Virus record (IMG/VR): IMGVR_UViG_3300028025_003464 | Span: 1-31,485 of that record | DNA length: 31,485 nt | DNA from: a virus | Reading direction: 5' to 3' (one strand) | Part shown: one piece after another, positions 1 to 31,485 of the stretch | Numbering within the stretch: the first letter of the stretch is position 1 | Layout: every line of letters starts with the position of its first letter | Position numbers and translations under genes: made by a program | Notes under the pieces: model-generated | The model's database searches: none | Told to the model about the DNA's origin: nothing | What the model saw: the letters and a program-made list of their open reading frames with translations, nothing else

Positions 1-1
1 C

Positions 2-169
2 GTTGCCAACTGTGTAACGAAACAATCAAGTCGTGGCGTTATGGTTGCCAAGGCAAGTAGCAGGCGCAAGGTGGATGCGGCAGTTGCATCAATCTTTGGT
101 TACGATCGAGCCACACAACCGCTTGAACCGCTACCGCCGGTTACGCGATTCTTTTCAATTCAAGTCTAG
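2..169 (+). CDS. Terminase large subunit, C-terminal end (partial)
   Basis: Frame 2 is open from the window edge to TAG at 167-169 and encodes 55 residues. It includes NCVTKQSSRGVMVAKASS, a basic stretch resembling the tail end of phage large terminases, and ends in FFSIQV. The large terminase is the ATP-driven motor and nuclease that packages DNA through the portal. Only the C-terminus is present, so no Walker or nuclease motif can be checked. Its position just before portal, protease and capsid genes is the main support. The 5' part lies outside the window, consistent with a genome cut inside the terminase operon. Confidence 0.7.
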   Translation, partial: VANCVTKQSSRGVMVAKASSRRKVDAAVASIFGYDRATQPLEPLPPVTRFFSIQV

Positions 170-177
170 GGAGCAAG

Positions 178-318
178 ATGAAAAAGATTGATCTATCAAT
201 TGTGGTTGAGGTTATAGGTGCAACCCTTGCAGCAGCCGGTCTTGCAATGGTTTCAGTTCCATTAGCTCTTGTTGTTTCAGGTGTGTTTCTAGTATGGGTT
301 ACAGAAAAGGCTAACTAA
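178..318 (+). CDS. Small two-segment membrane protein, 46 aa
   Basis: ATG at 178 follows a good Shine-Dalgarno (GGGAGCAAG), and TAA at 316-318 shares its last base with the portal ATG (TAATG). The product begins MKKIDLSIVVEVIGATLAAA and continues through a second hydrophobic run (about residues 20-40) to a charged end, EKAN. That suggests a hairpin or long single membrane segment. Small membrane proteins between terminase and portal are common in actinophages but have no assigned role. The first 22 bases around its start (from the GGAGC of the ribosome site) recur exactly at an internal start inside the protease gene (1890-1911). Confidence 0.75.
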   Translation: MKKIDLSIVVEVIGATLAAAGLAMVSVPLALVVSGVFLVWVTEKAN

Positions 319-1712
319 TGAGTTTATCTAAGCGTTTGGCAGGGGCAGCCAACAAGCGTTCTGCAAATAATCAGTACATTGAGCCAATCATTCCTGGCCG
401 TCCTGCATTTGAAAGCCTTGCAGGTGTGATTGTTGATCCTGAATCTGCAATTCGTATGTCCACTGTTTATTCTTGCGTGCGCCTTTTATCCGACACCATT
501 TCATCATTACCTGTTGGTGCTTATGTTCGCCGTGGTCGCGCCCGTCTGCCTTATGCAACTGTGTATGGAGATCAACCTGATTGGGTAAGCAGACCCAATC
601 CTGAAACTACACGCCTTGAGTTTTATGAGCAAATTGTTACTTCATTCAAACTTGAAGGCAACGCCTACATCCTCACAGTGCGTGACGATATGGGTGACGT
701 TCAGGAACTCTATGTAATTGACCCGCGCCACGTTCGCATTGAGCGCCTTGCGCCAGGTGAGCCACTTGTTTATTTTATTAAGATCAAAGATTCACAAGGC
801 GTATATGAGCAGCGCCTATCAGATAAAGAACTTTTGCACATTCCTGATTTTCGCCTTCCTGGTGAGCGCTACGGCCTAAGCCCAATTGCAGCTTGCCGCA
901 CAACACTTGGCGCAGCGATGGCAGCCGATACTTACGCCGCCTCATACTTTGGCAACGCTGCCAACCCTGGCGGTGTGATCTCAGTTCCTGGTGAACTTAC
1001 TCAAGAACAGGCAAGTGATATTGGCCGTGATTGGAACATCAGTCACACGGGTCCATACCGCGCAGGCAAGATCGGTATTCTTTCAGGTGGCGCTTCATTC
1101 TCACCATTAACAATTAACGCCCAAGATGCTCAGTTGCTAGACACAAGGCGCTTTAGCGTGGAAGAAATTGCCCGCATTTATCGCGTTCCATTGGCACTTC
1201 TTGGCCATCCTGTAGCCGGTGCAATGTCGTTTGCATCAGTTGAAGCTCAGAATCTTTCATTTGTTCAGTATTCATTGCGCCCAATCTTGGAGCGAATTGA
1301 GCAATCACTATCAACATTGTTGCCTGAATCAGATGGTTTCATTCGATTTAACCTAGATGCACTACTGCGCGGCACAACAAATGAGCGCTACGATGCCTAC
1401 ACAAAGGGATTGCGTGAAGGATTCCTTTCACTTAACGATGTTCACGCTTACGAAGATATGTCACCAATTGAAGATGGCGACCAATACCGCGTACCATTGC
1501 AAAACATTGATGCTTCAGATGCTAAGGATGTTGGCCTCAAACTACGCACTGAAATTGCTGCAAGCCTTATTCAAGTTGGGTTTGATCCTGCAGCAGTTAC
1601 AAAGGCAGTTGGCCTACCTGATATGAAGCACACAGGTTTGCCATCAAGTCAGTTGCAACAGATTTCAACTATTGACCCAACCGACCCAACTGCAGCATAC
1701 GAGGTTAAGTAA
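318..1712 (+). CDS. Portal protein, HK97 family
   Basis: The 464-residue product matches the HK97/lambda-type portal family. An N-terminal stretch with TVYSCVRLLSDTISSLPVG is the usual 'activates, crosses and bounds' helix of these portals. A mid region has GNAYILTVRD and the family-typical QLLDTRRFSVEEIARIYRVP around residues 274-293. Portals form the dodecameric ring at one capsid vertex through which DNA enters and leaves. The length is normal. The gene starts on the last base of the upstream stop and ends one base into the protease ATG, so the three genes are translationally coupled. The alternate-frame ORF at 1357-1626 is a shadow. Confidence 0.93.
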   Translation: MSLSKRLAGAANKRSANNQYIEPIIPGRPAFESLAGVIVDPESAIRMSTVYSCVRLLSDTISSLPVGAYVRRGRARLPYATVYGDQPDWVSRPNPETTRLEFYEQIVTSFKLEGNAYILTVRDDMGDVQELYVIDPRHVRIERLAPGEPLVYFIKIKDSQGVYEQRLSDKELLHIPDFRLPGERYGLSPIAACRTTLGAAMAADTYAASYFGNAANPGGVISVPGELTQEQASDIGRDWNISHTGPYRAGKIGILSGGASFSPLTINAQDAQLLDTRRFSVEEIARIYRVPLALLGHPVAGAMSFASVEAQNLSFVQYSLRPILERIEQSLSTLLPESDGFIRFNLDALLRGTTNERYDAYTKGLREGFLSLNDVHAYEDMSPIEDGDQYRVPLQNIDASDAKDVGLKLRTEIAASLIQVGFDPAAVTKAVGLPDMKHTGLPSSQLQQISTIDPTDPTAAYEVK

Positions 1713-2665
1713 TGCCCTACTACATCTCAGACAAGCAAAATGATTGTTCAGGTTGGGCAACAGTCAAACAAGAATCTGACGGTTCTTACACAACACTTTC
1801 TTGCCACGACAATAAGCAAGATGCAATTGATCAGATGGTTGCAGTTTCTATTTCTGAAGATATGGAACCAGGTGGGGAAATAAACACTAGGAGCAAGATG
1901 AAAAAGATTGAGCGCCGTACTTTTACCGTTCGAGATGTTGAAGCCCGCCAAGCAGATGATGGCACAATGAGATTGCGCGGATACGCTGCAGTGTTCAATG
2001 ACGATAGCGTGCCACTTCCATTTATTGAAAGAATCGCACCGGGCGCATTTCGCAAAACATTAACAGAAACACCCGATGTTCGTTTACTTATCAACCACGA
2101 AGGATTGCCACTAGCTCGTACCAAGAACGGCACCCTTACATTGACTGAAGATGATCGCGGGCTTTATATGGATGCAGAAATTGCAGACACAAATGAAGGC
2201 CGTGATCTTTACAAGTTGGTTGAACGCGGGGATGTTGACCAAATGAGTTTTGCCTTCCGTGTTATTCGTCAAAAATGGAATGAAGATCGCACAACGCGAA
2301 CACTCACAGAAGTTTCACTAGCAGATGGAGATGTTTCAGTGGTTACATACCCTGCCTACCCAGCAACAACAGTTGAAGCGCGTGAGGCTTTGCGCACTGC
2401 AATTGAGGCAATCAAAGAAGGTCGCGCATTAGATGGCGAATCAATGGTTGTCGTTCAGGCCGTACTTGATAAAATTTCTGATTCTTATGACTCACTTGAA
2501 GAAGGCAAAACAATGCTTGAGGTTGTTCTTGGCCTTAAAACACTTGAGCCTGTAGTTGAAGTTGAAGAACCTGAAATTGAATTAGAGCCTGTTGACCCAA
2601 TGGCAACCGCAGGCCGATCAATTTCACTACGCCTAGCAAAGGCAATTATCAACAACACAAAATAA
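1712..2665 (+). CDS. HK97-type prohead protease with N-terminal extension
   Basis: The 317-residue product contains the prohead protease core from about residue 63 to 230. His129 lies in LLINHEGLPLA and Ser179 in DQMSFAF, the usual His and Ser positions of this herpesvirus-assemblin-like serine protease. It cleaves the capsid delta domain during maturation. Residues 1-60 (starting MPYYISDKQNDCSGWATV) form a separate small Cys/His-containing domain also seen attached to portals or proteases in actinophages. An in-frame ATG at 1898 with a much better ribosome site could yield a shorter protease (255 aa). The C-terminus after residue 230 is acidic and helical. Confidence 0.9.
   Translation: MPYYISDKQNDCSGWATVKQESDGSYTTLSCHDNKQDAIDQMVAVSISEDMEPGGEINTRSKMKKIERRTFTVRDVEARQADDGTMRLRGYAAVFNDDSVPLPFIERIAPGAFRKTLTETPDVRLLINHEGLPLARTKNGTLTLTEDDRGLYMDAEIADTNEGRDLYKLVERGDVDQMSFAFRVIRQKWNEDRTTRTLTEVSLADGDVSVVTYPAYPATTVEAREALRTAIEAIKEGRALDGESMVVVQAVLDKISDSYDSLEEGKTMLEVVLGLKTLEPVVEVEEPEIELEPVDPMATAGRSISLRLAKAIINNTK
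1889..1900 (+). promoter_or_regulatory. Internal Shine-Dalgarno and ATG for a short form of the protease
   Basis: AGGAGCAAG sits directly before ATG 1898-1900, which is in frame with the 1712 start and encodes Met63 of the long form. The 22 bases at 1890-1911 equal those at 170-191, which start the 46-aa membrane protein. The TAG just upstream is out of frame. Either the N-terminal domain was fused to an ancestral protease gene that kept its own start, or both forms are made. Confidence 0.6.
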
Positions 2666-2668
2666 GTT

Positions 2669-2688
2669 TCTGCTGCACAAGTAGCAGA
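2669..2688 (+). other. Small hairpin in the untranslated leader before the capsid gene
   Basis: The 111-base gap 2666-2776 has no gene. It holds a 6-bp inverted repeat, TCTGCT with AGCAGA, around an 8-base loop. There is no U-tract, so it is not a clear terminator. It could be an mRNA-stabilising or processing hairpin ahead of the highly expressed capsid message, or chance. Confidence 0.3.
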
Positions 2689-2776
2689 TCGAAGTCGGAG
2701 CAAACCCCACACCCTGAAAGCGCCGTGGAGAGCATTGCCACCACCTCAAAACAATCAAACACTCATTGGAGAAAAA

Positions 2777-4126
2777 ATGTCAAAGTCTTATCTTGATGTT
2801 GCTCTTGAGCGCCGTGATGCAGTTAAGGCAGAAATGGATGCAGTTCTTGAGGCAGTAGCCGCAGAATCACGCACCGACCTTACTGCAGAGGAAACCGAAA
2901 AGGTAGATGCTCTCGTTGAAGAGTCACGCGCACTAGATGCAAAGATCGAAAAGTTCTCAGCACAAGCAACTGCAGATGCAAAGGCAACAGAGGTTCGCGC
3001 TTCAGTTGCATCAATCGTAACACCTGTCGGTGGAGCAGTTGTAACACGCGAAGCACGCACATACTCACCTGAGGCATCTGCTTCATTCGTGAAGGATGCG
3101 TTCAACGCACAATTCAAAAATGATTATGCAGCATCAGAGCGCCTAGCTCGTCACACACGCGAAGAGTCAATTGAGCGCCGTGATGTTGATACATCAAACT
3201 TTGCAGGTCTTGTAGTTCCACAGTACCTTGTTGATCTCGCTGCACCATTTGCACGCGCAGGCCGCCCAACTGCGGATTTCGCAACTGCAAAGCACACATT
3301 GCCAGCAGCCGGAATGTCGCTAGAAATTTCCCGTATGACTACTGGAACTTCAACGGCAGTACAAGAAACTCAGAACACTGCAGTATCAGAAACTGATGCT
3401 GACGATACACTTTTGAGCATCCCTGTACGCACGATTGCCGGACAACAGGATCTCAGCCGCCAGGCAATCGAGCGTGGTTCAGGTATTGATTCATTCGTAC
3501 TTGCTGACCTCATTCGCTCTTGGCACACAACTGTTGATGCTCAGGTTCTTAACGGATCAGGGTCAAACGGACAGTTCAAGGGAATCCGCAACTCAGGTGG
3601 AAACGCAATCACATTCACTGCGACAACACCAACAGTTGCACTTCTATATCCAAAGTTGGCTGATGCAATTCAGCAGATTCAGAGCAACGTCTTTGAAACA
3701 CCAACTCACTGGATTATGCATCCACGTCGCTTAGCCTTCTTGCTGGCAGCAACAGATTCAACAGGCCGTCCACTTGTAGTTCCAACTGCAAATGGCCCAA
3801 TGAACTCATCAGCAGCAGGAGCAGGCGCAGCAGGTTACGCAAACTCAGGCTACACAATGATGGGTCTGCCAATCATCTCTGATGCAAACGTTGGTACAAC
3901 ATACGGCGCAGCAACAAATCAGGATGAAATCTATTGCGTTGCAGCACCTGAAATGCACCTTTGGGAGCAGCCAGGTTCACCTTTTGCACTCTCATTTGAT
4001 GCAACAGGCGCTTCAACACTCACAATTAAGTCTGTCGTTTACGGCTTCGGCGCGTTTTCTGCAGAGCGTTATCCAAAGGCTGCCTCAATTATTTCAGGCA
4101 CCGGCTTGGTAGCACCAACTTTCTAA
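2777..4126 (+). CDS. Major capsid protein, HK97 fold
   Basis: The start is set at ATG 2777 because GGAGAAAA precedes it. An earlier in-frame ATG at 2735 has no ribosome site. The 449-residue product starts with an alpha-helical, charged delta-domain-like region (about residues 1-105, MSKSYLDVALERRDAVKAEM onwards). The phage protease would be expected to remove this. The HK97-like shell domain follows: ETDADDTLLSIPVRTIAGQQ, then RQAIERGS and LNGSGSNGQFKGI, with the C-terminal SVVYGFGAFSAERYPKAAS. It forms the icosahedral shell. A long hairpin directly after the stop separates it from the glycosyltransferase gene. Confidence 0.93.
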   Translation: MSKSYLDVALERRDAVKAEMDAVLEAVAAESRTDLTAEETEKVDALVEESRALDAKIEKFSAQATADAKATEVRASVASIVTPVGGAVVTREARTYSPEASASFVKDAFNAQFKNDYAASERLARHTREESIERRDVDTSNFAGLVVPQYLVDLAAPFARAGRPTADFATAKHTLPAAGMSLEISRMTTGTSTAVQETQNTAVSETDADDTLLSIPVRTIAGQQDLSRQAIERGSGIDSFVLADLIRSWHTTVDAQVLNGSGSNGQFKGIRNSGGNAITFTATTPTVALLYPKLADAIQQIQSNVFETPTHWIMHPRRLAFLLAATDSTGRPLVVPTANGPMNSSAAGAGAAGYANSGYTMMGLPIISDANVGTTYGAATNQDEIYCVAAPEMHLWEQPGSPFALSFDATGASTLTIKSVVYGFGAFSAERYPKAASIISGTGLVAPTF

Positions 4127-4143
4127 TTTAGAAAGTTAACATT

Positions 4144-4185
4144 GTGTGGGTTGGGTTAATTCCCCCCGATTAGCCCAACCCACAC
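4144..4185 (+). promoter_or_regulatory. Long hairpin with a C-rich loop, 3' of the capsid gene
   Basis: Bases 4144-4160 pair with 4169-4185 to give a 17-bp stem with one G-U pair. The loop is TCCCCCCG. No U-tract follows, so a classic rho-independent terminator is not supported, although it may slow transcription or protect the capsid mRNA 3' end. Six loop bases (TCCCCC, 4161-4166) are exactly complementary to the Shine-Dalgarno GGGGGA of the next gene (4200-4205), so a loop-loop interaction could block that ribosome site. Confidence 0.8.
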
Positions 4186-4194
4186 TTCACCAAA

Positions 4195-4208
4195 GATTCG
4201 GGGGAATC
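4195..4208 (+). promoter_or_regulatory. Hairpin-embedded ribosome binding site of the glycosyltransferase gene
   Basis: GATTC-GGGG-GAATC is a 5-bp perfect inverted repeat whose loop and 3' flank form the Shine-Dalgarno GGGGGA, five bases before ATG 4210. The same 17 bases (AAAGATTCGGGGGAATC) occur before the other glycosyltransferase gene at 17820. Confidence 0.7.
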
Positions 4209-4209
4209 T

Positions 4210-4887
4210 ATGAAATCAGCACACAAAGTTTCAATTGGTACCTGCGACCCAGGCACCGTCAATGGCGAGTTTGCATTTAATCTAATTCAAATTGCGTTAT
4301 CTCGTTCGTCTCGCCTTGGAACATTTATTCGAGTTCGAGGTTCAGGGCTTTTATCTAAACAACGCAATCGCGTGGTCAAGCAGTTTTTAGAAACCAAATC
4401 TGATTGGCTTCTAATGATGGATTCAGATGAGCAGTTATCGGTTGCAGCATTTGATAAGTTAGTTGAAGCAGCTCACGACAAAGATCGCCCGATTGTGGCA
4501 GGGCTTGTATTTGCTAGTTTTGAAAATGGCAATCCATACCCAAGGCCATTGCCAACAATCTTTATGGATGCCCCTGAAGGTTTTATCCCGCTTGATAAGT
4601 ACGACAAAGATTCAATTTTTGAAGTAGATGCTGCAGGCACCGGGTGCCTACTTGTTCACCGCAGCGTATTTGAAGCGATACAGGCTAATGCAGACCCACA
4701 TCAGGGTAAAGATTGGTGTTGGTTTTGGGATGGCCCAATCAACGGTGATTGGATTGGCGAAGATTTACAATTCTGCCGCCGTGTTCGCTCCCTAGGATTT
4801 CCAATCTATGTTCACACAGGCGCGATTTTGCCTCACTCAAAGAACTATTGGCTAGATGATAGGCACCACGATCTATGGAACTTCTAA
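4210..4887 (+). CDS. GT-A type glycosyltransferase
   Basis: The 225-residue product has a glycosyltransferase 2-like nucleotide-sugar fold. LLMMDSDEQL (D71-S72-D73) is the metal-binding DxD-type motif. AGTGCLLVHRSVFE (about 142-155) and GEDLQFCRRVRSLGF (183-197) correspond to the acceptor-side region with the catalytic acid. It probably transfers a sugar to a phage structural protein or to a host glycan; the acceptor cannot be read from sequence. Its place between capsid and connector genes argues for late expression and perhaps capsid decoration. Expression may be held down by the paired hairpins upstream. A second, unrelated-fold glycosyltransferase lies at 17820. Confidence 0.85.
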   Translation: MKSAHKVSIGTCDPGTVNGEFAFNLIQIALSRSSRLGTFIRVRGSGLLSKQRNRVVKQFLETKSDWLLMMDSDEQLSVAAFDKLVEAAHDKDRPIVAGLVFASFENGNPYPRPLPTIFMDAPEGFIPLDKYDKDSIFEVDAAGTGCLLVHRSVFEAIQANADPHQGKDWCWFWDGPINGDWIGEDLQFCRRVRSLGFPIYVHTGAILPHSKNYWLDDRHHDLWNF

Positions 4888-5000
4888 AAAGAATTTTGAA
4901 ATTTAAGGTAAAATCAAAGGAAACCGCTACCGCCGTTCCTGAATTAGAACGTGCAATGCTTCCCAAAGTAGAAACGAGAAAAAAGCGTGGCGATAACTAA
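4875..5000 (+). CDS. Small basic protein, 41 aa
   Basis: ATG 4875 overlaps the end of the glycosyltransferase gene by 13 bases, and the TAA at 4998-5000 overlaps the next gene by 14. The product, MELLKRILKFKVKSKETATA and on, is rich in Lys and Arg, with an amphipathic N-terminal helix and no clear domain. Full coverage of the gap between two real genes with coupled ends supports it. The function is unknown; it may be a small neck or head accessory protein. Confidence 0.6.
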   Translation: MELLKRILKFKVKSKETATAVPELERAMLPKVETRKKRGDN

Positions 5001-5595
5001 CGGCTACACAACACTCAATGAGGTCAAAGATTCTTTGAACCTTGATGATTCAATTGATAACGCTGCCATTGAACTTGCAATTGCTACGGCAAGCAGAATG
5101 ATTGATGATTACTGTGGCCGATTTTTTTACAAGGATGGCACTGAGGCAACACCTGCCACGCGCTATTACACCCCAATTGACTTTTACACAGTGCAGGTTG
5201 ATGACTTTGTGAGCCTTTCAGAAATCGCCACAGATGATACTTTTGATCAGCTTTATCAGACAGTTTGGACTGTCTCAGATCGTATGTTTGAACCCGTTAA
5301 CAATCCTTCACGCGGTTGGCCATTGAGTCGAATCCTGGCAGTGGGTTCATACGTTTTCCCCGCTAACCTGCCACAGTCAGTACGCCTTAGAGGTATCTTT
5401 GGGTGGTCATCAGTACCTTTTGAGGTCAAGACTGCAGCCAAGATTCAGGCATCACGCCTGTTCTTGCGCAATCAGTCACCATTTGGAATTGCAGGCAACA
5501 CCGATATGGGAACAGTGCGCCTAGCCGCCAAACTAGATGCCGATGTAGAGGCACTGCTGCGCCCTATGCGCAAGAACAACGGGTTGGCGTACTAA
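4987..5595 (+). CDS. Head-tail connector protein (gp6/adaptor-like)
   Basis: The start is GTG at 4987 with only a weak upstream purine run (AACGAGAAAAAA). The 202-residue product opens with NEVKDSLNLDD and AIATASRMIDDYCGRFFY, the helical start typical of HK97 gp6-like adaptors that dock under the portal. The C-terminal LPQSVRLRGIFGWSSVPFEV and AAKIQASRLFLRNQSPFGI segments are also characteristic. It should form the ring joining the portal to the head-closure and tail proteins. The length is normal and the stop is coupled to the next ATG. Confidence 0.85.
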   Translation: MAITNGYTTLNEVKDSLNLDDSIDNAAIELAIATASRMIDDYCGRFFYKDGTEATPATRYYTPIDFYTVQVDDFVSLSEIATDDTFDQLYQTVWTVSDRMFEPVNNPSRGWPLSRILAVGSYVFPANLPQSVRLRGIFGWSSVPFEVKTAAKIQASRLFLRNQSPFGIAGNTDMGTVRLAAKLDADVEALLRPMRKNNGLAY

Positions 5596-6002
5596 TGCTA
5601 CCAACACAGATACGCAGTGGCTTAAAAGCCAACCTAGAGTCAATTAAGGGTATGCGTGTTTACGAGCTAATCCCAACGCCTGCCGTGGCACCGTGCGCAA
5701 TTGTTGGGCAATTGAATTTCACATTTGATCTTGCTAACACACGCGGATTAGATCAGGCAGACCTTGATGTTGTTGTTTTGGTTCAACGTTTTTCAGAGCG
5801 ATCAGGCCAAAACGATCTTGATAAGTATTTGCAGGGTTCGGGGGATTACTCAATCAAGGCAGCAATTGAATCTGATCTGACTTTGGGCGGTGCCTGTAGC
5901 ACATTGCGAGTGACATCTGCAGAAGCCGGTACTTATTCATCAGGGGATATTGAGTTTCTTTCATATCGTTACAGACTCACAGTCTATGGGCAAGGAGAAT
6001 AA
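5595..6002 (+). CDS. Neck / tail-terminator-like protein, 135 aa
   Basis: The gene lies directly after the connector and overlaps both neighbours by one base. The product has a beta-rich pattern: VYELIPTPAVAPCAIVGQL, LDVVVLVQRFSERSGQNDLD, then SAEAGTYSSGDIEFLSYRYR. This resembles tail-terminator (gpU/gp10-type) proteins that cap the tail tube at the head interface. Position and size agree. Assignment among neck proteins is inferred from synteny rather than from a catalytic motif. Confidence 0.65.
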   Translation: MLPTQIRSGLKANLESIKGMRVYELIPTPAVAPCAIVGQLNFTFDLANTRGLDQADLDVVVLVQRFSERSGQNDLDKYLQGSGDYSIKAAIESDLTLGGACSTLRVTSAEAGTYSSGDIEFLSYRYRLTVYGQGE

Positions 6003-6109
6003 TGAACATCGAAGAATGGCAAAAAGATAACGAAGCATTCCTGATCAAAATTGGTCAGGTAGAAAAATCAACACCTAAGCCAGCATCTACACAGAAAAAC
6101 GAGGAATAA
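6002..6109 (+). CDS. Very small acidic/charged protein, 35 aa
   Basis: The ATG shares its first base with the preceding stop (TAATG) and follows the good ribosome site AAGGAGAAT. The product starts MNIEEWQKDNEAFLIKIGQV and has a Lys/Pro/Thr-rich, probably disordered end. The stop lies four bases before the tail tube ATG. No family is recognised. The coupled start and the exact fit between two virion genes support real translation. Confidence 0.65.
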   Translation: MNIEEWQKDNEAFLIKIGQVEKSTPKPASTQKNEE

Positions 6110-6113
6110 TCTT

Positions 6114-6533
6114 ATGGCTGTATTTCTAAACAACAACGTTGGCGTGAAAATCAATTCAGTTGATCTTTCAACATACGTCACATCAGTAACACTTAATCGA
6201 ACATTTGATGAACTGGAAGTCACGGCAATGGGTGATGGTGGGCATCGTTTTGTAAAAGGACTTGAAGCCGCAACAGTAACAATTGATCTAAACAACGACA
6301 CTGCTGCAACAACAGTTCTTCCAACTTTGCAAGCTGCTTGGGGAACTAACGTTCCAATCGTTCTGTTGCAGCAAAAGGGAGTTGCAGTATCTGCAACTAA
6401 TCCTCTCTACACAATGACTTGCCTAATCAACAACACCACAGATATTAACGGTGCAGTTGGCGATCTCGGAATGATGAGTTTGTCCTTTAACGTATCAGGC
6501 ACAGTCGCAGTTACTACAACAGGCACATTCTAA
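6114..6533 (+). CDS. Major tail (tube) protein
   Basis: The 139-residue, Thr/Val-rich beta protein has the tail-tube layout: MAVFLNNNVGVKINSVDLST, then TSVTLNRTFDELEVTAMGDG and HRFVKGLEAATVTIDLNNDT. This resembles short actinophage and HK97-type tube proteins, which stack as hexameric rings. A good Shine-Dalgarno (GAGGAA) precedes it. It lies immediately before the tail assembly chaperone, as expected in siphophages. Confidence 0.82.
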   Translation: MAVFLNNNVGVKINSVDLSTYVTSVTLNRTFDELEVTAMGDGGHRFVKGLEAATVTIDLNNDTAATTVLPTLQAAWGTNVPIVLLQQKGVAVSATNPLYTMTCLINNTTDINGAVGDLGMMSLSFNVSGTVAVTTTGTF

Positions 6534-6556
6534 GAAACTAGATAAGGGGGAATAAA

Positions 6557-6811
6557 ATGGCAAAGTTAATAGTAACAATGACGGATAATACAGTTCATCA
6601 TATTGAGATCACGCCAAGGCTTGAATATGCTTTTGAATTGTATGCAAAAAAGGGTTTTCACAAGGCTTTTAGAGACGATGAAATGCAAACTTCGGTCTAT
6701 TGGCTTTCTTGGGAAGGTCTTAGGTTGAGTGGAACCACAGTCAAGCCTTTTGGCCCAGACTTCCTTGATGAACTCAAGAGTGTCGAGGTTGCTGAGTCTG
6801 ACCCCCTGTAG
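6557..6811 (+). CDS. Tail assembly chaperone, short form (gpG-like), 84 aa
   Basis: ATG 6557 has the strong ribosome site AAGGGGGAA. The product is small (MAKLIVTMTDNTVHHIEITP and on) and lies between tail tube and tape measure, the fixed place of the gpG/gpGT chaperones that coat the tape measure during tail assembly. The zero-frame stop TAG at 6809-6811 directly follows a run of five C residues. The -1 frame is open from there for 59 residues, so a fraction should be made as a longer fusion. Confidence 0.85.
   Translation: MAKLIVTMTDNTVHHIEITPRLEYAFELYAKKGFHKAFRDDEMQTSVYWLSWEGLRLSGTTVKPFGPDFLDELKSVEVAESDPL
6800..6811 (+). promoter_or_regulatory. Programmed -1 frameshift site (GACCCCCTGTAG)
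   Basis: In zero frame the codons read GAC-CCC-CTG-TAG. The Pro codon CCC at 6803-6805 can re-pair with CCC at 6802-6804 after a one-base backward slip, after which CCT-GTA-GGT is read. The stop codon one codon later should favour slipping. It is a C-run site rather than a textbook X-XXY-YYZ heptamer. Confidence 0.7.
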
Positions 6812-6984
6812 GTCTTGGTAGGGATAGCATCCACTATCTCATTGCTCGCTTGAGCATAGAGACGGCTATCCCGCCACAATCTTTAATTGATTTAGATTCA
6901 TCAATGTTGCAAATGTTATTGCAAGGGTTGAGAGATAGAGCGAAGGAGCAAAGAGATGCGAGCAGAGCTAGTCGGCGCAAGTGA
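6805..6984 (+). CDS. Tail assembly chaperone, frameshift extension (gpT-like), 59 aa
   Basis: The -1 frame from 6805 to TGA 6982-6984 encodes PVGLGRDSIHYLIARLSIE, an acidic Leu-rich middle, and a strongly basic end, AKEQRDASRASRRK. It has no start codon or ribosome site of its own at its beginning and overlaps the next gene by 29 bases, as expected for a T domain expressed only by frameshifting. The predicted fusion is 142 residues. The T part of such chaperones binds the tube protein while the G part binds the tape measure. Confidence 0.75.
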   Translation, partial: PVGLGRDSIHYLIARLSIETAIPPQSLIDLDSSMLQMLLQGLRDRAKEQRDASRASRRK

Positions 6985-7465
6985 CCTTCGCAAGGCTTTG
7001 AGGAATTTCTCACCTGATCTTGATAAAGAAGTTCGTGCTGAAATGATTTCTTTTCTTCAGCCTGTTGTAAAAAAGGCTAGAGGATATATGCCATCTAATG
7101 ATGCTATGCCGTCAAACTTTGTAGGCATTGGTGAGCCTGATAGATTTCCTAAATATGAATCCAAAATTGCACGCCGTGGCATAGGGTATAAATTAACACC
7201 AACTAAGCCAAATCAGCGTGGATGGTCCTCAACTGTTTCAATACACAACAAAACTCGCGGTGGCGCTATTTATGAAACTGCCGGTAGTAAGTCTGGAATT
7301 ATTGGTAAATTCACTCCAAACTTGCCAGGCAAGCTTACTCAATATACCAATATGAAAGGCCGCGCAATGTTTAGAGCCCTTGCAGAAGATGAAGGCAAGG
7401 CTAGAGCTGGAGTAATTCAAGCCTTGGAAAAGGCCGCTGCTAAATTTAATGCGAGAGGTGTCTGA
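6956..7465 (+). CDS. HK97 gp10-like minor tail / tail-completion protein
   Basis: The start at ATG 6956 has an excellent Shine-Dalgarno (AAGGAGCAA) and lies inside the frameshift extension. The 169-residue basic product begins MRAELVGASDLRKALRNFSP, a 'distribute over the helix' pattern as in HK97 gp10-type tail proteins, and has IYETAGSKSGIIGKF in the middle. Unusually, it lies after the chaperone rather than before the tail tube. An alternative is a tape-measure-associated minor tail protein. Confidence 0.6.
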   Translation: MRAELVGASDLRKALRNFSPDLDKEVRAEMISFLQPVVKKARGYMPSNDAMPSNFVGIGEPDRFPKYESKIARRGIGYKLTPTKPNQRGWSSTVSIHNKTRGGAIYETAGSKSGIIGKFTPNLPGKLTQYTNMKGRAMFRALAEDEGKARAGVIQALEKAAAKFNARGV

Positions 7466-9180
7466 TGGCTGAATTACGCGCCACGATTGTTGGTGAGTTC
7501 AAGGGTAAGAAGGCTTTTAGTGATGCAGGCAAGGCCACCAATACATTAGACAAAAGCGTAAAAAAGTTAGGCAAGAACCTTGCAGCATTATTTGGCGCTC
7601 AACAACTTCTCAAGTTTGCTAAGAACTCTGCCAAAGCATTTATTGAGGATGAGAAGGCAGCCACACGACTTGCACAATCTGTTAAAAATCTAGGCTTGGC
7701 CTTTGAAACCCCACGCATTGAGCAATTTATATCTGAACTCTCTGTTATGTCTGGCGTTACAGATGATCAGTTGCGACCTGCGATGCAGCGCCTTTTGCAG
7801 ACTACGGGCTCAGTCACCAAATCGCAGGAATTACTTACACAAGCCTTAGATATTGCTGCAGGCTCAGGCGTTGATTATGAAACCGTAGTCAATGATCTGA
7901 GTATGGCTTATGTCGGCCAAACAAGAGGGCTTCGCAAGTATTCCTTAGGACTTACTCAGGCAGAACTTAAATCTATGAGTTTTGCAGAAGTTCAAGAAAG
8001 AATGATTAAGAATTTTTCTGGCGCTAACGCACAATATCTGACTACTTATGCTGGCAAGTTGCAACTGATCACTACGGCCGCAGGCGAAGCAAGCGAGAAA
8101 ATTGGCGGGGCGCTTGTTGATTCTTTGGTTTCAGTATTTGCCGCTGGAGATACTACTGAATTTGTTAATAAAATTGATACTTTAGCAACTAAAATTGCCG
8201 ACACTGTTGCAGCCGTAGTATTTGGATTTCAAAAGTTATATGTTCTTTCAAGTGATCGAGCCATTCTTGCTAGTTTGAATCCATTTGATGATTACGAAAA
8301 AAATGCTTTAGCCGCTATCGAAGCAGCAGAAAAGGCAGCCAAGTTTAAACGTAACGCGCCATCAACTGGCTACTTGGGATCTCAGCCAATGGGAATCTAT
8401 GAAACCCCTGCACAAATTGCAGCTCGTAAGAAGGCTGAGGCAGATGCCGTTAAACGCGCCAAAGAATTAGCGGCGGCGCAAAATAAAAGTCTTGCAGATG
8501 CTAAGAAAAAGGCTGCTTTGGAAAAAGCATCTGAAAAGATGAAGCAATTATCTAAGATTTTTGATCTTGACTATATTCAAAATTATGCAGCCTTACAAGG
8601 TAAAATTTCAGAAGAAGATCGAACTCGCCTTAGACTTCAACTTGCTATTTTGGATGAAAATGTTGGCGCGGCTGAGTATTTGGCAAAGAAACTTAGTGAG
8701 ACTCAAGGCCAAACATCTATGCTCGCTACATTCCTAAGAAATATGCCAGATGCAAAAAATCCTTTTGCTAAATGGGGCGATTATCTTGCAGCCCTAGAAC
8801 TTGAGGCTAAACGCATTGCTGCTTTAAGTTTTACAAATGACCGTGGCGGTACTGGCGCAGGCGCTGGAGATACTGGCGGCGGTGCGGGTGCAGGTGCGGG
8901 TGCAGGTGATACTGGTGGCGGTGCAGGCGCGGGCGCGGGTGCCGGCGCGGGTGCAGGTACTGGTGGCACTGTCGTTGCCCCTAAAACTTATTTGGATTAT
9001 CTTGGTTTAGGCGAATATAACATTGCAGCCTCTGGTCGCGGAGATGTCTATGTCACAGTTAATGGATCAGTCCTTACAAATCAAGAATTAACCGAGGCTA
9101 TTCGTCAAGGATTACTTAGTGCATCGCTTTCTGGATCATCTTCTAGCACAGGTCGAATTCAGGGATCGTTTGCAATATGA
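7465..9180 (+). CDS. Tail tape measure protein (short)
   Basis: The 571-residue product is mostly alpha-helical and Ala/Lys-rich. The N-terminal MAELRATIVGEFKGKKAFSD and NTLDKSVKKLGKNLAALFG are typical of tape measures, as is FISELSVMSGVTDDQLRPAM. A long Lys/Ala coiled-coil-like segment spans about residues 310-360. Residues about 460-503 are a pure Gly/Ala/Asp/Thr linker of GAGAG and GDTGGG repeats. The C-terminal part, GEYNIAASGRGDVYVTVNGS, is beta-rich. At roughly 1.5 angstrom per residue (known for the family), the helical part predicts a short tail. The stop overlaps the next ATG (ATGA). Confidence 0.85.
   Translation: MAELRATIVGEFKGKKAFSDAGKATNTLDKSVKKLGKNLAALFGAQQLLKFAKNSAKAFIEDEKAATRLAQSVKNLGLAFETPRIEQFISELSVMSGVTDDQLRPAMQRLLQTTGSVTKSQELLTQALDIAAGSGVDYETVVNDLSMAYVGQTRGLRKYSLGLTQAELKSMSFAEVQERMIKNFSGANAQYLTTYAGKLQLITTAAGEASEKIGGALVDSLVSVFAAGDTTEFVNKIDTLATKIADTVAAVVFGFQKLYVLSSDRAILASLNPFDDYEKNALAAIEAAEKAAKFKRNAPSTGYLGSQPMGIYETPAQIAARKKAEADAVKRAKELAAAQNKSLADAKKKAALEKASEKMKQLSKIFDLDYIQNYAALQGKISEEDRTRLRLQLAILDENVGAAEYLAKKLSETQGQTSMLATFLRNMPDAKNPFAKWGDYLAALELEAKRIAALSFTNDRGGTGAGAGDTGGGAGAGAGAGDTGGGAGAGAGAGAGAGTGGTVVAPKTYLDYLGLGEYNIAASGRGDVYVTVNGSVLTNQELTEAIRQGLLSASLSGSSSSTGRIQGSFAI
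8844..8976 (+). repeat. Gly/Ala low-complexity repeat in the tape measure gene
   Basis: About 130 bases of GGTGCGGGTGCAGG-type repeats encode GAGAG and GDTGGG units. The tract is much more G-rich than its surroundings and contains near-identical units suited to slippage. It probably encodes a flexible linker before the C-terminal domain. Confidence 0.8.
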
Positions 9181-10421
9181 CCCTGCCTGCAACCATCTCG
9201 GTCAGTTTTGACTTCTCGCAGGGCGCTACCTTTGCATTTCCATTTACTTTGGGAGATAGCCGTAACGGAATTATTGGCATATCTCGGTTCGCAGCGAGCG
9301 AAGTGGTAGAACCCGTCATTGATCTCAGCAGTGTAACTCGTCAGATAGTCATTAAGCGTGGACGTAACATTCAGCGTGACACCTATGAGGCTGGCAGTTG
9401 CACAGTTCGAGTGTTAGACCCTGATTCTAATTTTAACCCGCAGAACACTGCTAGTCCGTATTTTGGCTACTTAACACCACTTCGCAAAATCCGTGTTGCT
9501 GCAACCACAGATACAACTCAAGAATTCTTATTTTCAGGTTATGTTCAAGATTATGTGTACACCTACCCAAAAGGTCAAGAAACAGGTTATGTAGATATCG
9601 TCTGTTCAGATGCTTTTCGTCTGTTTAACCTAGCCAACATCTCTACCGTAACAGGGGCAACCGCTGGCGAGACTACGGGCGCTCGTATTACAAAAATCTT
9701 GGATCAAGTTTCATTTCCATCCACAATGCGAATTGTTGATACTGGTCAAACCACAGTGCAGGCAGACCCTGGCACATCTCGATCATCACTAGATGCTCTT
9801 AAAAACGCAGAATTCAGCGAACAAGGTGCGCTATTTATTCGATCAGACGGCGCAATTGAATTTAAAGATCGCAACGATGTAGTTGGTTCTCTAGCGCCTG
9901 CACCGATTGAGTTTAATCAAACGACAGGCATTCCTTATTCCAATCTTAGTTTTGCCTTTGACGATAAACTCATCATAAATTCCTGCGATTTTACGCGCAT
10001 TGGTGGGGTAATGCAGAGCGCCTTTGATAATGCCTCAATCACTAAATACTTCCCACACGGGATGACTCAAACCAACCTCATAGCTCAGACAGATGCCCAA
10101 GTCCTAGATATTGCCAAGATTTATGTAGCCACTAGGTCTGAGACAACTATCCGCATTGATCAAATGACGGTTGATCTACTTGATACTACTGTGCCTACCG
10201 ACACGATGATTGGCCTTGATTATTTTGACAATGTTGAGATCACTAACATTCAGCCAGACGGATCAACAATCGTTAAAACCCTGCAGGTGCAGGGCTTGGC
10301 GTGGGATATAACCCCTAATTCAATGAAATGCACAGTAACAACACTTGAACCTATCGTTGAAGGCTTTATATTAGGCTCATCAACCTACGGTATAATCGGT
10401 CAATCAATAATGGGATACTAG
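9177..10421 (+). CDS. Minor tail / distal tail-type protein, 414 aa
   Basis: The ATG overlaps the tape measure stop. The product is beta-rich and begins MTLPATISVSFDFSQGATF. It contains RNIQRDTYEAGSCTVRVLDP, FNPQNTASPYFGYLTPLRKI and LFSGYVQDYVYTYPKGQE. This pattern is common in actinophage minor tail proteins directly after the tape measure, which form the distal tail ring or baseplate hub. An Asp/Ser-rich middle (DALKNAEFSEQGALFIRSDG) continues as in hub proteins. The function rests on position and family resemblance. Confidence 0.75.
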   Translation: MTLPATISVSFDFSQGATFAFPFTLGDSRNGIIGISRFAASEVVEPVIDLSSVTRQIVIKRGRNIQRDTYEAGSCTVRVLDPDSNFNPQNTASPYFGYLTPLRKIRVAATTDTTQEFLFSGYVQDYVYTYPKGQETGYVDIVCSDAFRLFNLANISTVTGATAGETTGARITKILDQVSFPSTMRIVDTGQTTVQADPGTSRSSLDALKNAEFSEQGALFIRSDGAIEFKDRNDVVGSLAPAPIEFNQTTGIPYSNLSFAFDDKLIINSCDFTRIGGVMQSAFDNASITKYFPHGMTQTNLIAQTDAQVLDIAKIYVATRSETTIRIDQMTVDLLDTTVPTDTMIGLDYFDNVEITNIQPDGSTIVKTLQVQGLAWDITPNSMKCTVTTLEPIVEGFILGSSTYGIIGQSIMGY

Positions 10422-10431
10422 GAGAAAAACA

Positions 10432-10821
10432 ATGGCAACAGGATTTCCGGCATCAACCGGCGATATTTTTACGGCCGCAGACTATAACGGTTTAGTGACT
10501 TTTGACGTTAAGGCCGATCAGACAAATGACTACACAATAACTCTTGTTGACTCATATCAGGTTCTTGTGCCTATGAATAAGGCAACGGCAGTAGCTCTTA
10601 AAATCCCTACTAACGCAACGGCAGCAATCCCAATCGGATCTGTAATTACTATTCTCAACAAAGGTGTTGGGCTTTGCACTATCTCAGCAGTTACCCCTGG
10701 CACTACTACAATTTTATCTGCTGGCGCAGTATTGGCTCAACCTACTCTTGCACAATATAGAACCACTGCCTGCATTAAAACAGGCACAGATACTTGGTAC
10801 ATTGTAGGGGCAATTGCATAA
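10432..10821 (+). CDS. Small tail-tip structural protein, 129 aa
   Basis: The good ribosome site GGAGAAAAA precedes ATG 10432. The product is Thr/Ala/Ile-rich and predicted all-beta (VKADQTNDYTITLVDSYQVL, then NATAAIPIGSVITILNKGVG and TTACIKTGTDTWYIVGAIA). Similar small domains occur at the ends of phage fibres and next to collagen-like proteins. It may be a fibre cap or trimerisation unit. The stop abuts the next ATG (TAATG). Confidence 0.6.
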   Translation: MATGFPASTGDIFTAADYNGLVTFDVKADQTNDYTITLVDSYQVLVPMNKATAVALKIPTNATAAIPIGSVITILNKGVGLCTISAVTPGTTTILSAGAVLAQPTLAQYRTTACIKTGTDTWYIVGAIA

Positions 10822-11828
10822 TGCTTAACAACATTGCAGGAATTATTGCAAGCAGCAAAGCATTGTTAGTAAATATTGCGGTTGCTCATACATCATCTCC
10901 ATACATCACCGCTTACCCTTGGTCAGCAGGATTTGGAACGAAGTACACTAACCCTGCAACTTTGCCAACTTCAAATGCGTACGCCGTTGCATTTAAGCCT
11001 CAAGGCGATGCAATTGCAGTTGCTACTTCTGTAACTCCATATATCACCGCTTACCCTTGGTCAGCAGGTTTTGGAACAAAGTATTCTGACCCTGCAACCT
11101 TGCCAGGTATAAATGCGTACGGCGTTGCATTCAAACCTCAAGGCGATGCAATTGCGGTTTCTAGTTCTGGCTCTCCATATATTACCGCTTACCCTTGGTC
11201 ATCAGGTTTCGGAACAAAGTATGCTAACCCTGCAACTTTGCCGACAGGTACAGGATACGGCGTAAGATTTAAACCTCAAGGAGATGCAATTGCAGTTGCT
11301 CACGGTTCATCTCCATTTATCAGCGCTTACCCTTGGTCATCAGGGTTCGGAACAAAGTATGCTAACCCTGCAACTTTGCCTGCAGGGGATGGAAACGGTG
11401 TAGATTTCTCACCAGCGGGCGATGCAATTGCGGTTGCTCATAGCTCATCACCTTATATTTCTGCTTACCCTTGGTCATCAGGATTTGGTACAAAATATGC
11501 TAATCCTGCAACTTTGCCGTCACTTTTTGGATACGGCGTTAAATTTAAACCTCAAGGCGATGCAATTGCAGTTGCTCACGTTTCATCTCCATACATCACT
11601 ACTTACCCTTGGTCAGCAGGTTTTGGAACAAAGTATGCTGATCCTGCAACCTTGCCGACAGGTACAGGAAATGCCGTTGATTTCTCACCATTAGGGGATG
11701 CAATTGCGGTTGCTCATAGTTCATCACCGTATGTTTCTACTTACCTTTGGTCGGCAGGGTTCGGAACAAAGTATGCTAACCCTGCAACCTTACCAACAGG
11801 TGATGGATACGGCGTTGCATTTATCTAA
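10821..11828 (+). CDS. Seven-repeat beta-propeller tail protein, 335 aa
   Basis: The start is ATG 10821, coupled to the previous stop. After an 18-residue N-terminus (MLNNIAGIIASSKALLVN) the protein is seven 46-residue repeats, the last cut at 41. Each runs IAVA-xxSP-Y-I-x-AYPWS-x-GFGTKY, then a PATLP turn, a variable loop, GV-x-F and K/S-P-x-GDA. Seven blades and an incomplete last blade, whose missing strand could come from the N-terminus, fit a closed seven-bladed beta-propeller. Diversity is concentrated at residues 4-8, 32-36 and 39-43 of each unit. By position it should be a tail-tip receptor-binding or enzyme-like adhesion protein. No catalytic motif was recognised. Confidence 0.75.
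   Translation: MLNNIAGIIASSKALLVNIAVAHTSSPYITAYPWSAGFGTKYTNPATLPTSNAYAVAFKPQGDAIAVATSVTPYITAYPWSAGFGTKYSDPATLPGINAYGVAFKPQGDAIAVSSSGSPYITAYPWSSGFGTKYANPATLPTGTGYGVRFKPQGDAIAVAHGSSPFISAYPWSSGFGTKYANPATLPAGDGNGVDFSPAGDAIAVAHSSSPYISAYPWSSGFGTKYANPATLPSLFGYGVKFKPQGDAIAVAHVSSPYITTYPWSAGFGTKYADPATLPTGTGNAVDFSPLGDAIAVAHSSSPYVSTYLWSAGFGTKYANPATLPTGDGYGVAFI
10875..11825 (+). repeat. Seven tandem 138-bp repeats coding for propeller blades
   Basis: The unit length is exactly 138 bases. Long stretches are nearly identical between copies, such as TACCCTTGGTCA, GGAACAAAGTATGCTAACCC and CCTCAAGGCGATGCAATTGC. This degree of identity suggests recent amplification or recombination between units. Confidence 0.9.
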
Positions 11829-11849
11829 TCAAACAAAGGAGCAATACAA

Positions 11850-12164
11850 ATGACTGAAGAAACACAAATGACCCCATTGCAGGCACGCATTGCAGAGGTA
11901 GAGCAATACCAAAAAAACATTGATTTGTACCAAGATATTCTAAAAACACTTCCAACGGAATGGCCTGCAAGATTAGTTGAGCATAAAGGGTCAAAAAATC
12001 AACACGAAGTGATTGTTAACGTTTCTACTGAGGATGTTCAATTGCTTGCTCAACTATGGTATGCAGATGAATGTATCAATGCCATCAAAACAGAAACTTT
12101 AGAAATGACTAAAGCAAAATCAATTTTAAAGGTTTTGCAAAGTACCACCACAACCACTAACTAA
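11850..12164 (+). CDS. Hypothetical protein, 104 aa, coiled-coil N-terminus
   Basis: ATG 11850 has a strong ribosome site (AAAGGAGCA). The product begins MTEETQMTPLQARIAEVEQY and is charged and helical, with a middle segment VIVNVSTEDVQLLAQLWYAD and a Thr-rich end. No family is recognised. Lying between tail adhesin and lysis genes, it may be a tail chaperone or a virion accessory. Confidence 0.75.
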   Translation: MTEETQMTPLQARIAEVEQYQKNIDLYQDILKTLPTEWPARLVEHKGSKNQHEVIVNVSTEDVQLLAQLWYADECINAIKTETLEMTKAKSILKVLQSTTTTTN

Positions 12165-12182
12165 GAACGGGAAACCGCGCAA

Positions 12183-12377
12183 ATGACCCCATCAAATTGG
12201 GCTGGACTCATCGTATCAATCATTGCAATTGTAAGCGCCTTTGCAGGCTCAGTGCGATGGTTGGTCAAGCATTACCTCAATGAACTCAAGCCCAATGGTG
12301 GCAGTTCAATGCGCGATTCGATCAATCGCCTTGAAACCCAAATGCAAATTGTTCTTGATATTGTAAAAAACAAATAG
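12183..12377 (+). CDS. Small membrane-anchored protein, holin/DUF2746-like
   Basis: The 64-residue product has one membrane segment near the N-terminus (NWAGLIVSIIAIVSAFAGSV, residues 5-24). A positively charged turn and a helix that could form a coiled coil (INRLETQMQIVLDIVKNK) follow. Actinophages often carry such a protein next to the endolysin, where it may act as a holin or holin-associated anchor. It ends six bases before the endolysin gene. Confidence 0.65.
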   Translation: MTPSNWAGLIVSIIAIVSAFAGSVRWLVKHYLNELKPNGGSSMRDSINRLETQMQIVLDIVKNK

Positions 12378-12383
12378 AGACAA

Positions 12384-12842
12384 ATGAAATCTTCAAATGG
12401 TTGGCCTGCAAGCCCGATTCAATCAGAAATTGGCATTGGGATTTTCACAGTAGTTAACGGCCTCAAGCCTGTACGCGTTCGATGTGCAGCAGCGGTTGCC
12501 CCACTACTTGTTGGCGCTCTTAAAGAGTGGCACAAAAGGGTTGAAAAACTAGAGCCAGGCGAAGCACAGGGTTATGCCTTTCGTGATGTTCGCGGTGGCA
12601 ATGGCACACTTTCAAACCACGCAAGTGGTACTGCAGTCGATGTTTGGCCATCACGTCATCCTCAAGGTGATAAAGATGGAAACCTAACAAAAGAACAACA
12701 AACCGCTATACTTGAAATCTGCAAGAAATATGGGTTGAGATCAGGCGGCACATATAAAACTGCAAAGCCTGATTGGATGCACATAGAAATAAACATTACC
12801 CCGGCAAAAGCCGTGGCGCTGATAAAGAGCTTGAAAGGCTGA
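12384..12842 (+). CDS. Endolysin, M15 (VanY/L,D- or D,D-) peptidase
   Basis: The 152-residue product carries the M15 zinc peptidase signature. SNHASGTAVDVW provides ligands His79 and Asp86, and DWMHIEI provides His133 with catalytic-type Glu nearby. These enzymes cut peptidoglycan stem peptides. No cell-wall-binding domain is present, so this is a single-domain endolysin. No signal peptide is seen, so release would need the neighbouring membrane proteins. Genes for such proteins flank it on both sides, forming a lysis cassette placed among tail genes. Confidence 0.88.
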   Translation: MKSSNGWPASPIQSEIGIGIFTVVNGLKPVRVRCAAAVAPLLVGALKEWHKRVEKLEPGEAQGYAFRDVRGGNGTLSNHASGTAVDVWPSRHPQGDKDGNLTKEQQTAILEICKKYGLRSGGTYKTAKPDWMHIEINITPAKAVALIKSLKG

Positions 12843-12844
12843 AA

Positions 12845-13048
12845 ATGGCAATTAAAGTATCTAAAAAATTCAAAGATGAGTTCAAGTCCTATTTGCGCTC
12901 TGTAGGCGTGGCAACGGTTACAGTATTGTTGGCGTTAGTTGCAGATGTAAAGCCTGAGTACGCCATCCTTCTTGGCTCAGTTGCAGCACCGATTTTTAAG
13001 TGGATTGACCCAACTTACAAGGCTATTGGCATCAATTCAGATAAGTAA
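12845..13048 (+). CDS. Probable holin, 67 aa, two membrane segments
   Basis: ATG 12845 starts three bases after the endolysin stop; longer in-frame starts lie inside the endolysin gene and are rejected. The product has a charged N-terminus (MAIKVSKKFKDEF), a first hydrophobic helix (GVATVTVLLALVADV, 21-35), a short turn and a second (YAILLGSVAAPIF, 39-51). Two-segment small proteins directly after an endolysin are typical class II holins. It probably permeabilises the membrane to release the endolysin. Confidence 0.7.
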   Translation: MAIKVSKKFKDEFKSYLRSVGVATVTVLLALVADVKPEYAILLGSVAAPIFKWIDPTYKAIGINSDK

Positions 13049-13074
13049 TCAACCTCTAGTTTTGGAGTTAACAA

Positions 13075-13419
13075 ATGTCCGCAGGCACGCTAGATTTAAG
13101 CATTGAACAAGGGGCAACCTATAACCTTGTGTTGACTTGGCGAGTAAATGGCACCGCCGTTAACCTTACAAATTACACTGCCCGTTTACAGGCTCGCGTG
13201 GATGTTGAGGATACTGAAGTAGTGCTTTCGCTTACAACAGGTGCGGGCATCACTCTCGGTGGCGCTGCAGGAACAATTACCCTTGATCAAAGCGCAGCTC
13301 AAACTGCAGTAATTCCTGCGGGAACTTATATTTATGATCTTGAAATGGTTGCAGGCACCGGCACTGTTACTCGACTTGTTCAAGGAGAACTGATCGTTTC
13401 CCCTGAAGTGACCCGATAA
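13075..13419 (+). CDS. Baseplate/fibre-anchor protein (BppU N-terminal-like), 114 aa
   Basis: A ribosome site (TTTGGAG) lies before ATG 13075. The product is all-beta: [20 protein letters not shown], then [18 protein letters not shown] and [20 protein letters not shown]. It resembles the small Ig-like domain of BppU-type baseplate proteins often found before collagen-like fibres. It probably links the following fibre to the tail tip. Confidence 0.65.
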
Positions 13420-13421
13420 CA

Positions 13422-14477
13422 ATGACCTCAATTGTCTATGTTCCAACCACAACAACAACAGTCACGGCTGAAAGTGATAGTGCGGTAACAGTTTCAACTA
13501 CCAACGCCACACCTGCTGAAATTGTTGTTTCTAATGATCAAGGCCCGCAGGGTATCCCTGGCGTAACAGGTCCAACGGGGCCAACGGGTTCCACGGGTCC
13601 TACGGGGCCAACAGGTGCCACGGGTGCTGCAAGCACGGTTGCTGGCCCAACGGGTGCTACGGGTCCAACAGGGCCTACAGGTGCAACAGGCCCACAAGGT
13701 ATTCAAGGCATTAGCGGTCCGACAGGTGCTACAGGCAATGTCGGTCCAACGGGTGTGACGGGTCCTGCAGGTGCCACGGGTGCCACAGGTCCACAAGGTG
13801 TAACGGGCAATGTTGGTCCAACGGGGGCAACAGGCCCAATCGGTGCCACAGGCGTTACAGGGCCAGTCGGTGCAACGGGGGCAACAGGTGCCACGGGCGC
13901 AGATGGTGGCTCTGCCAATTATTACGATTACAGAGCAGATACAACGGCAACATCAGGCGACCCTGGCAACGGGGATATTCTTTGGAATAATGCCACTCAG
14001 ATTTCTGCTACACAGATCAACATTAGCCACATCAACTCAGATGGCGTTGACGTTGATATTTTCCTAGCTCTGATCAAAACGGGTGATGTAATTATTGTCC
14101 AAGACAAAAGCCTGTCTGATAACTTTCAAAAGTTCACAGTATCTGCAACGCCAACAATGCTTACGGGTTATATTACAGTTCCCGTCACGCTTACATCATC
14201 GGGTGGAACAGGCACAACTAACTTTGCGAACAATCATCAACTTATTGTCGCAATTGTTTCAACGGGTATTGTTGGACCTACGGGGCCGATTGGTGCTACA
14301 GGACCTACGGGGCCAGTTGGAGCGACAGGTTCCACGGGTCCGTCAGGTGTTAGCGGTGCAACTGGCCCAACTGGTGCAACAGGACCGACTGGATCTACAG
14401 GCCCGACTGGTGCAACAGGACCTGCAGTAGCAACTGACTCTGACCAATATATTTTAGCAAACCAAGTATTCGGATAG
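13422..14477 (+). CDS. Collagen-like tail fibre protein
   Basis: The 351-residue product has a 40-residue Thr/Val-rich start and a first Gly-X-Y run (about 41-163, mostly GPTG/GATG triplets). A globular segment of about 120 residues ([20 protein letters not shown] onwards) precedes a second Gly-X-Y run (about 284-337) and a short tail. Such sequences form collagen triple helices in phage fibres without hydroxyproline, stabilised here by Thr and Pro. It probably is a trimeric side fibre with a host-contact domain between two rods. Proline-rich ORFs on the opposite strand are shadows. Confidence 0.88.
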
Positions 14478-14485
14478 GAATATAA

Positions 14486-14848
14486 ATGGCAACATATGTA
14501 AAGACGCTTTTATCTAGCTCATCAACAGGTGCGCCAACTACCGTTGTGGCAACTGCCTCAACTGGTACAACTATCCATACAACAGGTTCATCATCATCAA
14601 TCATTGACGAGGTGTGGCTCTATGCTAATAACACTTCGACTTCACCTGTATTGCTGACCGTTCAATTCGGTGGCACTGGCGCAGTGCAACACGCAAAGCC
14701 GATCACACTAGCTCCACAGTCCGGCGATGTTCTTATCGTTGCTGGACTACCACTAACAGGTACAGGTTCAGGAGCATCAACTGTTGCAGCCTTTGCAGCA
14801 ACTGCATCCGTTATCACGATTTCAGGTTACGTCAACAGGATTTCCTAA
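14486..14848 (+). CDS. Fibre-associated beta protein, 120 aa
   Basis: The gene directly follows the collagen-like fibre with ribosome site AGGAA. The product is Ser/Thr/Val-rich and predicted all-beta (MATYVKTLLSSSSTGAPTTV, then SIIDEVWLYANNTSTSPVLL and SVITISGYVNRIS). This layout is common in fibre-tip or head-decoration proteins. The role is assigned from neighbourhood only. Confidence 0.65.
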   Translation: MATYVKTLLSSSSTGAPTTVVATASTGTTIHTTGSSSSIIDEVWLYANNTSTSPVLLTVQFGGTGAVQHAKPITLAPQSGDVLIVAGLPLTGTGSGASTVAAFAATASVITISGYVNRIS

Positions 14849-14925
14849 TGAAGTGGCTTGCCCTTTATCTAATAACCGTCTCAATAATTTTAGTATGGAA
14901 CCACGCGAGGTGTAAGGATGGCTAA
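14848..14925 (+). CDS. Micro membrane protein, 25 aa
   Basis: ATG 14848 shares a base with the preceding TAA (TAATG). TAA 14923-14925 overlaps the next gene start at 14918. The product is MKWLALYLITVSIILVWNHA plus RCKDG, a single membrane-spanning helix with a short basic, Cys-containing end. Start and stop couplings on both sides support translation. It may be a lysis accessory (spanin- or pinholin-like) or an anchor. Cys22 is not in a normal lipobox. Confidence 0.55.
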   Translation: MKWLALYLITVSIILVWNHARCKDG

Positions 14926-15829
14926 CCCATCACGCAGGGGGCAAGTTGCAGGACCTGTCTCAGGTCAAATGCGCGGTGATGAAGAAACACCTTTTGCTAA
15001 TACTTCTGCCATCTTGCCTTACGGCTTGCAACTTCGACAGACAATTCTTGCTGGTACAACCTCGGTAACTATCCCTGCTGGTATTACATTTGTTTACGCT
15101 ATCTGTGCAGGCGGTGGTGGTAACGGTTCTAACAACGCTGCTGGTGGCGCAGGCGGTGTAGCGTGGGGTTGGACAGTAGCAACTTCTAGTTGCGTTGTAG
15201 GTGCAGGAGCCACAGGTGCAGGTGCTGGCAATGGCGGTTATACACGTTACGGAAATGTAATTGCAGGCGGTGGCGGTGCAGGAGTTTCAGGTGGAATTTT
15301 AGGTGGCGCTGGCGGTGGTGGAAACGTTAATGGTTCGACAAATTATTATGGAATACCAGGTGGTGTTGCAGTAACTGGGGCTAAAGGAACTTCGGGTTCA
15401 GGCGCGGGTGGTGGAAGTTTTACTAATACCAATCCTGCTGGTGGCGCAGGTGGAGATGGAATTTCAGGCGGTGGCGGTGGTCTTTGCTCAACAAGCACGG
15501 GAGCAACTACAGGCGGAGCAGGCGGTAACGGTTTAGCAGGCGGTGGCGGTGGTGCAGTAAACACTACTACTGGATTTCGCACAGGTGGTGCTGGGGGAAA
15601 TGGTTTTAACATTGCAACTGGTGCAATAAGCACAGGTGGCGCAGGCTCTACTGGTACAGGCAGTGGTTTTGCTGCAGGTGGTGGTGGTGGTGGTATCGCA
15701 GGCAATGGTGCTAATGCTTCAGGATTAACTGGTGGTCTTGGTGGCCTTGGTGGTGGCGGTGGTGGAGCAGGTGGCCCACTAGGAACCAACGGCGCAGGCG
15801 GCAACGGAATACTTTACCTTTTTTACTAG
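14918..15829 (+). CDS. Glycine-rich tail adhesin, copy 1 (303 aa)
   Basis: It is the first of three tandem paralogues. The conserved head, PYGLQLRQTILAGTTSVTIP, is followed by a short Val/Ala-rich strand and a body of more than 200 residues in which GGGGG, GGAGGNG and AGGGG patches recur. The end is GGNGILYLFY. Long poly-Gly segments with this spacing resemble the polyglycine-II sandwich tips of T-even-like gp38 adhesins (known family; similarity inferred). It probably binds the host surface. Start ATG 14918 overlaps the micro membrane gene. Confidence 0.75.
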   Translation: MANPSRRGQVAGPVSGQMRGDEETPFANTSAILPYGLQLRQTILAGTTSVTIPAGITFVYAICAGGGGNGSNNAAGGAGGVAWGWTVATSSCVVGAGATGAGAGNGGYTRYGNVIAGGGGAGVSGGILGGAGGGGNVNGSTNYYGIPGGVAVTGAKGTSGSGAGGGSFTNTNPAGGAGGDGISGGGGGLCSTSTGATTGGAGGNGLAGGGGGAVNTTTGFRTGGAGGNGFNIATGAISTGGAGSTGTGSGFAAGGGGGGIAGNGANASGLTGGLGGLGGGGGGAGGPLGTNGAGGNGILYLFY

Positions 15830-15838
15830 GAGAACACT

Positions 15839-16744
15839 ATGAGCAATCCAAACCGCAAAGGACAAGCTGGCAACCCAGTATCTATTGGGATGCAAAGTGC
15901 TACATATACTCCATTTGTAAACACACATTTTAATCTGCCATACGGATTATATTTACGCCAAACAATTTTGGCAGGAACTACATCGGTGACAATCCCTGAT
16001 GGGATTAACTTTGTATTTGCCATTGCAGTTGGTGGCGGCGGTGGTGGTGGTAATACTAATAGTGGTGGCGCTGGTGCTGGTGGAGTAGCGTGGGGTTGGA
16101 CTATTGCAACTTCATCTTGTGTAGTTGGAGCAGGTGGTGTAGGCGCAACAGGCGGTTACACTCGCTATGGAAATATTATTGCAGGTGGTGGTGGTGGTCC
16201 AGGAAGTTCAACATTTTTAGGTGGCGGTGGACTAGGTGGCGCTGCTACTCCTGCTGGCGTTGTTGGTTCAACAAATTATTGGGGTATTCCTGGTGGCGCT
16301 GCTGTTACTGCTGGCGTTGTAGGTAATAGTGGTTCAGGTGCTTCAGGTGGAGGTGGTCTAACAGCATCAGTAGGAACTGCTGCCAAAGGCGGAGATGGAA
16401 TTTCTGGTGGCGGAGGTGGTGGTTCATCTGCAACTGGTACTGGTACAAATATCGGCGGTGCTGGTGGAAATGGTTTAGTTGGTGGCGGTGGAGGCCGCGC
16501 ACTCAATGGTTCAGTAGCAAATACTGGCGGTATTGGTGGAAACGGTATAAATATTTTAACTGGCGCAGTAACAACTGGTGGCGCACAAAATAACGGTTTT
16601 GGTGGCGGTGGCGGTGGTATTGCAGGCAATGGTAATGCTGCGACTTCAACCGTTGGTGGTGCAGGCGGTCTTGGCGGGGGCGGTGGTGGTCAAGGTGGAA
16701 CTACTTCCACAGGCGGCAACGGTATTCTTTATCTTTTCTATTAA
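15839..16744 (+). CDS. Glycine-rich tail adhesin, copy 2 (301 aa)
   Basis: It has ribosome site AGGAGAA and shares both ends with copy 1 (PYGLYLRQTILAGTTSVTIP near the start and GGNGILYLFY at the end). GGVAWGWTIATSSCVVGAGG also closely matches copy 1. The Gly patches in the body have different spacers, so the paralogues have diverged in the presumed contact region. The role should be as for copy 1. Confidence 0.75.
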   Translation: MSNPNRKGQAGNPVSIGMQSATYTPFVNTHFNLPYGLYLRQTILAGTTSVTIPDGINFVFAIAVGGGGGGGNTNSGGAGAGGVAWGWTIATSSCVVGAGGVGATGGYTRYGNIIAGGGGGPGSSTFLGGGGLGGAATPAGVVGSTNYWGIPGGAAVTAGVVGNSGSGASGGGGLTASVGTAAKGGDGISGGGGGGSSATGTGTNIGGAGGNGLVGGGGGRALNGSVANTGGIGGNGINILTGAVTTGGAQNNGFGGGGGGIAGNGNAATSTVGGAGGLGGGGGGQGGTTSTGGNGILYLFY

Positions 16745-16756
16745 AATGGAGCAACT

Positions 16757-17578
16757 ATGAGCGCATCAATTTATAGCAATTCATCATTTACCGATACTCC
16801 TTACGGACTCAAACTACAACAAACTATTTCTGCAACAGGAACTTCATCTGTAACAATCCCAGCAGGCATCAATCGAGTCTATGCAATCGTTATCGGCGGT
16901 GGCGGTGGTGGAATCACCACAACAACTGGTGGCGGCGGTGGTGGTGGTGCAGGTGGTTATTCTGCTGGATGGACTTGGGCAACAAATACAGTAACCGTTG
17001 GCGCAGGTGGTATTGGTGTTAACACCAACCTAACAAGCCGACCTGGTGGTTCAAGTATTTATGGAATGGTTATGGCTGGTGGTGGTTCATCTAACGGTGG
17101 TGGTACAACTGGCGGAGCAGGTGGTGGAGCAACAACTCCAACTGGAAACACATCAACTGCTTCTTATACTGGCGCACCAACGACAGGAAACGGTGGAGTT
17201 GGTTATGGCGCTGGTGGTGGTGGTGCTGGTGTTTCATCAGGTGGTGGTGCTGGAGCAACAGGAACAACTGGCCCACAATCTGCAGCATTTGGTGGACAGG
17301 GACTTATCTGCGGTGGCGGTGGTGCAGCAGGAACATTAGGTGTAGGCACAGGCGGCAACGGTGGCACTGGAGATTTCTTTGCAGGAGGAACAGGTACATC
17401 AGGAACAGGTTTGACTTTTGGTGGTGGCGGTGGTGGCGCAGGGCGCACAGGCGCAGGTTCAAACGCATCTGCTAACAACGGTGGCAACGGTGGTTCAGGT
17501 GGTGGTGGTGGGGGCGGTGCATCCACACTAGGAACGCCTGGCACAGGCGGTAACGGCGTTGTTTATCTTTACTACTAA
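16757..17578 (+). CDS. Glycine-rich tail adhesin, copy 3 (273 aa)
   Basis: It is the most divergent copy. It has PYGLKLQQTISATGTSSVTI at the start, AGWTWATNTVTVGAGGI in place of the shared VAWGWT segment, and the end GGNGVVYLYY. The Gly-rich body is shorter and lacks the N-terminal basic NRKGQ-like segment of the other copies. The ribosome site AATGGAGCAACT precedes it. The antisense proline-rich ORF is a shadow. Confidence 0.75.
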   Translation: MSASIYSNSSFTDTPYGLKLQQTISATGTSSVTIPAGINRVYAIVIGGGGGGITTTTGGGGGGGAGGYSAGWTWATNTVTVGAGGIGVNTNLTSRPGGSSIYGMVMAGGGSSNGGGTTGGAGGGATTPTGNTSTASYTGAPTTGNGGVGYGAGGGGAGVSSGGGAGATGTTGPQSAAFGGQGLICGGGGAAGTLGVGTGGNGGTGDFFAGGTGTSGTGLTFGGGGGGAGRTGAGSNASANNGGNGGSGGGGGGGASTLGTPGTGGNGVVYLYY

Positions 17579-17587
17579 GGAGTAATT

Positions 17588-17800
17588 ATGGCTATTAGAT
17601 ACGAATACAACTCAGTCTGCTGCGGTCATCACTATATGGAGACACGCAATGCAGATGATGCTCAAGTTGTGACAAAGTGCAATGTCTGCGGTCAGGGTGA
17701 GTATGAGTTGACGACACAGACAGAGATTGAGACTATTGCCGAGCCTGTCTATCAGGTGTTGGCTGAGGCTGAATCAGATCAGGTAGTGCAAGCAGAATAA
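17588..17800 (+). CDS. Zinc-ribbon-like small protein, 70 aa
   Basis: It follows copy 3 with ribosome site AAGGAGTAA. Cys11-Cys12, His14-His15 and CNVC (31-34) make a likely zinc knuckle, and the remainder is acidic (QTEIETIAEPVYQVLAEAES). No family is recognised. It closes the adhesin block and may be a fibre accessory, but its acidic tail and zinc site would equally suit a regulator. Confidence 0.7.
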   Translation: MAIRYEYNSVCCGHHYMETRNADDAQVVTKCNVCGQGEYELTTQTEIETIAEPVYQVLAEAESDQVVQAE

Positions 17801-17804
17801 AAAA

Positions 17805-17818
17805 GATTCGGGGGAATC
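17805..17818 (+). promoter_or_regulatory. Hairpin-embedded ribosome binding site, second copy
   Basis: GATTC-GGGG-GAATC again places GGGGGA in and beside a hairpin loop before ATG 17820. Seventeen bases are identical to 4192-4208. Unlike the first copy, no C-rich partner hairpin is visible upstream. Confidence 0.7.
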
Positions 17819-17819
17819 A

Positions 17820-18890
17820 ATGCGTTTTCACGTTGTAGCACTACCGCACACGCAGGTCACAAAAGAGTATGCAGGGTGCGCTTTTACGGAAAAAGTACGC
17901 CGTTTTGTAATGATGATGAAGGCTCAAGGCCACACTGTTTACCTGTATGCCGGTGAGCAATCCGAAGGCGTTGAGGATGAACTTGTTACTTGCATCAGTG
18001 AGCAGATGCGAGCTACGGCGCAAGGCTCTAACCATTACACCTCAGTTTCATTTGATACCGAACTTCCCCATTGGCAAGTGTTTAATGCCAACGTCATTGC
18101 CGGTATAAGGAAACGTTTTGAAGAAAAAGATTTTATTTGCTTAATCGGCGGTGGCGCTCACAAGCCCATTGCCGATGCCTTCCCCACCGCAATTGCGGTG
18201 GAGTTTGGCGTTGGCTACGGGGGCGTGTTTAGCAAATACCGCGTATTTGAATCCTACGCTTGGATGCACTCAATCTATGCAGGGTGGAAAAACCCCACAA
18301 CGGCAGATGGTCAGTTTTATGATGCAGTCATTCCTGGCTACCTTGAACCTGAGATGTTCCCACTTGGCGATGGACAAGGCGATTACTACCTTTTCATTGG
18401 CCGTTTGATTGATCGAAAAGGCTACCGAATTGCCCAAGAGGTGTGTAAGCGCCTTGGCAAGCGCCTGATCTTGGCAGGGCCGGGCGAGCAATCAGGATAC
18501 GGCGAATTTGTTGGCAGTGTTGACCCGCACAAAAGGGCTGCGCTGATGGGCGGTGCCATCGCCACCTTTGCACCTACTCTTTATATTGAACCGTTTGGCA
18601 ATGTGGTCATTGAATCACAGGCTTGTGGCACGCCTACAATCACAACCGATTGGGGTGCATTTACTGAGAACAATCCCCACGGCGTGACGGGTTTTAGATG
18701 CCGAACCTTGCAAGAATTTATGCAAGCAGCTCAAGATGTAAAGACACTTGACCGCGCCGCAATCCGTGAGCGTGCAGTTTCTCTCTACAACCTTGATACT
18801 ATCGGCCACCAATACAACGAGTATTTCAAGCGCCTTTTAACCTTATGGGGCGCAGGTTGGTATGAAATGGGGGATGATGGAACGCGGTGA
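17820..18890 (+). CDS. GT4-family (GT-B fold) glycosyltransferase
   Basis: The 356-residue product has an N-terminal donor/acceptor half. After YYLFIGRLIDRKGYRIAQEV (about 188 onwards) comes the glycosyltransferase-1 domain: LILAGPGEQSGYGEFVG, then YIEPFGNVVIESQACGTP, which contains the E-x7-E motif (about E256 and E264). It should transfer a sugar from a nucleotide donor. The target could be phage DNA bases, virion proteins or host wall glycans; the sequence does not say. The length is normal. It shares the unusual ribosome-site hairpin with the GT-A gene at 4210, which suggests joint control. Confidence 0.85.
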   Translation: MRFHVVALPHTQVTKEYAGCAFTEKVRRFVMMMKAQGHTVYLYAGEQSEGVEDELVTCISEQMRATAQGSNHYTSVSFDTELPHWQVFNANVIAGIRKRFEEKDFICLIGGGAHKPIADAFPTAIAVEFGVGYGGVFSKYRVFESYAWMHSIYAGWKNPTTADGQFYDAVIPGYLEPEMFPLGDGQGDYYLFIGRLIDRKGYRIAQEVCKRLGKRLILAGPGEQSGYGEFVGSVDPHKRAALMGGAIATFAPTLYIEPFGNVVIESQACGTPTITTDWGAFTENNPHGVTGFRCRTLQEFMQAAQDVKTLDRAAIRERAVSLYNLDTIGHQYNEYFKRLLTLWGAGWYEMGDDGTR

Positions 18891-19140
18891 AATTTTAGAT
18901 GAGGCCAAGCGACTTACGCACGGTGATCGAAACAAGAACTACGGCAAGCCTTTAACGAACCATCAAAGAATTGCGGGTTTGTGGTCAATCTACCTTGAGC
19001 AGGAGATCACGCCGGCGCAGGTTGCAATCTGTATGGGATTGGTTAAGGTTGCACGATTGATTGAGTCACCTGACCACCTTGATTCATTTATTGATCTTGC
19101 TGCCTACGCAAGTATTTCAGGCGAGATCGCCACTGAATAA
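18862..19140 (+). CDS. DUF6378-like phage protein, 92 aa
   Basis: The product contains LTHGDRNKNYGKPLTNHQRI, then WSIYLEQEITPAQVAICMGL and VKVARLIESPDHLDSFIDLA. This is the pattern of the phage DUF6378 family, helical proteins loosely related to MazG-type folds. The metal-site-like Glu and Asp residues are present, but activity is unproven. It overlaps the glycosyltransferase by 29 bases. In-frame ATGs at 18874 and 18877 are alternative starts. It is the last rightward gene before the terminator. Confidence 0.75.
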   Translation: MKWGMMERGEILDEAKRLTHGDRNKNYGKPLTNHQRIAGLWSIYLEQEITPAQVAICMGLVKVARLIESPDHLDSFIDLAAYASISGEIATE

Positions 19141-19154
19141 GTTTGACCGAATAG

Positions 19155-19192
19155 AAAAAGCCACCTGCAGCCGTTCCTGCAGGTGGCTTTTT
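19155..19192. terminator. Bidirectional rho-independent terminator
   Basis: AAAAAGCCACCTGCAG and CTGCAGGTGGCTTTTT form a perfect 16-bp inverted repeat around the loop CCGTTC. It has a GC-rich core and T-run on either strand. It lies between convergent operons (rightward late genes ending at 19140 and the leftward operon ending at 19198) and so can stop both. Confidence 0.95.
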
Positions 19193-19197
19193 CGCCT

Positions 19198-19326
19198 TCA
19201 CTTCACATAAGCCTCAAGCATCTGCACAACAACTGCCGATACGCTTTTGCCTTCATCGGTGGCCTTTTGCGTAGCCTTGTGCCATAGATCGGTGGCGATG
19301 CGGATTGATCGAATAGGTGTTGCCAT
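19198..19326 (-). CDS. Ribbon-helix-helix DNA-binding protein, 42 aa
   Basis: ATG at 19326 is coupled to the upstream stop (TAATG). The product starts MATPIRSIRIATDLWHKATQ, a beta-strand with RSIRI then a helix, and continues DEGKSVSAVVVQMLEAYVK, the Arc/MetJ two-helix pattern. RHH dimers bind operators. As the last gene of the leftward operon it is a good candidate autoregulator acting on the palindromes near 20502-20571. Confidence 0.75.
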   Translation of the reverse strand: MATPIRSIRIATDLWHKATQKATDEGKSVSAVVVQMLEAYVK

Positions 19327-19490
19327 TATCCAAGCACCTCACACTCGGTCATTGAACCCCAACACCAACCAAGAAACTCTGCATTAGGTGAGGTGCCAAC
19401 CCACCAAAGGTTTGTGGCAATCTGCCAAATAAGGATTGCGCCAATCAAGATTGCAATAGCTCGTACACGCTTGCCACGCTTGGTGATCAT
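19326..19490 (-). CDS. Small membrane protein, 54 aa
   Basis: ATG at 19490 overlaps the upstream stop (ATGA). The product begins MITKRGKRVRAIAILIGAIL, with a positively charged start and one membrane helix (about 10-28). A Trp/Cys-containing external part (FLGWCWGSMTECEVLG) follows. The likely orientation is N-in. The function is unknown; it may act on the envelope or block superinfection. Confidence 0.7.
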   Translation of the reverse strand: MITKRGKRVRAIAILIGAILIWQIATNLWWVGTSPNAEFLGWCWGSMTECEVLG

Positions 19491-19663
19491 ATCTGCCCCA
19501 ATTCCTCAATAAAGGCAATCGCCAATGCAGAGTTCACAATTGCACGGCGCAGAGCCTGCTTCATCTCGTCAAGATCGGCAGTCTGTGATGCCTCATCAAG
19601 GTCACGGCTGATGATAAACAACTGATCACTTGCATCAATCATAAGACTTTTCATTGCACCCAT
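19487..19663 (-). CDS. Helical hypothetical protein, 58 aa
   Basis: The start is set at ATG 19663 because GGGGA lies eight bases upstream; a TTG at 19678 is possible but poorer. The product begins MGAMKSLMIDASDQLFIISR and continues with acidic helices (LDEASQTADLDEMKQALRRA). It shows no Cys, membrane segment or known family. The stop overlaps the next gene by four bases. Confidence 0.7.
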   Translation of the reverse strand: MGAMKSLMIDASDQLFIISRDLDEASQTADLDEMKQALRRAIVNSALAIAFIEELGQI

Positions 19664-19664
19664 T

Positions 19665-19772
19665 TTACTTTTCCCCAATTCTAATTAGAAAACAATCAAA
19701 ACATTCGTGCATCTTTGCTACTGAATCAAATCGCGCCCCACAGTTCAGGCAGGTGTTCTCGGTGGTGGACAT
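19665..19772 (-). CDS. Mini zinc-finger protein, 35 aa
   Basis: It is too short for ordinary ORF thresholds. ATG 19772 is coupled to the upstream stop. MSTTENTCLNCGARF and MHECFDCFLIRIGEK give CxxC at 8-11 and 24-27, a complete four-Cys zinc site. The stop lies one base before the next ATG. It could bind nucleic acid or a host protein. Confidence 0.65.
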   Translation of the reverse strand: MSTTENTCLNCGARFDSVAKMHECFDCFLIRIGEK

Positions 19773-19957
19773 TACGCACCTGCTCTTTCTTTGATGCGCA
19801 TTTTTACTTGCCCTGCTATTTCGCAGCATTTCATTGAGCAGTACCCAATTGGGTGAGCAAAAGATTCATCTTGGAAATTCCAAATCTTGAACTCGGGAGT
19901 CAATTCAACTACCGCCTCACATTGAGGGCAAACCATCGTCATCCATTTTGTAGTCAT
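19772..19957 (-). CDS. Zinc-ribbon protein, 61 aa
   Basis: The product starts MTTKWMTMVCPQCEAVVELT with a CPQC knuckle (10-13) and has a second Cys cluster, YCSMKCCEIAGQ (40-45). It ends in a basic helix KMRIKERAGA. It is coupled to both neighbours by TAATG junctions. It may be a nucleic-acid binding or regulatory factor. Confidence 0.75.
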   Translation of the reverse strand: MTTKWMTMVCPQCEAVVELTPEFKIWNFQDESFAHPIGYCSMKCCEIAGQVKMRIKERAGA

Positions 19958-20094
19958 TATGCACCTGCCTGAGTGCGCTGATCAATTACAAATGCGTGAA
20001 TCTCATCCCAAGATTTCAAATCATTGTCAGCAATAATTTTCTTGTTTGCCTCAATGATCTCTTGGGCAGTCTTGCGAGTGTTTGGTGTAGTCAT
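19957..20094 (-). CDS. Hypothetical helical protein, 45 aa
   Basis: ATG 20094 is coupled to the upstream stop. The product, MTTPNTRKTAQEIIEANKKI, continues with an acidic helix (DNDLKSWDEIHAFVIDQR) and ends TQAGA. No domain is recognised. Exact start-stop coupling at both ends is the chief evidence. Confidence 0.65.
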   Translation of the reverse strand: MTTPNTRKTAQEIIEANKKIIADNDLKSWDEIHAFVIDQRTQAGA

Positions 20095-20276
20095 TATTCG
20101 CCTGCCTTTGCAAGTAGTTCCTCAGTTGTAAGATTAAGTGCTGATGCTGATAATTGAAGTGCAAGTTGATCTAAAGTTTCCAAATCATTGCTTGCAATTG
20201 CGTTGTTTATCCATACCAATTGACGGCGAATATCTGCAACAACATCTTTTTGCATTTTCTTTGTAATCTTTGGCAT
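20094..20276 (-). CDS. Hypothetical helical protein, 60 aa
   Basis: The start is set at ATG 20276, coupled to the upstream stop, rather than at an in-frame ATG 27 bases earlier. The product begins MPKITKKMQKDVVADIRRQL, a basic amphipathic helix. Two further helices (NDLETLDQLALQLSASALNL, then EELLAKAGE) follow. It resembles a small helical bundle. Confidence 0.7.
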   Translation of the reverse strand: MPKITKKMQKDVVADIRRQLVWINNAIASNDLETLDQLALQLSASALNLTTEELLAKAGE

Positions 20277-20488
20277 TATGCACCTACCTTTGCATTTCTG
20301 CATCCATCGCAGAATTGTTCAGGTGTTGATGCCCAACCCCATAAACGAGATTTATTTGTATCTTGAGTAATCCCGCCGTGATTTTCACACATCAATAACC
20401 ATTTGCCACCATCAAGAATATCTAAACCTTCTTGTTCAGTTAAGCAAAGTGTTACTTTTACATCTCCAACTGTCTTAGTCTTGATCAT
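20276..20488 (-). CDS. First gene of the leftward operon, zinc-binding, 70 aa
   Basis: ATG 20488 opens the operon. The product starts MIKTKTVGDVKVTLCLTEQE and has MCENHGG and FCDGCRNAK, giving Cys/His ligands for one zinc. The middle, KWLLMCENHGGITQDTNKSR, alternates strand and loop. The untranslated leader and control region lie immediately upstream. No known family is recognised. Confidence 0.75.
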   Translation of the reverse strand: MIKTKTVGDVKVTLCLTEQEGLDILDGGKWLLMCENHGGITQDTNKSRLWGWASTPEQFCDGCRNAKVGA

Positions 20489-20501
20489 TTTCTAACCGTT
20501 C

Positions 20502-20528
20502 TATTGGAAACCCGTTCGTTTTCCAATA
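20502..20528. promoter_or_regulatory. Palindrome 1 (operator candidate)
   Basis: TATTGGAAA and TTTCCAATA form a perfect 9-bp inverted repeat with a 9-base spacer. It lies 14 to 40 bases upstream of the first leftward ATG and overlaps the -10 region of the candidate leftward promoter. It may be an operator or a leader hairpin. Confidence 0.6.
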
Positions 20529-20555
20529 AGACAAATCTACCACCTGTATGGACAA
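20526..20555 (-). promoter_or_regulatory. Candidate leftward promoter
   Basis: Reading leftward, TTGTCC (20555-20550) and TCTTAT (20531-20526) are 18 bases apart. Each matches four of six sigma-70 consensus bases. One palindrome overlaps each box, as for repressor-controlled promoters. The match is moderate only. Confidence 0.35.
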
Positions 20556-20571
20556 TCACCGACCATACAGG
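20543..20571. promoter_or_regulatory. Palindrome 2 (operator candidate)
   Basis: CCTGTATGG and CCATACAGG form a perfect 9-bp inverted repeat with an 11-base spacer. Half-site centres are 20 bases apart, about two helical turns, which suits a dimeric repressor. On the + strand AATTTTT follows, so a weak rightward terminator is an alternative reading. Confidence 0.55.
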
Positions 20572-20576
20572 GCAAT

Positions 20577-20598
20577 TTTTGGTAACGTTTTGGTAACG
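20577..20598. repeat. Tandem 11-bp repeat TTTTGGTAACG x2
   Basis: Two exact adjacent copies (20577-20587 and 20588-20598) lie between palindrome 2 and the DnaA boxes, and a third partial GTTTTGAG follows. Spacing of one helical turn resembles iterons or protein-binding sites in replication origins. Confidence 0.6.
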
Positions 20599-20613
20599 GT
20601 TTTGAGCCTGAAC

Positions 20614-20634
20614 TTATCCACAACCTGTGGATAA
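20614..20634. other. Inverted pair of perfect DnaA boxes, probable origin
   Basis: TTATCCACA at 20614-20622 and its reverse complement TGTGGATAA at 20626-20634 are separated by ACC. Both match the strongest known DnaA box exactly. They lie in the divergent intergenic region with AT-rich flanks, tandem repeats and palindromes. A replication origin using host DnaA is the simplest reading; DnaA-controlled transcription is an alternative. Confidence 0.65.
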
Positions 20635-20671
20635 CTCTCATTTTGCCCCTGCTACCCCTAAAATGACCCCT

Positions 20672-21220
20672 ATGACCACAGTGATCGGGTATCAGGGCAA
20701 TGGGTGGGTTTGCCTTGCCGCCGACTCTCAAATTACCGATGGTGATAAGCGGGTGTTGAGTCCAAGCACCCCCAAGATCATCAAGCTCAAAAAGTATCTG
20801 TTGGCAGTAAGTGGGGATTGTCGGCCAGGGGATGTGCTGACCTATAATTGGACACCGCCGGCATACGATGGCAGCGACCCTGTGCGGTTTATGGGCAAGA
20901 AAATCATTCCAAGCATCATTGCAGCGTTTAAGGCGCAGGGATTCGATTATTCCAAAGAAGGCGTTTCATATTCCTACCTGCTCGCCTTTGACGGCAACCT
21001 GTTTGAAATCGGCGATGATCTGAGTATGAGTCAAAGCGCAGATGGCCTTTATGGAATCGGCTCAGGCTCAGCCTACGCGCTAGGCGCATTGGCGGTGCAA
21101 CTGCCCAACCTTGAACGGCAAGAATGGGCAAGTGAACAAATGTTGCAGGCTCTTGAGGTGTCGGCCAAGTATGACGTGAACACAAGCGCACCCTTTCAGG
21201 TGGAATTACAGACACGCTGA
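20672..21220 (+). CDS. HslV / proteasome-beta-like Ntn hydrolase, 182 aa
   Basis: The start at ATG 20672 leaves MTTVIGYQGNGWVCLAADSQ, so Met removal would expose Thr1 as in HslV. Residue spacing agrees: Asn9-Gly10, Asp17, Gln19, a Lys at 34 near the HslV Lys33, a LLAVSG strand, and YGIGSGSAYALGALAV matching the GSGG-helix region. The total length is also HslV-like (about 175). It should be a threonine protease or related Ntn amidase. No HslU-like unfoldase is nearby, so it may work alone or with host ATPases. Upstream in-frame starts (20627, 20663) would bury Thr1 and the first overlaps a DnaA box. No Shine-Dalgarno is seen, so translation may be nearly leaderless. Confidence 0.75.
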   Translation: MTTVIGYQGNGWVCLAADSQITDGDKRVLSPSTPKIIKLKKYLLAVSGDCRPGDVLTYNWTPPAYDGSDPVRFMGKKIIPSIIAAFKAQGFDYSKEGVSYSYLLAFDGNLFEIGDDLSMSQSADGLYGIGSGSAYALGALAVQLPNLERQEWASEQMLQALEVSAKYDVNTSAPFQVELQTR

Positions 21221-21284
21221 CGGTGCGCCTTGTCGGTCTTGCCGTGTAGTGTGTGCCATCCTTAACCCGAACGAAAGGATGAAA

Positions 21285-21398
21285 ATGGAAAACTTTTTAA
21301 CGGCCATTGGCATAGTTGTTGTTTTTCTATGTTTCTTGGCTATTTTCTACAAAGATGATTTTCTTGACAACGAGCTGCGCGGTGACAAAGATGCGTGA
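21285..21398 (+). CDS. Small single-pass membrane protein, 37 aa
   Basis: ATG 21285 has GAAAGG six bases upstream. The product is MENFLTAIGIVVVFLCFLAI with an acidic tail (YKDDFLDNELRGDKDA), giving a membrane helix at about 6-22 and a charged face. Its stop overlaps the next gene. The function is unknown. Confidence 0.65.
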   Translation: MENFLTAIGIVVVFLCFLAIFYKDDFLDNELRGDKDA

Positions 21399-21744
21399 CC
21401 CGTTGTTTTCAGTACACACAACAGATCAAGGCAAAGTGATTTTGTATCTTGAGGAACAAGATGCCGTGGTTGATCTAGCCACTGATGTGATCACTTATTT
21501 CAGCATAAGCGACCTTGAGGATTTGCTCATTGCCAACCGTGCCAACCTGCGAGATGACGGCGCAGTTGAGGCTTTAGATCGCGCACGCGATTCAATGCCC
21601 GATGCTGCAATTCTTATTGCCTCAATGACTGAGGATGAGGCGTTTAACCTTTGCCAAGATATTATTTCCTCAATCAAAAAGCGCAGAATCTTTGATGCCG
21701 ATGAAATGGCAACCAAGGTTTCGAAGTTGAGGATTGTTAAGTAA
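21391..21744 (+). CDS. Hypothetical acidic protein, 117 aa
   Basis: The start is ATG 21391, overlapping the preceding stop; the longer open frame upstream lies in the membrane gene. The product begins MRDPLFSVHTTDQGKVILYL, then has a helical acidic part (SISDLEDLLIANRANLRDDG) and a basic end KKRRIFDADEMATKVSKLRI. No family is recognised. It leads a replication/repair gene string by coupling. Confidence 0.75.
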   Translation: MRDPLFSVHTTDQGKVILYLEEQDAVVDLATDVITYFSISDLEDLLIANRANLRDDGAVEALDRARDSMPDAAILIASMTEDEAFNLCQDIISSIKKRRIFDADEMATKVSKLRIVK

Positions 21745-22094
21745 TGGCCAACCCAAACGGGCGCAAAGGCGCACAATTTGAAACCGATGTGATGCGTTGG
21801 CTACGCAGCGCCGGTGCCTTGTGCGAACGTTTGGTCAAGGCTGGCAAGAACGATGAAGGCGATTTGGTCGCAGTCATTGCTGGCAAGCAGTATGTTCTTG
21901 AACTCAAGAACCGCAAAACAATAAGTTTGCCTGAATTTTGGCGTGAAGCTGAGGTTGAGGCAGAAAACTATGCAAAAGCCCGTGGACTGTCCGAGGTGCC
22001 TTTGCATTACATAATCCTAAAGCGTAGAAACGCAGGGATTGAAAAGGCTTGGGTTATCCAAGACTTAACTCAATGGTTGGCAGAAAAGCAATGA
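21744..22094 (+). CDS. PD-(D/E)XK nuclease, Holliday junction resolvase-like
   Basis: The 116-residue product carries the Hjc-like pattern: KGAQFETDVMRWLRSAGA with Glu13, KNDEGDLVAV with Asp40, and YVLELKNRKT with Glu53 and Lys55 (E-x-K). It ends in a basic helix and W-containing strand. Such enzymes resolve recombination and replication branch points before packaging. The length is normal for phage Hjc-like resolvases. It is coupled to neighbours on both sides. Confidence 0.82.
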   Translation: MANPNGRKGAQFETDVMRWLRSAGALCERLVKAGKNDEGDLVAVIAGKQYVLELKNRKTISLPEFWREAEVEAENYAKARGLSEVPLHYIILKRRNAGIEKAWVIQDLTQWLAEKQ

Positions 22095-22537
22095 TCAATT
22101 TCTTTGTTGATCTGCCACGATTTGACCAAGCAAAATGTGCCGACCTTGAGGATAAGGATTTGTTTTTTCCCGATGGTCGAACACAGGAAGCAGAAAGACT
22201 GCACCAACTGAGAGCAATTTGCTTCAGTTGTATTCACGAAATGGAGTGTTTGAAGTACGCACTAGAAAAACAGATTCCACACGGCATTTGGGGTGGTAAA
22301 ACACCTGCAGAAAGAGATGCCGTGGTGGTTGCTAGGGATAAGACTTATGCCTTCAAAGGGATGGCAATAGACATTATCCAATTGCACGCCAAAAAGTTAT
22401 CTGTTAACGAAATTGCAGTTCAACTTAATACCTCAATTGGTTATATTAAACGGGTATTAGTTAAGTTGGCTGCAACTGAACAAGGAGCAGATTCATTACA
22501 CCAACAGACAAAAGACTCATCAAAAGGTTGGGGCTGA
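22091..22537 (+). CDS. WhiB-family iron-sulfur regulator with C-terminal HTH
   Basis: The start is ATG 22091 (ATGA overlap with the nuclease gene). Cys16, Cys44, Cys47 and Cys53 give the WhiB cluster ligands (C-x27-C-x2-C-x5-C), followed by HGIWGGKTPAERDA, the family G-(I/V)-W-G-G turn. Residues about 100-128 (KKLSVNEIAVQLNTSIGYIK) look like an added helix-turn-helix. WhiB proteins bind the main sigma factor region 4 and redirect transcription. A phage copy could shift host transcription or block superinfection. It is the strongest host marker for Actinobacteria. Confidence 0.88.
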   Translation: MINFFVDLPRFDQAKCADLEDKDLFFPDGRTQEAERLHQLRAICFSCIHEMECLKYALEKQIPHGIWGGKTPAERDAVVVARDKTYAFKGMAIDIIQLHAKKLSVNEIAVQLNTSIGYIKRVLVKLAATEQGADSLHQQTKDSSKGWG

Positions 22538-22926
22538 TCGTAATGGTTAGCGTTGCAACCTCATTGGCGGTTCAATCAATAATGGCACCACCGGCAGTAC
22601 CTGAGATGATCGTTTACAAAGAACGACCACCTTTGATGCAGGTAAATGCCAAGCAAGTTGCCCGTGAGCTACTTACGGCAAAAGATTTCAAGTGCTTTAC
22701 CAAGATTATGGGTAAAGAAAGCGCTTGGATGGACAAGAAAAACCCAAAGAGTTCAGCCGAAGGTGTAGGCCAATTGCTGGATTCAACGTACAAGAACCTT
22801 GGGTTAAAACGCTCTAAATCAACTGTTGCACAAACAGTTGCTGCGCTTGCCTACATCGGGCGCAAATATGGTTCGGGTGGCCCCTGTGCTGCCTGGACAT
22901 TTTGGAAAAAACACTCTTATTACTAG
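22528..22926 (+). CDS. Membrane-anchored lytic transglycosylase-like protein
   Basis: Residues 1-20 are hydrophobic (GLIVMVSVATSLAVQSIMAP), a signal or anchor. The rest has FKCFTKIMGKESAWMDKKNP with the catalytic-type Glu in KESAW, then GVGQLLDSTYKNLGL and GPCAAWTFWKKHSYY. This is the lysozyme-fold pattern of actinobacterial SLT/Rpf-like enzymes that cut glycan strands. The start is uncertain: TTG 22528, ATG 22543, or ATT 22495, which alone has a perfect AAGGAG seven bases upstream and would add a basic N-terminus. Placed among early genes, it may remodel the wall rather than cause final lysis. Confidence 0.75.
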   Translation: MGLIVMVSVATSLAVQSIMAPPAVPEMIVYKERPPLMQVNAKQVARELLTAKDFKCFTKIMGKESAWMDKKNPKSSAEGVGQLLDSTYKNLGLKRSKSTVAQTVAALAYIGRKYGSGGPCAAWTFWKKHSYY

Positions 22927-22935
22927 GGGGAACGG

Positions 22936-23253
22936 ATGAGTGTGGAATTTGAAGCAGGCGTTGTTGACTTAGATGCCAACACTGCCGCGTGGCTTGAGCA
23001 GTACAAAGCAGCTCTTGCCAAGATCAAGGAACTGAATGAGGTTGCAGATGTTGCCCGCGCACATATTGAAAGTGCGCTAGGCGATGCCGAACTTGGGATG
23101 TTCTTAAATCGGCCTGTGGTCAGGTGGACAAAAGTGGAGTCAAAGCGATTTGATACCAAGCGGGCGCGAGAAATCCTGCCTGCGCAAGTTATTGATGCGC
23201 TTGAAGTTGTAAGCGTGACGCGCCGTTTTTCAATCGTTCAAGAGGATGATTGA
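22936..23253 (+). CDS. Exonuclease partner protein, 105 aa
   Basis: The strong ribosome site GGGGGAACGG precedes ATG 22936. The product has a helical N-terminus (WLEQYKAALAKIKELNEVAD) and a conserved-looking end (ESKRFDTKRAREILPAQVID, then TRRFSIVQEDD). This arrangement recurs directly upstream of phage YqaJ- or Cas4-like exonucleases. The function is unproven; it may regulate or load the nuclease. Confidence 0.65.
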   Translation: MSVEFEAGVVDLDANTAAWLEQYKAALAKIKELNEVADVARAHIESALGDAELGMFLNRPVVRWTKVESKRFDTKRAREILPAQVIDALEVVSVTRRFSIVQEDD

Positions 23254-23256
23254 GGA

Positions 23257-23997
23257 ATGACCTTCACACCACTTTCAACACCTAATCAAGGGCTTGCAGT
23301 CGAACTTGCTCGTATCATCACTGATGCGGGCAAGTTCGCACCGCGATCTCAACAGGTTTACATTGGCCCATCTGAAGTTGGGCAAGAATGTACACGCCGG
23401 TTGGCTTACAAGTTACTTGATTGGGAGCAGATCAACCAAGGCAGTTCAGGCAATTGGGCTGCACAAGTTGGCACTGCGATTCACTCACACCTTGAAGGTA
23501 TTTTCAGCAAGATGCCCGACAGGTATGAGGTTGAAAGTAAGGTAAAGATCAGAGCCAACCTATCGGGAACCATTGACCTATTTGATAAAGATTTAGGGCT
23601 TGTTCTTGATTGGAAAACTACATCACCTGCATCAGTAAAGATCAAGCGCAATGAAGGTGCTACCAAGCAACAAATTGTGCAGGTGATGCTTTACGGATAC
23701 GGCAAGGCTCAAGAAGGTGCAACCGTCAACAAGGTCGGTCTGATCTTTCTGCCAACAGGCGGTCAAATTGACGATATGTATGTTGAGTTGCACGATTACG
23801 ATGAACAGATTGCATTGGATGCCTTAGCACGATTGGATTCAGTGTACGAGCTACTTTCAACAGTAGATGTTGAGAACTCACCTGCAATGTGGCAAGTCAT
23901 ACCCAAGGTGCCATCACGCCTGTGTATGTACTGCCCTTACTATCAACCATTTAGTAAAGATTTGAGCAAGGCTTGCAACGGTGATACCGATGTGTGA
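23257..23997 (+). CDS. Cas4/RecB-like PD-(D/E)XK exonuclease with Fe-S cysteines
   Basis: The 246-residue product has VGTAIHSHLEG with His76, SGTIDLFDK with Asp107, and LVLDWKTTSP with Asp118 and Lys120, the RecB-family active site. Cys45 plus Cys223, Cys226 (RLCMYCPYY) and Cys240 match the four-Cys iron-sulfur arrangement of Cas4-type nucleases. It should resect DNA ends for recombination, together with the partner upstream and the SSB-like protein downstream. There is no CRISPR array or other cas gene, so a CRISPR role is unlikely. Confidence 0.85.
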   Translation: MTFTPLSTPNQGLAVELARIITDAGKFAPRSQQVYIGPSEVGQECTRRLAYKLLDWEQINQGSSGNWAAQVGTAIHSHLEGIFSKMPDRYEVESKVKIRANLSGTIDLFDKDLGLVLDWKTTSPASVKIKRNEGATKQQIVQVMLYGYGKAQEGATVNKVGLIFLPTGGQIDDMYVELHDYDEQIALDALARLDSVYELLSTVDVENSPAMWQVIPKVPSRLCMYCPYYQPFSKDLSKACNGDTDV

Positions 23998-24142
23998 ACT
24001 AGACTCTTGCCAATGCGCGTGCAAAGACGTTGAAAAAGATGGTACTTTGCACCTTCTCGGACTCAAAACAATGTCGGATTTTGTTAAAGAAGCAAAAGAA
24101 AACCAAACACCAAACCAAACAGAAACGGGGGATGTCGAATGA
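23990..24142 (+). CDS. Small Cys-rich protein, 50 aa
   Basis: ATG 23990 overlaps the exonuclease end, and TGA 24140-24142 overlaps the next ATG. The product starts MCELDSCQCACKDVEKDGTL, with four Cys in the first 11 residues, and ends in a polar Asn/Thr/Glu tail. The tight Cys set could bind zinc. The function is unknown. Confidence 0.65.
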   Translation: MCELDSCQCACKDVEKDGTLHLLGLKTMSDFVKEAKENQTPNQTETGDVE

Positions 24143-24600
24143 CATTCAGCGCACCATCACAACAGAGCGAATCGGTTAAAGTTGCCGATTTGAACGGTCA
24201 GTTGCTCATCATTGAGCCAATTGAATACAAGACAGGGATTGAAACAGTCCACGGCCCTGCAGATGCAGTCGAAGTAAACATTGTGAACCTAGACAATGCC
24301 AACGCAATCCACAACAACGTTTTGTTTTTTAACGTTGCACTCAAGAACGCACTCAAGACCAAAATTGGTCAAAAAGTATTAGCACGCATTGGGCAGGGAA
24401 CTGCCAAGCCTGGCAAATCTGCACCTTGGATTCTGCTCGATGCAACCGCCGATGCAACTGCCGTTGCCAAAGCCAATGCCTATATTGCAGGCGCACCGGC
24501 TCAGGCTGCGCCCGTGGCTGCGGCAACGGTGGCTGATGTAAATAACTTGCCACCTGATGTACAAGCACTCTTGGCTCAACTCGGGGCAACAAAGGCGTAA
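24139..24600 (+). CDS. Single-stranded-DNA-binding-like protein, 153 aa
   Basis: The product has an OB-like beta-rich start, LNGQLLIIEPIEYKTGIET, then VEVNIVNLDN and LFFNVALKNALKTKIGQKVL. It continues ARIGQGTAKPGKSAPWILLD, with an Ala/Pro-rich linker and a short end. This arrangement is widespread in actinophage recombination cassettes and is often assumed to bind ssDNA. The role is inferred from fold pattern and neighbours. Confidence 0.6.
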   Translation: MTFSAPSQQSESVKVADLNGQLLIIEPIEYKTGIETVHGPADAVEVNIVNLDNANAIHNNVLFFNVALKNALKTKIGQKVLARIGQGTAKPGKSAPWILLDATADATAVAKANAYIAGAPAQAAPVAAATVADVNNLPPDVQALLAQLGATKA

Positions 24601-24625
24601 GTCTTTGTTGAAGTTGAGAGCAAGG

Positions 24626-24652
24626 CACCGCACTTAGTCCTTTCGAGCGGTG
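24626..24652 (+). ncRNA. Hairpin in the untranslated region before the mom gene
   Basis: CACCGC (24626-24631) pairs with GCGGTG (24647-24652) around a 15-base loop. It lies in the 24601-24750 region, which has no supported gene and precedes two tRNA-like elements. It may be part of a structured leader. Confidence 0.35.
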
Positions 24653-24654
24653 GG

Positions 24655-24716
24655 AGAAATGGCAGGTTTGCAGGCGTTGGGGAAGGCGCTTTTTGGTTCG
24701 ATTCCAAACATTTCAC
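24655..24716 (+). other. tRNA-like remnant
   Basis: A perfect T-arm is present: TTTGG (24692-24696), loop TTCGATT, CCAAA (24704-24708). The following CATTTC (24709-24714) pairs with GAAATG (24656-24661), as acceptor strands would. Between them only 30 bases remain where about 41 are expected, and no anticodon arm of normal form can be drawn. No CCA end is encoded. It is probably a degenerate tRNA. Confidence 0.4.
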
Positions 24717-24750
24717 GCAAGACAATTGAACGGGGTGAAGCAAGTGATAT

Positions 24751-24826
24751 GCGGTGATGGTGTAATGGCAACACAGATGACTTTCCAGTTATCGGTTAGC
24801 GGTTCAATTCCGACTTCATCGCTCCA
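24751..24826 (+). tRNA. tRNA-Gly(UCC)-like, 8-base anticodon loop
   Basis: Acceptor GCGGTGA (24751-24757) pairs with TCATCGC (24816-24822). The discriminator is T and CCA is encoded (24824-24826). The D-arm is GTGT/ACAC with loop AATGGCA. The anticodon stem GATGA/TTATC encloses the eight-base loop CTTTCCAG, one T more than the normal CTTCCAG of Gly-UCC. The T-arm AGCGG/CCG(A)CT with loop TTCAATT has one bulged A. G1-C72, C2-G71, G3-C70 and U73 are glycine identity features. The two single-base insertions suggest a pseudo-tRNA, a frameshift-suppressor type tRNA, or a tRNA-like regulator of the overlapping mom gene. Confidence 0.65.
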
Positions 24827-25409
24827 ATATGTTGAAAGAATAAAGTATCGTGAGGCATACGATTTAGTCAGTTCTTTTCATTATTTGGGCAGCAAGCGTT
24901 TTATTGGGCAATACTGTTTTGGTCTTTTTATTGAAAACGAGCTGCAAGGGGCGGTTGTGTATTCACCTTTAAGCGTTCCTAATTCTGCAACCTCAGCCTT
25001 TGGGTTGCCCCGTGGCAATTATCCTGAATTTTTGGAGATGAGCCGTTTGGTGTTAAATCCATTGCTTAATGGGAAAAATCACGGTTCATACTTGATTGCC
25101 CGTTCATTAAGAGAATTGAAGAAATGCGACATAAAAGCAGTCATTAGTTATGCGGACTCATCAAGACACATTGGCGCGGTCTATCAGGCGGCAAACTTTA
25201 CATATCACGGGTTAACCCCACAGAAAAATGATTTCTTTTTTGCCGATGGCCGAAAGTTATCACGGGGTAAATCAAAGGGATTCGAAGGCAAATGGGTGCC
25301 AAGATCACGCAAGCACCGGTACCTGTTTTTAATGGATAAAAGCGTGAAATGTATTTGGCCTCAAGAGAAGTACCCAAAGGCAGAGCGGGCAGATAATGCC
25401 AACTTATGA
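24765..25409 (+). CDS. Mom-like DNA modification protein
   Basis: The core (after about residue 20) contains KYREAYDLVSSFHYLGSKRF, then EMSRLVLNPLLNGKNHGSYL, KAVISYADSSRHIGAVYQAA and NFTYHGLTPQ. This matches the GNAT-fold Mom family of phage Mu, which adds a carbamoylmethyl group to adenines and makes DNA resistant to restriction. The start is unclear. In-frame ATGs at 24765 and 24777 both lie inside the tRNA-like element, with only a weak GGTGAT upstream. No ATG, GTG or TTG lies between that element and the conserved core. Thus translation probably depends on how that structure folds. Confidence 0.78.
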   Translation: MATQMTFQLSVSGSIPTSSLQYVERIKYREAYDLVSSFHYLGSKRFIGQYCFGLFIENELQGAVVYSPLSVPNSATSAFGLPRGNYPEFLEMSRLVLNPLLNGKNHGSYLIARSLRELKKCDIKAVISYADSSRHIGAVYQAANFTYHGLTPQKNDFFFADGRKLSRGKSKGFEGKWVPRSRKHRYLFLMDKSVKCIWPQEKYPKAERADNANL

Positions 25410-25566
25410 TTTCAAATGCGAGCAGTGCAGTAACACTTTCGAGCTTAATCTTTCGTTTGATAATAAAGATTTGCAGTATTGCGAGGATTGTGAAAAGCCG
25501 TTGGTTAGGGTTTACACGCCCGTTGGTGCCATATTCAAAGGAACAGGTTGGGGGAAAAGTAAGTGA
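25396..25566 (+). CDS. FmdB-like zinc ribbon protein, 56 aa
   Basis: ATG 25396 lies inside the mom 3' end. The product starts MPTYDFKCEQCSNTFELNLS and has YCEDCEKPLVRVY and PVGAIFKGTGWGK, the FmdB-family zinc ribbon (CxxC at 8-11 and 29-32). Its stop overlaps the methyltransferase GTG start. In phage Mu a small zinc protein, Com, activates mom translation. By size, zinc site and overlap this protein is an obvious candidate for a similar role, though that is inference. Confidence 0.8.
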   Translation: MPTYDFKCEQCSNTFELNLSFDNKDLQYCEDCEKPLVRVYTPVGAIFKGTGWGKSK

Positions 25567-26867
25567 AACTAATCAACGCAGACTGCATTGAGGCAATGAA
25601 GGTGATGCCTGATAACTCGGTGGATGCAATCGTGACCGACCCGCCGTATGAGCTAGGGTTTATGGGCAAGAGTTGGGATGCAAGTGGCATTGCCTTCAAC
25701 ATTGAGGTATGGCAAGAGGCGTTACGAGTGATTAAGCCTGGTGGCCACCTTATTGCTTTTTCAGGCTCTCGCACCTATCACCGTATGGCCGTCGCCATTG
25801 AGGATGCAGGGTTTCAGATTCGCGATCAGATTATGTGGGTGTATGGGTCAGGTTTTCCGAAGTCGCATAACATTGAAAAGGCAATTAACAAAATTGATGG
25901 CGTTGAATTTTTAGAAAAGCCCGCAAGTGGTGTTGGATTTATGAACGCTGAAGGTGCGGGTGGTTACAACACAACAATCAACCAACTTGAGCAAGTAGGT
26001 GATTCAAGCGAACGTGCTGCAACCTGGCAAGGCTGGGGCACCGCACTCAAGCCCGCACACGAGCCAATGGTGCTAGCTCGCAAGCCGTTGGAAGGCACCG
26101 TTGCAGACAACGTGCTGACTTATGGTGTTGGCGGGTTGAACATTGACGGCACGCGGGTTGGTAGTGAGTCAAGAGAAATGACCGTTGTTGAAAATGGTTT
26201 TGGTTTGAATTTTATGGATGACAACTGGCAACCAAGTGGTGAAAGATACGAAAAAACCGTCACAGGCCGCTTCCCCGCCAACTTCATTCACGATGGCAGT
26301 GATGAGGTTGTGGGGTTGTTTCCTGATACGAAGGCAACCGGCAGTGGGAAAGTTTCAGGTTTTCGCAAAGGTGGTGCATCTGAAAATGCAGTAGGGCTTG
26401 CAGGCAAGAAAAACGCTGCTGATGGGTTTTCTGACTCAGGCAGCGCCGCCCGATTCTTTTACTGCGCCAAGGCAAGCAAGCGTGACCGCAATGAGGGGCT
26501 TGATGGGTTTGAGGAAAAGGCAATCGGTGTAAAAGGTCACGGGTTGGCTCGAATATGTGCAACCTGTAGTGCAACGTTGTTAACAGGCGGTTGCGATTGT
26601 CCTGATCGTACTTACATCAATCCAAGCCGCCAAAACCACCACCCAACAGTAAAACCAACAACGCTGATGCAGTATCTTGTGCGCCTTGTGACCCCGCCAA
26701 ATGGCACCGTACTTGACCCATTTATGGGTTCAGGTTCGACAGGCAAGGCTTGTGCCTATGAAGGATTTGATTTCATTGGCATTGATCAATCGGCTGAGTA
26801 TGTGGCAATTGCACAAGCCCGCATTGAGTTCGCTCTTGCCGACAAAGATGAGCAGTTGGACTTATGA
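25563..26867 (+). CDS. DNA methyltransferase, DPPY type (N6-adenine or N4-cytosine)
   Basis: GTG 25563 overlaps the previous stop. The 434-residue product has the catalytic motif TDPPYELGFMGK (D26-Y29) before the AdoMet motif DPFMGSGSTGKACAYEG (about 383-399), the beta-class order. Between them are FPKSHNIEKAINK, PANFIHDGSDEVV and a Cys cluster (CATC to CDCPD, about 331-346) that may bind zinc. It should methylate phage DNA for protection from restriction. Placed next to mom, it may also modulate mom or modify the same sites. The recognition sequence cannot be predicted. Confidence 0.88.
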   Translation: MKLINADCIEAMKVMPDNSVDAIVTDPPYELGFMGKSWDASGIAFNIEVWQEALRVIKPGGHLIAFSGSRTYHRMAVAIEDAGFQIRDQIMWVYGSGFPKSHNIEKAINKIDGVEFLEKPASGVGFMNAEGAGGYNTTINQLEQVGDSSERAATWQGWGTALKPAHEPMVLARKPLEGTVADNVLTYGVGGLNIDGTRVGSESREMTVVENGFGLNFMDDNWQPSGERYEKTVTGRFPANFIHDGSDEVVGLFPDTKATGSGKVSGFRKGGASENAVGLAGKKNAADGFSDSGSAARFFYCAKASKRDRNEGLDGFEEKAIGVKGHGLARICATCSATLLTGGCDCPDRTYINPSRQNHHPTVKPTTLMQYLVRLVTPPNGTVLDPFMGSGSTGKACAYEGFDFIGIDQSAEYVAIAQARIEFALADKDEQLDL

Positions 26868-27001
26868 GCGAAAAGACATTGCAAGAAGGCTTGGCCTACG
26901 GGTTGTGGGCGGGGTATGAATATGCACTGCCTGATGCACCGAGCGCAATGGCAAAGTTTCTGATCAAATTCCTTACAACGAACGGATACATAAATGACTA
27001 G
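26864..27001 (+). CDS. Small hypothetical protein, 45 aa
   Basis: ATGA overlap with the methyltransferase and an 8-base overlap with the next gene support it. The product starts MSEKTLQEGLAYGLWAGYEY and ends in a basic aromatic segment (FLIKFLTTNGYIND). It may be a small helical protein. No family is recognised. Confidence 0.65.
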   Translation: MSEKTLQEGLAYGLWAGYEYALPDAPSAMAKFLIKFLTTNGYIND

Positions 27002-29099
27002 CCTTTTGCCAATTGCCCTACGCTTTGCAACGCAAGGCATCGTGGCGGTGCCTACGGCTAGTGACGGCTCCAAGCGCCCGATGCTGCCAACGTGGAAAGA
27101 ATTTCAAGATCGTCAGCCTACCCAAGACGAGCTATTGGGTTGGTTTAACAACGAAACAATCCAAGGCTTAGGTGTGATCACAGGCCGTATCTCAGGCAAC
27201 CTTGAGATGCTTGAACTTGAAGGTCGAGCAGTTGCCGACAAGATGCACCTGCAGATTGCAGAAATTGCAACCTCATCAGGCTTAGCAGATGTATGGGAAA
27301 AGATCAACGCAGGATATGTGGAGATGACCCCATCAGGTGGCCTGCATTGGCTTTATCGCCTTGAGTCACCCGTTGCAGGCAATCTAAAACTTGCACGAAG
27401 GCCAGGCGAGAACGGTGGTGTTGAAGTCTTGGCCGAAACTCGCGGTGAAGGTGGATTTTCTATCTGCGCACCATCGGCAGGAACTACACACCCATCGGGC
27501 GGTGCTTGGCAACTCTTGCGTGGCTCGATTGAGCAGATTCCAACGCTGACCGATCAAGAACACACCGCACTGCATTCACTCTTTGCCCTATTTGATCAGA
27601 TGCCCAAGGCTGAGAGTATTGCCCAAGAGGTCAGCAACAAGATTGACGGCATTTTATCGGCAGGCGATGATTACAACGCCCGCACAACTTGGGATGAGAT
27701 TCTTATACCATTGGGTTGGTCAAAGGTTTACAACAAAGGTGAGGCAACTGTTTGGCGCAGGCCAGGCAAGAATGAAGGAATCAGTGCAACCACAAACTTC
27801 AACGGAAACAATAAGTTATTCGTTTTCAGCACAAGCACGGTCTTTGACTCTGAAACATCATATTCAAAGTTCGCAGCGTACGCACACCTGCACCATAACG
27901 GTAACTTTAAGAACGCTGCAGCCGATCTCAAGGCTCAAGGATTCGGACACACCCGTGAATTGGGAGTTCTTGAAGTATCAAATGCGCCACTGACTGCCCC
28001 AAACAAGCCTTCAGAGGCCGATTTAAGCGAGGAAGGTAGCAGTTGGAAGCCGCTACCCCTATCTGACTATTATGACGGCCTATTTGCGCCACCCATTGCA
28101 ACCATTTTGAACAGGAATGATGGAGCAGGGCTGATCTACCAAGGTCGCGTTCACTCATTTTACGGTGAATCAGAATCAGGCAAGTCGTGGGTTGCACAGA
28201 TTGCCACCGCCGAATTGCTCAAAGATGATAAAAAGGTGATCTATATTGATTTTGAATCAGATGCCTTAGATATCGTCAATCGCCTAAAAAGCCTTGGCGT
28301 GAGCCGTGCCAACTTATTGCAGTATTTTACCTACATTCGACCTGAAGCAGCTCGTAACGCCGATGACCCTTATTGGCAGGCGATACTTGAGCCGGAGTCG
28401 GCAACCTTGGTGGTCATTGATGGCGTGACTGAATCGCTGACGATGTGGGGCGGTGAAACGGTAGATAACGACTCAATCACCCGATGGATGCGCATTTTCC
28501 CAAGAACGGTTGCCTCAGCCTCAGGCGCTGCCGTTGTGCTTATTGACCATATAACGAAAAACTCGGAAACACGCGGGCGGTTTGCCATCGGCGGGCAGGC
28601 GAAGTTGGCCACCATTGACGGTGCAGCATTCCTTGTGGAGCCAATTGAGGTGCTATCACCTGGCAGAGTTGGCTCATTGACCCTGCGAGTGACTAAAGAT
28701 CGCCCTGGCTTTGTTCGCAAATCTGCAGGGGCTTGGCGCAAATCTGACCGCACCCAAGAATCTGCCGTGATCGTCATTGACTCGACCAAGGCGCAGATTC
28801 AATATCTTATTGGCAAACCTACCGATGAGGATGAGCTGAACGAAAAGATGATTTTTAAGAAATACCTTGAGATGGCAGAGTTTATTCACAACCATCCTGG
28901 GTGCAACCGCCGTGAGTTAAACGATGGGGTCAAGGGCGATAAGGTGGCAATTGGCGAAAGACTTGATGTACTCATTCGTGATGGATTTGTACAGAATGCG
29001 GGCAATGGGCAGAAGTCGGTTTTGTATTTAACCAACTCAGGCAAGGAAAAGTACGATCTTATTGATGCCCAAATCACCTATTTGGGGGAGATAAAATGA
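26994..29099 (+). CDS. Primase-polymerase / RepA-like helicase fusion
   Basis: The 701-residue product has an N-terminal Prim-Pol domain (about 1-180: ATQGIVAVPTASDGSKRPML, GLGVITGRISGNLEMLELEG, then YVEMTPSGGLHWLYRL). The catalytic region carries Glu residues where many relatives have Asp. A RecA-fold ATPase follows, with Walker A YGESESGKSW (about 389-398), VIYIDFES and LVVIDGVTES as the B region. HITKNSETRGRFAIGGQAKL comes next, and a C-terminal winged-helix-like part (NHPGCNRRELNDGVKGDKVA). It should prime and unwind phage DNA. With no polymerase in the window, host polymerase probably copies the template. Confidence 0.85.
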   Translation: MTSLLPIALRFATQGIVAVPTASDGSKRPMLPTWKEFQDRQPTQDELLGWFNNETIQGLGVITGRISGNLEMLELEGRAVADKMHLQIAEIATSSGLADVWEKINAGYVEMTPSGGLHWLYRLESPVAGNLKLARRPGENGGVEVLAETRGEGGFSICAPSAGTTHPSGGAWQLLRGSIEQIPTLTDQEHTALHSLFALFDQMPKAESIAQEVSNKIDGILSAGDDYNARTTWDEILIPLGWSKVYNKGEATVWRRPGKNEGISATTNFNGNNKLFVFSTSTVFDSETSYSKFAAYAHLHHNGNFKNAAADLKAQGFGHTRELGVLEVSNAPLTAPNKPSEADLSEEGSSWKPLPLSDYYDGLFAPPIATILNRNDGAGLIYQGRVHSFYGESESGKSWVAQIATAELLKDDKKVIYIDFESDALDIVNRLKSLGVSRANLLQYFTYIRPEAARNADDPYWQAILEPESATLVVIDGVTESLTMWGGETVDNDSITRWMRIFPRTVASASGAAVVLIDHITKNSETRGRFAIGGQAKLATIDGAAFLVEPIEVLSPGRVGSLTLRVTKDRPGFVRKSAGAWRKSDRTQESAVIVIDSTKAQIQYLIGKPTDEDELNEKMIFKKYLEMAEFIHNHPGCNRRELNDGVKGDKVAIGERLDVLIRDGFVQNAGNGQKSVLYLTNSGKEKYDLIDAQITYLGEIK

Positions 29100-29257
29100 C
29101 CACTAATGACCGTGCAAGCGTGCAGAAGTGTGCCGATTGCACACCTGCACACACCCCGATACTGAGCGTGGTCGTGTGCGTGCCGTGCCGTGTGTCTATA
29201 GACACGGCACGCTGCACACCCACATCACCGCCTGCACTATGGGTTTTTAACAAATGA
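29096..29257 (+). CDS. Cys-rich microprotein, 53 aa
   Basis: It is coupled on both sides by ATGA overlaps. The product starts MTTNDRASVQKCADCTPAHT, with Cys12, Cys15, Cys28, Cys31 and Cys40 making a probable zinc site. Its DNA is richer in G and C than the neighbours and full of GTGC/GCAC repeats, including a strong hairpin at 29184-29211. It is possible that the DNA or RNA structure, not the peptide, is the selected element. Confidence 0.5.
   Translation: MTTNDRASVQKCADCTPAHTPILSVVVCVPCRVSIDTARCTPTSPPALWVFNK
29184..29211 (+). repeat. GC-rich hairpin with a perfect 12-bp palindrome at its tip
   Basis: CGTGCCG (29184-29190) pairs with CGGCACG (29205-29211), and TGTCTATAGACA (29193-29204) is a perfect palindrome. 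A TG bulge separates the two stems. It lies inside the Cys-rich microprotein gene. It may be an mRNA processing or stability element or a protein-binding site. Confidence 0.6.
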
Positions 29258-29598
29258 CCATTTCCAACAATTTCTACATTTCAGATTGTCGCAAGTGTGG
29301 CAACATCGTTTGGGTCGGATTGTGTTGGGCAGGATTTGTAACCCGCCTTGATGTGACCCCATTGACGTTAAGCCAAGAGATCGTGGCCAAGTTGATGGGC
29401 AGGCGAACCCATCAGATTCACCGCACTGCCGAATCCTTTGAGACCACGCCACGGCGGGGTGCGTATTTGAAGGCAGCCAAGGCGATTGTCTTAGGTGATC
29501 ACATCTGCGACCCGTCAGCATTTCGATTTGGTGAGGTTGCCCCTGAATACTTCAACAGACCGATTCCAAGCCAATCAAGTGAGGGAGTTCCATTTTGA
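29254..29598 (+). CDS. Zinc-binding hypothetical protein, 114 aa
   Basis: The product starts MTISNNFYISDCRKCGNIVW with Cys12, Cys15 and Cys24. RRTHQIHRTAESFE and GDHICDPSAF offer further His/Cys ligands, and KLMGRRTHQIHR is basic. It overlaps both neighbours by four bases. A nucleic-acid-binding role is likely from the charge and zinc site, but no family is recognised. Confidence 0.7.
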   Translation: MTISNNFYISDCRKCGNIVWVGLCWAGFVTRLDVTPLTLSQEIVAKLMGRRTHQIHRTAESFETTPRRGAYLKAAKAIVLGDHICDPSAFRFGEVAPEYFNRPIPSQSSEGVPF

Positions 29599-30344
29599 GT
29601 ACCTGCGCCATTTGCCAACATTCGACCATTGACGGCAACTGCAGACCGTGCCGCCGTAACCTGATCGCTTGGCTGACCGAAATCCCTGACCTGCAATATG
29701 AGGCAGGTTTTTATATAACGCCAGGCAGATCAGCCTCAGGCGCAGTCAGCGCCGAACGCAGCATCGGGGTTAACGTCAACGCTCTTGATTACTCAATGGC
29801 CACTGAGCTGCTTGCCATCTTGCACAGTTGGGAGTCAATGATTCGTAGCGCACGGCAGTTGACTCCGCCGGCGCTGCTCAAGCGTGAGCCAACCATTGAT
29901 GCCGAGGTTCAGGCAACCTGTGATTTCCACCTTGCCCACCTTGAATGGACATTGGGGCAGGAATGGGTGGGAGATTTCTTCAATGAGGTCAAAGAGCTAC
30001 ACAGTAAGGGAATGGCAGCAGCCAAGCGATTTATTGAGCAACCGCGCAGGATTCCTTGCCCAAGTGATGATTGCCGAAAGTTTGTAGTCATTGACGTGGT
30101 GGCGGTATCCGATAATGGCCTGACCAATGAGGTGAGTTGTTATGGGTGCAAGCAATCGTGGTCTGTCTTGCGATTAGTTACATTGGCGATGAGCAATCCC
30201 ACGCGCCGATTCTTTCTCGATGTTGAGGCCATTGCATTGTGGCTAGGGCTTACTCAGCGCCAGGTGTATAAGATCATCAAGGCCAACAACATTGCCAACA
30301 AGGGTCAACTCTATGACTTAGCAGGTGTGATCAAGGCAAGATAA
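29595..30344 (+). CDS. Zinc-finger and helix-turn-helix regulatory protein
   Basis: The 249-residue product has an N-terminal four-Cys finger (MSTCAICQHSTIDGNCRPCR; Cys4, 7, 16, 19). A helical middle (WESMIRSARQLTPPALLKRE) and a second zinc ribbon (about 153-190, IPCPSDDCRKF with SCYGCKQSW) follow. The C-terminal helix-turn-helix (about 215-245) is LWLGLTQRQVYKIIKANNIA. Proteins with this order are common in actinophages next to replication genes and may act as transcription factors. A promoter-like region directly follows its stop. Confidence 0.78.
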   Translation: MSTCAICQHSTIDGNCRPCRRNLIAWLTEIPDLQYEAGFYITPGRSASGAVSAERSIGVNVNALDYSMATELLAILHSWESMIRSARQLTPPALLKREPTIDAEVQATCDFHLAHLEWTLGQEWVGDFFNEVKELHSKGMAAAKRFIEQPRRIPCPSDDCRKFVVIDVVAVSDNGLTNEVSCYGCKQSWSVLRLVTLAMSNPTRRFFLDVEAIALWLGLTQRQVYKIIKANNIANKGQLYDLAGVIKAR

Positions 30345-30347
30345 AAC

Positions 30348-30388
30348 TTGACAGAAAAGTTCACACGTTGTTGATACACTTCCGTGTA
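30348..30388 (+). promoter_or_regulatory. Candidate promoter for the genes before the terminase
   Basis: A perfect TTGACA box lies at 30348-30353 and a second near-match TTGATA at 30371-30376. Downstream, TATTGC at 30394-30399 is 17 bases from TTGATA, and TACACT at 30375-30380 is a weak -10 for the first box. The inverted repeat TACAC/GTGTA (30375-30388) could be an operator. The region lies in the first sizeable gap after a long run of overlapping genes. Confidence 0.4.
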
Positions 30389-30413
30389 ACAGGTATTGCT
30401 ATCCCCAAAGACC

Positions 30414-30444
30414 GCCCACCATTTTGGTTGGGCTTTACTTATTT
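30414..30444 (+). terminator. Leader terminator / attenuator candidate
   Basis: GCCCACC (30414-30420) pairs with GGTTGGGC (30426-30433) with one bulged T, followed by TTTACTTATTT. A competing stem, CCAAA (30405-30409) with TTTGG (30423-30427), overlaps it. The element sits between a candidate promoter and the next gene, as expected of an attenuator. It could also end the long upstream operon. Confidence 0.5.
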
Positions 30445-30455
30445 ATGGACTGGAT

Positions 30456-30602
30456 ATGGATACCGAAACAATCAAAGAAATAGATGAAGCGTTGGCGTTT
30501 GCAGTAAGCACACGAGCTAACACCATTGACTCAAAGAAACATATCGTTGATAAATTCATTGATGATCTATTGGACTCACGATTGGAGTTGACTAAGTGTT
30601 AA
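30456..30602 (+). CDS. Small helical protein, 48 aa
   Basis: The start is ATG 30456; an in-frame ATG at 30396 would lie within the attenuator structure. The product begins MDTETIKEIDEALAFAVSTR and ends FIDDLLDSRLELTKC, acidic and helical. It overlaps the next gene by seven bases. No family is recognised. Confidence 0.6.
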   Translation: MDTETIKEIDEALAFAVSTRANTIDSKKHIVDKFIDDLLDSRLELTKC

Positions 30603-30775
30603 GCATTGCAGTCAGCATTGGTGAGGTAACAACAGACATAATGACCGATCAGCAAATGTCCTTTGATGCAATTGAAACGCTATTGACTCGCGCAACCAAC
30701 TCGACACTTGAGGCTTACAACCGTTACTTCATATCCTCAGAAGAATTTGAAAAATTGATTGAGGATGACGAATAA
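30596..30775 (+). CDS. Small hypothetical protein, 59 aa (GTG start)
   Basis: GTG 30596 overlaps the preceding stop; no ATG is available nearby in frame until codon 16. The product begins MLSIAVSIGEVTTDIMTDQQ and ends with an acidic helix (FEKLIEDDE). TAA 30773-30775 overlaps the endonuclease VII start. Complete coverage between coupled genes supports it. Confidence 0.6.
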   Translation: MLSIAVSIGEVTTDIMTDQQMSFDAIETLLTRATNSTLEAYNRYFISSEEFEKLIEDDE

Positions 30776-31139
30776 CAATCAGATTTGCCGCAAATGCAAT
30801 ATAAACAAACCGCTTACCGCATACAATCACGATAAGAGAACGCCTAACAAACGGCGCACTACTTGTACTCAGTGTAGAAATATGCACCGGCGAATCACAA
30901 ACATTTCATCTACTGAACGCAAACACTTATTAGAAATACAGAACAATGCGTGTGCGATATGCGGTATCAATGCAGATGATCTCACTCAGGGTTTATGTGT
31001 TGACCACAATCACGAAACCAATCAAGTGCGTGGGTTATTGTGCAATGCGTGCAACTTAGGCTTAGGACAATTCAGAGATTCAGTTGTGTTCTTATCGTAT
31101 GCAATTGAATACTTGGAGCAACACGATGATATTACCTAG
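30765..31139 (+). CDS. Recombination endonuclease VII
   Basis: The 124-residue product has an N-terminal zinc pair (QICRKCNINKPL and CTQCRNMH). The endonuclease VII core is ACAICG (Cys63, Cys66), LCVDHNHETNQVRGLLC with the D-H-N-H active site (80-83), and CNACN (Cys93, Cys96). T4-type endonuclease VII cuts branched DNA before packaging. The window thus encodes two junction-cleaving enzymes. ATG 30765 is preferred over TTG 30759, but neither has a clean ribosome site. Confidence 0.88.
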   Translation: MTNNNQICRKCNINKPLTAYNHDKRTPNKRRTTCTQCRNMHRRITNISSTERKHLLEIQNNACAICGINADDLTQGLCVDHNHETNQVRGLLCNACNLGLGQFRDSVVFLSYAIEYLEQHDDIT

Positions 31140-31431
31140 ACCGTGTGCAGGATGTGGCAGGGTAGTCCGTGCCTCTCGTTGTGCAGAATGTAAACGTGTT
31201 AAAGATCGAGCAAGACCAAGGCGAATAGATCGTGGTTATGATTACGCCTGGAACAAGCTGAGCAGACAATTGAGAGAACAACAACCGTTCTGTTCAATCA
31301 AGGGGTGTACCAACAAGGATTTAACTGTGGATCACATCATCCCTTTAACTGAAGCACCTTATTTGCGGCTAGAGATCAGCAATCTTCAAGTGTTATGTCG
31401 CTTTCATAACTCACAAAAGGGCAATGGATAG
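31126..31431 (+). CDS. HNH endonuclease
   Basis: ATG 31126 has GGAGCA upstream and lies inside the endonuclease VII 3' end. The 101-residue product has four Cys at 7, 10, 19 and 22 and a basic region RVKDRARPRRIDRGYDY. The HNH core follows: LTVDHIIPL and ISNLQVLCRFHNSQKGNG. HNH proteins next to the small terminase assist cos cleavage in many HK97-type phages (known), which fits this position. Confidence 0.88.
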   Translation: MILPRPCAGCGRVVRASRCAECKRVKDRARPRRIDRGYDYAWNKLSRQLREQQPFCSIKGCTNKDLTVDHIIPLTEAPYLRLEISNLQVLCRFHNSQKGNG

Positions 31432-31452
31432 CCCCCCGTGGCATCCCCCCGT
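31432..31452. repeat. Two CCCCCCGT repeats, possible cos/packaging site
   Basis: CCCCCCGT at 31432-31439 and 31445-31452 are separated by GGCAT. The second runs into the palindrome CGTACG (31450-31455). The repeats lie in the short gap between HNH and the next gene. GC-rich cos ends are often found at this junction in actinophages, so packaging cleavage here is plausible. Confidence 0.45.
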
Positions 31453-31462
31453 ACGCCCTAAA

Positions 31463-31485
31463 ATGAGTGAACGCGACCTTGGTAG
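31463..31485 (+). CDS. Start of the presumed terminase small subunit (partial)
   Basis: ATG 31463 begins an open frame reading MSERDLG before the window ends. The next gene after HNH in this phage type is normally terS, and the window starts inside terL, so terS is expected. Only seven residues can be read, and no clear ribosome site lies upstream (the sequence is C-rich). Confidence 0.4.

Follow-up and report, generated by a model that had tools for sequence, protein, structure and literature searches.

A rightward gene in the 31,485-base record of a freshwater phage, probably of Actinobacteria, analysed here over its whole length (the window), encodes an HslV/proteasome-beta-like Ntn hydrolase, and we are highly confident that it is a real, maintained gene whose product has an intact active site. 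The most likely reading is that the product is a threonine protease which the phage makes early in infection; that it is catalytically competent and used during infection we would put at roughly 60%. This reading draws on the gene itself, its predicted fold, a conserved catalytic set, purifying selection, the position at the head of an operon, the absence of a propeptide and the absence of an AAA+ partner gene from the records searched. The finding is ordinary in kind, the protein belonging to a family of phage proteasome homologues that is already known, though functionally uncharacterised: such homologues were named in 2021, GenBank already annotates relatives of this gene, and at least 525 of them were recovered from IMG/VR in an alignment-based scan (114 in one scan of viral contigs), which makes the protein anything but exotic.

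Table 1. Positions of the HslV-like gene, its upstream elements and other features of the window
Feature	Position	Strand	Remarks
Head maturation protease adjoining the portal gene	1712..2665	+	phrog_80, E = 1.2e-62
Divergent block of small leftward ORFs	19198..20488	-	Part kept in many close relatives
TTATCCACA-ACC-TGTGGATAA palindrome, two perfect DnaA boxes	20614..20634	.	In 3/61 relatives
TAAAAT, putative −10 hexamer	20659..20664	+	7 nt ahead of ATG
HslV/proteasome-beta-like Ntn hydrolase gene	20672..21220	+	182 aa
Conserved downstream gene	21391..21744	+	
RusA-like Holliday junction resolvase	21744..22094	+	PHROGs label; conserved downstream
WhiB transcription factor	22094..22537	+	PF02467, E = 6e-15
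PD-(D/E)XK / Cas4-like exonuclease	23257..23997	+	Same operon
Primase-polymerase with RecA/KaiC-like ATPase domain	26994..29099	+	Not an unfoldase

The open reading frame was present where an earlier sequence-only reading had placed it, and the residues named in that reading were found at the spacing it had given. Numbered without Met1, the protein, whose N-terminus reads MTTVIGYQGNGWVCLAADSQITDGDKR, has Thr1 and Thr2, Asn9-Gly10, Asp17, Gln19 and Lys34, with GSGS-Ala-Tyr-Ala at residues 129–135, and its length is the same as that of HslV, as had been claimed. The active-site equivalents, referred to below by their HslV numbers, are Lys34 (Lys33 in HslV, the shift being due to a one-residue insertion), Gly47, Ser130 (Ser129) and Asp167 (Asp166). 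An ATG start with Thr following Met is backed by the relatives, in which MTT is kept; in several of them no codon further upstream could serve as a start. A GTG ahead of the gene (20627), which would give 197 aa, was rejected in view of the conserved MTT and of the −10-like box that separates this GTG from the ATG.

The protein scored 32.9 bits against Pfam PF00227 (Proteasome; curated cut-off 22.4, E = 6.5e-8) and matched the phrog_1040 profile 'peptidase HslV family' over residues 1–178 (E = 3.5e-24), a PHROG also matched by nine relatives. Scores against the HslV equivalogs NF003964 and TIGR03692 were 28.1 and 27.0 bits, far under the respective cut-offs of 137 and 157.75; the protein is therefore HslV-like and not HslV. 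Sequence comparison with the PDB gave weak matches to proteasome-beta and HslV chains, and a profile built from the phage relatives reached HslV and BPH (beta-proteobacterial proteasome homologue) with E-values of 1e-10 to 2e-13.

An AlphaFold2 model of the single chain, based on 15 aligned sequences (pLDDT 89.5, pTM 0.86), has the Ntn alpha-beta-beta-alpha fold on which the sequence-only reading depended, with helices at 50–59 and 70–88 and both helix pairs (H1–H4) predicted. The model aligned with solved chains of 20S beta, BPH and HslV over 165–174 residues at Z-scores of 18–19, and BFVD contains similar viral models, one of which, from an uncultured phage, is named 'HslV ATP-dependent protease HslVU (ClpYQ), peptidase subunit'. 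The proposed identity as a phage-encoded HslV/proteasome-beta-like Ntn hydrolase is thus backed by Pfam, phrog_1040, predicted fold and conservation.

The structural matches included mycobacterial PrcB (3hfa and 5lzp, Z = 18.4), and 20S proteasomes are common in Actinobacteria; both points would suit a protein that enters the proteasome or HslV rings of the host, takes the place of a subunit there or inhibits them. We nevertheless regard such a role as quite improbable: the protein is no more than 14–23% identical to solved proteasome or HslV chains, a mere poison would not be expected to keep its catalytic site intact under purifying selection, and homologues are carried by phages of E. coli, Salmonella, Vibrio, Geobacillus and Moorella, hosts which are not known to have a 20S proteasome. 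With homologues present in E. coli and Salmonella phages, the family as a whole is unlikely to have a role specific to the proteasome.

Thr1, Asp17 and Lys33 were present in 120 of 121 distinct aligned proteins, the sole exception being a mis-registered fragment (L132), and the equivalents of Gly47, Ser129 and Asp166 were nearly invariant across the same set. The triad postulated from the sequence is thus kept by the homologues, and the accompanying proposal that Thr1 becomes exposed upon Met removal is made credible by family, fold and conservation. Judged from codon comparisons, the gene is under purifying selection, with dN/dS of about 0.04–0.18 in twelve pairs, the more distant of which were near saturation at synonymous sites.

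Conservation was highest in helix H1, the WxPPxY loop after H1 and helix H3, and lowest in H4 and the H3–H4 loop, the region which forms the inter-ring contact in proteasomes. The poor retention of this contact region, as far as the alignment goes, may count against a protease. It would fit better a specific non-degradative Ntn enzyme, either a protein ligase or a processing amidase, active in monomeric or small oligomeric form towards a single substrate from phage or host. Consistent with such an enzyme, the well-kept H1 and WxPPxY loop region has no E. coli HslV counterpart in the alignment, no unfoldase gene was found, and connectase provides a precedent for a proteasome-like fold that has lost both ring assembly and degradation (PMC8665760). 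However, connectase is without H1–H2 (PMC8665760), whereas both helix pairs are predicted here in an HslV/BPH-like layout, and no conserved partner or substrate gene could be recognised across lineages. A ligase or amidase of this kind therefore appears unlikely to us. The lack of any one partner gene recurring across lineages fits a self-contained enzyme.

The sequence-only reading had also stated that no HslU-like ATPase gene lies in the window, and none was found among the window genes. No AAA or AAA_2 unfoldase was found in the window or in 19 related records, many of which may be incomplete, nor was a linked HslU, with no AAA_2 match in the 20 phage records. A single AAA match, upstream of the gene in L141, was rejected as an unfoldase on inspection of its sequence, which looks like that of a RecA/DnaB-type ATPase.

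Relatives of the gene occur in cultivated phages. OX376640 and OX376641 are the Planktophila phages LanE43AprE7 (E7) and F5 (PMC10202952); in Actinomycetia phage DSL-LC01 the relative adjoins WhiB and is annotated as HslV, and further actinophage relatives were found in Microbacterium phage Pumpernickel and Arthrobacter phages Pitbull and Hum25. Numerous T5-like phages of Salmonella and Escherichia belong to another branch, among them TrudiRoth, which infects E. coli K-12; homologues are also carried by Vibrio, Geobacillus and Moorella phages. The TrudiRoth homologue is bas30_0067, and that of Pitbull, a phage of A. globiformis, is gene 77. Two scans of genome contigs, with patterns for the HslV-like family and for WhiB, returned no bacterial homologues, a result of limited weight given the strict peptide patterns used; a plasmid search gave only distant matches, in Bacillus, Paraburkholderia and Rhizobium. 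The link between the HslV-like gene and cultivated phages seems to be a new detail.

In a tree of 25 sequences, a split with 100/99 support placed the proteobacterial and firmicute members, from phages and plasmids, on one side and the actinophages with a single Tunturiibacter phage on the other. Several branches are long and the root is not settled because HslV from E. coli sits on a very long one, so that the safe part of the tree is this two-way split and not the deeper order. Thr1-Asp17-Lys33 is common to both branches. The proteobacterial/firmicute branch has Ser, Thr or Gln instead of Gly47 and has lost Asp166, whereas in the actinophage-containing branch Gly47 and Asp166 are retained together with a Thr at position 169, as is Ser129 apart from a conservative Ser129-to-Thr change in E7. 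An actinophage branch with an apparently complete active site also seems to be new.

Phage proteasome homologues were named PPH and AAH in a survey which reported no genomic context hinting at their function (Fuchs et al. 2021, PMC8665760). PPH (proteasome homologue of phages and their hosts) probably corresponds to phrog_1040. The window protein resembles PPH in being phage-encoded, without propeptide or unfoldase partner and with a Thr-Asp-Lys triad; the two have in common an R-x(3)-[IVL]-L ... W-x-PP region, and the window protein falls in the same PHROG as proteobacterial phage members. Going by the published description of PPH, it would differ in length (182 aa against about 140) and in its predicted helix H2, which PPH is described as lacking. 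It also differs from the proteobacterial/firmicute members sampled in retaining Gly47 and Asp166; its nearest annotated phage relatives are phrog_1040 as well, and the 100/99 branch sets it apart from those members. AAH is described as belonging to Group I, with copies borne by phages and a link to Actinobacteria, traits in which the window protein would resemble it; the survey found no Actinobacteria-specific phage encoding it (PMC8665760).

With HslV (ClpQ) the window protein shares fold, length, Thr1 right after Met, Asp17, Lys33, Gly47 and the GSG motif; however, identity is 17–23%, no HslU gene was found in the window, and H1 is shorter and followed by the WxPPxY loop. BPH (5ovs, 5ovt and 5ovu) has a similar fold (Z = 18.9 over 172 aligned residues) and, like the window protein, no known unfoldase, but identity is 22% and BPH is bacterial rather than phage-encoded.

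Upstream of the gene, a TANNNT motif ending 5–8 nt ahead of the start was found in 57 of 61 distinct upstream sequences, compared with 4.3% of control ATGs from the same loci; these 57 are not independent, as the genes are related, but the pattern holds across otherwise differing upstreams. No Shine-Dalgarno sequence was seen ahead of the gene in the window. The spacing of TANNNT together with this absence suggests a leaderless mRNA, with a transcript that would begin at or beside the start codon, and the putative leaderless promoter is a probable new detail.

The sequence-only reading had located the gene next to the origin, and this part of it was dropped. The palindrome with two perfect DnaA boxes (Table 1) is rare (3 of 61 relatives); L001 shares it and L124 has it in a variant form, many other relatives carry a different inverted repeat (GGCGTGGAAACCC...GGGTTTCCACGCC) in its place, and matches to a looser DnaA pattern in the window were no commoner than expected by chance.

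The HslV-like gene is the first of a rightward operon and faces the leftward ORF block. Gene order is conserved in relatives of 31–35 kb: the HslV-like gene is preceded by a glycosyltransferase (in some), a small gene and the leftward small-ORF block, and downstream of it come a small gene, the RusA-like nuclease and WhiB, then a transglycosylase-like protein and a PD-(D/E)XK exonuclease, and finally a primase-polymerase; in most relatives of 39–42 kb it also lies upstream of exonuclease, WhiB and nuclease. WhiB, found in 18 of 18 related records tested, points to an actinobacterial host of the window phage. The best database match of the portal was Pontimonas phage phiPsal1, at only 38% identity.

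Across lineages the neighbourhoods vary between thymidylate synthase, portal and replication operon. Thymidylate synthase (thyA or thyX) adjoins or lies near family members in the unrelated phages Pumpernickel, AAS21, TrudiRoth, Sw2 and Geobacillus E3 and in a Bacillus plasmid. This neighbourhood was rejected for the window clade, in which thyX was looked for and was absent.

In E7 (L165:7500–8036, OX376640) the HslV-like gene begins 18 nt past the portal gene, where a head protease usually lies, and a scan of the E7 head-region genes recognised no other head protease. Such a position would be expected of a capsid (head maturation) or other virion protease, a function we nonetheless hold to be very improbable, given that the window phage has a separate head maturation protease beside the portal and carries its HslV-like gene in the replication operon, and that the E7 capsid protein is of the P22 type (PF13252). 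Capsid proteins of the P22 type are not normally cleaved. The location of the E7 gene directly behind the portal, and not in a replication operon, does indicate that early timing is not general.

Several other features of the window were recorded. Tandem 138-nt units, 71–84% alike over unit pairs, lie within a coding region of the tail module (10896–11861); a 351-aa protein with collagen-like Gly-X-Y repeats of the GPTGPTG type (13542–14400) is followed by three glycine-rich proteins (14918–17578). A Mom-like DNA modification protein and then a DNA methyltransferase are encoded at 24693–26867, and many close relatives lack both, suggesting that the pair forms an exchangeable cassette against restriction. 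The record ends in 30 bases (31456–31485) that are a 97% inverted copy of 28136–28165, possibly a contig-end assembly artefact.

For a threonine protease made early in infection, we envisage that the gene would be transcribed early from its leaderless promoter and that host methionine aminopeptidase would remove Met to expose Thr1. Lys33 and Asp17 would activate Thr1, Gly47 would form the oxyanion hole, and Ser129 and Asp166 would complete the site. The subunits may form a homo-oligomer, which would cleave phage or host proteins, either unfolded ones or specific targets, without an unfoldase of its own or with a borrowed host ATPase. Isolated proteasome subunits are inactive (PMC8665760), and activity of the HslV-like protein would hence depend on the putative oligomer. 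A literature search for experimental work or biochemistry on any phage member found none.

The existence of relatives in cultivated phages (Planktophila E7 and F5, Arthrobacter Pitbull and Hum25, Microbacterium Pumpernickel, and TrudiRoth on E. coli K-12) makes the role of an unfoldase-less viral proteasome-type protease testable. The branch to which the window protein belongs is common in freshwater actinophages and, from its residues, looks fully active. As a tentative and on balance doubtful extension, the actinophage proteins may constitute a separate, very abundant branch of proteasome homologues with a full active site and early leaderless expression, acting as an unfoldase-independent protease (or a specific ligase) that would reshape the host proteome when dominant freshwater Actinobacteria are infected.

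Follow-up and report, generated by a model that had tools for sequence, protein, structure and literature searches.

We found that the mom gene of a virus carries, nested in frame at its 5′ end, a tRNA-Gly-like element that is real and under selection far beyond chance, and that tRNAs of this build accompany Mom-family genes in other phage contigs. We consider it quite probable that the element is a dedicated, non-translating tRNA-Gly, encoded by a gene that overlaps the gene of its partner enzyme, and that it would be charged, stay off EF-Tu, and donate glycine to Mom for DNA modification.

A glycine tRNA nested in mom

The window, which is the whole 31.5-kb stretch of the virus record (31,485 nucleotides), includes a WhiB gene, and because of this gene the virus is probably an actinophage. 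The initial annotation had described a DNA-modification cassette with the order structured RNA, mom, FmdB-type zinc ribbon, and DNA methyltransferase, and both this order and its coordinates hold on re-analysis. The features are as follows:

24744..25409, + strand: mom, with a GTG start and 221 aa (alternative start ATG at 24765); PF25680
24751..24826, + strand: tRNA-Gly-like element of 76 nt, nested in frame in mom; from ARAGORN, covariation, and blind scans
24765..24767, + strand: in-frame ATG in the tRNA D-loop, a possible mom start; 34 copies have such an ATG
24784..24786, + strand: glycine anticodon UCC; its loop has 8 nt, or 6 nt on a stem of 6 bp
24813, + strand: invariant bulged A in the T-stem, between the pairs equivalent to 51-63 and 50-64; flanking pairs covary
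24823..24826, + strand: discriminator U73 and encoded CCA end; U73 kept in the aligned and blind sets
25396..25566, + strand: FmdB-type zinc ribbon of 56 aa (Zn_ribbon_8, E = 1.9e-11); neighbouring gene outside the conserved system
25563..26867, + strand: N6/N4 DNA methyltransferase (PF01555, E = 7e-34; phrog_67); neighbouring gene outside the conserved system

The mom frame is open across the entire tRNA-like element, which encodes residues 1-27, and at its other end mom shares 14 nt (25396-25409) with the zinc-ribbon gene, an overlap that had been annotated correctly. Mom makes a glycinamide-type adenine, which is an isomer of glycyl-adenine. The Mom protein of the window matches PF25680 with 101.7 bits against a curated cut-off of 27.1 (E about 5.6e-29 to 7e-29), and the best PDB match of its fold is Mu Mom 8bv8 (Foldseek E = 4.9e-12, TM 0.65-0.70), which also matches our Mom alignment A9 by profile (E = 5e-24). 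The S124A position of 8bv8, a mutant that is inactive according to the PDB title, aligns with the invariant Ser115 of alignment A9, a correspondence made through the Ala of the mutant chain, with its position inferred from chain length. As for the donor, an older view names glycyl-CoA (PMC7824862), and charged tRNA is reported as a co-substrate of Mu Mom (Silva et al. 2023 preprint, 10.1101/2023.03.24.534169).

ARAGORN calls the element at 24751-24826 tRNA-like and draws it as tRNA-? (Glu or Gly), and its Rfam tRNA score of 27.5 bits is just below the cut-off of 29, which 8 of the 14 relatives tested pass. The window cloverleaf has an anticodon of the NCC type, G1-C72, C2-G71, U73, and an encoded CCA. 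C35, C36, U73, G1-C72, and C2-G71 are the glycine identity elements known from E. coli, and the element possesses the full set. Among aligned copies, C35, C36, and U73 are present in 48/48 that are linked to Mom, G1-C72 and G3-C70 hardly vary, the CCA end is encoded, and position 34 of the anticodon is variable (U, A, or G). The copies from the scans described below, which were blind to mom, have U73 in 87/89 and CGC at positions 70-72 in 87/89.

The standard 7-nt anticodon loop and the unbroken T-stem, on which decoding and EF-Tu depend, are both absent from the window copy. The anticodon arm of 5′-nested copies is nearly always 18 nt long (with a loop of 8 nt, or one of 6 nt on a stem of 6 bp; a few are shorter), and the T-stem contains the bulged A in 47 of 48 Mom-linked rows. 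The pair 51-63, which adjoins the bulged A in standard numbering, is part of the EF-Tu site (PMC4052509), and it is at this site that the T-stem is altered. Covarying pairs (A-U, G-C) stand beside the bulged A at columns 52-69 and 53-68, with covariation on its other side too, and G18 and G19 are mostly kept (G in 43/49 and 41/49, respectively). With its bulged T-stem and usual 8-nt anticodon loop appearing unsuited to translation, the element is, by its looks, a non-translating glycine tRNA. The 8-nt loop had prompted us to consider a four-base anticodon frameshift suppressor, which we dropped: loop size varies and the CC is constant.

Farther upstream, at 24632-24720 of the window and 3′ of a phrog_870 gene, is a second tRNA-like RNA that has no CCA end. 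It begins with a hairpin whose loop is of the CCUUUCC type, followed by an acceptor stem, a stem capped by a GGGG loop, and a T-arm resembling that of a tRNA, and the CCUUUCC-type and GGGG loops could pair with each other. This RNA is also found 5′ of mom in loci L001, L003, L005, L006, L009, L026, L028, L059, and L099; consensus folding confirmed the T-arm only, and the match to tRNA-Sec is weak (18 bits).

Selection on the RNA and its linkage with Mom

A Mom search returned 29 relatives, 28 of them with 5′ sequence, and the tRNA element is at the same position in 28/28 of the latter, among which the sequence farther upstream of the tRNA is mostly unrelated. The annotated tRNA fold over the mom start is thereby borne out, and it is unusual. 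A gap-free alignment could be made for 20 of the close relatives, and we tested covariation on 18 distinct ones. In these, the cloverleaf pairs form in 99.2% of cells, compared to 36-49% for slid partners, and both sides have changed in 13/22 pairs, with 57 double-change cells (0/500 shuffles). A larger alignment of 49 sequences, which was fitted to the model and includes one ordinary tRNA row and the 3′-nested L297, has 97.9% of base-pair cells paired versus 38-50% in slid controls, with changes on both sides at 21/22 pairs and 223 double-change cells (0/500 shuffles). The cloverleaf is kept by covariation, and the sequence of the anticodon stem varies freely yet stays paired.

The codons within the tRNA have a pS of 0.25 and a pN/pS of 0.83, while those of the Mom domain have values of 0.71 and 0.26, respectively. 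The combination of low pS and high pN/pS inside the tRNA indicates that the RNA, not the encoded peptide, is constrained. A conserved N-terminal peptide as the cause of conservation was ruled out on these values together with the Mom model, where residues 1-23 have a pLDDT below 50 (predicted disordered) and the fold starts at residue 28.

We scanned IMG/VR for the tRNA alone, with patterns blind to mom. The first pattern, a bulged T-arm plus a CGCTCCA end, returned 83 contigs, 77 of which have a Mom-profile ORF at the tRNA; the remainder are mostly cut by contig ends or have a weak or broken Mom. Ten highly divergent Mom partners were tested, and all ten belong to PF25680. A second pattern left the acceptor unspecified, and among its 69 newly read hits, a CGCT-CCA end is found in 65, a Mom ORF in 66, and 6 or 7 acceptor pairs in all 69. 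For both scans combined, 86 of 89 distinct tRNAs touch or adjoin a Mom-family gene, and since the bulge was fixed in both patterns, this shows that bulged tRNAs accompany Mom rather than that all Mom tRNAs are bulged. Sixty of the 89 lie over the 5′ end of mom, 12 over its 3′ end, and 1 inside it, and 13 are separate elements, with 11 just 3′ and 2 just 5′ of the gene. The three unmatched tRNAs, judged by eye, have Mom-like remains beside them (L416 and L399) or a broken reading frame (L158).

A different class, with the T-loop UGAAAGU, is nested at the mom 3′ end in nine contigs; it covaries by itself, and its representative Mom belongs to PF25680 (E = 9e-46). In L297 (2583-2657), L358, and L361, the cloverleaf of the 3′-nested tRNA-Gly is perfect, its loop has the standard 7 nt, and its T-loop is the unusual UGAAAGU, which ARAGORN does not detect; the bulge is absent from the 3′ tRNA of the L354 type. 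Two mom genes of different types stand in tandem in L188 (4013-5262), each with its own nested tRNA-Gly. An extra stretch lies between the nested tRNA and the Mom domain in L100 and L101 (2882-2957), so the link tolerates insertion.

All of our sequences except the named phages are metagenomic. ARAGORN and Rfam found no tRNA near mom in 12 of 14 loci from well-known phages; the exceptions are Microbacterium phage Blett (L036, 2950-3683), where an ordinary tRNA-Gly(CCC) directly follows mom on the opposite strand, and Pan3, which has a non-Gly tRNA-like element 1.2 kb away. A Blast search of the window tRNA against named phages gave no match. Lone normal tRNA-Gly genes are also found near mom in L206, L208, and L210, and like that of Blett, they point in the same direction as a dedicated tRNA-Gly; some other mom genes are adjoined by arrays of other tRNA types. 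Verrucomicrobia phage P8625 (L363), an isolated phage in whose genome we found no Mom, has a bulged tRNA-Gly of the Mom type (996-1071) at the 3′ end of a 64-aa non-mom ORF that adjoins a methyltransferase. A literature search, to which the full text of Silva et al. 2023 was outside, found no paper on a mom-linked tRNA.

Start codons, the zinc ribbon, and other readings of the element

The initial annotation had read the cassette as a control circuit parallel to Com-mom of phage Mu and built on a tRNA fold. In such cis-acting control, the mom start would be hidden by the fold and exposed by a protein, which could be the zinc ribbon, GlyRS, or Mom, in the way that Com acts on Mu mom. The start codons are in keeping with this, since mom begins inside the fold or just ahead of it in all 5′-nested copies: 17 of the 34 in which the D-loop supplies an ATG lack any alternative start in the 40 nt upstream, and those without a D-loop ATG all have an in-frame start within that distance. 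For the window, it had been claimed that the conventional starts lie only inside the fold, which is true of the ATG at 24765 but not of the GTG at 24744, which precedes the tRNA by 7 nt and has a GGGGTGA Shine-Dalgarno-like stretch. Normal mom starts, which the annotation had set against its own reading if found in close relatives, occur in a sister Mom group about 70% identical, which has a plain ATG and no tRNA.

On the other hand, the same bulged tRNA-Gly is also found at the mom 3′ end and apart from mom as a gene of its own, positions from which control of the translation start is impossible. That the tRNA is so free in where it lies and how it is oriented with respect to the mom start is our best argument against a pure control element. 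In L160, the mom that follows the tRNA has a separate Shine-Dalgarno-like site and ATG, and the tRNA of L178 likewise precedes an independently starting mom. Moreover, a regulator would need no kept U73, CC anticodon, or CCA. The zinc ribbon does not support the circuit either. Annotated as Com-like, it has a profile match to Zn_ribbon_8, with no hit to a Com family at E values up to 0.1. Among the loci covered by a motif-based scan, the window, L001, L059, and L065 are the only ones that have it directly 3′ of mom; a few have a zinc ribbon upstream of mom, and near most none was found. Co-occurrence with mom therefore holds for the tRNA, which all close relatives with 5′ sequence have, as do very many distant ones, but not for the zinc ribbon, and relatives keep the RNA fold but not the gene order, in which neither the zinc ribbon nor the methyltransferase is a conserved neighbour. 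We thus rejected Com-like control by the zinc ribbon as a general explanation and found a Com-mom-like circuit on a tRNA fold unsupported, and we regard cis-acting control in any of these forms as unlikely; the fold may still influence mom translation as a side effect. The common denominator is a functional tRNA-Gly partner of Mom, not a control circuit made from a tRNA fold.

Phages often carry tRNAs, and the anticodon is a real glycine anticodon, so that an ordinary translation tRNA-Gly(UCC), serving codon usage or replacing a tRNA cut by host defence, might stand beside mom by chance. This is very improbable given that the usual 5′-nested copies combine a bulged T-stem with an 8-nt loop or 6-bp stem, and that the blind scans return the bulged tRNA almost only with Mom.

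Very different Mom types follow tRNAs that are identical or nearly so (L010/L122 and L094/L147), from which we conclude that the cassettes recombine at the tRNA, and mom alleles appear to have been swapped there. On a tree of 148 Mom proteins, which has long branches and in which a few rows scored as lacking the tRNA actually have one nearby, the nested state changes at least 13 times, with at least 6 changes forced by well-supported branches. Both observations would suit a tRNA that persists merely as shared sequence for allele swaps, like the tRNA sites of integrases, but such a hinge needs sequence identity rather than compensatory pairs, glycine identity, and CCA, and with an anticodon stem that varies freely while staying paired, we hold it to be a very doubtful reason for the element.

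Proposed role in DNA modification and known systems

We propose that GlyRS would charge the element with glycine, for which G1-C72, C2-G71, U73, C35, C36, and the encoded CCA are kept, and that the bulged A at the EF-Tu site and the mostly enlarged anticodon loop would keep the tRNA out of protein synthesis. Mom, a GNAT-fold enzyme, would then take the glycyl group from the tRNA to form a glycinamide-type modification on adenine of phage DNA. Because the genes overlap, each transcript could yield either the tRNA, through RNase processing, or Mom, through translation, and the overlap may balance the two products by feedback. It is likely that the tRNA serves solely to deliver glycine to DNA modification, with its gene merged in frame with that of the enzyme in no fewer than two separate layouts, one 5′ and one 3′.

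Several observations argue against a dedicated donor. Most Mom proteins have no linked tRNA (two protein-selected sets of 80 Mom loci have it nested 5′ in only 11 and 3′ in one), and the tRNA is therefore dispensable, with host tRNA-Gly having to serve in those cases. P8625, the bulge-less L354 type, and a G18-G19 that is mostly kept, unlike in the staphylococcal case discussed below, weigh in the same direction.

If the dedicated tRNA-Gly is correct, it would provide independent evolutionary evidence, drawn from very many phages, for tRNA as the source of the glycine used by Mom, DNA modification would become one of the few processes that have a dedicated tRNA, and the bulged tRNA-Gly would be a natural marker for Mom systems missed by profiles. 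It is in itself rare for a tRNA gene to form an in-frame part of a protein-coding gene, and one small RNA can now be tested directly for charging, for EF-Tu binding, and for use as a donor.

The element shares its cloverleaf, CCA, and glycine anticodon with the translation tRNAs of phages but differs from them in its aberrant loop and T-stem and in being found with Mom instead of in tRNA arrays. The window resembles the Com-mom circuit of Mu in that a small zinc protein gene overlaps mom and the mom start is in structured RNA, whereas here the zinc ribbon is of the FmdB type, 3′ of mom, and not conserved, and the tRNA is also found 3′ of mom or apart from it. To our knowledge, phage Mu brings no tRNA of its own. 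Mu Mom (8bv8) is of the same family and fold as the window Mom, with the functional Ser kept and charged tRNA as its reported co-substrate, but its start is controlled by Com, while here a tRNA-Gly is encoded inside mom. A precedent is the non-proteinogenic tRNA-Gly of Staphylococcus aureus, which has weakened EF-Tu contacts and serves the FemXAB cell-wall transferases (PMC4052509). Both have altered EF-Tu contact sites and a non-ribosomal transferase as partner, which we propose here to be Mom. The staphylococcal tRNA relies on weak T-stem pairs and the loss of GG18-19, whereas the element described here has a bulged A and an odd anticodon loop with the GG mostly kept, its gene overlaps that of the enzyme, and the target is DNA.
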